A stretch of DNA of 64,000 nt from Tridacna crocea. Its lineage: Eukaryota > Mollusca > Bivalvia > Cardiida > Cardiidae. Location of the stretch: the NCBI GenBank assembly GCA_943736015.1, contig OX031065.1, positions 17,994,427-18,058,426 of the forward strand, in the 5' to 3' direction. The translations under genes were made by a program, and so were the position numbers. The notes under the pieces are model-generated. The model was not told the DNA's origin. It worked only from the letters and a program-made list of their open reading frames with translations, and searched no databases. Numbering within the stretch: position 1 is the stretch's first letter; each line of letters starts with the position of its first letter. This document shows, piece by piece, positions 1 to 64,000 of this stretch.

Positions 1-165
1 TAACCCTTTACCAGATCACTAAATTTTAGCCTTGTCCAAATTGAAAGCATTAATTTTGCAGACAACAAAATAAAAGTGTCTAAAAATTTGAAATTTGTAT
101 CAAAAAGAGAAAACATTGTGGGAAAATGAGAAAATGCTGGTCACCATGTTATTTTTTCAATGAAA
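1..165 (-). mobile_element. MITE A, truncated by decay of right half
   Basis: It starts with CCCTTTACCAGATC at the window edge; the palindrome loses similarity after GAAAATGCTGGTCACC. Confidence 0.6.
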
Positions 166-201
166 ATTACAGATCCATTTATTCATTTCTCTGAGAGTTA
201 A

Positions 202-411
202 CTCATTACCAAACAACACTATTAATTTTTAGGCTTGTCCAAGCATTTGCAGATAACAAAATCAAAGTGACTGAAAATTTGGAATTTGTTTTGTAAAGGG
301 TAGGAAACATTGTGAGAAAAGGAGAAAATGCTGGTTACCAGCATTTTCTCTTTTTCCCACAATATGTTCTAAAGGCTCCTTTCTCAGGGTCATGAAAAAG
401 TAGAGATAATG
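202..411 (-). mobile_element. MITE A, first of a three-copy chain
   Basis: TTAA at 198-201; the right end shares the TTAA at 412-415 with the next copy. The right TIR has decayed. Confidence 0.75.
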
Positions 412-415
412 TTAA

Positions 416-646
416 CTCTTTACCAAATGGCAAAATTCTAGACTGGTCCAAATTGGAAGCACTTGCAGACGAAAAAAAAAACAACACATAACTCAAAATT
501 TTTAAATTTGTTTCCAGCAGGGAAGAAAACATTGCGGGAAAGGAAGAAAATGCTGGTTACCGGCATTTTCTTCTTTTCCACAATGTTTTCCAAATGAAGG
601 CTCCTTTCTCAGGGTTGTCAAAAACCAGGGATTGTTTGGTAATTAG
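416..646 (-). mobile_element. MITE A, second of a three-copy chain
   Basis: It shares single TTAA tetranucleotides with both neighbours (412-415 and 647-650). An A-run has expanded near 473-482. Confidence 0.8.
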
Positions 647-650
647 TTAA

Positions 651-871
651 CTCTTTACCACACAACAAAACAATAGACTGGTCCAAATTGAAAGCATTTG
701 CAGATGACAATTTCATCGTGGTTCAAATTGTAAAATTTCTCCTTGATAGATTAGAAAACACTGTGGGAAAAGGAGAAAATGCTGGTTACCAGCATTTTCT
801 CCTTTTCCCACAATGTTTACAAAAGGCTTCTTTCTCAGGGTTGTTAAAAAACAGGATTATGTGGTAAAGAG
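651..871 (-). mobile_element. MITE A copy, reference description
   Basis: MITE A is about 220 bp and lies between TTAA tetranucleotides. Its short TIRs read CYCWTTACCANAC. Its centre is a 67-base near-perfect palindrome: GAAAACATTGTGGGAAAAGG, AGAAAATGCT, GGTNACC, then the mirror. One arm carries CAATCCCGACTTTTAACG-CCCTGAG, the other GTCGTCTGCAAATGC and TTTGGACCAGTCTAAAATTT. Plus orientation here means the CCCTGAG arm is on the left. TTAA duplication and CCCTTT-like ends fit piggyBac-type non-autonomous elements. This copy has TTAA at 647-650 and 872-875. Confidence 0.85.
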
Positions 872-1145
872 TTAAACAATTCTCTGGGTGGGGAGGAGGG
901 GTAAAAATCGTAAAAACCAGAAGCTGTATTTAATGTGGACTAGATATGGGTGAATAATTTTTTTATGGCTCGGCTTTTAAAACCCTTTGATTGCAAGCCA
1001 TAATGTCTCAACAATTTAATCATGTCAATAATGAAAGCATTTACAGACAAATGTAACAGTAAAGATCAGAATGGACTCTAATTTTGATATACTGTAGGTG
1101 AAGCAGCAGACTTTGACTTATGCTTGACATTGTCATGCTTAAGGT

Positions 1146-1291
1146 TTAACTGTTTACAAAACATCAAGTTTTCTCAACTGTTAGAAAAAAGCTTTTGAAA
1201 ACATTGCGAAAAAGGGAAAAATTGCTGTTAACCAGCATTTTTTTCCTTTTCCAACAATATTTTCAAGCTTTTCTAAAATAAATCTCATGAT
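1146..1291 (+). mobile_element. MITE A, decayed, lacks right arm
   Basis: AAAACATTGCGAAAAAGG and CCAGCATTTTTTTCC remain of the core; it abuts the TTAA at 1292-1295. Confidence 0.5.
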
Positions 1292-1295
1292 TTAA

Positions 1296-1516
1296 CCTAT
1301 TACCACACAATCCCTACTTTTGACGCCCCTGAGAAAGAAACCTTTAGAAAACATTGTGGGAAAAGGAGAAAATGCTGGTAACCAGCATTTTCTCCTTTTC
1401 CCACAATGGTTTCTACTCTATGAAAGTAAAATTGCACCATTTGAGCCACTTTGAAATTGTCGTCTGCAAATGCTTTCAATTTAGATAGGTCTAAAATTTT
1501 TCTGTGTGGTAATGGG
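1296..1516 (+). mobile_element. MITE A, CCTATTACC subfamily
   Basis: 221 bp between TTAA at 1292-1295 and 1517-1520; left arm has the TACTTTTGACGCCCC variant. Confidence 0.85.
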
Positions 1517-1529
1517 TTAAGGGGCATAG

Positions 1530-1593
1530 AAATTGATGTCTGCAAATGCATTGAATTTTGACAAGCCTGCTATTTTGTTGTCTGGTGAAGGGT
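1530..1593 (+). mobile_element. MITE A right-end fragment
   Basis: Only GTCTGCAAATGCATTG through GTCTGGTGAAGGGTTA remains. Confidence 0.5.
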
Positions 1594-1599
1594 TATTGT

Positions 1600-2089
1600 A
1601 GGTATAAACAGAGTTTTTATCCATTTTGGTTGATGAGGTACAAAATATTTTACCCTGTAACTTGAGAAATCTGGCCATTGACAAAAATAGTGTTGCCTGG
1701 TAACAAAATAAATCATTAAGCTGTGATTAAAGAAAAAAAATGAGAGTTTTTTCTGATAAAATAACATAAACATGGTATAAATATTTTTACAATCCCATTT
1801 TGATTTAATCCCTCTCTTTTATCAGAAAACAAAGAGGAAGATCACAAAATGACAACATGAGGACATTAAAAACGTGGTGATCTGGACAGTGCTGGTATTT
1901 TTCAATCAATTTCTTTGACTGTTTACAAAGTAACACTGAGTTTTAACTACCCCAAAGTTTCATTCTAATAAAGTTTGGAGGTTTGGCATTCAGCATCCAT
2001 ATTCAACAATGCTTGGAATCGTTCTCAGTTTGAGAAGTTTTGGTACTTTCTAATTTTGAGAATCTTGGAGAACAAGACAAAGAAGGCTC
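1600..2089. other. Unassigned AT-rich stretch
   Basis: I see no gene, hairpin or recognisable repeat here. Confidence 0.5.
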
Positions 2090-2093
2090 TCAA

Positions 2094-2313
2094 CTCTTTA
2101 CAAGACAATCCCGACTTTTACAACCCTGAGAAAGAAGCCTCATGAAAACATTGTAGGAATTGGAGAAAATGCTGGTTACCAGCATTTTCTCCTTTCCCCA
2201 CAATGTTTTCTACCCTTCCCAAAACAAATTTCAACTTTCCAGCCATAGTTAGGTTGTCATCTGCAAATGCTTTCAATTCGGACTGGTCTACAATTTTGTT
2301 GTTTGGTAAAGAG
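2094..2313 (+). mobile_element. MITE A, left TTAA decayed to TCAA
   Basis: The right TTAA is at 2314-2317; the core carries TAGGAATTGG where the usual copy has GGGAAAAGG. Confidence 0.8.
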
Positions 2314-2357
2314 TTAAGAATGGTTGGTGAATATGGATCCAGGTTGTCCATGATTAA

Positions 2358-2579
2358 CCCTTTACCAAACAACAATATTTCAGACTGGTCCAAATTGAAA
2401 GCATTTGCAGACAACAAAATAAAAGTGACCATAAATTTGAAATTTGTTTTTCTGAAGGGTAGAAAACATTGTGGGAAAAGGAAAAAATGCTGGTTACCAG
2501 CATTTTCTCTTTTTCCCACAATGTTTTCTGTAGGCTTCTTTCTCACTGGCGTCAAAAGTAGGGATTGTGTGGTAATGGG
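2358..2579 (-). mobile_element. MITE A, full length
   Basis: TTAA at 2354-2357 and 2580-2583; only 40 bp from the preceding copy, in opposite orientation. Confidence 0.85.
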
Positions 2580-2669
2580 TTAAGGATCCATTGGTCTATG
2601 CATTTTTCATATCCTCTACTACCCACTCTGAGATTTCAACCAATTTCGCTGAAACTGTAATGGATTTAA

Positions 2670-2893
2670 CTCTTTACCACACAGTCCCGACTTTTAATGA
2701 TCCTAAGAAAGAATGCCTTTAAAAAAAAACATGGTGGGAAAAGGAGTAAATGCTGGTAACCAGCATTTTCTCCTTTTCCCACCATATTTTCTACCCTTTA
2801 CAATTCAAATTTTAAATTTTGATTCACATTTATTTTGTTGTCTGCAAATGCTTTTAGTTTGAATTAGTCCAAAATTTTGTTGTATGGTAAAGA
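2670..2893 (+). mobile_element. MITE A, right TTAA lost
   Basis: Left TTAA 2666-2669; right end GGTAAAGAG is followed by TAGA. Confidence 0.75.
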
Positions 2894-2946
2894 GTAGAAG
2901 TCTTTTTGCCATTTGTACTTGTGCATTTATGATTTCAATTATGATT

Positions 2947-3325
2947 GGTAAACTGTTACAGGCTTATGGCTCTTTGAGTGCTTTTCCTGAACTACCAATA
3001 AGCTAAAGCAATGCGCTGCATTCGTTGATTGTCAAAATGGTAAACTGTTACAGGCTCATGGCTCTTTGAGTGCTTTTCCTGAACCACCAATAAGATAAAA
3101 TAATGCACTGCATAAAATTTGTTGACTGTCTAAATGGTAAACTGTTACAGGCTCATGGCTCTTTGAGTGCTTTTCCTAAACCACCAATAAGATAAAATAA
3201 TGCGCTGCATAAAATTTGTTGACAGTCAAAATGGTAAACTGTTACAGGCTTATGGCTCTTTGAGTGCTTTTCCAGATTCACCAATAAGCTAAAGCAATAC
3301 GCTGCATTTGTTGACTGTCAAAAGT
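2947..3325 (+). repeat. Tandem repeat, four units of 92-97 bp
   Basis: Units begin GGTAAACTGTTACAGGC at 2947, 3039, 3136 and 3233. The middle two share an AAAATT insertion, showing that they duplicated after divergence from the outer ones. Confidence 0.85.
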
Positions 3326-3386
3326 TCTAGTTTATTTTTAGTACTATAAGAGTTTATAACTTTTCATCCTGACCTAGGTGTAAACA

Positions 3387-3582
3387 GGGCCGGTATTCAC
3401 CAACAATCTTAAGAACGTTCTTTTTCTTATTCTCCGGAATTTTCTACATTTGTAAGTAACACAATTTCTGATTGGGTAAAACATTCGATTTAGCCAATCA
3501 GAAGTTGTGTTACTTGTAAAGATATAAAACCTTGGAGAATAAGACTAAGAATATTATAAGAATGCTTGGTGAATACGGGCCC
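3387..3582. mobile_element. Palindromic MITE, GGCCGTATTCACCAA type
   Basis: The ends are GGGCCGGTATTCACCAA and TTGGTGAATACGGGCCC. Inner mirror words include AAGAACGTTCTT and GTAACACAATTTCTGATTGG against CCAATCAGAAGTTGTGTTAC. The whole unit folds on itself. Confidence 0.6.
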
Positions 3583-3584
3583 AG

Positions 3585-4007
3585 ACGTGCTGAAAACCAA
3601 AAGGAAATGGTCCAATAAACAGCTTCGGAAATGTTACAGATGACCTCTGCTATATACGGTCGAGAGTGATGTGGCAAGATCATCATCTGTATTAAATTGA
3701 ATTATTTGTAGTTGGTTGGAAAAATATCCCCAGGGTGTTTTATATTAGTTTATTTCATACTCAAAATACACACAAATGATTTGCAAAATTAAAAACTTTT
3801 ACCCTTATAGTGTTGCAGCTCAACTAAACTTGCTTTGTCAGTCACGATCAGACTGCACAAGAGGTCGGAGTTTGATCTTTTTGATATTATGTTGGATATT
3901 CTGGCATGCATATAGCACTGAAATTGCAATATCTTGCTTGTTTTCCTGTACTGAAAGTACTACATGTAATATCATTCATAATAGCCCTTTTGAGTTGATA
4001 TGGCATA
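3585..4007. other. Unassigned stretch with a GATCAGACTGCACA hairpin trace
   Basis: Only a weak GATC-type repeat (about 3846-3880) is visible. Confidence 0.4.
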
Positions 4008-4011
4008 TTAA

Positions 4012-4232
4012 CCCTTTCCCAAATGGCAAATTTTGGACCAGACCAAATTGAAAGCAGTTTGCAGATGACAAATTAACAGTTTATAAAAAGACGCTTTTTC
4101 GATATGATAGGGTAGAAAATATTTTGGGAAAAGGAGAAAATGCTGGTTACCAGCATTTTCTCCTTTTCCCACAATATTTTCAAAAGGCTTCTATTCCTGA
4201 CCTGTAAGAACCAGGGATTGTTTGGGAAAGGG
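4012..4232 (-). mobile_element. MITE A, CCCTTTCCC subfamily
   Basis: TTAA 4008-4011 and 4233-4236, the second shared with the next copy. Core perfect. Confidence 0.85.
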
Positions 4233-4236
4233 TTAA

Positions 4237-4453
4237 TTCTTTACCAGACAAGAACAATTTAGCCTTGCCCAAAGTGTGAGCAGTGCAGACGACAATTTCA
4301 GTGTGGCTCAAATGGTGTGATTTTTCCTTAATAGGATGGAAATCATTGTGGAAAAAGGAGAAAATGCTGGTTACCATCATTTTCTCCTTTTCCCACGTTT
4401 TTCAAAAAGTTTCTTCCTCTGGGTCGTCAGAAGTCGTCATTGTGTGGTAAAGG
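4237..4453 (-). mobile_element. MITE A, adjacent copy
   Basis: Shares TTAA 4233-4236; the core has a mismatched centre (GGTTACCATCATT). Confidence 0.7.
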
Positions 4454-4480
4454 ATTTACCAAGGATTTTTTTTTGTTTAA

Positions 4481-4572
4481 CCCATTACCTCACAATGCCT
4501 ACTTTTGATGACGCTGAGAAAGAAGCCTATAGAAAACATTGTGGGAAAAGGAGAAAATGCTGGTAAACGGCA
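4481..4572 (+). mobile_element. MITE A left half
   Basis: TTAA at 4477-4480; the copy stops just past the palindrome centre. Confidence 0.65.
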
Positions 4573-4610
4573 TCTTATTTGAATACAACTTTTTGAGACA
4601 AGAGAATTAA

Positions 4611-4800
4611 CTCTTTGCCGAAAAGTCCTGTGATTGAATAACCCTGAGAACAAATGCTTTAGGAAATATTTTTGGTAAGGAGAAAATACTGTTAAACAGC
4701 AGTTTGTTTCTGCTCCCACAATGCTTTCTACCTCTTGAATGACAAATTCTATCACTTGGACGACACATGAAACTTGTCTTCAAAAGTTTCCAGGTTGGAG
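4611..4800 (+). mobile_element. MITE A, strongly diverged
   Basis: TTAA at 4607-4610; a short inner palindrome (ACTGTTAAACAGCAGT) survives. Confidence 0.5.
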
Positions 4801-4842
4801 AAGTCTATAAAGTGGTCCGGTCCTATTGCAAAGTGGTAACGT

Positions 4843-5046
4843 AATTATTACTAAACAACAAAGTGTTGGAAGCCACCAAATTGAAAGAATTTGCAGAGGA
4901 CCGACTAAAGATACTTCAATTTTTTGCTGTTATTTTTATAGAGTAGAATACATCGTGGGTGGGGGTTACCAGCATTTTCTTCTTCTCCCACATTGTTTTT
5001 TAAAAGTCTTCTTAGGTTGTTAAAAGTTGGGATTGTGTGGTAAAGC
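4843..5046 (-). mobile_element. MITE A, one hairpin arm deleted
   Basis: ACAACAAAGTG, TTGCAGAGG and GGGATTGTGTGGTAAAG are in order; the left core arm is reduced to GTGGGTGGGGG. Confidence 0.55.
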
Positions 5047-5240
5047 AGTAATTAGCATAATCAACTACCTTACATCATTACTCATTTTCTTTTACCTTTC
5101 AACTATGACAAGAGATTTTTGACAGAGTACATATGCTTGTTAACAATGAAAGTTTGAATGTATGTACTTAAGAAAAATGGCAGTTTGAGAAATGGAAATT
5201 ACTATTAACGAGATTAAAATGAAGAAAACGTGATGCTTAA

Positions 5241-5458
5241 CTCTTTACCAAACAATCCTTAGTTTGTACGACCCTGCAATAGAAGTCTTTTGAAAACATT
5301 GTGGAAATAGGAGAGAATGCTGGTAACAAGCATTTTCTCCATTTCCCACAATGTTTTTTACCCTTCCAAAATCAAGTTTCGATTTTTCAGTCACATTTAT
5401 TTTGTTGTCTGCAAATGCTTTTAATTTCGACCACTGTAAATTTGTCATTTAGTAAAGA
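5241..5458 (+). mobile_element. MITE A, full length
   Basis: TTAA 5237-5240; the core centre reads GGTAACAAGC, so the palindrome is broken by one insertion. Confidence 0.75.
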
Positions 5459-5461
5459 ATA

Positions 5462-5536
5462 AACCAGCATTTCTCCTTTTGCAACATTTTCAAAAGCTTT
5501 TTCATTAAAAATCTGGATTGTGTGGTAAAAGAGTTA
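5462..5536 (-). mobile_element. MITE A right half
   Basis: It begins at the palindrome centre (ACCAGCATTT) and runs to GTGTGGTAAAAGAG. Confidence 0.6.
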
Positions 5537-5542
5537 TTTCCA

Positions 5543-5795
5543 TACCTAAGAAAAATTCTAGATTTATCCATATTGTAGCAGGTATGCAAACGACACTGCT
5601 AAATCTGAAATGATGGAGCATTTGCAGACGACAAACTTACTGTGACTCAAAAATTGAAGTTTGATTTGGGAAGGGTAGAAAACATTGTGGGAAAAGGAGA
5701 AAATGCTGGTTACCAGCATTTTCTCCTTTTCCCGTAATGTTTTCAAAAGGCTTCTTTCTCGGGGTTATTAAAAGTTGGGATGGTGTGGTAAAGAG
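5543..5795 (-). mobile_element. MITE A with about 35 bp inserted in its left arm
   Basis: Extra sequence separates the TIR-proximal part from GCATTTGCAGACGAC; TTAA at 5796-5799. Confidence 0.65.
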
Positions 5796-6013
5796 TTAAT
5801 GGGAAGCGGGCTTGAAAATTTGAGAAAAAGGTGATAACATGCCCTTTCTCCTATTTCTATGGTGTTTTTAAAAGCCTTCTCCAAACAACAAAATGTTAGG
5901 CATTTACAGACAACATTTTTTATATCAGTATTTCCCAAGTGATCAATTTGTCTATGAAACTGAAGATCTTGTTTACCGGCATATTCTCCTTTTCATACAT
6001 ATTTAAAAGCGTA

Positions 6014-6370
6014 TCATGCCTCCACAACGAAGTGGAGGGGGGTACAGTGTATACTGGAATGGCAATAGCTGTCTGTCTGTCTGTCTGGCAGTATACAAAA
6101 ATTTGTCTGACAAAATACATGTACTCCGACAGCCAACAGATTTTCAGGTACTGAATTCAAATTTACACACCTGGTTCCTATACGAAGTTGTGCATGTGTA
6201 ATTTCCATGACCCCGATTGCGGTTTGTTGTGGAATTATCTCCCCTTGAACTTTTTAAACTCTTACTTTTGTATAAACCATTCTGCATTCTGTGACAAAGA
6301 CCTGGTTTGTGATAGGGAGCTGGTTGGGCATATGATCACATTTAGTGATACATTTAGTTCCTCTTGGTAG
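6014..6370 (+). repeat. Hairpin-headed repeat, CCTCCAC...GTGGAGG type
   Basis: The 5' hairpin CCTCCACAACGAAGTGGAGG is followed by (CTGT)n and a body ending in GATCACATTTAGTGATACA. The 3' part is shared with 30.29-30.49 kb. Confidence 0.65.
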
Positions 6371-6394
6371 TTGAACATGGGATTGTTTGGTTAA

Positions 6395-6615
6395 CTCATT
6401 ACCATACAACATTATTTTAGACTTGTCCAAATCAAAAGCATTTGCAGACAACAAAATAACAGATGACTGAAATTTTAAAATTTGTTTGTGAAGGGTAGAA
6501 AACATTGTGGGAAAAGGAGAAAATGCTGGTTATCAGCATTTTCTCCTTTTCCCAGTATGTTTTCTAAAGGCTTCTTTTCCAGGGCCGTCAAAATTAGGGA
6601 TTGTGTAATAATGGG
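6395..6615 (-). mobile_element. MITE A, full length
   Basis: 221 bp; TTAA 6391-6394 and 6616-6619. GGGATTGTTTGG just before it looks like the tail of an older copy. Confidence 0.85.
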
Positions 6616-6775
6616 TTAAGGGTTACGATTCCATACAGATAGATACTCAACTCTCAAACAGAAGAAAATGCAGACAAAACATCCATAAATTTCATCAGAC
6701 ATTCTGGCAGCCAGGCATTTTGAAAGGTAATTAACTCTAAGCATGCATAGGACAACATCTGGTGCTTTTGTAGAT

Positions 6776-6835
6776 GGTATAGATCAAGATCAGGCTGTAT
6801 TTTCTGTGCAGTTTGATCTACAATCTAAAATATTT
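6776..6835. repeat. GATC-type hairpin repeat
   Basis: TAGATCAAGATCAGGCTGTA is mirrored by TGCAGTTTGATCTACA. The same module recurs at 7496, 16744, 53003, 54281 and 62418. Confidence 0.5.
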
Positions 6836-7094
6836 GATAATTTGTGAGGTATGACGGCTGAAACAGCCTTTGGTTGCCAATAGTTGCTTCTTTTTACTGT
6901 CTGAACCTGTTTGTTACATTGATTTATTGCTTGAAGGATTAATGGTGTTTTTGATCTTTTAACTGATGCATTTAACATGCAGGAAATTGCATTACAGAGC
7001 TCAGTTGTTTCCAGGTGAAGTCTGAGCGACCTTTGTCTGTAACCATTTTCTACTTGTATATTTTAGGTTTTGGCTTTTGACAGATCAGTAGATA

Positions 7095-7188
7095 AACTGG
7101 TTTCCAGCATTTTCACCTTTTTCCCTCAGTTTTTTTCAAAAGGCTTCTTTCCCAGAGTTGTAAAAAGTTGTCCTTGTGTGGTGAAGGG
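7095..7188 (-). mobile_element. MITE A right half
   Basis: It starts at the palindrome centre and ends at TTAA 7189-7192. Confidence 0.6.
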
Positions 7189-7194
7189 TTAATG

Positions 7195-8050
7195 TAACCT
7201 GCGTAGAACTAAATAAATGAAAGGGACATTCACAAGCATTACTGAAGAGGTAGATTTTGCAATATCTTGGCTATAATTTTTGTCAGAATATCAGTCTGGC
7301 AATCAAGCAGACTGTTAGATCAAAGATCAGACTATACAGGTTGTTCAGGTATTTACTGGGAAGCCATTTCAGATCCCTTACCTAGTACCAGTAACAATGA
7401 GAAGATAAATGAGCTGTCTCGGTAAAACAACTGAAATATTGTTAAAAGCGGCACTTAACCCTCAGGCTGCTTAAGGCTCGAATCTCTGATCTTTGTGGAC
7501 AATATAGATCATGATCAGACTACACAGAATTTGCAATCTAATCTTGGATATACACTGTCAGATATGGAGATATTATACTCCAAAATATAACTATGAAATA
7601 GTAATATTTGGGGTTTTACTATCAAATTGAAAATTTCATTTTAGTTATTTAGCAGGATAAGCCTTGTGCTTTTTCCATCAGTTCAATCAATCTGTACTTA
7701 TTCCCTGTTGGTTGTAAGGAAATTTGAGTTTCTGGTGTAAAAGAGGGTTGTTTATTTATTCAGGATAATGTTCCACAGAGTTACATTCAAAACTGATGAA
7801 GTTAATTACAGCCATTTGTCATCCGAGGGTGTCGTTTCTCCTTCCTATTTTACATAATGTCATATACTATTACATCTAATGGAAAAGAAAAACTTGAGAA
7901 AGGTCTTTTTTCCTTGCAGCACAATACCTCCTGCAGAGGGTTTTTTCCCTCTAATGCAGTAGGCTGTCCTTTAAAATTATTGTCGGAAAGATAGAAAATT
8001 CCTGTTATGAGCAAGTTAACCTTCAGCACAATCCTTTACTTTATTTTCAC
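7195..8050. other. Unassigned stretch with one GATC hairpin repeat
   Basis: TAGATCATGATCAGACTACA and ATCTTGGATATACACTGTC (7496-7560) form the hairpin; the rest shows no gene or repeat I recognise. Confidence 0.45.
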
Positions 8051-8055
8051 TCTAA

Positions 8056-8272
8056 CCCTTTACCACAATCCATGAGTTTTCAAAACTTGGAAGGAAAGGG
8101 CTTTGGAAAACATCGTGGGGAAAGAAGAAAATGCTGGTAGCCAGCATTTTCTTCTTTCTCCACAATGTTTTCAACCCTTTCTGATACAAATCCCATCATT
8201 TTTGCCACATTTATCATGTCATCTGCAAAATGCTTTCGATTAAAAAAAGTTTTGATTTTTTTTGTGTGGTAA
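8056..8272 (+). mobile_element. MITE A, diverged but complete
   Basis: Left flank CTAA; the core has GGTAGCC at its centre and GGGGAAAGAAG arms, still mirrored. Confidence 0.7.
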
Positions 8273-8503
8273 TTATTTGTTTAATTATTGTTGCTTCTCC
8301 AAAGTTGTCTGCTACAAGGTTTTTGGTCTCTGATTTCAAGCCTCTTCCCTTATTCTCATGACGTTTTCAAAGGCCTTCGTATCTGTGGGAGGAAGTGAAA
8401 ACTGTACACAAAGTTGTGTGATTGAATCATGATGGAGGCAATAAGTCAGAGATGATTTTTGATGCATATTCATGAAGCACCAGGAAAAGATCCATCAGTT
8501 TAA

Positions 8504-8691
8504 CCTATTACGACACAATCCCTACTTTTGACGCCCCTGAGAAACAAGCCTGGTAACCAGCATTTTCTCCTTTTCCCACAATGTTTTCTACCCTTCCCAG
8601 AACAAATTTCTATTTTTCAGTCACCTTTATTTTATTGTCTGCAAATGCTTTCAATTCGGACCAGTCTAAAATTTTCTCGTGTGGTAAAAAG
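8504..8691 (+). mobile_element. MITE A lacking the left hairpin arm
   Basis: TTAA 8500-8503 and 8692-8695. The sequence jumps from ACAAGCC to TGGTAACCAGC, so exactly one arm of the palindrome is gone. Confidence 0.8.
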
Positions 8692-8889
8692 TTAAAACTT
8701 CAGGAAAGTATGTTCATCTTTAAAAAAAGTTCATGTTTCAAAATTAGTTTCACTTTTTTAAGGAATTGTTTCAGATGCACTGTTTACAAGCAATTATTGC
8801 ATTTTTGGCATTTTGCATATTGCATTTTGCATAAATTACTTTTGACTCTTAGCTATACCAGTTACCTTATCTTTGGATGAAATCCTAGT

Positions 8890-9620
8890 TTAACAGCACT
8901 TATTCATTTTGTTTGTTTGTACTGTGTTTAAAGGTGGCCCTTCAGATTTTGGGACAAAAATTTTACAAAAATGCAAAGAAAATCATCCTTATACTCCCAA
9001 AGCCTTTTAATTTGCATTCATAAAACCCCAGTAGTCAAAAACCATCCGATAACACGAAAAATTAGAGATTTATTACGGACCAGGTTGACACCAATGGGGG
9101 GACACATTCTATTTTTAGATTATCATTTCTCTCATTTAAATACAGGAAAACACAGACAAAGTTTCAAACATCTGTCCAAAGAAGACATTATGGAAAATAA
9201 TTATTACATGTTTATTAGGGTATGTAATGGAATTTAAGCGTTATTGGTTTTTTGAGCAAAATCTAAAATTAGCTTAAGAGGTTACGTAGCCTTTTAAGGG
9301 AATACCATCAAAAACATTTTTTTTTGTAATTTTATGGTTCTTAATTATTGATGATTTGTATTGTTTTTTCATATAAATTTCAATGATATATATATTTTTT
9401 AATTTGGTGTGATGTGAAAATTCTAAATAACCACCTTTAATGCTATAACAATAACAGCACTTATTCATTTTGTTTGTTTGTAAGTTGTTTAATGCTATAA
9501 CAATTACAGCACTTAGTCATTTTGTTTGTTTGCACTGTGTTTAATGCCATAACAATAATAGCACCTAGTCATTTTGTTTGTTTGAACTGTGTTTAATGCC
9601 ATAACAATAACTATTTCATT
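8890..9620 (+). repeat. 52-bp minisatellite split by a TTAA element
   Basis: Units start at about 9441, 9493, 9545 and 9597 (exact 52-bp spacing), each with CATTTTGTTTGTTTG. Part of a further unit lies at 8890-8931, on the other side of the 505-bp insertion. Confidence 0.8.
8932..9436. mobile_element. 505-bp TTAA-flanked element inside a minisatellite
   Basis: Ends AGGTGG and CCACCT are bounded by TTAA at 8928-8931 and 9437-9440. The element splits one unit of a 52-bp minisatellite whose other units show the unoccupied GTGTTTAATGC. An 88-codon ORF inside (8971-9237) has no recognisable features. Confidence 0.65.
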
Positions 9621-9892
9621 ACATCACTACAGCCACACGTACCTATCCATATTTCCTGGAGTTTTTCAACAAATACTTTATAGGATACTTTTCCCAATCG
9701 AGCCCTATGGCTTTCAAAAGGTGATTTCATTTTCATACTCTTCTTTGTCAACATGTTTCAGTTATAATTAACATTTTATGATATAAAATCATCGATGGAG
9801 GTGATTATCTCTAGTGCAGAAGTATGATTAAAACAATAAATCAGTCTTTTTTTTGTATAAAAACTTCAGTGCAAAGTTAAAAAACAACTACT

Positions 9893-10541
9893 TCTGTGCT
9901 CCTCGAAACATTTCGGGGGAGCATATAGTCGCCACGCTGTGCATATAGTCGCCACGCCGTTTTTCTATTCATCCTTCCATCTGAAGCCATTGCTCCTGTA
10001 ACAACCCCTTCACCAAATTTTATGAAACTTCACATCTGTATTCCTTGGAATAATGCACAATTAGCTCTTTTCCGGTTTCTCATTTGAGGCTGCATCAAGG
10101 AAAAAGTGGGCTTCTTGTAAAAAAATGTTTTTCACTAATATCTCCTACATAAGTGCTCAAAATTTCATGAAATTTCAATTCTAAACTCGAAACATTGCCC
10201 AGATACATCTTCCCCTGTTTTTCAATTTCAGGCTGCATCACAGAAAAAGAGGGCTTCATGTAAAAAATTTATTTATGCTACCGCTTTCCCAGTTTCTCAA
10301 TTACAGGCAACGTCATGGAAAAAGGAGGCTTCATGTAAATAATTGTTTTTCTCTAATTTTGGGAATATCTCTAAGATAGCAATTCCCTTTTCACTTCAAT
10401 TTTTGGGGGCATGAACAGGACCTTTTAGGAGGCATGAACAGGACCTTTAAGGATAATAGAAGTGAATTTATATTAATTCCATACATTTTATGAGAAGCAC
10501 TTGTTCGGGGAGTATAACCCGTCTCTGGCCACTCTTGTTAT
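9893..10541 (+). repeat. Hairpin-headed repeat, GTGCTCCTCGAAA type
   Basis: The head GTGCTCCTCGAAA-CAT-TTCGGGGGAGCAT is a near-perfect hairpin. The body has three diverged GGCTGCATCA-GGAAAAAG units and ends GGCCACTCTTGTTA. Confidence 0.6.
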
Positions 10542-10664
10542 AGAATTGCAATAGTTTCATGATTATTGCAATAGTATTTCTATAGGGATTTTACTATCAC
10601 AGTGCCATGATTGCTTTTTTGGCATATCCAAAATTTGAATAAAGGGGAAACAACAGAATTTTTT

Positions 10665-10778
10665 ATTTCAAATTGAAAGGATTTACATGCCACAAATTGA
10701 ATCAGTCTAATGATGGAATTTGTCCTAGCGAGGGAAGAAAACAATGTGGGAAAGGAGATAATGCTGGCTACCAGCAGT
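10665..10778 (-). mobile_element. MITE A left half, decayed
   Basis: GAAAACAATGTGGGAAAGG and GCTGGCTACCAGC are retained; the rest is gone. Confidence 0.5.
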
Positions 10779-10977
10779 AATTTAGCTCAGCTGTTTTCAA
10801 AGGAGATGTCAAGGTATTGATGTAGCTTTGGGTACAGTTATTGTGCAAAAATTGACATTCTGTTATACTCTGTTAATACTGAAGGTATTTTAATTGGAAC
10901 TCATGCAAGTTGTTCACTATCAAAAGCGGAATGCATATAACAAGGGCAGGTAACCATCAGTATATTTTTGACACAGC

Positions 10978-11935
10978 TTTTTTATATGCCCGAAGGGTTG
11001 TATTATGTTATACCCCCGGTCGTCCGTCCGTTAGCAATTTCTTGTGTGTGCAACTCCTCCTACATTTCCATCGGAATTATTTGAAACTTGCCACAATGAA
11101 TCTCCATGATGTTTAGTTGTGCACCTGGGTCTTAGAATTTGGATTGCTGTTTGTGTTCTAAAATTATCTGCCCCTGATTTCTGAAATAACCAAATTTTCA
11201 CTTTGAATTTTTGTTCAGGCTATAACTTCCAAACTATAAAAGCTATTAAGTTTGAACTTCATACACTGATAGAACACATTATGGAGCAGTGCATTGCACA
11301 TGAATCATAACTCTGCCACCTTTATTTTTTGAGTTATTGCCCTTTGTTAATTTTCAGTTTGAATTTTTTTCCAGGCCATAACTTCCAAACTATAAAAGCT
11401 ATTAACTTGGAACTTCATACACTGATAGAACCCATTATGGAGAAGTGCAATGCACATGAATCATAACTCTGCCACCTTTATTTTTGGGGTTATTGCCATT
11501 TGTTAATTTTCAGTTTGAATTTTTGTAAAAACCATAACTTCCAAACTTTAAAAACCATCATCTTGAAACTTCAAAGACTAATAGAAAACATTATGAAGAA
11601 GTGCATTGCACAAGAACCATAACTCTGCTATCCTTCTTTTTGAGTTATTGCCCTTTTCACTTTGAATTTTCGTCTAGGCCATGATTTCTAAAATATAAAA
11701 AATTCGATCTTGAACCTTCAAAGACTCACTGATAGAACACCTTGTGGATGATGGCAATTCACAAAATTTGTTACTTTCCCACCCTTACTTTTTTAGTTGT
11801 TGCCCTTTAATATTTTTCACATATCATGGAGAATAACTACTCTTTATTCATGACCCATCCATCAATGCAACTCATTTCACTTACAAGCCCCTTTGGGCGT
11901 ATATGCGCCACTCTGCAAAGCTCTTGTTCATCTTA
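10978..11935 (+). repeat. Hairpin-headed repeat, TGCCCGAAGGG type
   Basis: The head ATATGCCCGAAGGGTTG and a CGTCCGTCCG run are followed by a body of about four 156-bp units. The end GCGCCACTCTGC...CTCTTGTTC resembles the 3' ends of its relatives. Confidence 0.6.
11195..11820 (+). repeat. Four diverged units of about 156 bp
   Basis: AACTTCCAAACTATAAAAGC or its variants recur at 11224, 11380, 11536 and about 11688. Confidence 0.7.
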
Positions 11936-12034
11936 AAATTTTCATTGAAATTAAAGCAACTGCAGTCAAGCATTTCTCTGGTTCTCGTTTTTCAACATTG
12001 TTTGCAGAAGTCTTTATTCTTGAGGTCCCTTTAA

Positions 12035-12263
12035 CTCTTTACCATACAATCCCGACATTTTTAACGACCCTGAGAAAGAAAGCCTTTGAAAACATTGTTA
12101 GAAAAGGAGAAAAAATTAATGCTGGTATAAACCAGCATTTTCTCCGTTTCCCACAATGTTTTCTACCCATTCCAAATCAAATTTCTTTTTTCCATTCACA
12201 TTTTGTCATCTTCAAGTGCTTTCAATTTTGGACTGGTCCAAAATTTTGTTGTTTGGTAATGAG
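12035..12263 (+). mobile_element. MITE A with short insertions in both core arms
   Basis: TTAA 12031-12034 and 12264-12267. AATTAATGCTGG contains an extra AATTA next to the centre. Confidence 0.8.
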
Positions 12264-12316
12264 TTAAACAAGAGATTGTTTGGAAAAAGATAAGAATGGT
12301 TTGCATACTATTTTAA

Positions 12317-12527
12317 CCTTTTATCACAACGTTTCAAGTTTTCACAACCATGAGGAAAAAGGTCTTTGAAAACATAGTGGGAAAAGGAGGAACTGCTTGT
12401 AACCTGCAATACAATATTGTTTTACCTGTCCAAAGGTGAAGTTGAAGTTTTCGGGGCTCATTTGATCCCTGCAAATGCTTTCAAACTCAATTTGGACCAG
12501 TCCAACAGTTTGTCATTCAGTAAGGAG
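12317..12527 (+). mobile_element. MITE A, diverged
   Basis: TTAA 12313-12316; the hairpin is no longer self-complementary. Confidence 0.6.
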
Positions 12528-12776
12528 TTCAGATGACTTTTTAATATGCAAGACTGTGTGCGCAGAAAAGATTTCAGCAATGGAATGTCTCTAGTGTGAT
12601 AATTATGCATAAGACAAAATACCTCACTCCGTCCACAAAAAATAGATCATTAGTATGCGTATTTAGTCAAGTGAAAGGTTTTTTTTTCTCAGGTGTTTTT
12701 TTTATGTCCAGTATTTTGCTTCTAAAATGTAATTTTAGACATGTTCAAGTTTGTGTTTTAGCTCTTGTCAGATTAA

Positions 12777-13121
12777 CCCTTTCCCAAACAATCTCTGGTT
12801 TTTACGACCCTGAAGTAGAAGCCTTTTGAAAACTTTGTTGGAAAAGGAGAAAATGCTGGTAACCAGCATTTTGTCCTTTTCCCACAATGTTTTTTACCCT
12901 GCTGGAAACAAATTTCAGTTTTTTTTGACAAGTGCAAATTGAAAGGGCTTGCAGACGACATTTTAAACGTAACTGAAAAATTGGAATTTGTTTCTAGCCG
13001 GGTAGAAAACATTGTGGGAAAAGGAGAAAATGCTGGTTACCAGCATTTGCTCCTTTACCCACAGTGTTTTCAAAAGGCTTTTATCTCAGAGTGTAAAAAC
13101 CAGACATTGTTTGGCAAAGGG
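12777..13121. mobile_element. Composite MITE A: two head-to-head half copies
   Basis: A plus copy runs from TTAA 12773-12776 through its palindrome to about 12927. It is then joined at GACAAGTGCAAATTG to a minus copy that continues through a second palindrome to TTAA 13122-13125. Both ends are therefore the CCCTGAG-type end, and the unit carries two hairpins. Confidence 0.75.
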
Positions 13122-13203
13122 TTAAATCTTAACTAGACAACAAAGTTGTACCTTTTCAAAATTGAAACCATTTTGTTTCAAAAATTTGATTTTATTCCGG
13201 TAA

Positions 13204-14352
13204 CCCCCCGGTCTCACAGACCCCGATTTCCAAAATAATCGTAGTGCTTCGGGAGAGCGCATTTTCTCCGATTTACCACGAATTCAAGCCGTTTTTCTCC
13301 GATCATCCTTGGACGAGGGGTATTTTTAGACATACATCGGTGTGTTCCCGATGGGCTGCGAAAAACTACGATGCGATATGATTAACTACGCTTTTGCCCC
13401 GATTTTGTTCCGAAGTACGCCGAGTTTAGGAGCCGAGTTACTACGAAACAGTACGATCTAGACCGATTGTCCCGATTTCTTACTACGATGGACTACGATG
13501 CACAAAGATTTACTGCGATATACGCCGACAGATCCGAATCGACTACGAGTTTCAAATCTTATTTCAGGATTATGCCCCGATTTTGTCCAATGGGTATTAA
13601 TTCCATGATTAACAGCAAAAAAAAATCAGTTATCATATGGATATTAGACGTCATCCTCAAACTCATTTTGAAGGACAACTGGCTGATCCAGCATAAAATC
13701 AGGGTCAGGTTAGTTCTCTTTGCTTAATGGTGGAGCTTCGGTGCTCGATGGAGGAGGCATATCTATTGTAGCTGACTGCTTTTTCTTCGAAAGCCCCCTT
13801 TTTGGTCCCATTGCATCGAAGCATAGGGAAGCGTCTCGTTCAAAGGTTTGAAAAAATCTGCAAATGAATTGTTTTCAAAGTTGATTTGCCTTTTTATACC
13901 AATCGAAATTCGGGGTACTTCGTAGTACTACGGGATGATATTTTAGCAGTTCGTAGTTATTCGGTGTATGTCGTTGTAGCTCGTGATGCTAGTCGCGTAT
14001 CTCGTCGTAGTTCATCGGCGAGAATCGGGAGTTACTCGTAGTACATCGGCGTTATTCGGGGTTCATCGCCGAGGTAGGTACGCCGAAATAGGACCGAATA
14101 ACGCCGATTTGATTACTACAAACAACGACGACTTAGTACGAGGAGCACCGAGGTACGCCGATTTTGGCACGATTTTCCAAATCGGGAGAAAAATTTGCGC
14201 ATGTTGAAATTTTTGTCCCGATTTATTTTTGATCCCGAATTGATGCCGATTTGAGTCACGAGGCACTACGTCTCTCCCGAAGCTAGCCGATTTCGCTCCG
14301 ATTTTGAAATTTTCGAAATCGGGATTAAATCGGGGTCTGTGAGACCGGGGGG
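13204..14352. mobile_element. Harbinger-type element, CCCCCCGGTCTC ends
   Basis: TIRs are CCCCCCGGTCTCACAGACC on both ends, continuing CCGATTT, with TAA on each side (13201-13203; 14353-14355). A three-base TWA duplication is the PIF/Harbinger hallmark. The arms are studded with short CpG-containing words (ACTACGA, TACGCCGA, CCGATTT). It sits inside a decayed MITE A copy. One broken coding remnant lies in the middle. Confidence 0.75.
13644..13811 (-). pseudogene. Coding remnant inside Harbinger-type element
   Basis: Reading the minus strand from an ATG at 13811 gives MGPKRGLSKKKQSATIDM, a proline/serine stretch and a TAA at 13710. After the TAA the same frame continues for 21 residues (PDPDFMLDQPVV to FEDDV) and stops at 13644. 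An acceptor-like TTTGCAG lies upstream. The composition is protein-like in a segment free of the element's subterminal motifs, so it is likely the last exon of a transposon-borne gene with a premature stop. The family is not identifiable. Confidence 0.35.
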
Positions 14353-14981
14353 TAATAGGAGTTGTCTTCACCATGAAAGAAAAAAATTGTGACAAAGGAG
14401 AAAATGGTGGTTACCAGCTTTTTCTTTTATTTTTTCCCCAAATGTTTTCAGAAGCACAGGGTAAATAACATATATTAAACAACAGCACTGAAGCATAAGT
14501 AAAATTCAATAATTCAAATTCAGAGAAAAAAGCAAAAACATTTAACTCACCTTTCACAAATGCCAAACTGGCAGGAATTAAAATTCCAATTAAAATCACA
14601 ACTGAATATTTCATGATGAACTTTCGCTCTGTTTTGATCTAAATCCAATTAAATTGTTCTAGATTTTAAAAAAGAAATCCTTTTCTAAATCATATTAAAA
14701 ATAAGTATGCCAAACAACTCCAATCACTTTGGTGAAAATAAGTTTTTCGAAACCTCCCTCTTAAATACCTTTTTAGCGATGAACGATACACACACTGAAG
14801 TTTGGGTTAAAACACTACTACTGTCTGTATTTTAGTGTACTATCTATGTTATGTGAGCTTACCTGTATGTACCTTTTTTAACTGCTTCGCTTCATTTTGA
14901 ACTTAAGCCTTTTTCTGTTTGTATACTCACATGGTAAACCTATTACTTCAAATGTAATTTCTTAATGACTCTTTTTCAACC

Positions 14982-15148
14982 CTTTATCAAACTATCTGGA
15001 AGTTAACAGCATTTTCTCATTTCCCCACAATGTTTTTGTACTCTTTCAAAAATGATAATGTCAAATAAGCTGCATTTATTTTTCTTCAAAATTAATGCTT
15101 TCAACACTGGTATACATTTTGTATCTTAACTTTTGTCCTATCAAAGAG
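14982..15148 (+). mobile_element. MITE A, shortened and diverged
   Basis: AACAGCATTTTCTC and the AATGCTTTCAACACTGG arm remain; TTAA at 15149-15152. Confidence 0.5.
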
Positions 15149-15152
15149 TTAA

Positions 15153-15335
15153 AAGATTTTTTAAAACTTTGTAGGAAATGGAAAGAATGCTGATAACCAG
15201 TAATTTCTCTCTTTCAGACAATGTTTTCGGCCGTTTCAAAGAAAACTCACATCATTTAAGCTGCAGTTAACTTTGCTTTGTGACAATGCTTTTATCATTG
15301 AAAAATCTAACATTGAGTTTTCTGATAGAGAGTTG
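15153..15335 (+). mobile_element. MITE A, diverged
   Basis: AAAACTTTGTAGGAAATGG and GATAACCAGTAATTTCTC mark the core; it abuts the previous copy at one TTAA. Confidence 0.5.
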
Positions 15336-15446
15336 AGTGTTTATATAAATGATCAGAATCAGCTTTTAGATGAAGTCTACTGCAGTACTTAGATCCGCAC
15401 TGCCCAAAGTTTTCTGTGATTTTCTTACCAAAACTGTCATGATTAG

Positions 15447-15667
15447 CCCATTACCACACAATCCCTACTTTTGACGCCCCTGAGAAAGAAACCTTTTGAA
15501 AACACTGTAGGAAAAGGAGAAAATGCTGGTAACCAGCATTTTCTCCTTTTCCCACAGTGTTTTCTACCCTTCCCAGAACAAATTTCAATTTTTCAGTCAC
15601 CTTTATTTTGTCGTCTGCCAATGCTTTCAATTTGGACCAGTCTAAAATTTTCTCATGTGGTAAAGAG
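15447..15667 (+). mobile_element. MITE A, CCCATTACC subfamily
   Basis: Left TTAG (15443-15446). It is near-identical to the 41011-41231 copy (AACACTGTAGG, CCCACAGTGTT arms). Confidence 0.8.
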
Positions 15668-15668
15668 T

Positions 15669-15887
15669 CTTTACATGACAACATAATTTTAGACTTGTCC
15701 AAATTGAAAGCATTTGCAGATAACAAAATAAACATGACTCAACAATTGAAATTTGGCATTAGAGGAGTAGAAAACATTGTGGAAAAAGGAGACATTGCAG
15801 GTAACCAGCATTTTCTTCTTTTCCCACATTGCTTTCAGATGGCTTCTTCTTTGGGGTTGTAAAAACCAGAGATTGTTTGTTGAAAGG
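15669..15887 (-). mobile_element. MITE A, opposite orientation, directly abutting
   Basis: Joined to the previous copy at GAGTCTTTACA without a full TTAA; TTAA at 15888-15891. Confidence 0.7.
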
Positions 15888-15927
15888 TTAACCCATATTT
15901 TTTTTACAGATGTACAGATTTAGTTAA

Positions 15928-16145
15928 CCCTTTCCCAAACAACAAATTTTTTACTCTTCCAAATTGAAAGAGTTTGCAGACAATAATTCTAAATTTGATG
16001 CAAATGGTAGAAAGTTCTCTTAAAGAGTAGAAATCAGTGTGGGAAAAGGAGAAATTGCTCGTTACGAGCAATTTCTCCTTTTCCCATGGTGTTTTCAAAA
16101 GACTTGTACTGCAGACACGTAAACAAGGGCTTGTTTGGGAAAGGG
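15928..16145 (-). mobile_element. MITE A with alternative core
   Basis: TTAA 15924-15927 and 16146-16149. The centre is GAAATTGCTCGTTACGAGC, intermediate between MITE A and MITE B, and still fully self-complementary. Confidence 0.85.
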
Positions 16146-16256
16146 TTAATTTCCTTTTAATCTTTAACATGTATACCACAAAACGGCACACTACTCCAAG
16201 TCAGAAGCACTTGCAGAAGACAATATAGATATGGCTTAACTCGATCCTGACTTTTA

Positions 16257-16457
16257 ACACACAATCCCGACTTTTAACAACCCCAAGAAGGAAAGCTTTT
16301 GAAAAATTGTGGGAAAAGGAGAAAATGCTGGTTACGAGCATTTTCTCCTTTTCCCACAATGTTTTCTATCCAGCTAGAAACAATTTTCGAGTTACGTTTG
16401 TCGTCTGCAAGTGCTTTCAATTTGGACCAGTCTAAAACTTTGTTATTTGCTAAAGGG
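16257..16457 (+). mobile_element. MITE A, left end decayed
   Basis: CACACAATCCCGAC onward; centre GGTTACGAGC is a hybrid of the two core types. TTAA 16458-16461. Confidence 0.7.
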
Positions 16458-16507
16458 TTAACTGATAGACATTGCCTTTGGAAGAAACCGCTGAAGGAAG
16501 AATAAGA

Positions 16508-16603
16508 CAGTACTGGTTACCAGCATTTTCTTGTTTTCCCACGATGTTTTTAACAGACTTCTTTCACTAAACTTCAGCATTGTATTATGGTGAAGGGAAG
16601 GGG
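16508..16603 (-). mobile_element. MITE A right half
   Basis: Starts at ACTGGTTACCAGC and ends ATGGTGAAGGG. Confidence 0.55.
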
Positions 16604-16619
16604 TTTGAATTGGATATTT

Positions 16620-16910
16620 TCTGATTGATTGTTACTGATAATTCTCACTCTAGTTTGATCAAAGAATGGTAAACATTGACTTGATCACAAACATAATAAC
16701 ACAAAATATCAGGAAGAATAGTGTTTCCTAGGTGCATCTTTGCTATTTCAGACGATGCAGAAGAAAGATCAGTCTGCAGCAGACTGTACAGTGTGATCCT
16801 GGATCTGCATTGCGTGATATTTAGTTTCATATTCTAGCCCTGTATATTTGCAACATTTGGGCACTTTTTCCTAATTAAAATGATCAATTCCAATAAATCA
16901 ACTTTTTTCA
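16620..16910. other. Unassigned; one GATC-type hairpin repeat
   Basis: AAAGATCAGTCTGCAGCAGACTGTACAG-type mirror words at 16769-16810; nothing else seen. Confidence 0.4.
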
Positions 16911-16912
16911 AC

Positions 16913-17120
16913 TGAACCCTCTTACAAAAAATCCCACATTATAGCAACTCTGAAAGGCTTTAGAAAATATTGTGGGAAAAGGGAACCAGCATTTTCTTCT
17001 TTTCCTACAATTTTTTTCACCATGCCAAAGACGGAAAACAACCTTTTGGGGGTTACATTTGATTTGTTGTCAACTAATGCTTTGAATTTGGTCAACTAAA
17101 AAATTTGTTGACTTTATAGG
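16913..17120 (+). mobile_element. MITE A, hairpin arm shortened
   Basis: GGGAAAAGG runs directly into GAACCAGCATTTTC, removing about 15 bp of the left arm. Confidence 0.6.
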
Positions 17121-17260
17121 GAGATAATTGAGATTAATTCTGTCATATTGGAGTGGCGCAGTTGGAAAAAAGAGTTTGATGCACCTTTGTGATGGATTTT
17201 ACGAGGCAAGCTTGGTAATGTGTTATACTAAACAAGCTTCATAATGTTTTATATAATCAA

Positions 17261-17474
17261 CTCTTTACTAAACAGTCTCTAAATTTAACAACCTTAAATA
17301 AGGAAGAAACTTTTTGGGAAAAGGAGAAAATGCTGTTTACCAGTATTTTCTCCTTTTCCCACATTGTTTACTACCATTCTCAAAACAGATTTCAAAGGTT
17401 CAGTCACATTTTTTTTATCACCTACAGATGTTTTCAGTTTGGCTTAGTCTAAAACTTTGTCATTTGGTAGAGAA
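17261..17474 (+). mobile_element. MITE A flanked by TCAA on both sides
   Basis: TCAA occurs at 17257-17260 and 17475-17478 instead of TTAA, suggesting insertion at a non-canonical target. Confidence 0.75.
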
Positions 17475-17497
17475 TCAAGATCATCTAACTTTGCATA

Positions 17498-17588
17498 GTG
17501 TTCAGTTTAAACATATTTATCTTACATCGATTGAGAAACAAGTTTTTACAACTTATACTAATCTCTCTCAATTCTGCTTCCTGGGATA
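17498..17588 (-). mobile_element. SINE tail fragment
   Basis: The reverse complement matches the 3' part of the 52554-52763 SINE (CCCAGGAAGCAGAAT, CTCAATCGATGTAA). The tRNA-like head is missing. Confidence 0.6.
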
Positions 17589-17594
17589 CATTAA

Positions 17595-17825
17595 CCCTTT
17601 ACCAGATGGTAAAATGTTAACCTTGTCCAAATTGAAAGCATTTACAGCATTTACAGACAACAATTTCAAAGTGGTTCAGATGGTGCAATCTTGCTTTGAT
17701 GGGGTGGAAACATTGTGGAAAAAGGAGAAAATTATTGTTGCCTAAATATCTTCTCCTTTTCCCACCATGTTTTTAAAAGGCCTTTTCTACTGGATCCTGA
17801 AAACCGGGGATTATTTGGTAAAAGG
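17595..17825 (-). mobile_element. MITE A with broken palindrome centre
   Basis: TTAA 17591-17594 and 17826-17829. GAAAATTATTGTTGCC replaces the usual centre; CAGCATTTA is duplicated in the left arm. Confidence 0.75.
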
Positions 17826-17832
17826 TTAAATG

Positions 17833-18016
17833 AAACTGGTTTTTACGACCTTGAAATAGAAGCCTTTTGAAAACATTGTGTAAACAGCATTTTCTACTTT
17901 TCCCACAATGTTTTCTACCCTGCAGGAAACAAATTTCAATTTTTGAGTTAGATTTATTTTGTTGTCTGTAAATGCTTTCAATTTGGTCTAGTCCAGAATT
18001 TTGTTGTTTGGGAAAG
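17833..18016 (+). mobile_element. MITE A, left end and one hairpin arm lost
   Basis: It follows the previous copy at its TTAA; CATTGTGTAAACAGCATTT shows the arm deletion. Confidence 0.65.
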
Positions 18017-19152
18017 ACTTATGTGCCTATGCATGTAACATAATTCAAAGTTAAATACATGAATTCGTATAAAAGGGTTGTGGGAAAAGAAGCAATTTTT
18101 CTTGGTAACTAGAACATTTTTAAAAGTTGAAAAGCTTTGCTACAACGCATTTTGTAATAAATCTGCAAAATATAATAAAGATTACAAAATGCATTGTGAT
18201 TACATGAAATGTAATTAAAAGTTATGCAACTCGTTTTGTTATAAACTTTCAAAATGTAATAATCTTTGTTCCCTGGGCCCCAGTACTAAGATGTTGAATA
18301 GGAGGAAGGCTTCTTTTAACTTTAATAGATTAAGGTTTTGTCATATGCTTAATAAGTTCGATCACATTAAAATGCTTACTTGACTTTCTATCAAAAATTT
18401 TAGATCTGGAGTCCGGGAATAAAAGATTATTACAAATTGCAGGTTTATTACAAAATGCATTATAAAAACATTTATAACATTTTATGCAATTGCAACGCAT
18501 TTTGTAATAATTCTAAATCATGACTGATTGTAGATTGTCTTGTTTTGATCATACATGCAACTACTTAATATTATAATGAATGAAAAAAGTCAGTGTGTGT
18601 AAATGTGATCAAAATTTATAAGTCTCTAAAATAATTTAGAAGTGGGGTTCTGGGATAAAATATTATTACAAATTGCATGTTTATTACAATATGCGTCATG
18701 AAAACATTTTTTAACAATTCATATATTTGCAAAGTATTTTGTAATAATTCTAAATGATGATATTAGATCTGATATTCTTCATATGATCATAGCTAGTATA
18801 CATGATAATGAAAGAAAATAAATGTTCAAGGCGATTTAATGTGATCGAAGTTATGAAGCATATGACAAAACCTTAATCTGTTAAAGTTAAAAGAAGTCTG
18901 TCCTACTATTCAACATCTTAGAACTAGGGCCCAAGGAACAAAGATTATTGCATTTTGCAAGTTCATTACAAAACGCATTGCATAATTTTTCGTTACATTT
19001 CATGTTATCACAATGCATTTTGTAATACTAAATATTACATTTTGCAAGTTTATTACAAACACATTGCATTACTTTTTATTACATTCCATTAATCACAACG
19101 CATTTTGTAATACTTATTACATTTTGCAGGTTTATTACAAAATGCGATGTAA

Positions 19153-20274
19153 TGGCCGTGTCACACAGCACTTACGCATAAACTACGTATAAAATTTGAG
19201 GCATACGCGGAGATACGCAATACATGCGCGACATACGTATTTCATACGTTTTTCATGCGCATTTCATTCGTCTCTATGCCCAGCGAGTGGATTCCAGGGT
19301 GAGCATACGTGGACATATGCGAAAACGGTTTTGAGCTGCTTAAAATTTTTCGACCGTTTGGATTTACGCGATCTATGCGTAATTTACGTAGTTTTTACGT
19401 AGTTCTTACGTGATTCATGCGTAATTCGTACGCGTATGTGCGCGATACATACAAAGTTGGCAATTTTCACGACCATTCCACGTTTGCCCGCGTTTGTTTA
19501 ACATACTTTTCACGGATATAACACTCATGTATCGCAGATGTATCACTTATATTTCGCGTATACCGCTAAGAAGCTACACACATTACGCATGGATCACTTA
19601 TAAAAACAGATGAAATACGCTAGATTTACGCTAGAATCACGCATGCTTCACGCAAGAAACGCATATGGGGACAGGGTATATAAACCGGTCGATTTCTGAC
19701 CGCTGCATCAGTCTCCATCATGCCGTCCATGAGTTCACATCTCTGTCGTATGCCATCCAAGAGAGGAGACCATGACTCCCCAACGCAGAGAAGTTCTTGC
19801 CTTCATCCTTTAGCAGCACAACAACCCACTGGTCCAGCTCCAGCAGATCCTGAACCACAGGAGGAGAAGGTGTGAGAGAAGATTCGAACTTGGGATCTAC
19901 GACAGATTGAGTGCAGCGGAGGTGGCAAACTTATACAAAAGTTGCAGACGTGGAGCATGCGCGGAACATGCGTGATTCATGCGTAAAACATACGCTATCT
20001 GTAAGCGGAGCATGCGTAAATCATACGAATTTCTTCCGTGATTATGCGTGTTTCATTATCTAGAAAATTGGCTTTTCCGTGGATATGCGTGTTCTTTGCG
20101 CGGTTTATTCGTGTTTCATACTTAAGTTATGCGTAGTTTCTGCGTCGTTCTTGCGTAATTCATCTGTCAAAATTTCACGTATAACCACCAAGTTTTCTAT
20201 TATCGCCCCGTATAATTCCAGATTTTTCAATTTTTATGCGAAATTTATACTTCAACGGCTGTGTGACACGGCCA
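19153..20274. mobile_element. Harbinger-type element, TGGCCGTGTCAC ends
   Basis: Perfect 17-bp TIRs (TGGCCGTGTCACACAGC) are flanked by TAA (19150-19152; 20275-20277). The outer 400-500 bp of each side repeat TACGCAT/ATGCGTA-like words; the middle has a decayed coding piece. It has inserted into the right end of an AT-rich foldback element that continues on the far side (TAACAAAGCTT). Confidence 0.75.
19772..19954 (+). pseudogene. Decayed N-terminal transposon protein fragment
   Basis: Within the 19153-20274 element a GC-richer segment reads MTPQRREVLAFIL, an in-frame TAG, then QHNNPLVQLQQILNHRRRR and a basic-aromatic run ending ELGIYDRLSAAEV. Removing the single stop leaves about 60 residues in one frame. 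The basic RRRR then RFEL-YDRLS layout recalls the amino end of PIF/Harbinger-type transposases, which fits the TAA target duplication. This is inference from layout; catalytic residues are not present. Confidence 0.35.
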
Positions 20275-20340
20275 TAACAAAGCTTACCTGTGGTAGGTAC
20301 AGATATACATAATTGTGTGTAAATGTTTTGAAGTGGTTAA

Positions 20341-20530
20341 ACCTCTTTAACAAATAGACAATTTAAGACTTGCTCAAATTATAAGCATGAATTTCGTATG
20401 CCACAAAATTATTATGGCTGAATTCATAGAAATCTTCTTAAGCAGGTGAGAAAATATAGCGAAAAAAGGAGAAAACGATGATAACAAGTATTTTTTCACT
20501 TTCCTTCCATGGTTTCAAAAGACCTTCTAT
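20341..20530 (-). mobile_element. MITE A, strongly diverged
   Basis: CTTTAACAAATAGACAA and GAAAAAAGGAGAAAACG identify it; bounded by TTAA 20531-20534. Confidence 0.5.
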
Positions 20531-20534
20531 TTAA

Positions 20535-20755
20535 CTCTTTACCACACAATCCCGACTTTTTACGACCCTCAGGAACAAGCCTTTTGAAAACATTTTGGGA
20601 AAAGGAGAAAATGCTGGTAACCAGCATTTTCTCCTTTTCCCACAATGTTTTCTACCCTGCAGGAAACAAATTACAAATTTTGAGTTACGTTTGTAAAGTT
20701 GTCTGCATGTGCTTTCAATTTGGACCAGTCTAAAATTTTGTCGTTTGGTAAAGAG
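20535..20755 (+). mobile_element. MITE A, well preserved
   Basis: 221 bp; TTAA 20531-20534 and 20756-20759. Confidence 0.85.
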
Positions 20756-20924
20756 TTAAAGGTGGTTCAAACAGCATTATTTAGTAGGGAGTTAATTAGT
20801 GAGAAAATGAACATTTAGTGTGATGTGAGACTAACTACATACTAAAAGTGTCAGTCTAATTTCATCTGGCTTCTTCTTCTGTCAGGCAGGCCACTTTTTA
20901 TCCCTTTATTACTCTATATCATCA

Positions 20925-20995
20925 TCTCCCGCTAGATGGCATTCTACAAATACACATCTAATTTAGGTATCCTGGGCACAGAATTATAAATTCTC
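20925..20995 (+). repeat. Copy of the CTCCCGCTAGATGG repeat (first part)
   Basis: It matches the start of the 63461-63817 insertion (CATCATCTCCCGCTAGATGG). The continuation (GACAACCGTTACTTTGAA) reappears at 21827-21900, so this copy is split by about 830 bp containing a MITE A and the 36-bp minisatellite. Confidence 0.45.
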
Positions 20996-21041
20996 CACGG
21001 TACATAGTATAGCATAGTATAGCGAAGAATGTTTGTCTTAA

Positions 21042-21260
21042 CCCATTACCACTCAATCCCTACTTTTGACGCCCCTGTGATATAAGCCTTTAGAAAACAC
21101 TGGGAAAAGGAGAAAATGCTGGTAACCAGCATTTTCTCCTTTTACCACAATGTTTTCTACCCTTTACAAAACAAATTTCAAATTTTTAGTCACATTTATT
21201 TTGTCGTCTGCAAATGCTTTCGATTTGGGCAAGCCTAAGATGTTGCTGTTTGGTAATGAG
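21042..21260 (+). mobile_element. MITE A, CCCATTACC subfamily
   Basis: TTAA 21038-21041 and 21261-21264; lies in a split copy of the CTCCCGCTAGATGG repeat. Confidence 0.85.
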
Positions 21261-21264
21261 TTAA

Positions 21265-21640
21265 TGCACACATTATGTATTGTGTTGTCTACATGCACAT
21301 GGTGTATTGGGGTATATTCGGTCAGTTCCATGTCAGAGGTTGGACATACAGGCAGCAAATCACCAATGCCATTCAAATTGGTGACGGCTTTGAGGTAAAA
21401 CGGTTGTAATAAGTTGAAATCCGCCAACCCTGATTTCCTGTGGATAGTCTGAGAAACACTACGTTGTTTCGTGCATGTTGTGGATACACGGTTCCTCTGA
21501 CTGAGGGGTTTTACGTGGACGGCCAGTATCCTTACTAGGAAATTACTTTGCGTTTTGTATTGTGGTAAATATTGTGGTAAATATAACATTTTTTGTATAG
21601 ATTGTCAGTCTGGCTGTTGCAAATCGGTGTTTGCTGGCTT
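21265..21640. other. Unassigned stretch, slightly GC-richer
   Basis: No splice-bounded ORF is convincing. ATTGTGGTAAATATTGTGGTAAAT is a small direct repeat at its end. Confidence 0.4.
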
Positions 21641-21644
21641 ATGT

Positions 21645-21824
21645 ATGATGACGGTGTTTAGACCTGTACTATGTTTATGTATGATGACGGTGTTTAGACC
21701 TGTACTATGTTTATGTGTGATGACGGTGTTTAGACCTGTACTATGTTTATGTGTGATGACGGTGTTTAGACCTGTACTATGTTTATGTGTGATGACGGTG
21801 TTTAGACCTGTACTACTTCTTTAT
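21645..21824 (+). repeat. 36-bp minisatellite, five units, frame-preserving
   Basis: Starts at 21645, 21681, 21717, 21753 and 21789. The unit is a multiple of three and reads MTVFRPVLCLCV repeatedly in one open frame. Units differ by one or two bases. Confidence 0.85.
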
Positions 21825-21979
21825 GTGACAACCGTTACTTTGAATTTCAAACCAAAATAAGCCTTTACTCTAGAAAACCCTATGGATGATCAGCAGTTTT
21901 GAGAAATAATTGTATATGTATTTTAAGAGATTTACCAGTTAAGATTAGATAAAAATTCACACAAGGGGTTATAGGTGAA

Positions 21980-22200
21980 CTCTTTACAAAACAATTCCTG
22001 GTTTTTATGACCCAGAGGAAGAAGCCTTCTAAAAACATTGTGGGGCAAGGAGAAAATGCAGGTAACCAGCATTTTTGCCTTTTTTCCGCCATGTTTCTAC
22101 TCTTCTAAAGTCAAATTTCAATATTTAAGTCATGTTTATTTTGTCGTCTGCAAATGCTTTCAATTTGGACATGTCTAAAATTTTGGTGTTTTATAAAGAG
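21980..22200 (+). mobile_element. MITE A, first of a tail-to-tail pair
   Basis: Left flank TGAA; right TTAA 22201-22204 shared with the next copy. Confidence 0.8.
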
Positions 22201-22204
22201 TTAA

Positions 22205-22432
22205 CTCTTTAACAAACGATAAAATTCTAGACTGGTCCAAATTTAAAGCATTTGCAGGCAAGGAATTAAATTCTGCCAAATTGATGATTTCAATCTAGGG
22301 TAGAAAACATTCTGGGAAAAGAAGGAAATGCTGGTTACCAGCATTTTCTCCTTTTCCCACTATGTTTTCAAAAGGGTTCTTCCTTGGGGGGTCGTTAAAA
22401 GACGGGATTGTGTGGTAAAGAGTTAGAAGACA
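22205..22432 (-). mobile_element. MITE A, second of the pair
   Basis: Opposite orientation to its partner; right flank TTAG. Confidence 0.8.
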
Positions 22433-22480
22433 TTGGAAATTCACCTCAACCTGTTAATCCTATAGATTGTTACCTCTTAA

Positions 22481-22681
22481 CTCACTACCAAATGACAATA
22501 TTTTAGGTTTGTCCAAACTGATAACATTTTGCAGGCGACAAAATAAGAGTGACTGAAAATTTGAAATTTGTTTTGTGAAGGGTAGAAAACATTGGTTAGC
22601 AGCATTTTCTCCTTTTACCATAATGTTTTCTAAAGGCTTCTTTTGCAGGGGCGACAAAAGTAGGGATTGGGTGGTAATGGG
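22481..22681 (-). mobile_element. MITE A lacking the left hairpin arm
   Basis: TTAA 22477-22480 and 22682-22685. AAAACATTGG joins TTAGCAGC directly. Confidence 0.8.
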
Positions 22682-22689
22682 TTAAAAAC

Positions 22690-22968
22690 AATTTTGTTAC
22701 AAATTTCTTGAAAAAATATGAAAATATCCTTTCGTAAGTATAAAACATCAAAAGGAGCAATATCTATGTATTGTACAAAAAATAATGTAATAGCATTGTT
22801 GCAAAAGGAAACTTGTCATCATGACTAATTTCTTGTTTTGTCACAATGTTTTTGAAAATATATCTGTTGCAAGATATGAAACATCTGCAGGAGACAATTA
22901 TGCTAAAGATCTGTTGGTTTTGAGGCATGTTTGACCTAAACAAAGTTATATTTCAGACTGCAAGTTTC
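22690..22968. other. Unassigned stretch
   Basis: Possible ghost of a MITE A (TTTTGTCACAATGTTTT near 22.84 kb); otherwise nothing. Confidence 0.4.
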
Positions 22969-22970
22969 TA

Positions 22971-23166
22971 GGTCTGTATTCACCAATCATTCTTAAGAAT
23001 GTTCTTTGTCTTAATCTTCAAGATTTTCTGACTGTGAAAGTAACAGAACCTCTGATTGGCTAAACCATTTGGTTTAGCCAATCACAAGTTCTGTTACTTT
23101 CACATTGACGACATTCTGAAGAATAAGGCAAAGAATGTTCTAAAAAATGGTTGGTGAATACGACCC
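22971..23166. mobile_element. Palindromic MITE, GTATTCACCAA type
   Basis: Ends GTATTCACCAATC and TTGGTGAATACG enclose mirrored GTAACAGAACCTCTGATTGG and CCAATCACAAGTTCTG, with a central CCATTTGGTTTAGCC. Same family as 3387-3582. Confidence 0.6.
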
Positions 23167-23327
23167 GAGCTGTCAGTCAGCTGAGCTTACATTGTTATGC
23201 CTTGTAGCACCATTCACAAGCGTAATTGTCATTTACAGCCAGTGTAGATTAAGATTAGACTTCACTAAATATCTCATTGTAGATGTCCACTATCTACTGA
23301 AACACTGTGGACTTGAGCAACCATAAA

Positions 23328-23538
23328 CCCTTTACTACAAAGCAAAATTTTAGACCTATCCAAATTGAAGACTACAATTTCATAGTGCCTCAAATGAAGC
23401 AAGTTTTCTTTGATTCGGTAGAATTCTTAGTGGGAAAAGGAGAAAATGCTGGTTACCCCCATTGTCTCCTTTTCCCACAATTTTTTCATTAGACTTCTTT
23501 CTCAGAGTCATTAATAGGCATCATTGTGTGGTAAAGGG
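23328..23538 (-). mobile_element. MITE A, internal 12-bp deletion
   Basis: AAATTGAAGACTACAATTTC lacks the GCATTTGC word; TTAA 23539-23542. Confidence 0.7.
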
Positions 23539-23610
23539 TTAAATCCAGACTGAAAATGTCTGTTGGGTTTGTTTGGCAGTCTCGTGGGTTTTATGACTTT
23601 TCATTTGTCT

Positions 23611-23834
23611 AAGTCTTTGTTAAACAACATAATTGTAGACCAGTCTAGATTTAAAGCATTAAGCAGATAACAAAATAAATTTGACTCCAAAGTTCAAATT
23701 TGTTTTGGAAAGGGTAGAAAGCATTGTGGAAAAAGGAGAAAATGCTGGTTACCAGCATTTTCTCCTTTTCCAACAATGTTTTCAAAAGACTTCTTCCCAA
23801 GGGTAATTAAAAGACAGGGTTGTGAGGTAAAGAT
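23611..23834 (-). mobile_element. MITE A, full but left end decayed
   Basis: Core perfect except one base; TTAA 23835-23838. Confidence 0.7.
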
Positions 23835-23982
23835 TTAACTTTTGAACAGGTTCCATTTATTTAACAGTAGACAGTATTTAAGATTATTTTCAAGCACTAT
23901 TAACAACTGGTTGGCTTGCTGCCATGCTTATCCAACTAGGATAATGGTTTTACTTGTGGTAAAAAAATACTCTTTAACTTAA

Positions 23983-24057
23983 CCCTTTCCCAAATGACAA
24001 AATTTTGGACTGGACTAAATTGAAATCATTGGAAGACAACAAATCTAATCTAATTTT
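23983..24057 (-). mobile_element. MITE A left end cut by a hairpin-headed repeat
   Basis: TTAA 23979-23982; similarity stops at TAATTTTT where AGCTCACCTGAG begins. Confidence 0.65.
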
Positions 24058-24545
24058 TAGCTCACCTGAGCACGAAGTGCTCAAGGTGAGCTATTGTGAT
24101 CGATCAATGTCCGTCTGTCCGTCCGTCCGTCCGTCCGTCCGTTCACAATTACAAAAAATCTTCTCCTCCTAAACTAACAAACAGATTACAATTCCCTGTT
24201 TCTGTCAAAGCGCTGGCGGGATATTAACCCTTTACCCCATAAGGCATTTCTATGGTATCTCTAGTTGACCCTAAATAACAGCAAGAATGCAGCCATTTCT
24301 TATGTGTATATGATACCTTTTGATAGCATAGAAAACATTGTGACAAAAGGTGAAATTGCTCGTCACGCGCAATTTCACCTTCTGCCACAATGTTTTCCAA
24401 AGGCTCCTAGAAGCAATGCGTAGAAATGAGTATCTATGGAGTAAAGGGTTAATAAAGTCACATTCAGTGACAGCTCTAGTTATGAATTTAACTGTGTTAG
24501 CCCTTCATGAAACAAAAGAATCTGTATCAGCCTTCAGCAATAGAG
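24058..24545 (+). repeat. Hairpin-headed repeat, AGCTCACC type, with MITE B inside
   Basis: The head AGCTCACCTGAGCAC-GAA-GTGCTCAAGGTGAGCT forms a perfect 15-bp stem apart from one bulge. (GTCC)n follows at 24103-24142. MITE B occupies 24228-24448. Confidence 0.65.
24228..24448 (+). mobile_element. MITE B copy, reference description
   Basis: MITE B is 184-221 bp between TTAA. Ends are CCCTTTACCCCATAAGG and CTATGGAGTAAAGGG. Its core TAGAAAACATTGTGGCAAAA, GGTGAAATTGCTCG is followed by the mirror. It shares the outer palindrome word of MITE A, but the TIR-proximal arms differ. TTAA 24224-24227 and 24449-24452. Confidence 0.85.
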
Positions 24546-24549
24546 CATA

Positions 24550-24709
24550 GAGACATTGTGGGAATCAAAGAAAATGCTTGCAATTGGCATTTTATCTATT
24601 TCCCATAGTGCTTTTTATGGTTTCAAAAATGTATCTATTTAGTTGCATTTGATTCGCTGTATGCAAAACTTTGAAATGTGGGTAAGTCTAACATTTTGTC
24701 TATAGGTAA
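24550..24709 (+). mobile_element. MITE A, decayed, left part missing
   Basis: CATTGTGGGAATCAAAG and TGCAATTGGCATTTT keep a diverged hairpin. Confidence 0.5.
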
Positions 24710-24814
24710 AGGCTATGCTCTGGGAAGACCGAGTACCGGTAAGCCAAGCAAGCATTTTCAGTCCAGAAATAAGTCCAAAATAACTGAACTATACTTTAGC
24801 GAAAGGGGGCTTAA

Positions 24815-25035
24815 CTCTTTACCACACAATCTGGACTTTTAACTATTCTGGGAAAGAAGTCTTTTGAAAACATTGTGGGAAAAGGAGAAAATGCTGGTAG
24901 CCAGCATTTTCTCCTTTTCTCACAATGTTTTCTACCCTTCCAAAACCAAATTTCAATTTTTCAGTCATATTTATTTTATCATCTGCAAATGCTTTGAATT
25001 TGGACTGGTCTAAAATTTTCTCGCATTGTAAAGAG
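24815..25035 (+). mobile_element. MITE A, full length
   Basis: 221 bp; TTAA 24811-24814 and 25036-25039. Confidence 0.85.
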
Positions 25036-25102
25036 TTAATACATCTCAGATATACATTGCACAATGAAGCTGTCACATATTTATGGATCCATGGTAGCCT
25101 TT

Positions 25103-25561
25103 TTAGCTCACCTGAGCACAACGTGCCCAACAGGAGCCTTTGTTATAGTGCCGTATCCATCGATGTATCTACCATGCATCAATAAATACCTTGTGTGGAC
25201 TCTAGCAGCCACAGCCTTTGTGAAATACTCATGAAACTTGGTCAGAATGTTTGTCCCGATAATATTGGGGACAAGTGTCATATTGGGTCATCTTGTACAA
25301 AAATGTATGTCACTAGGTCAAATCTTAGCAAAACCATGTGTGCTCTCTAGAAGCCACCTTTTCAGTCTGATACTTTTGAAACTTAGTAAATTGTTTGTTT
25401 TGATGATATCTTGGACAACTCCGACATTGAGTCATTTTAAAAAGTAAAAAATAGGTCATTAATGTATTTTACATCAGTTCAACTACGATCTCTTCAGCTT
25501 TATCTACCTTAGATTACTTTACTTGGTTGAGTGCTTTATGGCCAAAGGCCCTCTTGTTTTA
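25103..25561 (+). repeat. Hairpin-headed repeat, AGCTCACC type, complete
   Basis: Head AGCTCACCTGAGCACAACGTGC; 3' end GGCCAAAGGCCCTCTTGTTTT with its own short stem. The body is about 420 bp. Confidence 0.6.
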
Positions 25562-25638
25562 ACAAATAACCAAATCATCAGGTAAAGTAGTCCATTGACA
25601 TGCACAAAATGTATAAAAAGCAAAACGCTTTGGCTTAA

Positions 25639-25859
25639 CTCATTACCAAACGACAAAATTTAGGGTTTATCCATATTGAAAGCATTTACAGACGACAAAA
25701 TAAAAGTGACTGAAAATTTGAAATCTGTTTTGTGAAGGGTAGAAAACATTGTGGGAAAAGGGGAAATTGCTCGTTATAAGCAATTTCTCCTGTTCCCACA
25801 GTGTTTTCAAAAGACTTTTACTGCAGACACACAAAAACCAGGGCTTGTTTGGGAAAGGG
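25639..25859 (-). mobile_element. MITE A with GAAATTGCTCG core
   Basis: 221 bp; TTAA 25635-25638 and 25860-25863. Left arm is of the CATTACC subfamily, right arm of the GGGAAAGGG subfamily, so it looks recombinant. Confidence 0.85.
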
Positions 25860-25863
25860 TTAA

Positions 25864-26183
25864 TTGAAAGTAACATTGTGATGTTAAAAAAGAAAATTAT
25901 GGTTATTAGCATTTTCTCCTTTTCTCAAAACGTTCAAAACTTTTAAGCTTGTCTTTTCTTCAGGACCTCTGAATTGTTTGGTAGAGGTCAAACAATGAAA
26001 TTTTTTACTCTACCAACCTCAAAGGACATGATAACTGTTGAATTTAAAAGATATGACTTCTAATTTCGGTAGGGTGAAAAACATTGTGGGAAAAGGAGAA
26101 AATGTTGGATACCAGCATTTTCTCCTTTTGCCACAGTTTTCAATAGCTGTCTTTTATAGGGTCATGATAACATGGAATGCATG
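25864..26183 (-). mobile_element. Two decayed MITE A copies
   Basis: A right half (25864-25987) is followed by a shortened copy with core GAAAATGTTGGATACCAGC (26040-26140). Confidence 0.5.
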
Positions 26184-26187
26184 TTAA

Positions 26188-26407
26188 CCCTTTAGCAAAC
26201 AATCCCTGGTTTTTACGACCCTGAGATAGAAGCCTTTTCGAAACATTGTGGGAAAAGGAGAAAATGCTGGTAACCAGCATTTTCTCCTTTTCCCACAATG
26301 TTTTCTATCCTGCTGGAAACAAATTTCAATTTTGAGTTATGTTTATTTGGTCGTCTGCAAGTGCTTTCAATTTGGATCAGTCTGAAATTTTATCTTTTGG
26401 TAAAGAG
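26188..26407 (+). mobile_element. MITE A, first of a tandem pair
   Basis: TTAA 26184-26187 and 26408-26411; perfect core. Confidence 0.85.
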
Positions 26408-26411
26408 TTAA

Positions 26412-26632
26412 CCCATTACCACACAATCCCTACTTTTGATGCCCCTAAGAAAGAAGCCTTTAGAAAACATTGTAGGAAAAGGACAAAATGCTGGTAAACA
26501 GCATTTTCTCCATTTCCTGCAATGTTTTATACCCTTTACAACACAAATTTCAAATTTTCAGTCACTTTTATTTTGTTGTCTGCAAATGCTTTCAATTTAG
26601 ACAAGTCTATAATATTGTCGTTTGGTAATGGG
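26412..26632 (+). mobile_element. MITE A, second of a tandem pair
   Basis: Same orientation, CCCATTACC subfamily, shares TTAA 26408-26411; right TTAA 26633-26636. Confidence 0.85.
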
Positions 26633-26696
26633 TTAAGCAGTTTAATATATCAATTCAGTGACTATCCAGAGGGACTTTTTCAAGCTCATTTGAGAA

Positions 26697-26934
26697 CTCT
26701 TTCCCAAACGAAAAAAATTTGGACCAGATTGAAAGCAGAGAAAGGAGAAATTGAAAGCATTTGCAGGCGACAAAATACATGTGACTAAAACATGGAAATT
26801 TGTTTTGGAAAGGGTAGACAACAGTATGGGAACAGAAGAAAATGCTGGTTACCAGCATTTTCTGCTTTTCCCATAATGTTTTCAGATGGCTTCTCCCTCA
26901 GGATTGTTAAAAGTCAGGATTGTGTGGTTAAGAG
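26697..26934 (-). mobile_element. MITE A with duplicated ATTGAAAGCA word
   Basis: The GATTGAAAGCA segment is repeated 20 bp apart; TTAA 26935-26938. Confidence 0.7.
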
Positions 26935-26947
26935 TTAATTCTTTGAC

Positions 26948-27117
26948 CCTTTACCCCACATGTCTGAGTTTAAACAGCCCTGACGAAGAAGGGTTTTGAA
27001 GATATGGAAGGAGGAGAAAATGCTTGTAAGTAGCCTTTTCTCCTGTCCCAACAATATTTTCTATCCTATCCAAAATTGAGATCTATGTTCTTTGTTTTGG
27101 TAGATAGTCTGGTAAAA
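26948..27117 (+). mobile_element. MITE A, diverged
   Basis: CCCTTTACCCCACATG, GAGGAGAAAATGC and CTTTTCTCCTGTCCC identify it. Confidence 0.5.
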
Positions 27118-27119
27118 GC

Positions 27120-27380
27120 AGCAGTGACTCTACAATGTTAGGATCTTTCCTTGGAACTGAAAATTATCCTACTCATTCATCAAATAGTTAAAGGACTTAT
27201 CTAAAATTGAAAAGTATTATTTTGGCTGAAAAATGAGGAACAAATTGTTTTTTTTATTGATAAATTTTGGCACTCGGCCTGTTTCCTTGCCTGCAGATAT
27301 TGCAAATCATGTATTTTTTAACCACCTGCATGGAGTACATGATCAAGATATTTTGGCATCTACCTGTACAGCGTAATTAG
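27120..27380. other. Unassigned stretch
   Basis: No feature supported. Confidence 0.4.
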
Positions 27381-27383
27381 ATC

Positions 27384-27609
27384 TATACCAAACGACAAAA
27401 TTTTAGACTGGCCCAAACTGAAAGCACTAGCAGACAACAAAATAAGAGTGAAATTTTGTAAAGTACAAAATTTGAAATTTGTACTCCAAAGGGTAAAAAA
27501 CTTTGTGAGAAAAGGAGACAATGCTGGTTACCATTATTGTCTCCTTTTTGCACGTTTTCAAAGACTTCTTTCTCAGGGTTTTTAAAAGACGGGATTGTGT
27601 GGTAAAAGG
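27384..27609 (-). mobile_element. MITE A with an internal duplicated segment
   Basis: GTACAAAATTTGAAATTTGT shows a local duplication; TTAA 27610-27613. Confidence 0.7.
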
Positions 27610-27666
27610 TTAAACGATACATATATTGCACAGTCATGTTATGTTGCATAAAATGTGATACCTTAA

Positions 27667-27887
27667 CTCTTTACCAAACGACAAAATGTTAGACTGGTCT
27701 AAATTGAAAGCTCTTGCAGACGACAAATTAAACGTAACTCAAAAGTTGAAATTTGTTTCCAGCAGGGTAGAAAACATTGTTAGAAAAGGAGAAAATGCTG
27801 GTTACCAGCATTTTCTCCTTTTCCCACAATGTTTTCAAAAAGCTCCTATCTCAGGGTCGTAAAAACCAGGGATTGTTTGGGAAAGGG
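27667..27887 (-). mobile_element. MITE A, full length
   Basis: 221 bp; TTAA 27663-27666 and 27888-27891. Confidence 0.85.
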
Positions 27888-27995
27888 TTAAAGAAAAATC
27901 TTTTATTTTTCTTACATTTTTTTGTATGCTGTATCAATTTATTTATATTCCTTTTACCCTTCTCTTGTATGTAAATGAATGTAACATTTCATAAT

Positions 27996-28122
27996 GCTTA
28001 ACCGGACAAGTAAAATTTTCCAAATTGAAAGCATTAATTGACAAAGAGTAATAATTGTTGCTAAAAGGATGGGGTTTGTCTTGGATAGGGTAGAAAACAT
28101 CTTTAGAAAAGGAAAAAAGGTT
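27996..28122 (-). mobile_element. MITE A left half
   Basis: Runs from CCGGACAAGTAAAATTTTCC to GGTTGG at the palindrome centre, directly against the next TTAA. Confidence 0.55.
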
Positions 28123-28128
28123 GGTTAA

Positions 28129-28330
28129 CCCTTTATCAAATGACAGTATTATAGACTTGTCCAAATTGGAAGCTTTTGCAGACGACAAAATAAAATTGAC
28201 TTAAAATTTAAAATTTGTTTTGTGAAGGGTAGAAAACATTGTGGGAAAAGGAGAAAATGCATTTTTCCACAATGAGTTCTAAAGGCTTCTTTCTCAGGGG
28301 TGTCAAAAGTAGGGATTATGTAGTAATGGG
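28129..28330 (-). mobile_element. MITE A lacking part of the right hairpin arm
   Basis: GAGAAAATGC joins ATTTTTCCACAATG; TTAA 28125-28128 and 28331-28334. Confidence 0.8.
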
Positions 28331-28334
28331 TTAA

Positions 28335-28416
28335 CAACACTTTCTCCTTTTTCCAATATGACTTCAAAACTTTTCTTCTTCAAGGCAGTTTAAATACTGG
28401 ATTATGTGGTAAAGTG
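28335..28416 (-). mobile_element. MITE A right half
   Basis: CAACACTTTCTCC through GGATTATGTGGTAAAG, sharing the TTAA of the previous copy. Confidence 0.5.
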
Positions 28417-28428
28417 TACATACATTAA

Positions 28429-28648
28429 GTCTTTACCCAACAACAAATTTATAGAATGGTTCAAATTGAAAGTATTTATAGATGACAAAATAAATGTGAC
28501 TCAAAAATTGAAATTTGTTTTAGGAAGGGTAGAAAACGTGGTGGTAAAAGTAGAAAATGCTAGTTACCAGCATTTTCTCCTTTTCCCACAATGTTTTCAA
28601 AAGACTTCTTTCTCAGGGTCGTTAAAAGTTGGGATTGTGTGGTAAAGA
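28429..28648 (-). mobile_element. MITE A, near full
   Basis: TTAA 28425-28428; right end GGTAAAGAT followed by TTAG. Confidence 0.75.
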
Positions 28649-28649
28649 T

Positions 28650-29095
28650 TTAGTATTGTTTTCAAAGTGAAATGTAAATACCAAAAGCGGAAAAAAAAAA
28701 GGTGATCAAAATAGTTTAGAGATGAATTACTACCAGGTGGGATCTATTGCATGTAATACTTAATCTTTGCATTCTGTAGAAGCACATAATAAGGATGAGA
28801 AAAACATGATAATTGAGAGAACGAAAAGCATGTTGAAAATAAAATTTTTGTTTGCTCAAGTAAAAAAGGAATACGAGTAATACAAAATGGGTATTTGTTG
28901 CAAGATGAGTTTCTCCAAGTGGCTCCATGTTTTGATGTATGTATGAATCAGTTGTAGATATGCTTTTTAATGAAACATATTTCTGATACATTAAACATGT
29001 GAAAGGAATTTAGAGGTTTTGAAAAGATTACCCTTGTACACTTGTATGCTTACTTTGATCCAGTGTCATAAAGTCGCTTCCTATTATTGCTCCCC
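28650..29095. other. Unassigned stretch with an A-run
   Basis: Poly-A near 28692; no gene supported. Confidence 0.4.
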
Positions 29096-29126
29096 AGTTT
29101 GGTAAAGAGTTGAAATGTTATATAAC

Positions 29127-29336
29127 CCTTTACCATACAGTACAGAATTTTAACAACCTGGAGGATTTTAGAAGCCCTTGAAACTATTGTGAGAAAAGGA
29201 GACCAGCATTTCTTCTTTTTAACAATGTTTTCTACCCTATATACATGTAAATCAAAGACAAATCCAGAACACTTGTGTAATATTAGATTTTCAATCTGCA
29301 AATTCTTTGAACTTGGTCAAGTCCAAACTTTTGTAG
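29127..29336 (+). mobile_element. MITE A, palindrome centre deleted
   Basis: GAGAAAAGGAGACCAGC removes AAAATGCTGGTA. Confidence 0.6.
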
Positions 29337-29342
29337 TTTATT

Positions 29343-29561
29343 TCTCTACCAAACAACAAAACTTTGGAATAATTCCAATTGAAAACATTTGCAGATGACA
29401 AAAAAGATGTGACCCACAGATTGATATCCGATTTTGGAATGGTAGAAAACAATGTGGGTAAAGGAGAAAATTCTGGTTACCAGCATTTTCTCCTTTTCCC
29501 ACAATGTTTTCAAAAGCTTTCTTTCTCAGAGCCACTAACAGTCGGGATTGTGTTGTTAAGA
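29343..29561 (-). mobile_element. MITE A
   Basis: Tail-to-tail with the previous copy, core nearly perfect (GAAAATTCTGG). Confidence 0.65.
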
Positions 29562-29579
29562 GTTTATTCAAAGTTAAAA

Positions 29580-29722
29580 TGCTCAGGTCACCAGGATTTC
29601 CACCTTTTCCAACAATATTTTCTATCCTTTCAAAGATAAAAACCATCATTCTAGTAGCAAGTGTTACTAGCAAAATTTTAAATCTTAATATGTCTGCTGT
29701 TTCTTCTTCTGGTAAAGAGTTG
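29580..29722 (+). mobile_element. MITE A right half, just upstream of RBIS exon 1
   Basis: GTCACCAGGATTTCCACC to TTCTGGTAAAGAGTTGA; ends about 73 bp before the exon acceptor. Confidence 0.55.
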
Positions 29723-29807
29723 AATCATCTCTTGATGTCTTATCAAAGAACAGTAACTATTGATTATCACAATTGTAACCAATTTATAATTTCAGAAATC
29801 TTACCCA

Positions 29808-29915
29808 ATGGCGAAAAATAAAGGAGGGAAAAAGAATGTGAAGGCAGATAAGGCATTTATTGTGAAAAATACAAAGAAGACCAAGACAAAAGCAGTGACA
29901 ACTAATTTGAAAAAG
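29808..29915 (+). CDS. RBIS: RBIS coding exon 1 (36 codons)
   Basis: The exon encodes the N-terminal 36 residues. It opens MAKNKGGKK and closes with the family hallmark KAVTTNLKK, immediately followed by the donor GTAATT. The ATG sits in a favourable context (CCCAATGG). The segment is lysine-rich, consistent with a nucleolar RNA-associated protein. The acceptor at 29795 lies about 70 bases after a decayed MITE A copy. Identification rests on the MAKNK start and the VTTNLKK motif, both characteristic of the vertebrate proteins, and on exon order. Confidence 0.88.
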
Positions 29916-29940
29916 GTAATTAGACAAAAAAAAGTCCACT

Positions 29941-30495
29941 TTTAGCTCCACTGGCTATAGCATGTAACCATGTGTCCGTCCTGTGTCCATTCATCAGTCA
30001 GTCTGAGCATTGGTGCATTTAGCTTTATTTTAAACATCTTCTCTGAAACTGCACATCCAATGTTAACCATGTTTATAGTAATGATCTTCCCATGGTCGTC
30101 TACAGAATTTCTTTAAAGAATTTGATTCCTGTAAAAACTTGTGTTGCCTTGGCAACAAAACTGAAATCTTTCTTGTCTGAAACTTTACGGCCTAGGCCGA
30201 CTAAATTTTGCTTGTAGCTTTATCTAATGGACCATAACCAAGATTCTGTTCCTGACTGTTAGCTACTACTGTAATATTTTGTGAGGCCTTTTCCAGTATT
30301 TTTATGTGCTTGTAGTTGTGCATGTGCAAGTTTCATGAGCCTGCTGTGATTCTTTGTGGAATTATCTCCCCTTGAACTTTTTGCAACTCTTACTTTTATA
30401 CTAGACCATTCTGCATTGTGACAAACACCGGTCTTTATGATAAGGATCTGGTGGGGAGGGGGGATATCATCACGTTTAGTGATAGCTGTAGTTAT
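29941..30495 (+). repeat. Hairpin-headed repeat, AGCTCCACTGGC type, in RBIS intron 1
   Basis: The head AGCTCCACTGGCTATAGC is decayed. TGTGTCCGTCCTGTGTCC follows. The 3' half (30.29-30.49 kb) matches the 6.2-6.36 kb repeat, so the two types share a body. Confidence 0.55.
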
Positions 30496-30502
30496 GGTTT
30501 AA

Positions 30503-30896
30503 TCCATTACCAAGCCATCCCATGTTTTAATGACCCTTAGTATCATTGTGGAAAAATAAGAAAATGCTGATAACTAGCATTTCTCCATTCCTCCTAATGT
30601 TTTATAACCTGCCTTGTCATATCCAATCATGTAACTTACATTTGAATTCTTGTCTGCTATTCTAATACTTTTAATTTGACAAGTCTAAAATTTTGTTGTT
30701 TTGTAAAAGGGGTATCCTTTTCCAAGTTTTGTGCTTTAACAACTGTAGCAGAGAAAGCTTTAAATGATTTGATCCCTTTCTCACCTTGTTTTTATCCTTC
30801 CGAAGACCATTACCATCATTTAACTAACATTCAGTGTATAATCTGCATGAGCTCTTGGTGTGAACGAATCATAACTTTTGTTCTCTGGAAAAGGTA
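30503..30896 (+). mobile_element. Two diverged MITE A copies in RBIS intron 1
   Basis: First 30503-30711 (TTAA 30499-30502; core GATAACTAGCATTTC), second 30714-30896, whose hairpin is lost. Confidence 0.5.
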
Positions 30897-31019
30897 AGAA
30901 ATGTTTTAGAGATCTGTCTGTAAATCACAAAAAACTACTGTATATACATTGTGTTTGTAAAGGGCTTGAACCTGTTCCTTGCAAAAGGACACTTTTATTT
31001 TGAAATGTAACTACTTGCA

Positions 31020-31275
31020 TCCATTACTACACAATCTTGAGTTTTAACGACCTTGTAGGAGGAGGATTTTGAAAACACTGTGGGAAAAGGAGGAAATGCT
31101 GGTTACTAGAATGCATTTTCTTTTTACCACTATGTTTTCTTCCCCATCCAAAACAAAAATCCTCATTTCAGTTACATTTAATTTTTTGTCTGCAAATCAT
31201 TTCAATTTGAACCAACTTTTTGTGTGCGAATCATTTCAATTTGAACCATTTTGAATTTTTGTCCTGTGGTAAAGA
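31020..31275 (+). mobile_element. MITE A with a 35-bp internal tandem duplication
   Basis: CATTTCAATTTGAACCA occurs twice (about 31197 and 31232). Confidence 0.7.
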
Positions 31276-31282
31276 GTTTTAC

Positions 31283-31592
31283 CCCTTTTTGCCACAATGT
31301 TTTCTATGCTATCAAAAGGTGTCATATACACATAAGAAACAGCTTCATCCTTGCTGTTATTTAGGGTCAATTAGAGATACCATAGAAATGCCTAATGGGG
31401 TAAAGGGTTAACCTAAATGACAGCAAGGATGAAGCCATTTCTTATGTGTAAATGATACCTTTTGATAGCGTAGAAAACATTGTGACAAAAAGTGAAATTG
31501 CTCGTCACGAGCATTTTCACCTTTTGTCACAATGTTTTCCAAAGACTTCAACAGGCAATGTGTAAAAATGAGTATCTATGGAGTAAAGGGTT
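31283..31592. mobile_element. Two partial MITE B copies joined head to head
   Basis: 31283-31409 runs from the palindrome to CCTAATGGGGTAAAGGG (minus). After TTAA the next copy begins internally at CCTAAATGACAGC and runs plus to CTATGGAGTAAAGGG. Confidence 0.65.
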
Positions 31593-31754
31593 AAGATCTA
31601 TAACCGTGGTCATCTATTCTCACATACAGAACTTCACCAGTGGTTTATTTTTGATGAATGAAACTCAAATAATGTCTTCTTTCATGTTAGTTGAGAAGTA
31701 TGATAAGCTTAAAGATTCAAAAATAAATTTTGGATTTTTTACTAGTGGTGTTAA

Positions 31755-31968
31755 CTCTTTACCAAACAACAAATTTTTGAACTGGCCTGAATTCAAAGCA
31801 TCAGAAGCCAGCAGATTAAATCTTATATATGATTTCTGACTTTGATAGGGTAGAAAATATTGTGGGAAAAGGAGAAAATGCAGATCACCAGCACTTTCTC
31901 CTTTTCCCACAATGGTTTCTATAGGCTTTTTTATCAGGGTCATTAAAAGTTGGGATTGGGTAATAATA
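31755..31968 (-). mobile_element. MITE A, AATAT core variant
   Basis: TTAA 31751-31754; core centre GCAGATCACCAGCAC is mismatched. Confidence 0.7.
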
Positions 31969-32165
31969 GTACAATGTGTGTATTTATTCTGATGTATGTC
32001 AATATTTACTTTGTCTGTGTTGGGAACTGAAATGTCAAGATTTAATATTTCAAAAATAAATTACTTCTTTTGTATAATAAGAATGACAAGTTTTAGAAAA
32101 ACAGTCATTAAAGAAAAAGAAGATAATCACGCCTCCTTGGGTTGTATCTTTTCAAACATTTTTAA

Positions 32166-32387
32166 CTCATTACCAAACGACAAAATTTTAGGTTTTTCCA
32201 AATGGAAACTATTTGCAGATGACTAAACAAAAGTGACTGAAAATTTGAATTTTGTTTTGTGAAGGGTAGAAAACATTGTGGGAAAAGGAGAAAATGCTGG
32301 TTACCAGCATTTTCTCCTTTCCCACAATGTTTTCTACATGTTTCTTTCTCAGGGGCGTCAAAAGTAGGGATTTGTTTGGTAATAGGG
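32166..32387 (-). mobile_element. MITE A, well preserved
   Basis: TTAA 32162-32165 and 32388-32391, in RBIS intron 1. Confidence 0.85.
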
Positions 32388-32391
32388 TTAA

Positions 32392-32700
32392 ATAGCCTTT
32401 CACTTCTTATGCAAAAACCTGTTGTGCCTAGCAAAGTAGAGTGAAAAAACTTTCATTTGCTTTCAGACTGCAAAATAAAGAAATCCCTGTGAAAAAAATG
32501 GCAGCCAGTGACTTTGAAAAATTGATATTACAATATCGACAACAGGCATACGGAATGAATCATGCTTACATCTGAAAATAATGTGACAAATGCAGGAATG
32601 GCTAATTACAATTTAGTTCTCTTTTTGCTAAAGTGTTTGAAGAAGTTGTCTGCTTCAAGACAAAAAGTCATCTGCATGCAGTAATGAGTGACTACATTAC
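32392..32700. other. Unassigned intron 1 stretch
   Basis: Nothing recognised. Confidence 0.4.
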
Positions 32701-32702
32701 AG

Positions 32703-33040
32703 AATTTTGGCCTTGACCAAATTGAAAGCTTTTGCAGAAAAAGTAGAAAATGTGAGAAAGTCAGAGAAAATGCCTCTTAACTCTTTACTACATGAGAAAA
32801 TTTTGGACTGGTCCAAATTGAAAGCATTTGCAGACAACAAAATAAAGGTGATTGAAAAATTAAAATTTAGCTTTGGTAGGGTGGTTACCAGCATTTTCTC
32901 CTTTTCCCACAGTGTTTTCAAAAAGCTCCTTTCTCAGGGTCTTTAAAAGTCGGGATTGTGTGGTTAAGGGTTAACAGCATTTTCACCTTGCCTGACCATG
33001 TTTTCAGAAGCACACCTTCTCAGGATCATTACAAGATACG
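32703..33040 (-). mobile_element. MITE A cluster: fragment, deleted copy, fragment
   Basis: The middle copy (32781-32970; TTAA 32777-32780 and 32971-32974) lacks the left hairpin arm (GGTAGGGTGGTTACCAGC). It is flanked by a left fragment (32703-32760) and a right half (32975-33040). Confidence 0.7.
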
Positions 33041-33156
33041 CGAACCATGGTAACGATACATGTTTAGAGTAGCGTAGTGGATTGTCAGCCTTGGCTTGTG
33101 AAGATGAGATAGTTTGGTAAAGAGCTTTCATACTGCACAGAATCCCAGATAATTAA

Positions 33157-33368
33157 TCCTTTACCAAATAATCTTGACTTTTAATGACCCTGAGCAAGTG
33201 GGCTTTAGAAAACATGATGGCATACCTTAGAAAACATTTTGGAAGAAGGAGAAAATGCTGAAAATCATGTTTTTCTTTTTCCGCGATGTTTTCCACCCTT
33301 TCATAGACCAATAATATTGTTTTAATTTTCATTGAAGTTGTTTTCTGCAAATACTTTCAGTCTGTATG
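33157..33368 (+). mobile_element. MITE A with duplicated left core
   Basis: CTTTAGAAAACAT and CCTTAGAAAACATT stand 33 bp apart; TTAA 33153-33156. Confidence 0.65.
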
Positions 33369-33373
33369 ATTCA

Positions 33374-33528
33374 AATGATAAAATTTTGGACATGGCTGAT
33401 ATGAAGGCAATCACAGACAATGATTATATCACAAATAATGTTTTCTTTGACATTGTAGTTCACATTGTCATACAAGGAGAAAATGCTGGTTTCTAGCATT
33501 TTCTCTCTTAGGATAATTTTGTAAAGGG
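33374..33528 (-). mobile_element. MITE A, shortened, 22 bp from RBIS exon 2 acceptor
   Basis: GGAGAAAATGCTGGTTTCTAGC core; TTAA 33529-33532 directly upstream of the exon's splice region. Confidence 0.6.
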
Positions 33529-33554
33529 TTAAACAGATATATTCTTTTGTACAG

Positions 33555-33695
33555 TTGAACATTCAAGCTAAAGCAGAGAGTGCCAAGTTAAAGCAGAAAA
33601 CAGAGCAAGTCAATGAAAAGTTTGCAGCTCTTCAAGAAAATGTTAAACAGATATCAGCAAAAGACTTAAAGAAACAAAGCAGTAACCAAAAACAG
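33555..33695 (+). CDS. RBIS: RBIS coding exon 2 (47 codons)
   Basis: This exon encodes 47 residues from LNIQAKAESAKL to the SSNQKQ end, in phase 0 at both borders (acceptor TTGTACAG, donor GTATGA). It is charged, probably helical, rich in K, Q and E, and corresponds to the family segment in which NLKK-I-N leads into a helical VN-x-F stretch (VNEKF is visible here). The acceptor AG lies 22 bases after the TTAA that bounds an upstream MITE A fragment, so the branch point and pyrimidine tract are squeezed against transposon DNA. Confidence 0.86.
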
Positions 33696-33736
33696 GTATG
33701 AGCTAACAACTCTTTGTATGTTTTTACTGTATTCCA

Positions 33737-34015
33737 GGGTTAACACCTTTCTCTAAACATTCACAAGAACATACTCCGTCTTGTTCTTAAGAATTTTCTG
33801 AATTCTTAGTTGAAAGCAACACAACTTCTGACTGGCTAAACCAAAGGTTTACTACCTAGAAGTAGACTTGGAATGAAATTAACTCATTGCCAAAACACTG
33901 TCGGGAAAGGAGAAAATGCAGGTTACAAGAATATTTTCTAAATACTTCTTTCTCAGAGCCGTCAAAAGTACAGATTGTGGTAATAGGTTGAGAATGGTTG
34001 GTGAATATGAATTCT
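33737..34015. mobile_element. Palindromic GTATTCACCAA-type MITE interrupted by MITE A
   Basis: Left arm AACACCTTTCTC to GACTGGCTAAACC and right end GGTTGGTGAATATG belong to the same family as 3387-3582. A shortened MITE A copy sits between them after a TTAA at 33879. Confidence 0.45.
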
Positions 34016-34019
34016 GATA

Positions 34020-34430
34020 TCGGCCTGCCCAAAGCCACAAATTTTTATCATGGTCTCCTCCTACAAGTTTAGACTAATTTTAATGAAATTTTATGGTAAC
34101 CATCCTACCATAAGAACTTGGGCCACTACAAATTTTATTATTATTTTTCAGCTATAAAGGAGTTGTATCCCTTTGATATCTATGCCTGACCCAGTTACAG
34201 GGCAACTGGTGATGGGGGCATGCTAATCTCTGCAACATTTCTAGTTGAGACTTGATGGTTATTGTGGGTGTTCAGACTACATTGATGGAAATAGATTTTT
34301 TATCATTCTGGGAAAAGAAATACAGATTCTGCACTTTCAAGGCTGTTTTGGTCAAATTTTCTTATCGTCTCACAACATAACAGTGTAGATTCAAGATCAG
34401 GTTATTTTATTTACACTGCATGCATAAGCT
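34020..34430. other. Unassigned intron 2 stretch
   Basis: A weak hairpin-headed repeat trace (CTCCTCCTACAAGTTTAGAC) may be present near 34.05 kb. Confidence 0.35.
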
Positions 34431-34436
34431 AGTTAA

Positions 34437-34657
34437 CCCTTTCCCACACAATGATGATTTTTAACGACCCTTGGAAAAAAGCCTTTTGAAAACATTGTGG
34501 GAAAAGGAGACAATGCTGGTTACCAGCATTTTCTCCTTTTCCCACAATGTTTTCTAACCTATCAATAAACAATTGCACCATTTGACCCACATTGAAATTG
34601 TCCTCTGCAAATGCTTTCAATTTGGACAGAGCTAATATTTTGTCACCTGGTAAAGGG
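34437..34657 (+). mobile_element. MITE A, right flank TCAA
   Basis: TTAA 34433-34436 on the left, TCAA 34658-34661 on the right; 221 bp. Confidence 0.8.
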
Positions 34658-34839
34658 TCAAAACAGGGGCTACAGCTGCTAGATAAGAGAGCCAAAACAT
34701 GCCATCATGGATCTACAAGAATTTTAACTCCTTAATTAAATTGATAATATTACCATGAACAGTTATCTCCCTTAAAGAAAAGTCTGCAGCTAATATTGTC
34801 TATCACAGTTTAGTTCTTGCAAAGATTGCACTGCGGTCA

Positions 34840-34985
34840 GAATGTACAGGGGAAAAAAAGATAAAATGCTGTTAACAAGCATTTCCATAAGTTTACAATC
34901 ACAAATCATTTCACTGTAGCATCTATAGCTTTGTTGTCTGCAAAATGATTGCTTCTAATTTGGAAGAGTCTAACATTTTTACAAG
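34840..34985 (+). mobile_element. MITE A, diverged
   Basis: AAAATGCTGTTAACAAGCATTT and GTTGTCTGCAAAATG remain. Confidence 0.5.
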
Positions 34986-34991
34986 AGTGAA

Positions 34992-35211
34992 CCCATTACC
35001 ACACAATCCCTACTTTTGATGCCCATCAGAAACAAGCCTTTAGTAAACATTGTTGGAAAAGGAGAAAATGCTGGTAACCAGCATTTTCTCCTTTTCCCAC
35101 AATGTTTTCTACCTTTCACAAATCAATTTCAAATTTTCGGTCACTTTTATTTTGTCGTCTGCAAATGCTTTCAACTTGGACAAACCTAAAATTTTATCGT
35201 TTGGTAATGAG
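34992..35211 (+). mobile_element. MITE A, CCCATTACC subfamily
   Basis: Left flank TGAA, right TTAA 35212-35215. Confidence 0.8.
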
Positions 35212-35267
35212 TTAATAGAATAAGCACTAAGCAAATGCAGAAAACATATTGTATGTTGTTCAAATGT

Positions 35268-35396
35268 AGGGCTATGTCTTTGAATGGAAAGAAACTCTAA
35301 TAGGAAAAATAGAATTAGCTGGAAACCAGGATTTTCTCCTTTACCTCGTTTTCAATTTTCAAAGGGTCATTTTGACCTAGGGACTGTGATACAGGG
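35268..35396 (-). mobile_element. MITE A right part, decayed
   Basis: AGCTGGAAACCAGGATTTTC core; TTAA 35397-35400. Confidence 0.5.
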
Positions 35397-35435
35397 TTAA
35401 AGAGTGTGGTCACTATTTGTTAAAGTTTTTTGTTT

Positions 35436-36969
35436 TTAGCTCACCTGAGCACAACATGCTCAAGGGAAGCTTTTAGGATCACCCGTCGTCCGTTGTGAGT
35501 CGTCAACAATTCTTTAAACATCAACTCCTCCTAAACCACTGGGCCAATTTGGACCAAACTTGGCAGGAATGTTCCTTGGGAGGTCCTCTTAAAAATTTGT
35601 TCACAGAATTTGATTCCATCAAAAACTCTGGTTGTCATGGCAACCAAATGGAATTTTTTAGCAAATTCTTTAAAAATCTTCTCTGAAACCACTGGTCAGA
35701 TTTTGAAATAATTTCACAGAGATGTTCCTTGGATGACCCTTTTCAAAAATTATTCGTGAAATTTTGATTCGTCAAAAAATGTGGCTCTGGTGAATAGGGG
35801 CTACTTGCACTAACAGAAATGAAGGAATTCTTTAAAAATCTTCTTCTCTGAAAAGGCTGGACCCTTTTCAAAAAATTTTCGGGAAATTGTGATTGGTCAG
35901 GAAACATGGCTCTTGTGAATGGGGGCTACTTGGGAAATGAAGAAATTCTTAAAAATTCTTCTTCTCTGAAACGATTGGTTAGATTTTGAAAAAAATTTCA
36001 CAGAGTTGTTCCTTTGGTGACCCTTTTCAAAAACTGTACATATAATTTTAATTGGTCAAGAAACATAGGTCACTGAATGGGGGCTACTTGCACTATACAG
36101 AAATGAAGAAATTCTTAAAAATTCTTCTTCTCTGAAACTGCTTGTCAGATTTCGCAATAAGTTCTCAGGGATGTTCTTTGGGTGACCCTTTTCAAAAATT
36201 GTTTGCAAAATTTTGATTGGTCAAGAAACATGGCTCTGGTGAATGGGGGCTACTTGCACTATACAGAAATGAAGAAATTCTTGAAAATTCTTCTTCTCTG
36301 AAACGTCTAGACAGATTTTGAAATAATTTCACAGAGTTTTTCCTTGGGTGATCCTTTTCAAAATTGTTTGTGAAATTTTGATCCGTCAAGAAACATGGCT
36401 CTGGTGAATGGGGGCTACTTGCACTATATGGAAATGAAGAAATTCTTGAAAATTCTTCTTCTCTGAAACCCGTAGTCAGATTTTAAAATAATCTGACAGA
36501 GATGTTCCTTGGGTGACCCTTTTCATAAACTGCACATATCATTTTGATTGGTCTAGAAAAAAGGCTCTTGTGAATGGGGGCTACCTGCAGTATACGGACA
36601 TGATGAAACTCTTGAAAATTCTCTTTCTCTGAAACCCCTATTCAGATTTTAAAAGAAATTTTCCGAAATGTTCCTTGGGTGACCCTTTTCAAAACTTGTT
36701 CGTAAATTTTGATCCATCAAGAAACATGGCTCTCATGGATTGGGGCAACTTGCTCTTATACAGAAATGAAGAATTCTTAAAAATTCTTCTTTTTGAAACT
36801 GATGGTCAGATTTTGAAATGACTTTTACAGGACTGGTGACCTTTTGAAAATTGCTTGGCAAAATTATAAATTTGGTTCCAATGTTTCAATACCTCAAAAA
36901 AAAAAATAGGCTATGGTCATCTCAAAAATTCAGGTGAGCGATCCAGGGGCATCATGGCCCTCTTCTTTC
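35436..36969 (+). repeat. Hairpin-headed repeat, AGCTCACC type, 1.5 kb, in RBIS intron 2
   Basis: Head AGCTCACCTGAGCACAACATG, then CGTCCGTTG, a GTTGTCATGGCAACC segment, a 165-bp tandem array, and the 3' end GGGGCATCATGGCCCTCTTC. It stops about eight bases before the splice acceptor of RBIS exon 3. Confidence 0.7.
35660..36830 (+). repeat. Tandem array, about seven units of 165 bp
   Basis: GGGGGCTACTTGC recurs at roughly 35807, 35921, 36079, 36245, 36410, 36576 and 36741. The second spacing is short by about 50 bp, the rest are 158-166. Confidence 0.8.
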
Positions 36970-36977
36970 TTTTTCAG

Positions 36978-37046
36978 AAACCTAATGATGGCCCCTCAAC
37001 TTCTGTTGATATGGATGCAGCTGCCCTGGACTTTTCTAAATTATGA
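36978..37046 (+). CDS. RBIS: RBIS coding exon 3, C-terminus and stop
   Basis: The last 22 codons begin KPNDGPSTSVDMD, end LDFSKL and finish with TGA. The DMDAAALDF stretch matches the acidic-hydrophobic VDEAT-like tail of the family. Its acceptor (TTTTTCAG) is fused to the 3' end of a hairpin-headed repeat (GGCCCTCTTCTTTC), which seems to supply part of the pyrimidine tract. The downstream 200 bases are AT-rich without an unambiguous polyadenylation signal. Confidence 0.85.
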   Translation, partial: KPNDGPSTSVDMDAAALDFSKL

Positions 37047-37261
37047 CATCTATATTATACCTACATGGTAGATTGTAATGAACTTTTTTTATTACTCTTG
37101 TTCATGAAGAAAATTTTTATTGTATTGGCATAAAAAAATACAAAGCTTTCAAAAACAAAAACAGAGAAATTGGGCAAACTCAGAAGCTTTTGTTAACCAC
37201 AATGTTTTCTTTATATAGAATCTATATAATTATATATAGCAAATGTTTTCTGAATCCTGAA

Positions 37262-37333
37262 AGTTGTTAAGAAGTGGGTTAGAAAGCATGGTGGGATAAG
37301 GAGAAAGTGTTGGTAACCAGCATTTTCTCTTTT
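37262..37333 (+). mobile_element. MITE A fragment cut by a hairpin-headed repeat
   Basis: GGTGGGATAAGGAGAAAG to CCAGCATTTTCTC, then TTTTTAGTTCCACTGG begins. Confidence 0.55.
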
Positions 37334-38065
37334 TTAGTTCCACTGGATGAAGGCCAGCGGGCTTATGTCATGGGCCGGTGTCCGTCCGTCTGTCTGTCCG
37401 TCAGTAAGTGCATGCGTGTGTTAACTTTCATTTCAAACAGCTTATCTGAAACTACCCATCCAAATTTGATAAAACTTCACAGAAATGATCCTGCCATGGT
37501 CCTCTTCAGAATTTCTTGAAAGAAATTGATTCCATCGAAAACTCTGGTTGCGATGGCAACAAAACTGGAAAAAAATAACATTTTTAGCTCCACTGGCCGA
37601 AGGCCAGCGAGCTGTTGTCATGGCGTTGTGTCCGTCATGCGTCCATCTGTCTGTTCGTTTGTGCGTGCGTCCGTAAACTTTTTCTGTAAAAAACTTCTCC
37701 TCAGAAACTATTGACTGGATTTTTACCAAATTTCAAAGGAATGTTCCTTAGGTAGTCCTCTTTCAAATTACTTCAAATAATTGTGTTCCATGAAGAATTC
37801 TGGTTGCCATGGCAACCAAAGTTAAAAAACATTTAAAAATCTTCTCCCAAACCGCTAATTGGATAGCATTATTTTTTTTCCAGGAATGTTCCTTAGATAG
37901 AGGTCTACAGAATTCCTTAAAAAAAAAAGGAAGATCCATCAAAAAACATGGCTTTTATGGGAGACTTGTTTTCCTTTTATGGTATAAAGTAAAATCTTTG
38001 AAAAATTTCTTCTCTCAAACTACTTGTTTTGATTTCATTGTTGTATTGCAGGTTAGTTCCAATGG
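37334..38065 (+). repeat. Two nested hairpin-headed repeats, AGCTCCACTGGCC type
   Basis: Heads at 37336 (AGTTCCACTGGATGAAGGCC) and 37587 (AGCTCCACTGGCCGAAGGCC), each followed by a TGTCCGTC run. Both bodies contain GTTGCNATGGCAAC. Confidence 0.65.
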
Positions 38066-38072
38066 TGGTAAG

Positions 38073-38292
38073 TCTTTACCATACAATCCTGACTTTTAAC
38101 AACCCTAAAGAAGAAGTCTTTGGAAAACACTCTTGGAATAGGAGAAAATGCTGGTAATCAGCATTTTCTCCTTTTCCCTAAGTGTTTTCTACTCTATCAA
38201 AGAGAGAAATCATCAATTCATCAATGTTTAATTTGTTGTCTGCAAATGCTTTCAGTTTGGTCACATCCTAAATTTTGTTATTTGGTAAAGAG
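38073..38292 (+). mobile_element. MITE A, full length
   Basis: Right TTAA 38293-38296; core centre GGTAATCAGC has one mismatch. Confidence 0.75.
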
Positions 38293-38459
38293 TTAAAGAT
38301 GGTTGCTTTACATGATCTATAATCCTTTTCATATAAAACAAGAGAACCTCTGCACTTTGATTAGTTCAGGTAAAGGTTTGTTGACCTGCTGGTGACCTAG
38401 TACAAAGAGGGACAGGGCTTTACTGTTGTGATAAGGCATTTTGTTATCCAATCAAACTG

Positions 38460-38639
38460 ATCCCTGACAAGGAAGACTTTAGAAAACATTGTGGGAAAAG
38501 GAGAAAATGCTGGTAACCTTTTCCCACAATGTTATCTACCCTTCACAAAACAACTTTCAAATTTTCAGTCACTTTTATTTTTTCATCTACAAATGCTTTC
38601 CATTTGGACAACCCTAAAATGTTGTCGTTTGGTAATGAG
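38460..38639 (+). mobile_element. MITE A lacking part of the right hairpin arm
   Basis: GCTGGTAACC joins TTTTCCCACAATG; TTAA 38640-38643 shared with the next copy. Confidence 0.7.
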
Positions 38640-38643
38640 TTAA

Positions 38644-38862
38644 CTATAACCAGAGGACAAAATTTTTATAACTGGCCATAATTGAAAGATGTTGCAGACA
38701 ACATAATAAATCTTCAAATTATTAAAACTTGTATCAAAAAGGGTAGAAATTATTGTGTAAAACTAAGAAAATGCAGGTAACTTTTATTTTCTTCTTTTCT
38801 CAGAATGTTTTTCATAGCTTTTTTTCTTTAGTGACCTAAAATGCAGGAATGAATGGTAATTG
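38644..38862 (-). mobile_element. MITE A, diverged
   Basis: Tail-to-tail with the previous one; TTAA 38863-38866. Confidence 0.6.
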
Positions 38863-38879
38863 TTAAAAACTTCTCTTCA

Positions 38880-39440
38880 CCGTTACAGAAAAATCAGGCC
38901 TGTGGAGCGATACAGGCGCTCAAGCAACCTCTATTTACTAATATCTCGTTCAGTTTTTGTCTAACTTTCATGAAACTTCATGGTTGTATCTTGTTTTACA
39001 AGTTTCAGCATGTGCCCTCGTTATTTTCAATCTATGAATTATTAATGCGCAAATACCTCTTTACTGGTTTCTCAATTTGAGGCTGCATCACGGAAAAAGG
39101 GGACTTCACTGAAAAAATTGTTTTTCACTAGCATCTCCTACATGGGTGCTCAAAACTTTGTGAAATTTCAAAAATCTGAACTTGTTGGAATGTTGCCCAG
39201 GTACCTCTCTTCTGGTTTCTGAATTTCAGGCTGCATCACGGAAAAAGGGGGCTTCATGTAAAAACTCGTTTTATGTAATATTTACTACATGACTGCTCAA
39301 AATTTTATGAAATTTCAAATTTTGAATTATTATTCAAAAATGCCACAAACCACACACCTGTTGTATTTATTTCAATGATGCATTATTGTCTTATGGGAAA
39401 AGGTGGCTTAAAGGGGGCCTAGTGGGCTTATTGTCCTCTA
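38880..39440 (+). repeat. Body of a GGCTGCATCA-type repeat
   Basis: Two GGCTGCATCACGGAAAAAG units match the body of the 9.9-kb repeat. The head (GAGCGATACAGGCGCTC) is a different short hairpin. Confidence 0.5.
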
Positions 39441-39467
39441 CAAGTGTCTGACATCCTTTGAAAATTG

Positions 39468-39870
39468 TCATTTCAACAAATTAAATGTCATCCAAATACT
39501 GAGATATGTCTTGGAATGGATAGAAAAGATTGTGAGAAAAGCAGAAAATGCTAATTACCAGCATTTTTCTCCTTTTTCCTCATTGTTTAAAAGCCTTCAT
39601 CCACTTAGTTAACCCTTTACCCCATAAGGTATTTCTATTGTATCTCTAATTGACCCTAAATAACAGCAAGGATGAACCCATTTCTTCTGTGTATATGATA
39701 CCTTTTGAAAGTGTAGAAAACATTGTGGCAAAAGGTGAAATTGCTCGTCACGAGCGATTTCACCTTTTGCCGCAATGTTTTCCAAAGGCTTCTACAAGCA
39801 ATGTGTTGAAATGAGTATCTATGGAGTAAAGGGTTAATAAAACAGGGGATTATGTGGTAAAAGTTAAATA
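39468..39870 (-). mobile_element. MITE A copy split by MITE B
   Basis: The MITE A ends at TTATGTGGTAAAAG; MITE B occupies 39613-39833. The paralogue at 60134-60340 has no MITE B. Confidence 0.7.
39613..39833 (+). mobile_element. MITE B, full length
   Basis: 221 bp; TTAA 39609-39612 and 39834-39837. The matching unoccupied site is GGGTTAATAAAAC at 60305-60317. Confidence 0.9.
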
Positions 39871-39949
39871 CCTGCTGGCACAGTTGATTGTTTTGATTGT
39901 ATGGTGTTTAGAGTCTGAGCCACTTTCAATATTATTTCTGTTACGTCGC

Positions 39950-40262
39950 AATGGCCAGTTCACCTATCCATGCTTTCCTGGAGTCTCTTTTACCAGTACT
40001 CTACACAGATTTCTTTCCATTGGCTGCTTTCCCACATAACCATCATCAGGACAATAGCCAGTGTTTGGAGCATAATGAGGCTAAACTAAAATGGCAGTAC
40101 AATAAATCACCTAACCATTTTAGTTCGACTGAATAATGATTCCTGTGGCAATGACTATCAGTAATCCCCTAAAAGAAATTGGTCGAGCCAGGGATCAAAC
40201 CCACGACCTTTTGTTCCCAAGTCCTGCATGCTACCGAATGAGCTACCAGGGCTTGGCTTCCC
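39950..40262 (-). mobile_element. tRNA-derived SINE
   Basis: On the minus strand a tRNA-like head shows an A-box-like TAGCTCATTCGGTAG and a B-box-like GGGTTTGATCC, followed by a body with GGGAAAGCAGCCAATGG. Paralogues: 60415-60670 and, more diverged, 52060-52310 and 62085-62350. Confidence 0.65.
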
Positions 40263-40267
40263 TTAGG

Positions 40268-40390
40268 TATAAAGCTTTTGAAAAAATTATGGGAAAAGAG
40301 AAAAATGCGGACCTACATGTTATACATATAACCATCCCTTGATCTATATTTGTCAGTTGCAAATACTGTCAACATATTTTGTTAGTTAGA
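40268..40390 (+). mobile_element. MITE A remnant
   Basis: AAGCTTTTGAAAAAATTATGG and GTCAGTTGCAAATACTG; shared with 60685-60835. Confidence 0.45.
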
Positions 40391-40474
40391 ATATTAGCTT
40401 CAGGTTCAAGAAAAGTGAAAATGTAAACACTGAGTTACTTTTTTAAACAGGAATACAAATTTACTGTGTTTTAA

Positions 40475-40696
40475 CCCTTTTCCAAACAATCCCTGGTTTT
40501 TATGTGCCTGAGATAGAAGCCTTTTGAAAACATTGTGGGAAAAGGAGAAAATGCTTGTAACCAGCATTTTCTTCTTTTCCCACAATGTTTTCTACCCGTC
40601 ACAAAACAAATTTCAATTTTTCAGTCACTTTTATTTTGTCATCTGCAAATGATTTCAATTTGGACCAGCCAAAAAATATTGTCCTTTGGTAAAGGG
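40475..40696 (+). mobile_element. MITE A, full length
   Basis: TTAA 40471-40474 and 40697-40700; a corresponding copy is at 61167-61386 in the duplicate. Confidence 0.85.
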
Positions 40697-40762
40697 TTAA
40701 TAATGATTTTTAAGCAATCACACACAGAGAACTTAATATTTTTGTTAAATACATGTATACAT

Positions 40763-41280
40763 CACACTGGAGAGACATTACGAACTTGTTCCTGGTCAAC
40801 GTTACTGTCCCTGTCAATTTTACGTACCCGTTCGAGTAAAAAACATAGCTGCGCCCACAAGATTACACAAGGTAAGCACAAAAACATAATTTTTTTAACA
40901 TGTTATTGAATAGATATGCAGTTGCAGGTTGTCGCACGGAATGTCTGGGATGTCAGTGCACGTTAATCTCTAGTTCTTTTGGTGGTTAATCGTTTGTTGA
41001 AGACGTTTAACCCATTACCACACAATCCCTACTTTTGACGCCCCTGAGAAAGAAGCCTTTTGAAAACACTGTAGGAAAAGGAGAAAATGCTGGTAACCAG
41101 CATTTTCTCCTTTTCCCACAGTGTTTTCTACCCTTCCCAGAACAAATTTCAATTTTTCAGTCAACCTTATTTTGTCGTCTGCAAATGCTTTCAATTTGGA
41201 CCGGTCTAAAATTTTCTCGTGTGGTAAAGAGTTAATCCAACAAAGTTTCGCCGGGGACTACGATTTCTGAAAAAACACTA
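40763..41280 (+). repeat. Left terminal inverted repeat of the 10.6-kb element
   Basis: The arm aligns with the reverse complement of 51060-51376. It is interrupted at 41007 by a full MITE A copy that is missing from the other arm. After the MITE, similarity resumes (TTAATCCAACAAA). The putative start codon present in the right arm is ATA here. Confidence 0.75.
41011..41231 (+). mobile_element. MITE A with a natural empty site in the window
   Basis: 221 bp between TTAA 41007-41010 and 41232-41235. The inverted paralogue reads GACGTTTAATCCAACA across 51137-51122 with a single TTAA and no MITE. Confidence 0.92.
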
Positions 41281-41792
41281 CTTGGAGTCTCCAAAAACCC
41301 TTGTAAAACATATACACTCAATATTCTGAAGTGTGTGCCGTGTCAGATGACCAATACAGTGATTATCCTCAGCACTATAAACCGATAAAAAATCAAATTG
41401 CAGTTATTCAGGGATATTTTGCCATTTTTAAATTACAACGTAAGATGCTCCTACAGTCAATACAACGATTCAGCTTCTGAGCTGAAAATACGGTAAGCGT
41501 ATGGGTTTGTGTTACAGTGAACAATTTTGTTATTAAGTTGGTCAAGATTCTATATTAATCATCGAAGTCACAGTCGTAGTGTAGTTAAATAAATACTTGA
41601 ATGGAAGTACAATTCTACAACACATTGAATTCTTCTTTCTATCAATAGGCCTAATGTTACTAGGCATGTTCAGGCGATCTCGGGTTCTCTGTTTCTATCC
41701 CCAATTTTATCAAGCTGGCAGAATCAGACACCCATCGTGAAGAGAGAGAGAGAGAGGGGTATCATTAGGTAGACTGGTCCTTGAACATACAG
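41238..41792. other. Internal unassigned part of the 10.6-kb element
   Basis: No repeat recognised beyond a (GA)n run at 41740-41755; ends at the THAP-like exon. Confidence 0.4.
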
Positions 41793-41900
41793 AAAATTGA
41801 CCTGAAGAGAAAAGTCTTGATCCACTTCCCCCTGCACGGAATGCACAAGCTGACCTGGGCAGATTCTTTCCGCAGATGCATTAAGCCCCCTTTCCACAGA
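41793..41900 (+). CDS. Candidate THAP zinc-finger exon in the 10.6-kb element
   Basis: A 108-bp segment lies between an acceptor-like ATACAG and a donor-like AGA|GTATCG, phase 0 at both ends. Its peptide includes VLIHFPLHG, then L-T-W and FRR followed by KPPFHR. That order (aromatic-F-P, L-xx-W, RR, KP) is the middle of the THAP DNA-binding domain before its C-x2-H pair. A minus-strand peptide in the right terminal repeat (51184-51234) begins MSRCAVDGC, matching the first C-x4-C of THAP. THAP fingers occur in P-type and Kolobok transposons and in host genes. The C-x2-H exon was not found, so this is partial or decayed. Confidence 0.42.
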
Positions 41901-42306
41901 GTATCGCTAATCAATATTTTTAAAAATATTAAATATCAATATATATTTAGATATTCAGATATTAATAGTTACCTTTAGGTGTGCCGCTTACAAGGCATAC
42001 GAATGGTTGGTCGTTGATGATCATTATTATTAAATCATATTCACAAAAACGAGTCTCTTGATGACGATATCGAAGATGGTATTTATAATAGTTATGGATC
42101 TTCTGCAAGATAGTTATGATAGATATCCTTTGCATGATACCGTCTGTCATCAAGTTCTTCATCTATATCACAGGAATTTGACATTCTATAACCAAAACAA
42201 ATGATCAAATATGAAAAAAATATCTCCCTATATAATGTAAACAGAAGGACTGCAACGCCTCGATTGTCTCATTCAAAATCCTAGAAATGCGCCCAACTGT
42301 CTCGTA
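41901..42306. other. Unassigned, 10.6-kb element interior
   Basis: AT-rich; no further THAP exon was found. Confidence 0.4.
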
Positions 42307-43557
42307 GGAATACGGGGGTCCTACTATTTTGCGGACGCTATTTGCGGACAATATAAACAAAGAAGGATTTTGCGGACAATATAGAACAAAGAGGGATTTT
42401 GCGGACGCATTGAATATAGAGTTAATTATTGCAATTAAGGCTGTAGTCTTGTTATTTAACCGCTGAAACGGGATTTTATACTGGTTGTTATTACTTTTTA
42501 CATATGAACTTATATATCGAATATTGCTTTTATAGAGTTGAATGTAATTTATGAAAATTAAGTACATTTTTATTAACCTTTATTTTTCGTATATTATTTG
42601 TAATAATTTCAGGGTTGTCCAGATCAAAAGCATTTGTACACGACAAAATAAAGGTGACAGAAAAATTGAAATTTGTGTTGTGAAGAGTAGAAAACATTTT
42701 GGAGAAATAATATTCTCCTTTTCACACAATATTAAATATTATTATATTTGAAGCATATTAAATCGGTTTATTTATAACTTAAATGTTTTATTTCAAATAA
42801 ATATTTTATTCAGGAAAAATTACCGAAACGTGTAAATGATAGAGTATGGTAGGAAACGTGCGGATGCTACATGGGGACATTATACACAAAGCGATTTGCG
42901 GACATTTTAGAGTAAAGAGGGATTTTGCGGATGTATTGAGTATATATAAAGTAGTGTTTTAGATGAAAAATATATGGGTTTTTTTTTTGGCGTAGTTTTC
43001 ACGTACTTATGTTTCATATATTTCCAGAAATTTTATGTCTGCTTTGAAAGTATTATATTTTTGAAACGCATGTAAAGTAGAACATATAGAATAATAAGAA
43101 TCGTGCGGATGAGCACTACGTGCAGACGCTATATATAAAGAAGGAATTTGCGGACAATATATAAAGTGAAAAGGGAAATTTTCAGAGTCTGTTTTAAAGT
43201 TTTGCATTATGGAAACAATAAGAAGATATCAAAGGTAGCAACTGAAACATACGTAAATTGTATGGTATGGTAGGAAACTGCGGATGCTACGTGCAGACAC
43301 TATACATAAAGAAGGAATTTGAGGACAATATAGAATATAGAAGGAAATTGCGGACGAATCCGCACCCTAAAGGCACTCGAGTCAAACACTCTACCTATGT
43401 GGCCTAGTCGTTGCGGACAATATACACAAAGAAGGATTTTGCTGACAATATACAGCATAGAGGGATTTTGCGGACGCATTGAATATAGAGTAATCAGTGT
43501 CGCATTTAAGGAGATAGACATGTTATTCGCACCTTTGCAAGGGTTTGATAGCCTTAA

Positions 43558-43777
43558 CCCTTTCCCTCACAATCCTGACTTTTAACGACTCAGAGACAAA
43601 AAGGTATGAAAATATTGTGGCAAAAGGAGAAAATGTTGGTAACCAGAATTTTCTCCTTGTCCCACAATGTTTTCTACCCTTTTCAAATCAAATTTCAATT
43701 TTTGTTTCACATTTATTTTGTTGTATGCAAATGCCTTGAACTTGGACTAGTCCAAAAATTTGTCTTTTGGTAAAGAA
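43558..43777 (+). mobile_element. MITE A nested in the 3.5-kb foldback element
   Basis: TTAA 43554-43557; right flank has decayed (GAAATAA). Confidence 0.75.
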
Positions 43778-44210
43778 ATAATTATTTACGTTGATAATCA
43801 CATTCAGTGTTGAATAACTAACTATCTATCATTTTACCATTTGAAATAACTTGTAGTAATAGGTTGTAATATTCGTAATCAGACTATATTTCAATGTAGA
43901 ATACTGAAGGAAATTTGGAAATTATTGAAAATAGAGTACATGTATTTCTTATATTAAAAAATACGAGTATTTGCTAGATCTATTTGCGGACAATTTAAAC
44001 ATAGAAGGAAATTGCGGACAATATATACCTTAGAGGGAAATTGCGGACGGATTGAATAAAGAGTATTTCTTTCAGTAAGCGTAATTATTATATTTTTCGC
44101 AATGTACTTTGGGACAGCATAAACATTGAAGAAAAAAGCAGACAATGTACCGCAGTAGACAGACAAATTGAATACTTTGATTTCCACAATACTGGAAATC
44201 CTTAAATATG

Positions 44211-44433
44211 CCCTTTACCACACTATCTCGACTTTTACCGACCCTGAGAAAAAAGCCTTTAGAAAACATTGTGGTGAAAGGAGAAAATCCTGTTCACCAG
44301 CGTTTGCTCCTTTTCCCTCAATGTTTTCAACTCTATGAAAGAAAAATTACACCGAATGAGCCACGCTGAAATTGTCGTATGCAAATGCTTTCAACTTGGA
44401 CAAAGCTAAAATTTTCGGTCGTCTGGTGAAGGG
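44211..44433 (+). mobile_element. MITE A nested in the 3.5-kb foldback element
   Basis: Right flank TTAG 44434-44437; core centre GTTCACC, one arm with CGTTTGC. Confidence 0.75.
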
Positions 44434-45861
44434 TTAGACCTCGACCACACAAAAGAAAAGTAGACTAGTCCACGGAAAATGCGGGTATATGAAATCATAA
44501 ACGAGTCTGCAATTTCCTTCTTTATGTATAGTGTCCGCAAGTAGCATCCGCATTTTTCTCCCATACATGTAACACTTTATAATTCACACGCGTTTACATT
44601 CATAGTATAGGTAGATCTATCTTCTTAATTTGTCCATAATGCAATGCTTTCAAAGATTTAAGGAAAAGCAGACTTACCTAAATTACTATGCTATAAACAT
44701 AAATCCAATGAAAACTACGCCGTAAATACATTTATTTTTCATGTAAAACATTTCTATAAATACTACTCTATAATCAATCTGTCCGCAAAGTCCCTCTATA
44801 TTCTATATTGTCCGCAAAGTCCCTCTGTATTCTATATTGTCCGCAATTTCCTTCTTTATGTATAGTGTCCGCAGGTAGCATCCGCATTTTTCTCCCATAT
44901 ATGTAACACGTTATTATTCACACGCGTTTACATTTACATAATATTTCGATGTTATAAACATAAATACAGGAAAACTAAAACGTTAATACATATATTTTTC
45001 AGGCAAAACATTACTTTATAAGTACAAATACTACTCTATAACCAATCCGTCCGCAAAGTCGCTCTATATTCTATATTGTCCGCAAATTCCCTATGTAATC
45101 TATATTGTCCGCAAATTCCTTCTTTATGTATAGTGTCCGCACGTAGCATTCACTTTTTTCTCCCATACTTTGTATTTCACACGCGTTTACATTTATAGTG
45201 TAGGTATCTTCTTAATTTGTCCATTATATAATGCCTTCAAATACTTAAGAAAAAGCAGAGTTACATAATATTTCGACGTTGTAAACATAAATCCGTGAAA
45301 ACTACGCCGAAAAATGCATATATTTTTCATCTGAAACACGACGTAATTAAATACTCAATGACTCCCCAAATCCCTCTTTACTCTATATTGTCCGCAAATT
45401 CCTTCTTTTTGTCCGCACGTAGCGTCGGCATGTTTCCTACCATACTTTATAAGTTTCACGTGTCCGTAATTTTTCTTCAATACCCTCGTTTTCAAAACAT
45501 CAAAGGATTCTATAAAAGTATAAATGTCACGATGAATTAGACTTATTACTTTTTATTACAAATAAAAAAACCACAAAACAATATAGATCTAATATTAATA
45601 ATACATGATTTTTACAAATTACATTCAACACCCTAAAATAAAAAAATGTCGTTATAAGTTCATATAAACAGTATAAGAAAATTAGTATAAAAACAACCCT
45701 TTCAGTGGTTAAAATAACAAGACCATAGCACTGATTGCAATAATTACACTATATTCAATGCGTCCGCAAAATCCCTCTTTGTTCTATATTGTCCGCAAAA
45801 TCCCTCTTTGTTTATATTGTCCGCAAATAGCGTCCGCAAAATAGTAGGACCCGGAATACGG

Positions 45862-46572
45862 AAGTTGAGCCTATATTTTTTGCAAATCTTTCTAAAACTA
45901 AAACAAAAGAAAAGTGAAGTTAGGTATTCTCGTATTTTGTGAATATTATTATTGATTGTATGCATTAGAATCTAATTTTAACATGGGTATTCGGGAATGC
46001 TACTCGATAATACATTGATAATATGCGACTTTATATCCGAGATATTGTGATTGAATCATCGGGACAGAGCCATAAATTAAACTGCTCATTGCAGGAAGTC
46101 CTTGTATCTATCACTTAGTGGTGGGCAGATGATCGACTATAGTCGAAAGTCATTTGGTTTTGGCTTCCGATTCCGATAATCGATTGAGAAAACCCGGAAT
46201 CGATTGTAGTCGATTCTTGAACTCGCTTGGTGCCTAAACTTGAATTCTTGGTTTTGTGACTATCATTAATCACAATCTTCGATTGAACAGTAGATAACAA
46301 ACATCAAAATCGGCCGGAAAAATGAGAAAGAAATTTTTGTCCATGCATTATTTGACAAAACTTGACAACTCGGCACGCTTCTCATTTGATCCCTTAGTCC
46401 GGGTTTTGAGACTTGGAAATTTGAAATGATCTGTCTTTGACAGTGGAAAATATCTGACGTATGAAATTATCGTCCAGAGCTTTATAAAATCTAGCTTGCG
46501 TACATCCGGCAGAAAATTGGGCTAAACACGATCAGTATAAAATGCGAAGGACACGCGGATGATAATGAGGCT
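45862..46572. other. Spacer between the two GGGTCCTACTA elements
   Basis: At 46119-46230 AGTGGTGGGCAGATGATCG is followed by repeated ATCGATT and GTCGATTC words, which could be one end of a hAT-like element; no partner end was found. Confidence 0.4.
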
Positions 46573-47084
46573 GTCGAGTCGGGTCCTACTAAAACACGCC
46601 GTACCAGAAAAATACGCCGTACCATACGCCGTACGGATTAAAACACGCCGTACCGAATGTGCATTATATTGTATGCTTTTTTTGGTATTTTTATATTGAA
46701 AAACATATAATCTAACCTAAGTAGCGATATTACTGCCCAATTTTTCACATTTGTCAAGTTATTGGTAATTATAGACATTCTTGCACGGGACCAACAGGTG
46801 CCCGTTACGCCGTACCAATTACATGAGCGCCGCACGAATTTTGAGGCACAAAACAACCAAATTAATAAGAAAGTATGGTACAATATGCAATTATCTACTT
46901 ATTTACGAGTTCACGTTGTTCTATTTCATGTCTTACAGAGGTTGTAGGTACATGTCAAGCATCCAGCAGATATTTACAGAAGGGAAATAACTCTGTGGTA
47001 CTGCTGAAGTTTATACAGAGAACTTTACGTTTCATTACTTTAATGAAACCTTGTGAAAAAATAAGAAATTGCTGGTCTTGAAAA

Positions 47085-47611
47085 ATAAGGTTATTGAAAA
47101 TATTTAAGGAAAAGAAGAAAATGTTGGTAACCCTCCCGTAACGAATTTCATTTGTGTCGTCAGCAAATTTAGACCATTTGAAAATTGTCGTTTGGTTAAG
47201 ATTAAATGGTTGTACATAGAACTTTTTGCCCTTAAAATGTTTCCATACTCAACGATGTGGATGTGGTTCTACCATGAGTCCTTTTGTTTTTAGTTTATTT
47301 CACTGTTATTATTTTGAACTAGATACTATTTTATGAATTTGTAATATTAAAACTCAGTGATATTTTTTCATTCATTAATTAATCCATTTTTACATTACTA
47401 GTTCTGGTGTTTTACAGTCAGTATTGTTCCCAAACAACAAATTTTAGACTCTTCCAAACTGAACTAGTTTGCAGACGACAATTTAGAACTTGGTGAAAAT
47501 GGTGGGAAGTTCTCCAAAAGGTTAGAACACAAGAGCAATTTCTTGTCTTCACAGTATTTTAAAAAGATTTATACTGCAGACACTTAAAAAAGGGGTTGTC
47601 TGGGAAAGGTT
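47085..47611. mobile_element. Two decayed MITE A copies inside the 2.9-kb element
   Basis: 47085-47204 (plus, GTCGTCAGCAAATTTAG) and 47422-47611 (minus, GAGCAATTTCTTG core variant). Confidence 0.5.
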
Positions 47612-48540
47612 CAGATGACCAAAATAGATAAGGCCAAAAGGAATTGAATACTGCTCTGAAGGCACTACATTACAAGCCTACGAACACATAAAAGAAGGCT
47701 TGAGGACAATGAATCGCCAGTACATTTTGCCGCTTCCAAGACCCTACTGAAGAAGGGCTCGCAAGTCATCATCACACTTACTGTGAAAAAATACCTCCAA
47801 GAAGGGATGAAGCTGTTCTGCTTAGCAGATGGAAACATTGCTGCATGTGGAAACAGATCGGGTATAATAAAGCCATGTTTCCTTAAATGTGTGACTGTCA
47901 GAAAATGGCCCTTCCAAACACCAACGGCCCTTGCTAAGGCCACCAATTTCACAGAAATCTATCTTTGCGAAAAATTGTCTTAAAAACGGCCCTTCTCAGT
48001 GCCAACACATTGAAGTAAACAGGAAAAGACGTTACCCTCATCATCCCCTTTCTCAACAAATAAAGATGACGCGAAAATGGGTTCTTTCTCAGGTATTTCC
48101 TGGGGCCAGAAAATTCAGGGCTCTTGCCTAGTACTGGTAAAAACAGGAAGTACATGAATATGTGAGCTTCCGCAGTGAAATAATGTACTTAAAGTGGCGT
48201 AAATCACCATAAAATCAATCAATCAACATTTGACAGTCAAAATTTCTTTACATTGTTTATTGGTAAAAAAAACACCGGGACAAAAGAAAAAGAACACATG
48301 TTTGTGAAACACTAATGCCCCCGTTTATGGAGACTGACATGCGGACAAGGGTAAAGCTATACGGCCCAAATCTTCCGATGCCGGGACATAAAAAATAGAA
48401 TAGATCTATCTCAATATTAATTTACAGTTTATTGATTGCAAGAGTTTTGATGACAATTTTCGGAAGATATCATTCAAAACGGCACATGTAAAGGTTGAGA
48501 AAGTGTTACTTAGGGCACACAAATTGGATGTATCTAAGTT
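47612..48540. other. Unassigned interior of the 2.9-kb element
   Basis: Slightly higher GC; no frame is open over a convincing length. AATCAATCAATCAAC at about 48210 looks like a retroposon tail. Confidence 0.4.
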
Positions 48541-48542
48541 CA

Positions 48543-48676
48543 CCTATCCTTATTTTTCCATACCGTGTTTTCTACCCTTTTGGAGAACTCTCCGCCATTT
48601 TCATCAACTTTAAAATTATTGTCGTCTGCAATCTGTTTCAGTTTGGATGGGTCTAAAATTTGACGTATGGATAAAA
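48543..48676 (+). mobile_element. MITE A right half
   Basis: From TTTTTCCATACCGTG to TGACGTATGGATAAAAG. Confidence 0.5.
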
Positions 48677-48781
48677 GTCAATTTTTTCACAGTGCGCAAC
48701 GATACAGCATGGAAAAACCAGCACTAAATGGAAAAAATGATTAAAGAATGAAAAAATACAGTCCACGTTCTACAATCACTG

Positions 48782-48960
48782 ACTTTTTACCAAACGACAA
48801 AATTGTAGACTGTTCTAAATTTGCAGACGACACAATTGAAATTTGTTCTTGGAGTGTAGAAAACATTACATGAAAAGGAGAAAATACTGGTCACTAGTAT
48901 TTTGTCCTTTTCCCAAGATATTTTCAAAAGCCTTATTTTTCCGGATCAGAAAAGATGAGA
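48782..48960 (-). mobile_element. MITE A, diverged
   Basis: TTTTTACCAAACGACAAAAT start; core GGAGAAAATACTGGTCACTAG stays symmetrical. Confidence 0.6.
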
Positions 48961-49469
48961 AACGGTCATAAGCAATTTCTCGTTTTTCCACAAGGTTTCA
49001 TTGAACTGATGTTTAACGTAAAGTTCTCTGTACAAACTTCAGAGTTATTTCCCTTCTGTAAACATCTGCTGGATAAATGCTTGACATGTAGCTGCAACCT
49101 CTGTAAGACATGAAATAGAACAACATGAACTCGTAAATAAGTAGATAATTGCATATAGTACCATACATTCTTATTAATTTAGTTGTTTTGTGCCTCAAAA
49201 TTCGTACGGCGCTCATGTAATTGGTACGGCGTAACGGGCACCTGTTGGTCCCGTGCAAGAATGTCTAAAATTGGCAAATAACTTGACAAATATGAAAAAT
49301 TGGCATGAAATATCGCTAGTTAGGTTAGATTATATGTTTTTCAATATAAAAATACCAAAAAAAGCATTCAATATAATTCACATTTTGGTACGGCGTGTTT
49401 TAATCCGTACGGCGTATGGTACGGCGTATTTTTCTGGTACGGCGTGTTTTAGTATGACCGGTCGAGTCA

Positions 49470-50086
49470 TTTATGACAGAGTAACAAAGGTGTTATTCCT
49501 CTTATCTAGTGTAAAGTGACAGATTTTTTAATTTACTTGCTATTTAAACTGACTGGATGATGTCAAATCATGTAGCAATACCTCTCCAAAAATTAATTGT
49601 CACGAAAAAAAAAATCGCCAAAAAAGCGTTAAAACCCATGACAATACAATGAGCAGCTTGGCCTCGTCCGATCAGGGATACTTCAAACTATCTTCTCATC
49701 AATAATAATGGATTTATACAGTGAATTTATACAAATATCTGAATAAAGCAATAAGTGAAAGCTAAATTCCGTTCATGAGTGAAAAAAAAAATGTTGTTTT
49801 ATGAAATGAAAATATAGATCTATAGCAGACAGGTTTGGAGGGGGGGGGTTGAAGTCGTTGTCTGCAAATGCTTTAAATATGTCTGATTGTTTTTTTGTAT
49901 ATGGAAAAATGAACAGTATAGATTATTCACGTGCTAAAACAATAAAACAGAATAAAGTGCTTTACTTGAAATCTTTATAACGTCTCATCTGAAGATTTAA
50001 ATGTCTCATTACTTTTGAAAATGTCCCATTGGTTTTCAAAGACAGGAGCCATTGTCTCATTGAAATAAATTCTCTACCGATCACTG
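49470..50086. other. Unassigned, 10.6-kb element interior
   Basis: A G-run (49840-49850) and a MITE A scrap (GTTGTCTGCAAATGC, 49857-49890) only. Confidence 0.4.
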
Positions 50087-50552
50087 TTAGCCTAGCGATA
50101 GAAAACACAAAAATGTACCTGCGACATTCGGCGATTCCTCAGTAGACACCTTTTAACCGGAAATATCCGTCACATATTACATTTTTTTTTTACAATTTCT
50201 ATCCATCGAGGAGGCCATTCGCTGACGTCACAGGATTCCCAGGAAGGGCCAGGAAGTGTATTTTCGGATTATGTATTAGAGTCAAATATCTTTTCTTTAA
50301 AAGATAATATGGTCAAATACTTTTGTTAGTTACTTGTATTAAGTATCATGTGATGTCCATAAATATATCTTAAAAACGAAAAAGAAAAAAAAAATAGTAA
50401 TACGTAATCCGAAAATACGTTTCCTGGCTCTTCCCATGAAGTCAGCGAATGGCCTCCTCGATGAATAGAAATTGTCTCCGGTTAAAAGGTGTCTACTGAG
50501 GAATCGCCGAATGTCGCAGGTACATTTTTGTGTTGTCTATCGCTAGGCTAAA
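50087..50552. mobile_element. Short-spaced inverted repeat, 466 bp
   Basis: Arms of about 155-185 bp begin TTAGCCTAGCGATAGA and are unusually CpG-containing for the region (TGCGACATTCGGCGATTCC; CATCGAGGAGGCC). The left arm has a 30-base AT insert. The left arm also holds TGACGTCA, which is TGACTTCA in the right arm. No target duplication is clear, so it may be a MITE or a local inverted duplication. Confidence 0.5.
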
Positions 50553-51059
50553 GGAAATTATGATCAATGTTTGTTTCGTGGGTGATTTTGGGTGGGAAAG
50601 GCTGTCTTGTGCTGTCGCTTGCAATCGAGACGTTGCATTCCTTGTGTTTATATTATATAGGGGAGATTTTTTTCCATATTTTATCATTTATTTTGGTTAT
50701 AGAATGTCAAATTCCCTTGTCTATATCATGGCATTTCATTTCAAAAGCATCAAAAGGATAATAAACCTGACGGAAAGAAAACCTGAAAGATAGACAAGTA
50801 GACAGTTATGCATATTGATTAAAAAAAGGGAAAAAAATCATTAAACTCGTACACAATCACATTATGATATCGTTCTCTGTTTCAATTCAGGAACTGGATC
50901 GTTTTGTGTTCTGGAGCGTGGTGCGTTGCCTACAAAAATTGAGAGAAAAGTGCTTTTTAATGGATGTCTTATAGTTTTTTGTTTTCAACTGTGGTGAATA
51001 AAGCATATGTGATTCACTTGACACAACACAAACTTCAGATTATTGTGTTTGTATGTTTA
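50553..51059. other. Unassigned, 10.6-kb element interior
   Basis: No repeat or convincing exon seen. Confidence 0.4.
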
Positions 51060-51376
51060 AAAAAGCTTTTTGCTGACTTCCGGGTGTTGATTATTCAGAA
51101 ATCGCAGTCGCTGACGGAAGTTTGTTGGATTAAACGTCTTTAACAAATAACAAACCACCAAAGGAACAATACAGAAATATGCACTAACATCCCAGAAATT
51201 CCGTGCGACAACCATCTACAGCACATCTACTCATCTGGTTGTTATAGAAGAATGTTTTTCTGTTTACCTTGTGTAATCTTGTGGGCGCAGCCATGTTTTT
51301 TACTCGAACGGGTACGTAAAATTGACAGGGACAGTAACGTTGACCAGGAACAAGTTCGTAAGGTCTCTCCAGTGTG
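51060..51376 (-). repeat. Right terminal inverted repeat of the 10.6-kb element
   Basis: This is the mirror copy without the MITE. It keeps ATGGCTGCGCCC before a donor-like AAG|GTAAAC and the MSRCAVDGC peptide. The unoccupied TTAA at 51130-51133 corresponds to the MITE-bearing TTAA of the left arm. Confidence 0.75.
51184..51234 (-). CDS. THAP-like first peptide in right terminal repeat
   Basis: A 16-codon minus-strand ORF begins MSRCAVDGCRTE and stops at TAG. The C-x4-C spacing and the position right after Met resemble the start of a THAP finger. The mirror copy in the left terminal repeat (about 40915-40960) has lost the Met and first Cys (reads YAVAGCRTE). A splice donor joining it to the 41793 exon could not be established, and that exon is in fact on the other strand arm. 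Confidence 0.25.
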   Translation of the reverse strand: MSRCAVDGCRTEFLGC

Positions 51377-51392
51377 TACATATGCACAGAAC

Positions 51393-51638
51393 TGCATTGT
51401 GAAATAAAATGAGGTTTATTTTATGAATTTCTGTCTTTCTATATTGTCATTCCTTTTAACCTTACCACATAATATGCATTGTGAAATAAAATGAGGTTTA
51501 TTTTATGAATTTCTGTCTTTCTATATTGTCATTCCTTTTAACCTTACCACATAATCTGCATTGTGAAATAAAATGAGGTTTATTTTATGAATTTCTGTCT
51601 TTCTATATTGTCATTCCTTTTAACCTTGCCACACAATC
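51393..51638 (+). repeat. 82-bp tandem triplication
   Basis: TGCATTGTGAAATAAAATG starts at 51393, 51475 and 51557. Copy B (61455 onward) has a single unit, so the triplication is private to copy A and adjoins the 10.6-kb insertion. Confidence 0.85.
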
Positions 51639-51719
51639 CTGAGTTTTAATAATCCTGATTAGAGAAGGCTTTTTAAAACACTGTAGGCTTTCTAAAACAT
51701 TGTAGGAAAAGAAGAAAAT

Positions 51720-51929
51720 GTTTTACCACTCAATAACGACTTTTAACACCCTTGAGGAAGAAGCCTTCTAAAAGCATTGTGGGAAAAGGATAAAATACTG
51801 GTAACCAGCTTTTTCACTTTTTTCCCACAGTGTGTTCTATCCTATCAGGATCAGATTTCATTATTTGTGTCACATATAAATTGTTATATGCAAATACTTT
51901 CAATTTGGACCAGGTTGTCTGATAAAGAG
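51720..51929 (+). mobile_element. MITE A, shared with the duplicate
   Basis: Counterpart 61670-61890; right TTAA 51930-51933. Confidence 0.7.
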
Positions 51930-51936
51930 TTAAAAC

Positions 51937-52058
51937 ATTGAAGGTTTTTGAAAACATTGTAGGAAAAGTAGAAAATGCAGGTGACCAGAAAAGAAGCCTT
52001 CTGAGAAAGAGACGACTTTTAACAACATCGTGGGAAAAGATGAAAATGCCTGTAGCTA
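51937..52058 (+). repeat. Partial tandem of MITE A half-hairpins
   Basis: GAAAACATTGTAGGAAAAG-GAAAATGCAGGTGACCAG and a second shortened unit; the duplicate has three units. Confidence 0.55.
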
Positions 52059-52059
52059 A

Positions 52060-52310
52060 GCCAGTAACAACATTTGAGGGAGCATGTTGCTGGTACAAAA
52101 TTCCAGCTTACTAATTTCTTCTCAGAGAATTTATGATAGTCATTGCAACAGGATACATTCCTATCTTGCTTTTGAATAACCTGTGTATGATGGCCAAGAT
52201 GATTATGTGGGAAAGCAGCCAATGACTTAGGAACACTATAGTGAGAGGTGCTGGAAAAAAAAAACTGGGAGAGCATGTATAGGTGAAGTGGTTGCAGCTG
52301 TGATATCATT
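52060..52310 (+). mobile_element. tRNA-derived SINE, diverged
   Basis: CTGTAGCTAAGCCAGTAAC head, GGGAAAGCAGCCAATG body; counterpart of 62085-62350. Confidence 0.5.
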
Positions 52311-52331
52311 GACAGTATTTTATTGTATTAA

Positions 52332-52545
52332 CCCTTTACCCCATAAGGCATTTCTATGGTATCTCTAATTGACCCTAAATAACAGCAATGATGAAGCCCT
52401 TTCTTATGTGTATATGACACCTTTTGATAGTGTAGAAAACATTGTGGCAAAAGGTGAAATTGCTCGTCACGAGCAATTTCACCTTTTGCCACAATGTTTT
52501 CCAAAGTCTCCTTCAAGCAATGCGTAGAAATGAGTATCTATGGAG
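52332..52545 (+). mobile_element. MITE B with a SINE in its right end
   Basis: TTAA 52328-52331; perfect core. The right TIR is cut at GGAGTAAAGTG by the SINE. Confidence 0.8.
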
Positions 52546-52553
52546 TAAAGTGT

Positions 52554-52763
52554 GGGGTCCGTGGCCATGATGTAGAGTGTTGGCCTCATAACCTAAGGGT
52601 CCTGAGTTCCATACCTGGGAGTGGGTGTCAACTTAGGGATTTTTCATTTGCCCACACTTTCGGTGCGAGTACTGGTGTAATTCCCAGGAAGCAGAATCGA
52701 AAGAGATTAGTATAAGTTGTAAGAACTTGTTTCTCAATCGATGTAAAATAAATATGTTTAAAC
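52554..52763 (+). mobile_element. tRNA-like SINE with 8-bp target duplication
   Basis: TAAAGTGT lies at 52546-52553 and 52764-52771. The head GGGGTCCGTGGCCATGATG has GTTGGCCTCATAACC and a B-box-like GAGTTCCATACC. The tail contains CCCAGGAAGCAGAATCG. Confidence 0.65.
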
Positions 52764-52789
52764 TAAAGTGTTACCTCTTAGGCTGTTAA

Positions 52790-52973
52790 CCCTTTACTCC
52801 ATAGATGCTTATTTCTACACATTACTTGTAGGAGCCTTTGGAAAACATTGTAGCAATTTCACCTTTTGCCACAATGTTTTCTATGCTATCAAAATGTGTC
52901 ATATACAAATAAGAAACAGCTTCATCCTTGCTGTTATTTAGGGTTAATTAGAAATGCCTTATGGGGTAAAGGG
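52790..52973 (-). mobile_element. MITE B with empty site in the duplicate
   Basis: 184 bp; TTAA 52786-52789 and 52974-52977. The duplicate reads GGCTGTTAAGTGCAAC at 62383-62398. One hairpin arm is deleted (ACATTGTAGCAATTTCACC). Confidence 0.9.
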
Positions 52974-53002
52974 TTAAGTGCAACTCAAGGACCTTTTACA
53001 GA

Positions 53003-53062
53003 CAGTGTTGATCAAGATCAGATTGCACAGAACATATAGTCTGATCTTTGATCTACATTATC
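53003..53062. repeat. GATC-type hairpin repeat
   Basis: CAGTGTTGATCAAGATCAG and CTGATCTTTGATCTACATT pair. Counterpart at 62418-62474; another at 54281-54339. Confidence 0.5.
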
Positions 53063-53284
53063 CATTAAGGGGATGTCTAATCCTGAAAAAAATACCCTTG
53101 AAATAGCCAAATTTTGGGTTTTGCTATCAGTTTGAAGGTTTTATCTCGCCGGTTACATGGTAGGATAAGGGTAAAATTCTTAACCAACAAATCTACCAAA
53201 CTATAAAAGTTTTGTAGTCTTTGGTTTTAAATAGCATCTGCAGATGCAGATGGGATCTACTGTTTGATCAAAAGTTCCTCAAAA

Positions 53285-53422
53285 GAATGACTTTGCAAAG
53301 GATATGAAATCTTTGTGGCAGAAGGAAAATTGCTTGTAACCAGCAGTTTTCCTCAAGATTCCCAACATGTTTTCCAAAAGCCTAAGTAGTGTCCCTAAAT
53401 ATCCGGACTGTCACGTGAAGGG
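53285..53422 (-). mobile_element. Decayed TTAA MITE
   Basis: GTGGCAGAAGG-AAAATTGC and the mirror GCAGTTTTCC; TTAA 53423-53426; duplicate at 62685-62816. Confidence 0.5.
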
Positions 53423-53429
53423 TTAAATT

Positions 53430-54897
53430 GCATGAGAATTATTCGATAAAAAATGTATAACAAATATAATCATATACAAGCATACTATTGATTTAAAGCT
53501 ACGGCGTAGTCTACATAATTATGTGTAAATATGATTTTCCTTGATTCACATATGACGAAAAAAATGGATAAATAGTCATTTTTCTCAATTAGATACAGTT
53601 TATTTACGATATCGAATTATATCCTTTACCAATCGACCCAATAAATGAAGCCTGTAGACCAGTAATGCAAAACTATCGCAGTTGGGATTTTTTTTTTTTT
53701 TTAAATGTGGTCTAGGGGAGAAAACTCGTACTGCCTAAGAGTAACAGAAAACCAAGAGTAATCTCCCTTATAATGATCTGACCCCCCCCCCTTTCATCAT
53801 TTCTCCTAGACGCTTGACGGATCAAAGTACTTAACACAACACTGGGGGGAAAAATGACATGCGTGTGTCGGTTTTAATCTGTTTTTAATGAAGATTTCAA
53901 TTAATTTTAACAAGAGAGCTTATTGACATTGATTTCGATACATAACGCTAGAATCTAATTTTTTAAGAAAGAACATTTCCTGCTTTATTTCTTGAAATTC
54001 GAATGGAATCATCGAGAAAGGTTTGAATCCTGGAAAATCGCCATTTACAAAGTTATGAGATTTGCCGACGGCATTCAGTATCATACTCCATAGAATGTAC
54101 GATCTGATTCTCTGTTTACATAGTCTGCTTGTTATGTTGAACCTATGTAGTGTTAAAATCTCTACAAGGTAGATTTAATGGACTGTAGAGTCTATATATT
54201 TACACCTTCGAAAGAGGTCCACATGTAGGCGCGAAAAAACTTCAAAGCGCCATATACAATAATAGTTGTCTTTGCAACCCGTGTAGATTATGATTAGATT
54301 GCACAGAACGTTCAGTCTGGTCTTGATCTACACTGTCCGCTTTGCTTAGACATTCTTCACAAAAGCAATTAATCTTGATAATGTAACTGTTTGGGAGAAG
54401 ATTCTAGACTGAACATTTCTGTTGGGTTTATTTGACGCCCTAGATAGTTGTCAGTATAGGGGACAGCTTTAGGGTTCAATTTTGAATCTACCTCATATTT
54501 CTACAAACCAGAAGTTTTGTTTTGAACTAGTTTATAAGATAACGTTTCAATATTAAGCGATATCTGTCGACATTGTCCGTAAATGAAAACATATTTTTGT
54601 TGGTAAGTGTGCGTTTATTTATCATTGTGATATCATATACTCTCAAATTTCATTTATTAATACATGTATCTGTTACCTCAGAGATATGTTGCCAAATGAT
54701 GCATTGTTATTCAAGTGAAATCTTACCTTAATTCCAAATTCAAATATTGGCGTTATAAATTGTCATGAGATAAAAAAAATGTCGTTTTAGAATAATTAAA
54801 ATTAACAATTTTACCATATGAACTGATTCAAAGTCGTTACAGCTACATGAAAAATTATCGCTTGTCAAACCGATCGTTTCTACAGATGTTACGGTGT
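53430..54897. other. Low-repeat stretch, partly inside the duplication
   Basis: T and C homopolymer runs (53690, 53782) and a GATC hairpin only. No exon is convincing. Confidence 0.4.
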
Positions 54898-55014
54898 TTA
54901 TTCGTCCTCGGTTTTACGCTTGCTCTTTGCTGGCATTTTTTGTAAGGTGCACAGGCATATAAGAACCACAGGCATGAAGAGGAGGTTCCATGTCCAGCCT
55001 ACTGCTTCTACCAT
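54898..55014 (-). CDS. Possible 38-residue membrane microprotein
   Basis: A short uninterrupted minus-strand ORF starts MVEAVGWTWNLLFMP, runs through a hydrophobic stretch of roughly 17 residues (LLFMPVVLICLCTL) and ends in a basic-acidic tail (KSKRKTEDE). That is the layout of a single-pass small integral membrane protein. It lies in one of the few repeat-poor stretches of the window. About 30 bases upstream the DNA turns CpG-containing (TTCCGGTAGCG), which could be an ETS-type promoter. Against it: the ORF is short, I recognise no family, and no intron or polyadenylation signal confirms a transcript. Confidence 0.33.
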   Translation of the reverse strand: MVEAVGWTWNLLFMPVVLICLCTLQKMPAKSKRKTEDE

Positions 55015-55019
55015 TCAGG

Positions 55020-55454
55020 TACTGTAGCCGCAGTCATTTAGCGCTACCGGAAAAAGCCAAAGCGAGGTTTTGGGTGGAGCCTGTCTCTTGTAGACCTATC
55101 TTCAAAGGTAACGACATGAAGCAGTCAGAAATAAGCCCTTTCCTCTTCAATAAGGGAAGCAACTCTGACATTACTAATAACAAAATCTTGTACGAGTTGT
55201 CTCCCATTGACCATTGGCAGTTCATCATTCTATCGCAATGGCCTTAAATTGTGAAAGAAAATCAGTTTAGAACAAAATACCAAGCACAAGCGCAGGTAAA
55301 ATGGTAATCAGTATTCAGTGCACATTTTTCACAAGTAACTGACAACTGACTGCATTTTCTCATCTTTATTTTTTATTACTCCCGTAAACTTACAAATAAC
55401 ACGAAATGGAGAAATGTTCAAGAACAATACAGTAACCAAAGGAATGCTCGGTAC
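55020..55454. other. Possible promoter side of the 38-codon ORF
   Basis: CpG-bearing TTCCGGTAGCG on the minus strand near 55.05 kb; nothing else assigned. Confidence 0.25.
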
Positions 55455-55460
55455 TTTTAA

Positions 55461-55670
55461 CCCTTTACCACACAACTCAGGGTTTAAATGATCCATTGAC
55501 AAAGACAGCCCTTGAAAACAATGTGGAAAAAAATAGAAAGTTCTGTTTACCAGCATTTTCTTAACAATGTTCTCTATCATTTTGATACTAATTTCATGAT
55601 TTGAGCCACACTTGATTGGTCGTCTCCAACTTTGAGTCTGTAGGAGTCTGATAATTTTGTTGTTTTGTAA
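55461..55670 (+). mobile_element. MITE A, hairpin arm deleted
   Basis: TTAA 55457-55460; CCAGCATTTTC jumps to TTAACAATG. Confidence 0.65.
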
Positions 55671-55805
55671 ATACATGTAGCTTACAATTTTGCAGTGCAG
55701 AAGATAAAAAGAAAACGGCAAATGATAAATTGTCAACTTTGCCTTTGAATATGCAAAATTGAACTTTATAGAAGGTTTTCAAGCGATATGCAAGCGAAAA
55801 GATAT

Positions 55806-55831
55806 CGTCATCATCATCATCATCATCATCA
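55806..55831 (+). repeat. (CAT)n microsatellite
   Basis: Eight to nine CAT units. Confidence 0.8.
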
Positions 55832-55849
55832 ATCATTTTATCTAGAGAA

Positions 55850-56585
55850 AATATTTGGTATGCACGTACAAGAAACAGCTGAACAAGAAAAATATCCGCC
55901 TGGCCCTGCAGATGCTCAAACCCACCTAGGTGTCTATTGCATGATTTATCAATTTTTAAATCCGAGCATAATGCAAACTACTCAAAAAACTAACTCCTTT
56001 TTTTTAACATGTTTGAACGTCTTTGTGGTGTCTTTGTGCGTCTTTGTGGTGTTTTTGTGTGTCTTTGAGCGTCTTTGTGGTATTTAGGGTGTCTTTGTAT
56101 TTTTAGTATTTAGTGGACTCGCTGGGGACTGTGTACCTAAGCTGGGGACTGACTACCTTCAGTCCAACTCTGAAGGCTTGCTTCGATGCTGTTGTTTTTA
56201 TTTAGTCTCTGTTGTGGAGACGAAATAACAAAAATAGCATTGGAGCAAGCATGCAACCACTAGGCCACTTTGTATACACCTGTAGACTGAAGAATTTCCC
56301 AGGTGTCATTTTGTAATTGGGTCTCGGAGAGGAGAAACATTTAAAAAAATGGCATCGAAGCTCCCCTTTGGATCGAATGTAGGCTTTGTACATAGATCCT
56401 TTTCTTATTGACCAACAAATCTAAAGTCAGTTCTATAACATGATATCAAACCATACTGTCAGATGGAAGAAAACATTTTGTATGTTTTGTTTTGGCCACA
56501 GGGTTCTGAAGCATTGTCAGCCCATGGATACATGTAGATGATTTCTTTATGTGTAAAATACAGTGTGGTTGGAATGATGAAATTT
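55850..56585. other. Unassigned; GTCTTTGTG simple repeat
   Basis: Imperfect GTCTTTGTGGT units at 56023-56090 and a short duplicated GCTGGGGACTG (56120-56150). No gene supported. Confidence 0.45.
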
Positions 56586-56826
56586 GCCATAAAAAGGGTA
56601 GAAAAACCTTGTTGAAAAAGGAGAAAATGCCATTTATTATGGTGGTTTGAAAACAATGAATGTCTTCAAAAACGATGACTTGTTGCGTACAAGATACTTA
56701 ACCCATTAGCACACAATCCCTACTTTTGACGACCCTGAGAAAGAAGCCTTTAGAAAACATTGTGGGAAAAGGAGAAAATGCTGATAATCATTACCAGCAT
56801 TTTCTCCTTTTCCCACAATGTTTTCT

Positions 56827-57980
56827 CACGGTGAAGGACCGGAAGTGTACAGTGTTTGAGATTGTATGTCACTTGGGAGTCTGTACAGCTGTGAAATGTC
56901 ACTTGGTCGTGAAAATTGCTAACACATGGTAAGTCAAGCTGGTGATTTTTCACTTATTTTGATAGCTATTATAAAACCTTCATATCCAGTTGTTTGTTTG
57001 TTAATCATAGACCATATCAAGAACACTCATGTGCTCTGAAAAGCTTTCCTGGAGATATGGGGATGTCTTGATCATGTAACCATACTAAAATACAGATGAT
57101 TTTGCCTAAAAACAAAGGGGTATTTTGTTTGATTAATCATCCTTAAAAGCTTTTTTGCTGAACGGAAAATGTAGACAGTTTCTTTATTCACTTTTGTTTG
57201 AAAACATGTAAAGAATTGGTAACAAAATCGACTACAATCCTCCTAATCGTTCGTTTAAAATGGCATGTCAACATAGGGAATTTGTACTGTCACTTGATAA
57301 GCTGTTGTACAGTCACTTGAGATCTACAATAATTTATACAAATGACAGTACAAAATTCTGTTGGTAGACATGCTGGAATTTCGTCATTTTAATCGCTTTT
57401 AAGGTCACAACTTGGAACTTGTTGATGAAAAGAGAAAGCAGACACATCGGCAGACCTTTTAATCGTAGAAAGAGCTCTCTGGTGTGCTCTAAAGCGAAAA
57501 TTCTGCTATTTTTTGTAGTCGAAAATCATTTCAATTTTCTCACATCAAGATGATCAAGACATTCTTATTGCTATAAGGAGGTTGCATATTGCACAATCAG
57601 GTGCCTGGCATGTTTCATATATCAGGCCCGTAGGAACAGGGGGGCTGGAGGGGGGGCTCAGCCCCCCCCCCTCCCAATAATTTTGAAAATCATAGTAACT
57701 AAAATATGAGTTCTTAGCCCAATGAAACAACCACGCAAAATATCTCAGTATTTCGAAGTTAGCCCCCCCAATCTTGAAATGCTTCCAACGTCGCTGTATA
57801 TATATCAAAAGTACATGTGGATGGAAAGAATTCAATCAAATATAAAAACAAATGAAAAAAATATTAACTTCACTTACTGTGGAAACACAGTTTTCTAGAA
57901 TCAAGTGACATTTCACCACTGTACAGACTCTTAAGTGACATACAATATCAAACAATGCACACTTCCAGTCCTACACTGTG
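56827..57980. mobile_element. 1.15-kb element with CACRGTG ends and 5-bp TSD
   Basis: It splits a MITE A copy inside its TGTTTTCTACCC motif, leaving TTTCT on each side (56822-56826; 57981-57985). The TIRs match over about 79 bp: left begins CACGGTGAAGGACCGGAAG, right (inverted) begins CACAGTGTAGGACTGGAAG. The motif TGTCACTTG recurs in the TIRs and twice near 57.29 and 57.31 kb. Inside are an imperfect inverted repeat (about 57.24-57.4 kb) and a C-rich repeat (57.6-57.8 kb). No transposase is seen. The heptamer plus 5-bp duplication resembles Transib/RAG-like ends. Confidence 0.8.
57590..57800 (-). repeat. G/C-run repeat, minus orientation
   Basis: On the minus strand it reads AGCGACGTTGGAAGC, a run of G, and ends GGGGCTGAGCCCCCC then CTGTTCCTACGGGCCTG. 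The self-complementary GGGGCTNAGCCCC core near the end marks it as a short dispersed repeat sitting inside the CACRGTG element. Confidence 0.5.
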
Positions 57981-58091
57981 TTTCTACCCCTCACAAAACA
58001 AATTTCAAATTTTAAGTCACTTTTATCTTGTCGTCTTCAAATGCTTTGGATTTGGTCAAGCCTAATACATTGTCGTATAGTAATAAGTTAA

Positions 58092-58472
58092 ATAGAAACA
58101 TTGAAATTCTTTTATGGCTCAAAATGAAGTAAGATAATGAAATGTAACCTGGCAAGCAATTGCCTTTTTATCATCACCGTTGGTTTGTTTTGTTGAAAAG
58201 CAGTATACCTATTGGGTTATTGGGTGATGCTCAGCGTTTGTAAATAATGGTTTCATAAATGTTCAAGAAAATATGGCGGCAAGGGCCTGCCAATAAGCCT
58301 GTGAATATTTTTTACAAATCGCAAATTAAAATCGATTTGTTCTATCTGAGTATGTACAAAAAAGTAGGTCAAATGCCAGTTCAGCTGCCTTCCAAAAAAC
58401 CCCTTTACCTCATGGGTGTTTTTTTACTGATACAGCGTGTGAAAAGTTTGAAAATTTCTTTTTTCATTTCAG
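58092..58472. other. Non-repeat stretch leading into the orphan exon
   Basis: Reads as ordinary AT-rich intron-like DNA. Confidence 0.35.
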
Positions 58473-58648
58473 ATTTTCAGTACAGAATTGCTTGGGGAGT
58501 TAATGGTTGTCCAGTAATTTTTGCAGCACTTAAACCTCACGAACTTTCAATAAGAAACATGTGGAATACTGAAGAAACAGAATTCAAATGTCTACCATAT
58601 TATAGAACCGTTGTGAAGTCATTTATAAAGAAACAGAACCAGCTAGTG
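58473..58648 (+). CDS. Orphan internal coding exon, unrecognised protein
   Basis: A 176-bp open segment is preceded by a strong pyrimidine-rich acceptor (TTTTTTCATTTCAG) and followed by a consensus donor (GTG|GTATGT). It enters in phase 1 and leaves in phase 0. The peptide contains YRIAWGVNGCPVIFAALKP and later LPYYRTVVKSFIKKQNQLV. It has mixed amphipathic composition with W, C and Y residues typical of a folded domain rather than of repeat translation. I do not recognise the family. No partner exon was found; neighbours are MITE-rich DNA. It could be a host exon of a gene extending out of the window or an exon of a decayed mobile element. Confidence 0.4.
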
Positions 58649-58728
58649 GTATGTCCCTCTCATAAGAAGATAACTACTATGTGTTGAAACTCAGTATTTT
58701 GATTCTGTAACAAAACAAAATGCCTAAC

Positions 58729-58953
58729 CCTTTACCAAACAATCCCTGGTTTGTATGACCCTGAGCTAGTCTAAGCATTTTGAACAAATTATGGGAAAAG
58801 GAGAAAAGGCTGGTTACCAGCATTTTCTCCTTTTCCCACTATGTTTTCTACCCTGCTGGAAACATATTTCAATTTTTCAATCAGGTTTTTATTTTGTCGT
58901 CTGCAAGTGCTTTCAATTTGGACCAGCCTAAAATTTTGTCGTTTGGAATAGGG
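58729..58953 (+). mobile_element. MITE A, left flank CTAA
   Basis: Right TTAA 58954-58957; perfect core. Confidence 0.8.
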
Positions 58954-58994
58954 TTAACTCATGATACCTGAGACTACAAAATTGTCCAGGTTAA

Positions 58995-59201
58995 CCCTTT
59001 AACACAAAATGCCGACTTTTGATCCTCCTGGAAAAGAAGCCATTGGAAAACGTGGGAAAAGGAGAAAATGATGGTAACCACATATTTTCTCCTTTTCCCA
59101 CAATGTTTTCTACCCTATCACAATTGTAGCCACTTTGAAATTGTCGTCTGCAAATGCTTTCAATTTGGACAAAGGCTAAAATTTTTTTGTCTGGTAAAGG
59201 G
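58995..59201 (+). mobile_element. MITE A, 207 bp
   Basis: TTAA 58991-58994 and 59202-59205; core shortened by small deletions. Confidence 0.8.
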
Positions 59202-59391
59202 TTAAAAGGTTTTGCATTCTGTAAATTATATATACTTAAAGTTATGAGATTCATGATTTAAAAAAGCAGAAAACACTGATGGAAAAGGAGGAAATGCTGG
59301 TATCTAAGGTTTTTCTCCTTTTCATCGTTCAAATTTTTCAAATCTCAAAACATGAAGCTAATTTCAAACTGTCCTCTTCAACTGCTGTAAC

Positions 59392-59611
59392 AGAATACCA
59401 AGCCATCACGACTTTTAATAATTCTGATACAGAAGGCTTCTGAAAAAGTTGTGGGAAAAGAAGAAAATGCTGGTAACCAGCATGTTCTCTTTTTCCCACA
59501 GTGTTTCCTACCCTGCTGAAAACAAATTTCAATTTTTGAGATTTGTTTATTTTGTTATCTGCAAATGCTTTCAGTCTGGACAAGTCTAGAATTTTGTTGT
59601 TTGGTGAAGAA
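59392..59611 (+). mobile_element. MITE A, left TIR decayed
   Basis: TTAA 59612-59615; core centre intact (GGTAACCAGC). Confidence 0.7.
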
Positions 59612-59640
59612 TTAAATTATGGATGACCGACTTGGATTAA

Positions 59641-59861
59641 TTCTTTACCACACGATCCCGACTTTTGACGACCCCGAGAAAGAAAACCTTTAAAAACCTT
59701 GTGGGAAAAGGAGAAAATGCTGGTTACCAGCATTTTCTCCTTTTCCCACAATGTTTTCTACCCTTTCCAAATGAAATTTCAGTTTTTGAGTCATGCTTAT
59801 TATGTCGTCTGCAAATGCTTTCAAGTTGGACTAGTCCAAAATTTTGTAATTTGGTAAAGAG
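59641..59861 (+). mobile_element. MITE A, well preserved
   Basis: 221 bp; TTAA 59637-59640 and 59862-59865. Confidence 0.85.
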
Positions 59862-59998
59862 TTAAGATATATTGCAAATTGACAATTTGTGGCTAAAGGA
59901 ATATTTGAGTAGGGAAAAGGCAAATAATGACTGAAAGGGAAACAGGAAAAGTATTACAGTAGGTATTCACTGAGGTTAATACCAGTAGTTTCTTTTAG

Positions 59999-60340
59999 CT
60001 CTTTACAATGAAAAAAAAAAATAAAGGATGGTCAAAACTTAAAGCATTTGCAGAAGACGAATCACGTGGTGCACAGAGTAGAAAAGTTTTCTTTGAAAGG
60101 ATAGAAAACATTGTGGGAAAATGAGAGAATACTGCCTTTTAGACCAGTACATATTGAAATCATTTGCAGACAACAAATTAAATGTCAACCAAATGTTGAG
60201 ATATGTCTTGGAATGGATAGAAAACATTGTGAGAAAAGCAGAAAATGCTAATTACCAGTGTTTCTCTCCCTTTTCCTCATTATTTCCTAAAGCCTCCATC
60301 CTCAGGGTTAATAAAACAGGGGATTATGTGGTAAAAGTTT
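59999..60340 (-). mobile_element. Two MITE A copies fused in tandem
   Basis: The left half of one (to about 60133) runs into a second copy at TTTTAGACCAGTAC; the second matches 39468-39870 without the MITE B. Confidence 0.6.
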
Positions 60341-60414
60341 AATACCTGCTAGTACAATTGATTGTTTTGATTGTATGGTGTTTAGAGCCACTTTCAGTAT
60401 TATTTCAGTTATGT

Positions 60415-60670
60415 CACAGTGGCCAGTTCACCTATTCATGCTTTCCTGGAGTCTCTTTTGCAAGTACTCCACACAGTTTTGTTTTCTAAACCACTGGCTG
60501 CTTTCCCGCATAACCATTGTCAGGACAATAGCCAGTGTTGGGAGAATGATGATTCCTATGGCAATGGCTATCAGCAATCCCCTAAAAGAAATTGGTCGAG
60601 CCAGGGATCGAGCCCACGACCTTTTGTTTCCCAAGTCCTGCGTGCTAGCAAATGAGCTACCAGAGCTTGG
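60415..60670 (-). mobile_element. tRNA-derived SINE, copy B
   Basis: A-box-like TAGCTCATTTGCTAGC and B-box-like GGGCTCGATCC on the minus strand. Confidence 0.6.
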
Positions 60671-60891
60671 CTTCCCTTAGGTATAAAGCTTTTGAAAAGA
60701 TTATTGGAAAAGAGGAAAATGTAGATGACCTACATGTTGTTTTTCCCCAAGTTTTTTTTTTAACAACTCAAAACAGTAACCATCCCATGACCTATATTTG
60801 TCAGTTGCAAATGCTTTCAGTATTGTTTGTTAAAGTATTAGCTTCAGGTTCAGGAAATAGTGAGAACGTAAACACTGATTTAAATTTTTAA

Positions 60892-61112
60892 ATCTTTACC
60901 AAACTACATAATTTTATACTTGTCCAAGTTGAAAGCTTTTGCAGACAACAAAATAAATGTAACTCAAAAATTGAAATTTGTTTCCAGCAGGGTATCAAAC
61001 ATTGTGGGAAAAGGAGAAAATACTGGTTATCAGCATTTTCTCCTTTTCCAATAACATTTTAAAACTGCTTCTTTCACAGGGTTGTTAAAAGTTGGGATTT
61101 TGTGGTAAAGGT
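60892..61112 (-). mobile_element. MITE A private to copy B
   Basis: 221 bp; TTAA 60888-60891 and 61113-61116. Copy A has the unoccupied TTTTTTAAACAGG at 40440. Confidence 0.88.
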
Positions 61113-61166
61113 TTAAACAGGAATATGAATTTACTGACTTCAGTTTGTTTTAATGATATTTCTTAA

Positions 61167-61386
61167 CCCTTTACTGTACAATCCCTGTTTTTTATGACCC
61201 TGAGAGAGAAGCCTTTTGAAAACATTGTGGGAAAAGGAGAAAATGCTGGTAACCAGCATTTTCTCCTTTTCCCACAATGTTTTCTACCCTGCTGGAAACA
61301 AATTTCAAATTTCCAGTTAATTTTATATTGTTGTCTGCAAGTGCTTTCAATTTGGACCAGTCTAAAATTTTGTTGTTGATAAAGAG
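61167..61386 (+). mobile_element. MITE A
   Basis: TTAA 61163-61166; perfect core; right flank TTTA. Counterpart of 40475-40696. Confidence 0.85.
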
Positions 61387-61526
61387 TTTAGTAATTACAC
61401 CCAGAGAACTGAATATTTTTGTAAAATACATGTATATATACATGTATATGCATAGAAGTGCATTGTTAAATAAATAAGGTTCGTTTTATGAATTTCTATC
61501 TTTTTATCTTGTCATTCCTTTTACCC

Positions 61527-61660
61527 CATTCCACACAATCCTGAGTTTTAACACCCCAAGGTAGAGGAGGCTTTTGAAAACACTGCAGGTATTCTAAAAC
61601 ATTGTAGGAAAAGAAAAAAAATGTTGGGTACCAGACAGGATGCCTCTGAAGAAAAAGAAG
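61527..61660 (+). mobile_element. MITE A left half with duplicated core word
   Basis: AAAACACTGCAGG and AAAACATTGTAGG in succession; same arrangement at 51635-51720. Confidence 0.5.
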
Positions 61661-61669
61661 GCTTTTTAA

Positions 61670-61890
61670 CCCTTTACCACTCAATAACTACTTTTAACAC
61701 CCTTGAGGAAGAAGCCTTTTGAAAGCACTGTGGGAAAAGGAGAAAATGCTAGTAACCAGCATTTTCTGTTTTTCCCACAGTGTTTTCTACCCTATCAGGA
61801 TCAAATTTCATTATTTGAGTCGCATTTAAATTGTTGTCTGCAAATACTTTCAAGTTGGGCAAGGTCAATACTTTGTCATCTGGTAAAGAG
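61670..61890 (+). mobile_element. MITE A
   Basis: TTAA 61666-61669; right flank TTGA. Confidence 0.8.
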
Positions 61891-61903
61891 TTGAAATATT
61901 GAA

Positions 61904-62090
61904 GGTTTTTGAAAACATTTTTGGGAAAAGAAGAAAATGCTGGTGACCAGAAGAGAAGTCTTTCAGATAAAGAGATGGCTTTTGAAAACATTGTTGGAAA
62001 AAAAGAAAATGCTGGTGACCAGAAAAGGAGAATTCTTCTGAGAAATCGACAGCTTTTGAAAACATTGTGGGAAAAGATGAAAATGCTCTG
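61904..62090 (+). repeat. Three tandem MITE A half-hairpins, about 73 bp each
   Basis: TTTTGAAAACATT recurs at about 61907, 61980 and 62056. The first two units end GCTGGTGACCAGAA; the third runs into the SINE head. Confidence 0.7.
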
Positions 62091-62350
62091 TAGCTCAGCT
62101 GGTAACAACATTTGAGCAAGCATGTTGCTGGTACATGTACAAAATTCCAGCTTGCCAATTTCTGTCAGAGAATTTATGATAGTCATTGCAACTGGATACA
62201 TTCCTATCTTGCTTCTGAATAACCTGTGTATGATGCCCTAGGTGGATATGTGGGAAAGCAGCCAATGGATTGGGAAGAACATAGTGAGAAGTGCTGAAAA
62301 AGAAATGCTGGGAAAGCACAGATAGGTGAAGTGGCTGCAGCTGTGATATC
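62085..62350 (+). mobile_element. tRNA-derived SINE, diverged
   Basis: Head CTGTAGCTCAGCTGGTAACA is a clear tRNA A-box; the B-box has decayed. Confidence 0.55.
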
Positions 62351-62417
62351 ATTAAAAAAATTTGAATAGTATCAACTCTTAGGCTGTTAAGTGCAACTCA
62401 AGGACCTTTTGCAAACA

Positions 62418-62474
62418 TTGTTGATCAAGATCAGACTGCACAGAACATTTAGTCTGATCTTTCATCTACACTGT
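62418..62474. repeat. GATC-type hairpin repeat, copy B
   Basis: GATCAAGATCAGACTGCACA and AGTCTGATCTTTCATCTACA pair. Confidence 0.5.
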
Positions 62475-63460
62475 CCTATAAGGGGATGTCTGATCCTGAA
62501 AAAAAAACGTTTGAAATAGTCAAATTTTGTTTTTTACTATCAGTTTGAAGTTTTTATCTGTTATTTAGTAGGATAAGGGTTGAATTTTAAAGCAACAAAT
62601 CTGCCAAACTATAAAAGTTCTGTACTATTAAGTATTAATAATATTTACAGATAGTGTTTGATCAAAAGTTTCTCAAAAGAAGGACTTTGCGAAGGATATG
62701 AAATTATTGTGGCAAAAGGAAAATAGCATGCAACCAGCAGTTTTCCTCAAGATTCTCATTATGTTTTCCAAAAGCCTAGACAGTGTCCCTAATTATCGGG
62801 ACTGTCTTGTAAAGGGTTAAATCGCACGATAATTATTTAATTAAAATGTATAAGAAAGAGTCATATACAAGCATACTGTTTGACAAATTTTTTCATTGAT
62901 TTAAATAAGCCACTGTGTAGTCTACATAATTATGTGCAAATATGATTTTCCATGATTCATATATGACGTAAAAAATAGATAAATAGCCATTTTTTTTTCA
63001 ATTAGATACAGTTTAATTACAGTATCGAATTATATCTTTTATCAATCAACGCAATAAATGATGCCCATAGACTCGCACTGCAAAACTATCGCAGCTGGGA
63101 TCTTTTAAAAAAAAATTATGGTCTAGGGGAGAAAACTCGTACTGTCTAAGAGTAAGAGTAAAGCAAGAGTAGTCTCCCTTATAATGATCCCGCCCCCCCC
63201 CCTTCATCATTTCTCCCAGACGCTTGACGGATCAAAGTACTAAATACAACACTAGGAAAAGGGTGACATGCATGTAACGTTTTTAATCTGTTTCTGATGA
63301 AAATTTCATTTAATTTTAACAAAAGAGTGTCATTAATATTGATTTTAATACAAAACACTAAAATCTAAGTTTTAAATAAGATTATTTCCTGCTTTTTCTA
63401 CTTGAAATTCGAATGAGATCACCGAGAAAGGTTTGAATCTTTGAAAATCGCCATTTGCAA

Positions 63461-63817
63461 CATTATCTCCCGCTAGATGGCATTCTATAAATACTCATCT
63501 ATCTAATTTGGGCATCCTGGGTACAGAACCGAACCACTTTCCTACGCGACAACCGTTACTTTGAATTTCAAACTACATGTAAAATAAAGGTTTACACAAT
63601 AAAACGCTACCTCGTGCAATTCACTCAGTTATGATCAGCAGTTTAGATAAATCTGAAGCTAAAGAAGGTCTTATTTCTCCTCAAATGTATTGATAAAAGC
63701 TATTTTCAAGATTGCTACTTCATAGAGTGTAATATTACAGTCTGCCCGCTTTCGGGGCTAGTGATGCGTCATATAAGACAGGTCGAATCTTCGAAGAATA
63801 TGACATGGCGCAGAAAA
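63461..63817. mobile_element. 357-bp insertion with 12-bp target duplication
   Basis: CGCCATTTGCAA lies at 63449-63460 and 63818-63829. The duplicated locus has a single CGCCATTTACAA at 54039-54050. The insert starts CATTATCTCCCGCTAGATGG and is related to 20925-20990 and 21827-21900. Long duplications like this are typical of retroposed or unusual insertions; the class is unknown. Confidence 0.6.
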
Positions 63818-64000
63818 CGCCATTTGCAAAGGTATGAGGTTTGCGGACGGCATAGTTTAAAATGACGCTTCACAGAATGTACGATCTGATTCCGAGTCTA
63901 CACAGTTTACTTCTTTCGTAAACTTTTCTGTGCAAAATAAAAAAAAAACCTCAAATTCCAGCGGACGGCTATCAATACAATCTATTGAAACACACAAAGA

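Follow-up and report, generated by a model that had tools for sequence, protein, structure and literature searches.

Structure of the locus

The window analyzed was a 64,000-nucleotide stretch of Tridacna crocea DNA (contig OX031065.1). At positions 40763-51376 it contains an entity of 10,614 bp, here termed the outer element, which has inverted ends and TACAT on either side and sits in one arm (copy A) of a segmental duplication, just as a preliminary description had reported. The features assigned were as follows.

40758..40762, no strand: left TSD, TACAT
40763..42266, + strand: outer element, left terminus; almost identical to the right terminus over its outermost 125 bp, weaker homology inward of that
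40845..40871, + strand: segment corresponding to the presumed first exon of the right terminus, with ATA for ATG, then donor-like GTAAGC
41007..41235, no strand: TTAA-flanked hairpin MITE nested in the left terminus; a single TTAA at the equivalent place in the right terminus is its empty site
42316..45852, no strand: E1, Mutator-like, 3537 bp; ends GGGTCCTACTA, exact 9-bp TSD GGAATACGG
46581..49460, no strand: E2, Mutator-like, ~2880 bp; ends GGGTCCTACTA / CGGTCATACTA, 8-bp TSD GTCGAGTC
50087..50551, no strand: E3, nested inverted-repeat element, ~465 bp; 75-bp arms, 99% complementary
50622..51376, - strand: outer element, right terminus, ~755 bp; stretches homologous to the left terminus reappear as far inward as 50622
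51268..51294, - strand: presumed first exon in the right terminus, facing inward; ATGGCTGCGCCCACAAGATTACACAAG (MAAPTRLHK), then donor-like GTAAAC
51377..51381, no strand: right TSD, TACAT
61418..61462, + strand: uninterrupted homologous site in copy B, counterpart of the filled site in copy A

The ends of the outer element are CACACTGG, both termini opening with CACACTG. The arms at 40763-40887 and 51252-51376 were found to be 97% complementary over 125 nt, and a second stretch (40907-41014 and 51126-51233) was 80% complementary. The TTAA MITE splits the left terminus, whose 41346-42172 portion largely lacks a clear partner in the right terminus and whose final block homologous to the right lies at 42173-42266. 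The termini had been put at 300+ bp, and they are indeed long, but this figure understated them, as the right one reaches ~755 bp.

At least four nested insertions (the TTAA hairpin MITE, the Mutator-like E1 and E2, and the inverted-repeat E3) make up ~7.1 kb of the 10,614 bp, and ~3.5 kb at most is the outer element's own DNA. The earlier picture of a 10.6-kb TIR element therefore stands for the TIRs, the 5-bp TSD and the element's own empty site but not for the size, two thirds of which is nested insertions. E1 was assigned as Mutator-like from its long TIRs, identical at 99/100 of the initial 100 bp, and from GGAATACGG flanking it on both sides; its interior holds abundant GCGGACAATAT-type repeats. 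E2 likewise has long TIRs, with arms of ~490 bp at 90% identity (gapped; first 100 bp ungapped, 81/100), and its TSD is within the Mutator-like range of 8-9 bp when its boundaries are set at 46581 and 49460. The 8-bp GTCGAGTC requires these boundaries, and moving each one base outward leaves a 6-bp TSD. A fragment of a Tpt1-like gene may be present in E2. No Mutator-type transposase of E1 or E2 was seen in the 5 ORF pieces scanned out of 35 of >=55 aa.

The empty site and chance controls

The alignment of the copy A flanks with the region near 61.4 kb, which the preliminary description had asked for, was run; TACAT and colinearity hold, and copy B is uninterrupted. When joined, the left and right flanks of copy A align across the junction to copy B, and the junction itself is disturbed by an 8-bp indel within the TACATGTATA run. 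Additional small gaps occur 40-80 bp left of the junction, and register with copy B is lost rightward of ~51450, where copy A holds tandem copies. In the short stretches compared, TACAT occurs twice in copy B and three times in the filled copy, with two of the three to the left of the element and the other to its right; duplication of one TACAT would give this count. On a larger scale, 39474-40762 plus 51380-54133 match 60171-63915 in nine in-order pieces at ~76-90%, these pieces having been picked from a listing with many other MITE-to-MITE matches. The segmental duplication extends past the ubiquitous MITE.

The window was scanned for 12-bp inverted termini that open with CAC and are flanked by a perfect 5-bp TSD, and the reversed window served as the control. 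At <=1, 2 and 3 mismatches, 1, 3 and 8 such pairs were found, compared to 0, 1 and 4 in the control, and the outer element was the only mismatch-free pair in the window. These data bear on the possibility that there was no single insertion, and that repetitive, A+T-rich DNA here merely holds two solo termini of separate origin or inverted repeats that arose by chance. The site does lie in a TACATGTATA run, and 5-bp matches are commoner among local flank pairs (12/3540) than between two random window positions (0.0019). Nevertheless, this possibility was deemed practically negligible given the 125-bp arms at 97%, the colinearity of the empty site, and the placement of the TSD exactly at the element ends.

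Inward-facing segments in the termini

Both termini had been described as carrying an inward-facing start codon and a donor-like segment. The donor-like site is present at both ends and the right terminus has the ATG, but the left start is ATA. Identity between the termini was 112/115 in the outer 115 bp and 189/235 in the adjoining part (Fisher p 5e-6, with the 115-bp split point picked after the alignment was viewed), dropping past the donor-like site. Gene conversion from one arm to the other could alternatively explain why the outer 115 bp are better kept. In the right terminus, a THAP-like start (MSRCAVDGCRTE) was suggestive by eye and was dropped when Pfam gave no match for that ORF.

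Searches for a transposase and further copies

No transposase was found in the outer element's own DNA when 50 of its 51 ORF pieces of >=35 aa were searched against Pfam (the piece left out being 50550-50687, minus strand), and no match attained the curated cut-off. Weak matches below it were to Aph-1 (E 0.0028), LST1 (0.0044), DUF6198 (0.006), DUF6957 (0.011) and Peptidase_C4 (0.012), the remainder having E above 0.02; all were taken as chance. A RAG1-like transposase was likewise not seen in these 50 of 51 pieces of a degraded copy. Eight longer ORFs of the window, mostly outside the outer element, gave no Pfam match above the cut-off, and no second copy of the outer element's ends was found within the window. 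A 24-base terminus piece gave 0 matches each in viral and prokaryotic contigs, which has little bearing on an animal transposon.

Assignment to a superfamily

The outer element has both the inverted termini (125 bp, 97%) and the TSD with corresponding empty site that are expected of TIR (class II) DNA transposons. As to the superfamily, hAT ends are usually C/TAGNG, Ginger ends start with TGT, Mutator-like TSDs are usually 8-9 bp, and non-autonomous derivatives with long TIRs are common in known superfamilies. A non-autonomous hAT transposon of the hAT5 group, which has a 5-bp TSD as its defining feature according to the title of a Repbase report cited in PMC12730594, would match the outer element in TSD length. 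It was nonetheless considered unlikely, since the ends are CACACTGG (CACAC) rather than C/TAGNG and no transposase was seen. That the outer element is itself Mutator-like with an unusually short TSD was judged highly improbable: its TSD is outside the usual range seen in E1 and E2, and its ends have nothing in common with their GGGTCCTACTA. In favor of this assignment, Mutator elements typically have long TIRs in which promoters and transposase binding sites reside, according to the available part of PMC3310237, and 5 bp is within the 4-10 bp given for IS256 and MuDR jointly in that of PMC10045372. The latter source also lists TSDs of 4 or 5 bp for Ginger2/TDD, a fit in length only, as CAC in place of TGT makes this origin very remote.

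An undescribed superfamily with long TIRs, 5-bp TSDs and a first exon mirrored in both ends was regarded as unlikely. In its favor, the 115 bp with the presumed exon are strongly conserved, and no family matching ends, TSD and TIR length jointly was found in the literature excerpts consulted; the single degraded copy and the frequency of long-TIR derivatives noted above argue against it. A literature search on molluscs, covering foldback elements, transposons with long TIRs and target sites of 5 bp, listed one paper, on Tetris of Drosophila virilis. Two candidates were rejected using the accessible text of their reports. KolobokP is bivalve-rich, with solo repeats having 3-4- or 4-5-bp TSDs, but its anatomy is unlike that of the outer element, as its ends are long direct repeats that each bear short TIRs (PMC9587614). 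IS481EU has TG..CA-type ends and TSDs of ~4, 15 or 25 bp (5 bp in one copy), and is reported from parabasalids only (PMC10045372).

The transposase type was tentatively deduced to be Transib/RAG-like (CMCT), a weak step that leads the candidates but is itself rather doubtful, because CAC...GTG ends and 5-bp duplications co-occur in that group. In the sections available, CMCT superfamilies have mostly 5'-CA..TG-3' ends with TSDs of 2-5 bp (PMC12730594), while protostome RAG-like TIRs open with CAC and their TSDs are invariably 5 bp (PMC7204232). The outer element shows the 5-bp TSD and the CAC-start termini. Membership is not claimed because the bases past CAC lend no support. The protostome RAGL TIR consensus CACTWMCAAACKTYKBB was matched at 8/17 positions (6.5 expected), a score equaled or beaten by 993 of the 1342 CAC 17-mers of the window, and CACACTG matched the ProtoRAG heptamer at 5/7. 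An RSS-like heptamer match of 6/7 was dropped as support after the control, being shared by 191 of the 1344 CAC heptamers of the window. Also counted against this step were the A+T-rich TSD, where those of ProtoRAG, Transib and RAG tend to G+C in the excerpts available, and the single Transib element given in the available text of a mollusc survey (PMC10294476).

Interpretation

We hypothesize, with a probability of roughly 0.85, that the outer element is a degenerate, non-autonomous cut-and-paste DNA transposon with long TIRs. This was deduced from the TIRs, the TSD with its empty site, the sole mismatch-free CAC pair, the drop in identity between the termini past the donor-like site, and the lack of a transposase match; that one copy is known and no transposase was seen was counted against it. 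The sequence shows that the element inserted once, with a 5-bp duplication, into an arm of a segmental duplication older than the insertion; the nested insertions came later and tripled its length. A DDE/D transposase supplied in trans would bind the outer ~115 bp of each end, and the element would be excised and then joined to target cuts with a 5-bp stagger. The outer 115 bp would combine this binding site with a promoter, 5' leader, short first exon and splice donor facing inward, so that an autonomous relative might be transcribed from one end or both. MuDR is a precedent for transcription from element ends.

That the outer element represents an unnamed long-TIR, 5-bp-TSD lineage whose two ends each carry a promoter, a start codon and the first splice donor is a decidedly unlikely proposal. 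If true, transcription would enter any interior caught between such termini from both sides and provide it with a ready-made first exon; a RAG-like version would be related to the ancestor of the V(D)J recombinase and have mirrored, exon-bearing ends. RAG-like ends would have implications for how V(D)J recombination arose, and otherwise this is another ordinary dead transposon. The filled and empty sites, ~10 kb apart, preserve the insertion event cleanly, giving exact ends and the staggered cut, and autonomous members of the family can therefore be searched for with a sharply bounded terminal sequence of ~115 bp. The locus also illustrates that what looks like a giant element in repeat-rich DNA may be a small one into which others have inserted.

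Comparison with known systems

The hAT5 group and Ginger2/TDD (TSD of 4 or 5 bp) resemble the outer element in TSD length and differ in terminal bases. MuDR/Mutator-like elements are alike in having long TIRs with presumed inward promoters and differ in both TSD length and terminal bases. In contrast to Transib/RAG-like elements, the outer element is without an A-rich block at positions 8-10, has an A+T-rich TSD, shows end homology over hundreds of bp with a common exon-like segment, and has no RAG1L or RAG2L sequence that could be seen. It shares with this group (RAGL, ProtoRAG) the CAC...GTG ends and 5-bp TSD, and the two convergent genes of RAGL, as given in the excerpts available, would suit starts that face inward at both ends.

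Ends, target site and empty site

The outer element occupies 40763-51376 of the repeat-rich, eukaryotic-looking DNA of the window. Its 10,614 bp are bounded by inverted ends, CACACTGGAGAGAC on each strand, and flanked on both sides by TACAT. The 14-mer CACACTGGAGAGAC was found at only two places in the window with 2 mismatches allowed, namely at these two ends, and the arms were 97% complementary across the outermost 125 bp. It is deduced to be a cut-and-paste transposon of the non-autonomous kind that nested insertions have made longer, and it is known from a single copy (probability roughly 0.85).

The empty site proposed in the preliminary description was supported on re-alignment. The joined flanks were colinear with copy B, the uninterrupted arm of the segmental duplication, through the junction, where there was an 8-bp indel within a TACATGTATA run. 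Smaller gaps were observed 40-80 bp left of the junction, and the alignment was out of register right of ~51450, where copy A, the filled arm, has tandem copies. Within the stretches compared, TACAT was present three times in the filled copy versus twice in copy B. Beyond the junction, 39474-40762 and 51380-54133 matched 60171-63915 in nine colinear pieces of ~76-90% identity, taken from a listing that is also full of MITE-versus-MITE-only matches. Flank homology extending this far past the junction argues that the element inserted into one arm later than the duplication. A tandem unit starting GCATTGTGAAATAAAATGAGG (51395-51620) was present three times in copy A right of the insertion and once in copy B.

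Nested insertions

At least four later insertions were found within the outer element:

41007-41235, hairpin MITE within the left terminus, TTAA-flanked; a lone TTAA lies at the matching point of the right terminus
42316-45852, E1, Mutator-like element with ends GGGTCCTACTA and an exact 9-bp target-site duplication (TSD), GGAATACGG
46581-49460, E2, Mutator-like element with ends of the GGGTCCTACTA type and an 8-bp TSD, GTCGAGTC
~50087-50551, E3, inverted-repeat element with 75-bp arms (99%)

Empty sites support only the hairpin MITE and the outer element, while E1 and E2 are based on TSDs and terminal inverted repeats. The E1 arms were identical at 99 of the first 100 bp, and the E2 arms, ~490 bp long, were 90% identical when aligned with gaps; a boundary scan favored E2 limits one base outward, giving a 6-bp TSD. 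The size of 10.6 kb first proposed therefore holds for the distance between the inverted ends and not for the element's own DNA, which after subtraction is made up of five pieces totaling 3,494 bp. Even this may be an overestimate, because much of 41346-42172 is without a clear right-terminus partner and because a hAT-like end near 46119, recognized by eye only, may be the sign of one more remnant.

E1 and E2 share GGGTCCTACTA ends, and their interiors appear unlike; that of E1 contains numerous repeats of the GCGGACAATAT type, some in one orientation and some in the other. A TTAA-flanked MITE of 228 bp, which has a long palindrome inside it (AGAAAATGCTGGTAACCAGCATTTTCT), was extremely common in the window, 217 BLAST matches merging into 111 stretches (18,257 bp, 28.5%). 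A self-similar tandem array at 35663-36865 gave a strong signal in the window self-comparison.

Termini and coding content

From the ends inward, the arms were homologous over ~250 bp at 85%, followed by a ~127-bp block at 76%, and homology reappeared as a 95-bp block (90%) extending to 42266 and 50622. Identity was 112/115 in the outermost 115 bp versus 189/235 in the next part to 41345 (Fisher p 5e-6, for a split point picked after the alignment was seen), and the drop sits immediately beyond a donor-like AAG|GTAA. Gene conversion between the arms could be the source of this pattern. In the right terminus (51268-51294, minus strand), ATGGCTGCGCCCACAAGATTACACAAG precedes the donor-like motif in what is presumed from sequence to be an exon. 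The left terminus (40845-40871) has ATA where the right has ATG, and the inward start codon described for both termini is thus retained for the right one only. Neither a Pfam match at the curated cut-off nor a transposase match was obtained in 50/51 ORF pieces of at least 35 aa from the outer element's own DNA, and we take this copy to be non-autonomous.

Within E2, two adjoining pieces in different frames each matched PF01885 (Tpt1/KptA tRNA 2'-phosphotransferase):

47628-47747, plus strand, ORF piece 1, profile 106-128, E 0.26
47660-47980, plus strand, ORF piece 2, profile 127-172, E 0.17

The two matches are colinear and almost contiguous along the profile, piece 1 having been chosen by eye once piece 2 was known. 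Each alone is far under the curated cut-off, and chance Pfam matches occurred at E 0.003-0.01 among the outer element's ORF pieces; the weight therefore rests on two joined matches to the same family. The top PDB sequence match of piece 2 was human tRNA 2'-phosphotransferase 1 (TRPT1; E 0.1), and piece 1 gave no PDB sequence match at E up to 10. It is possible that E2 bears a broken Tpt1/KptA-like gene fragment, making it a candidate animal Pack-MULE. Such capture by a Mutator-like element in an animal, if true, would deserve attention because a survey of 100 animal genomes reports 370 Pack-TIRs and 0 Pack-MULE in reference genomes, its main text mentioning neither mollusc nor oyster (PMC8277862).

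Comparison with known families

The ends of hAT5 and Ginger2 elements differ from those of the outer element. Its TSD length is nevertheless found in both hAT5 (PMC12730594) and Ginger2 (PMC10045372). It is possible that the outer element represents an undescribed superfamily.

The CMCT group (EnSpm, Mirage, Chapaev, Transib, and relatives) is summarized as typically having CA..TG ends and 2-5-bp TSDs (PMC12730594), and CAC together with 5 bp points to Transib and RAG-like elements (PMC7204232; PMC8289069). The outer element likewise has CAC ends and a 5-bp TSD. This TSD is A+T-rich, whereas those of RAG-like elements lean toward G+C (PMC8289069). Against the protostome RAG-like consensus, 993 of the 1342 CAC 17-mers in the window scored at least as high as the element's end, and 191 of 1344 CAC heptamers matched the RSS heptamer as well as did that of the element. 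Since the bases after CAC are unremarkable in the window and the TSD is A+T-rich, the likeness of this single copy to Transib and RAG-like elements is regarded as a tentative lead rather than as membership.
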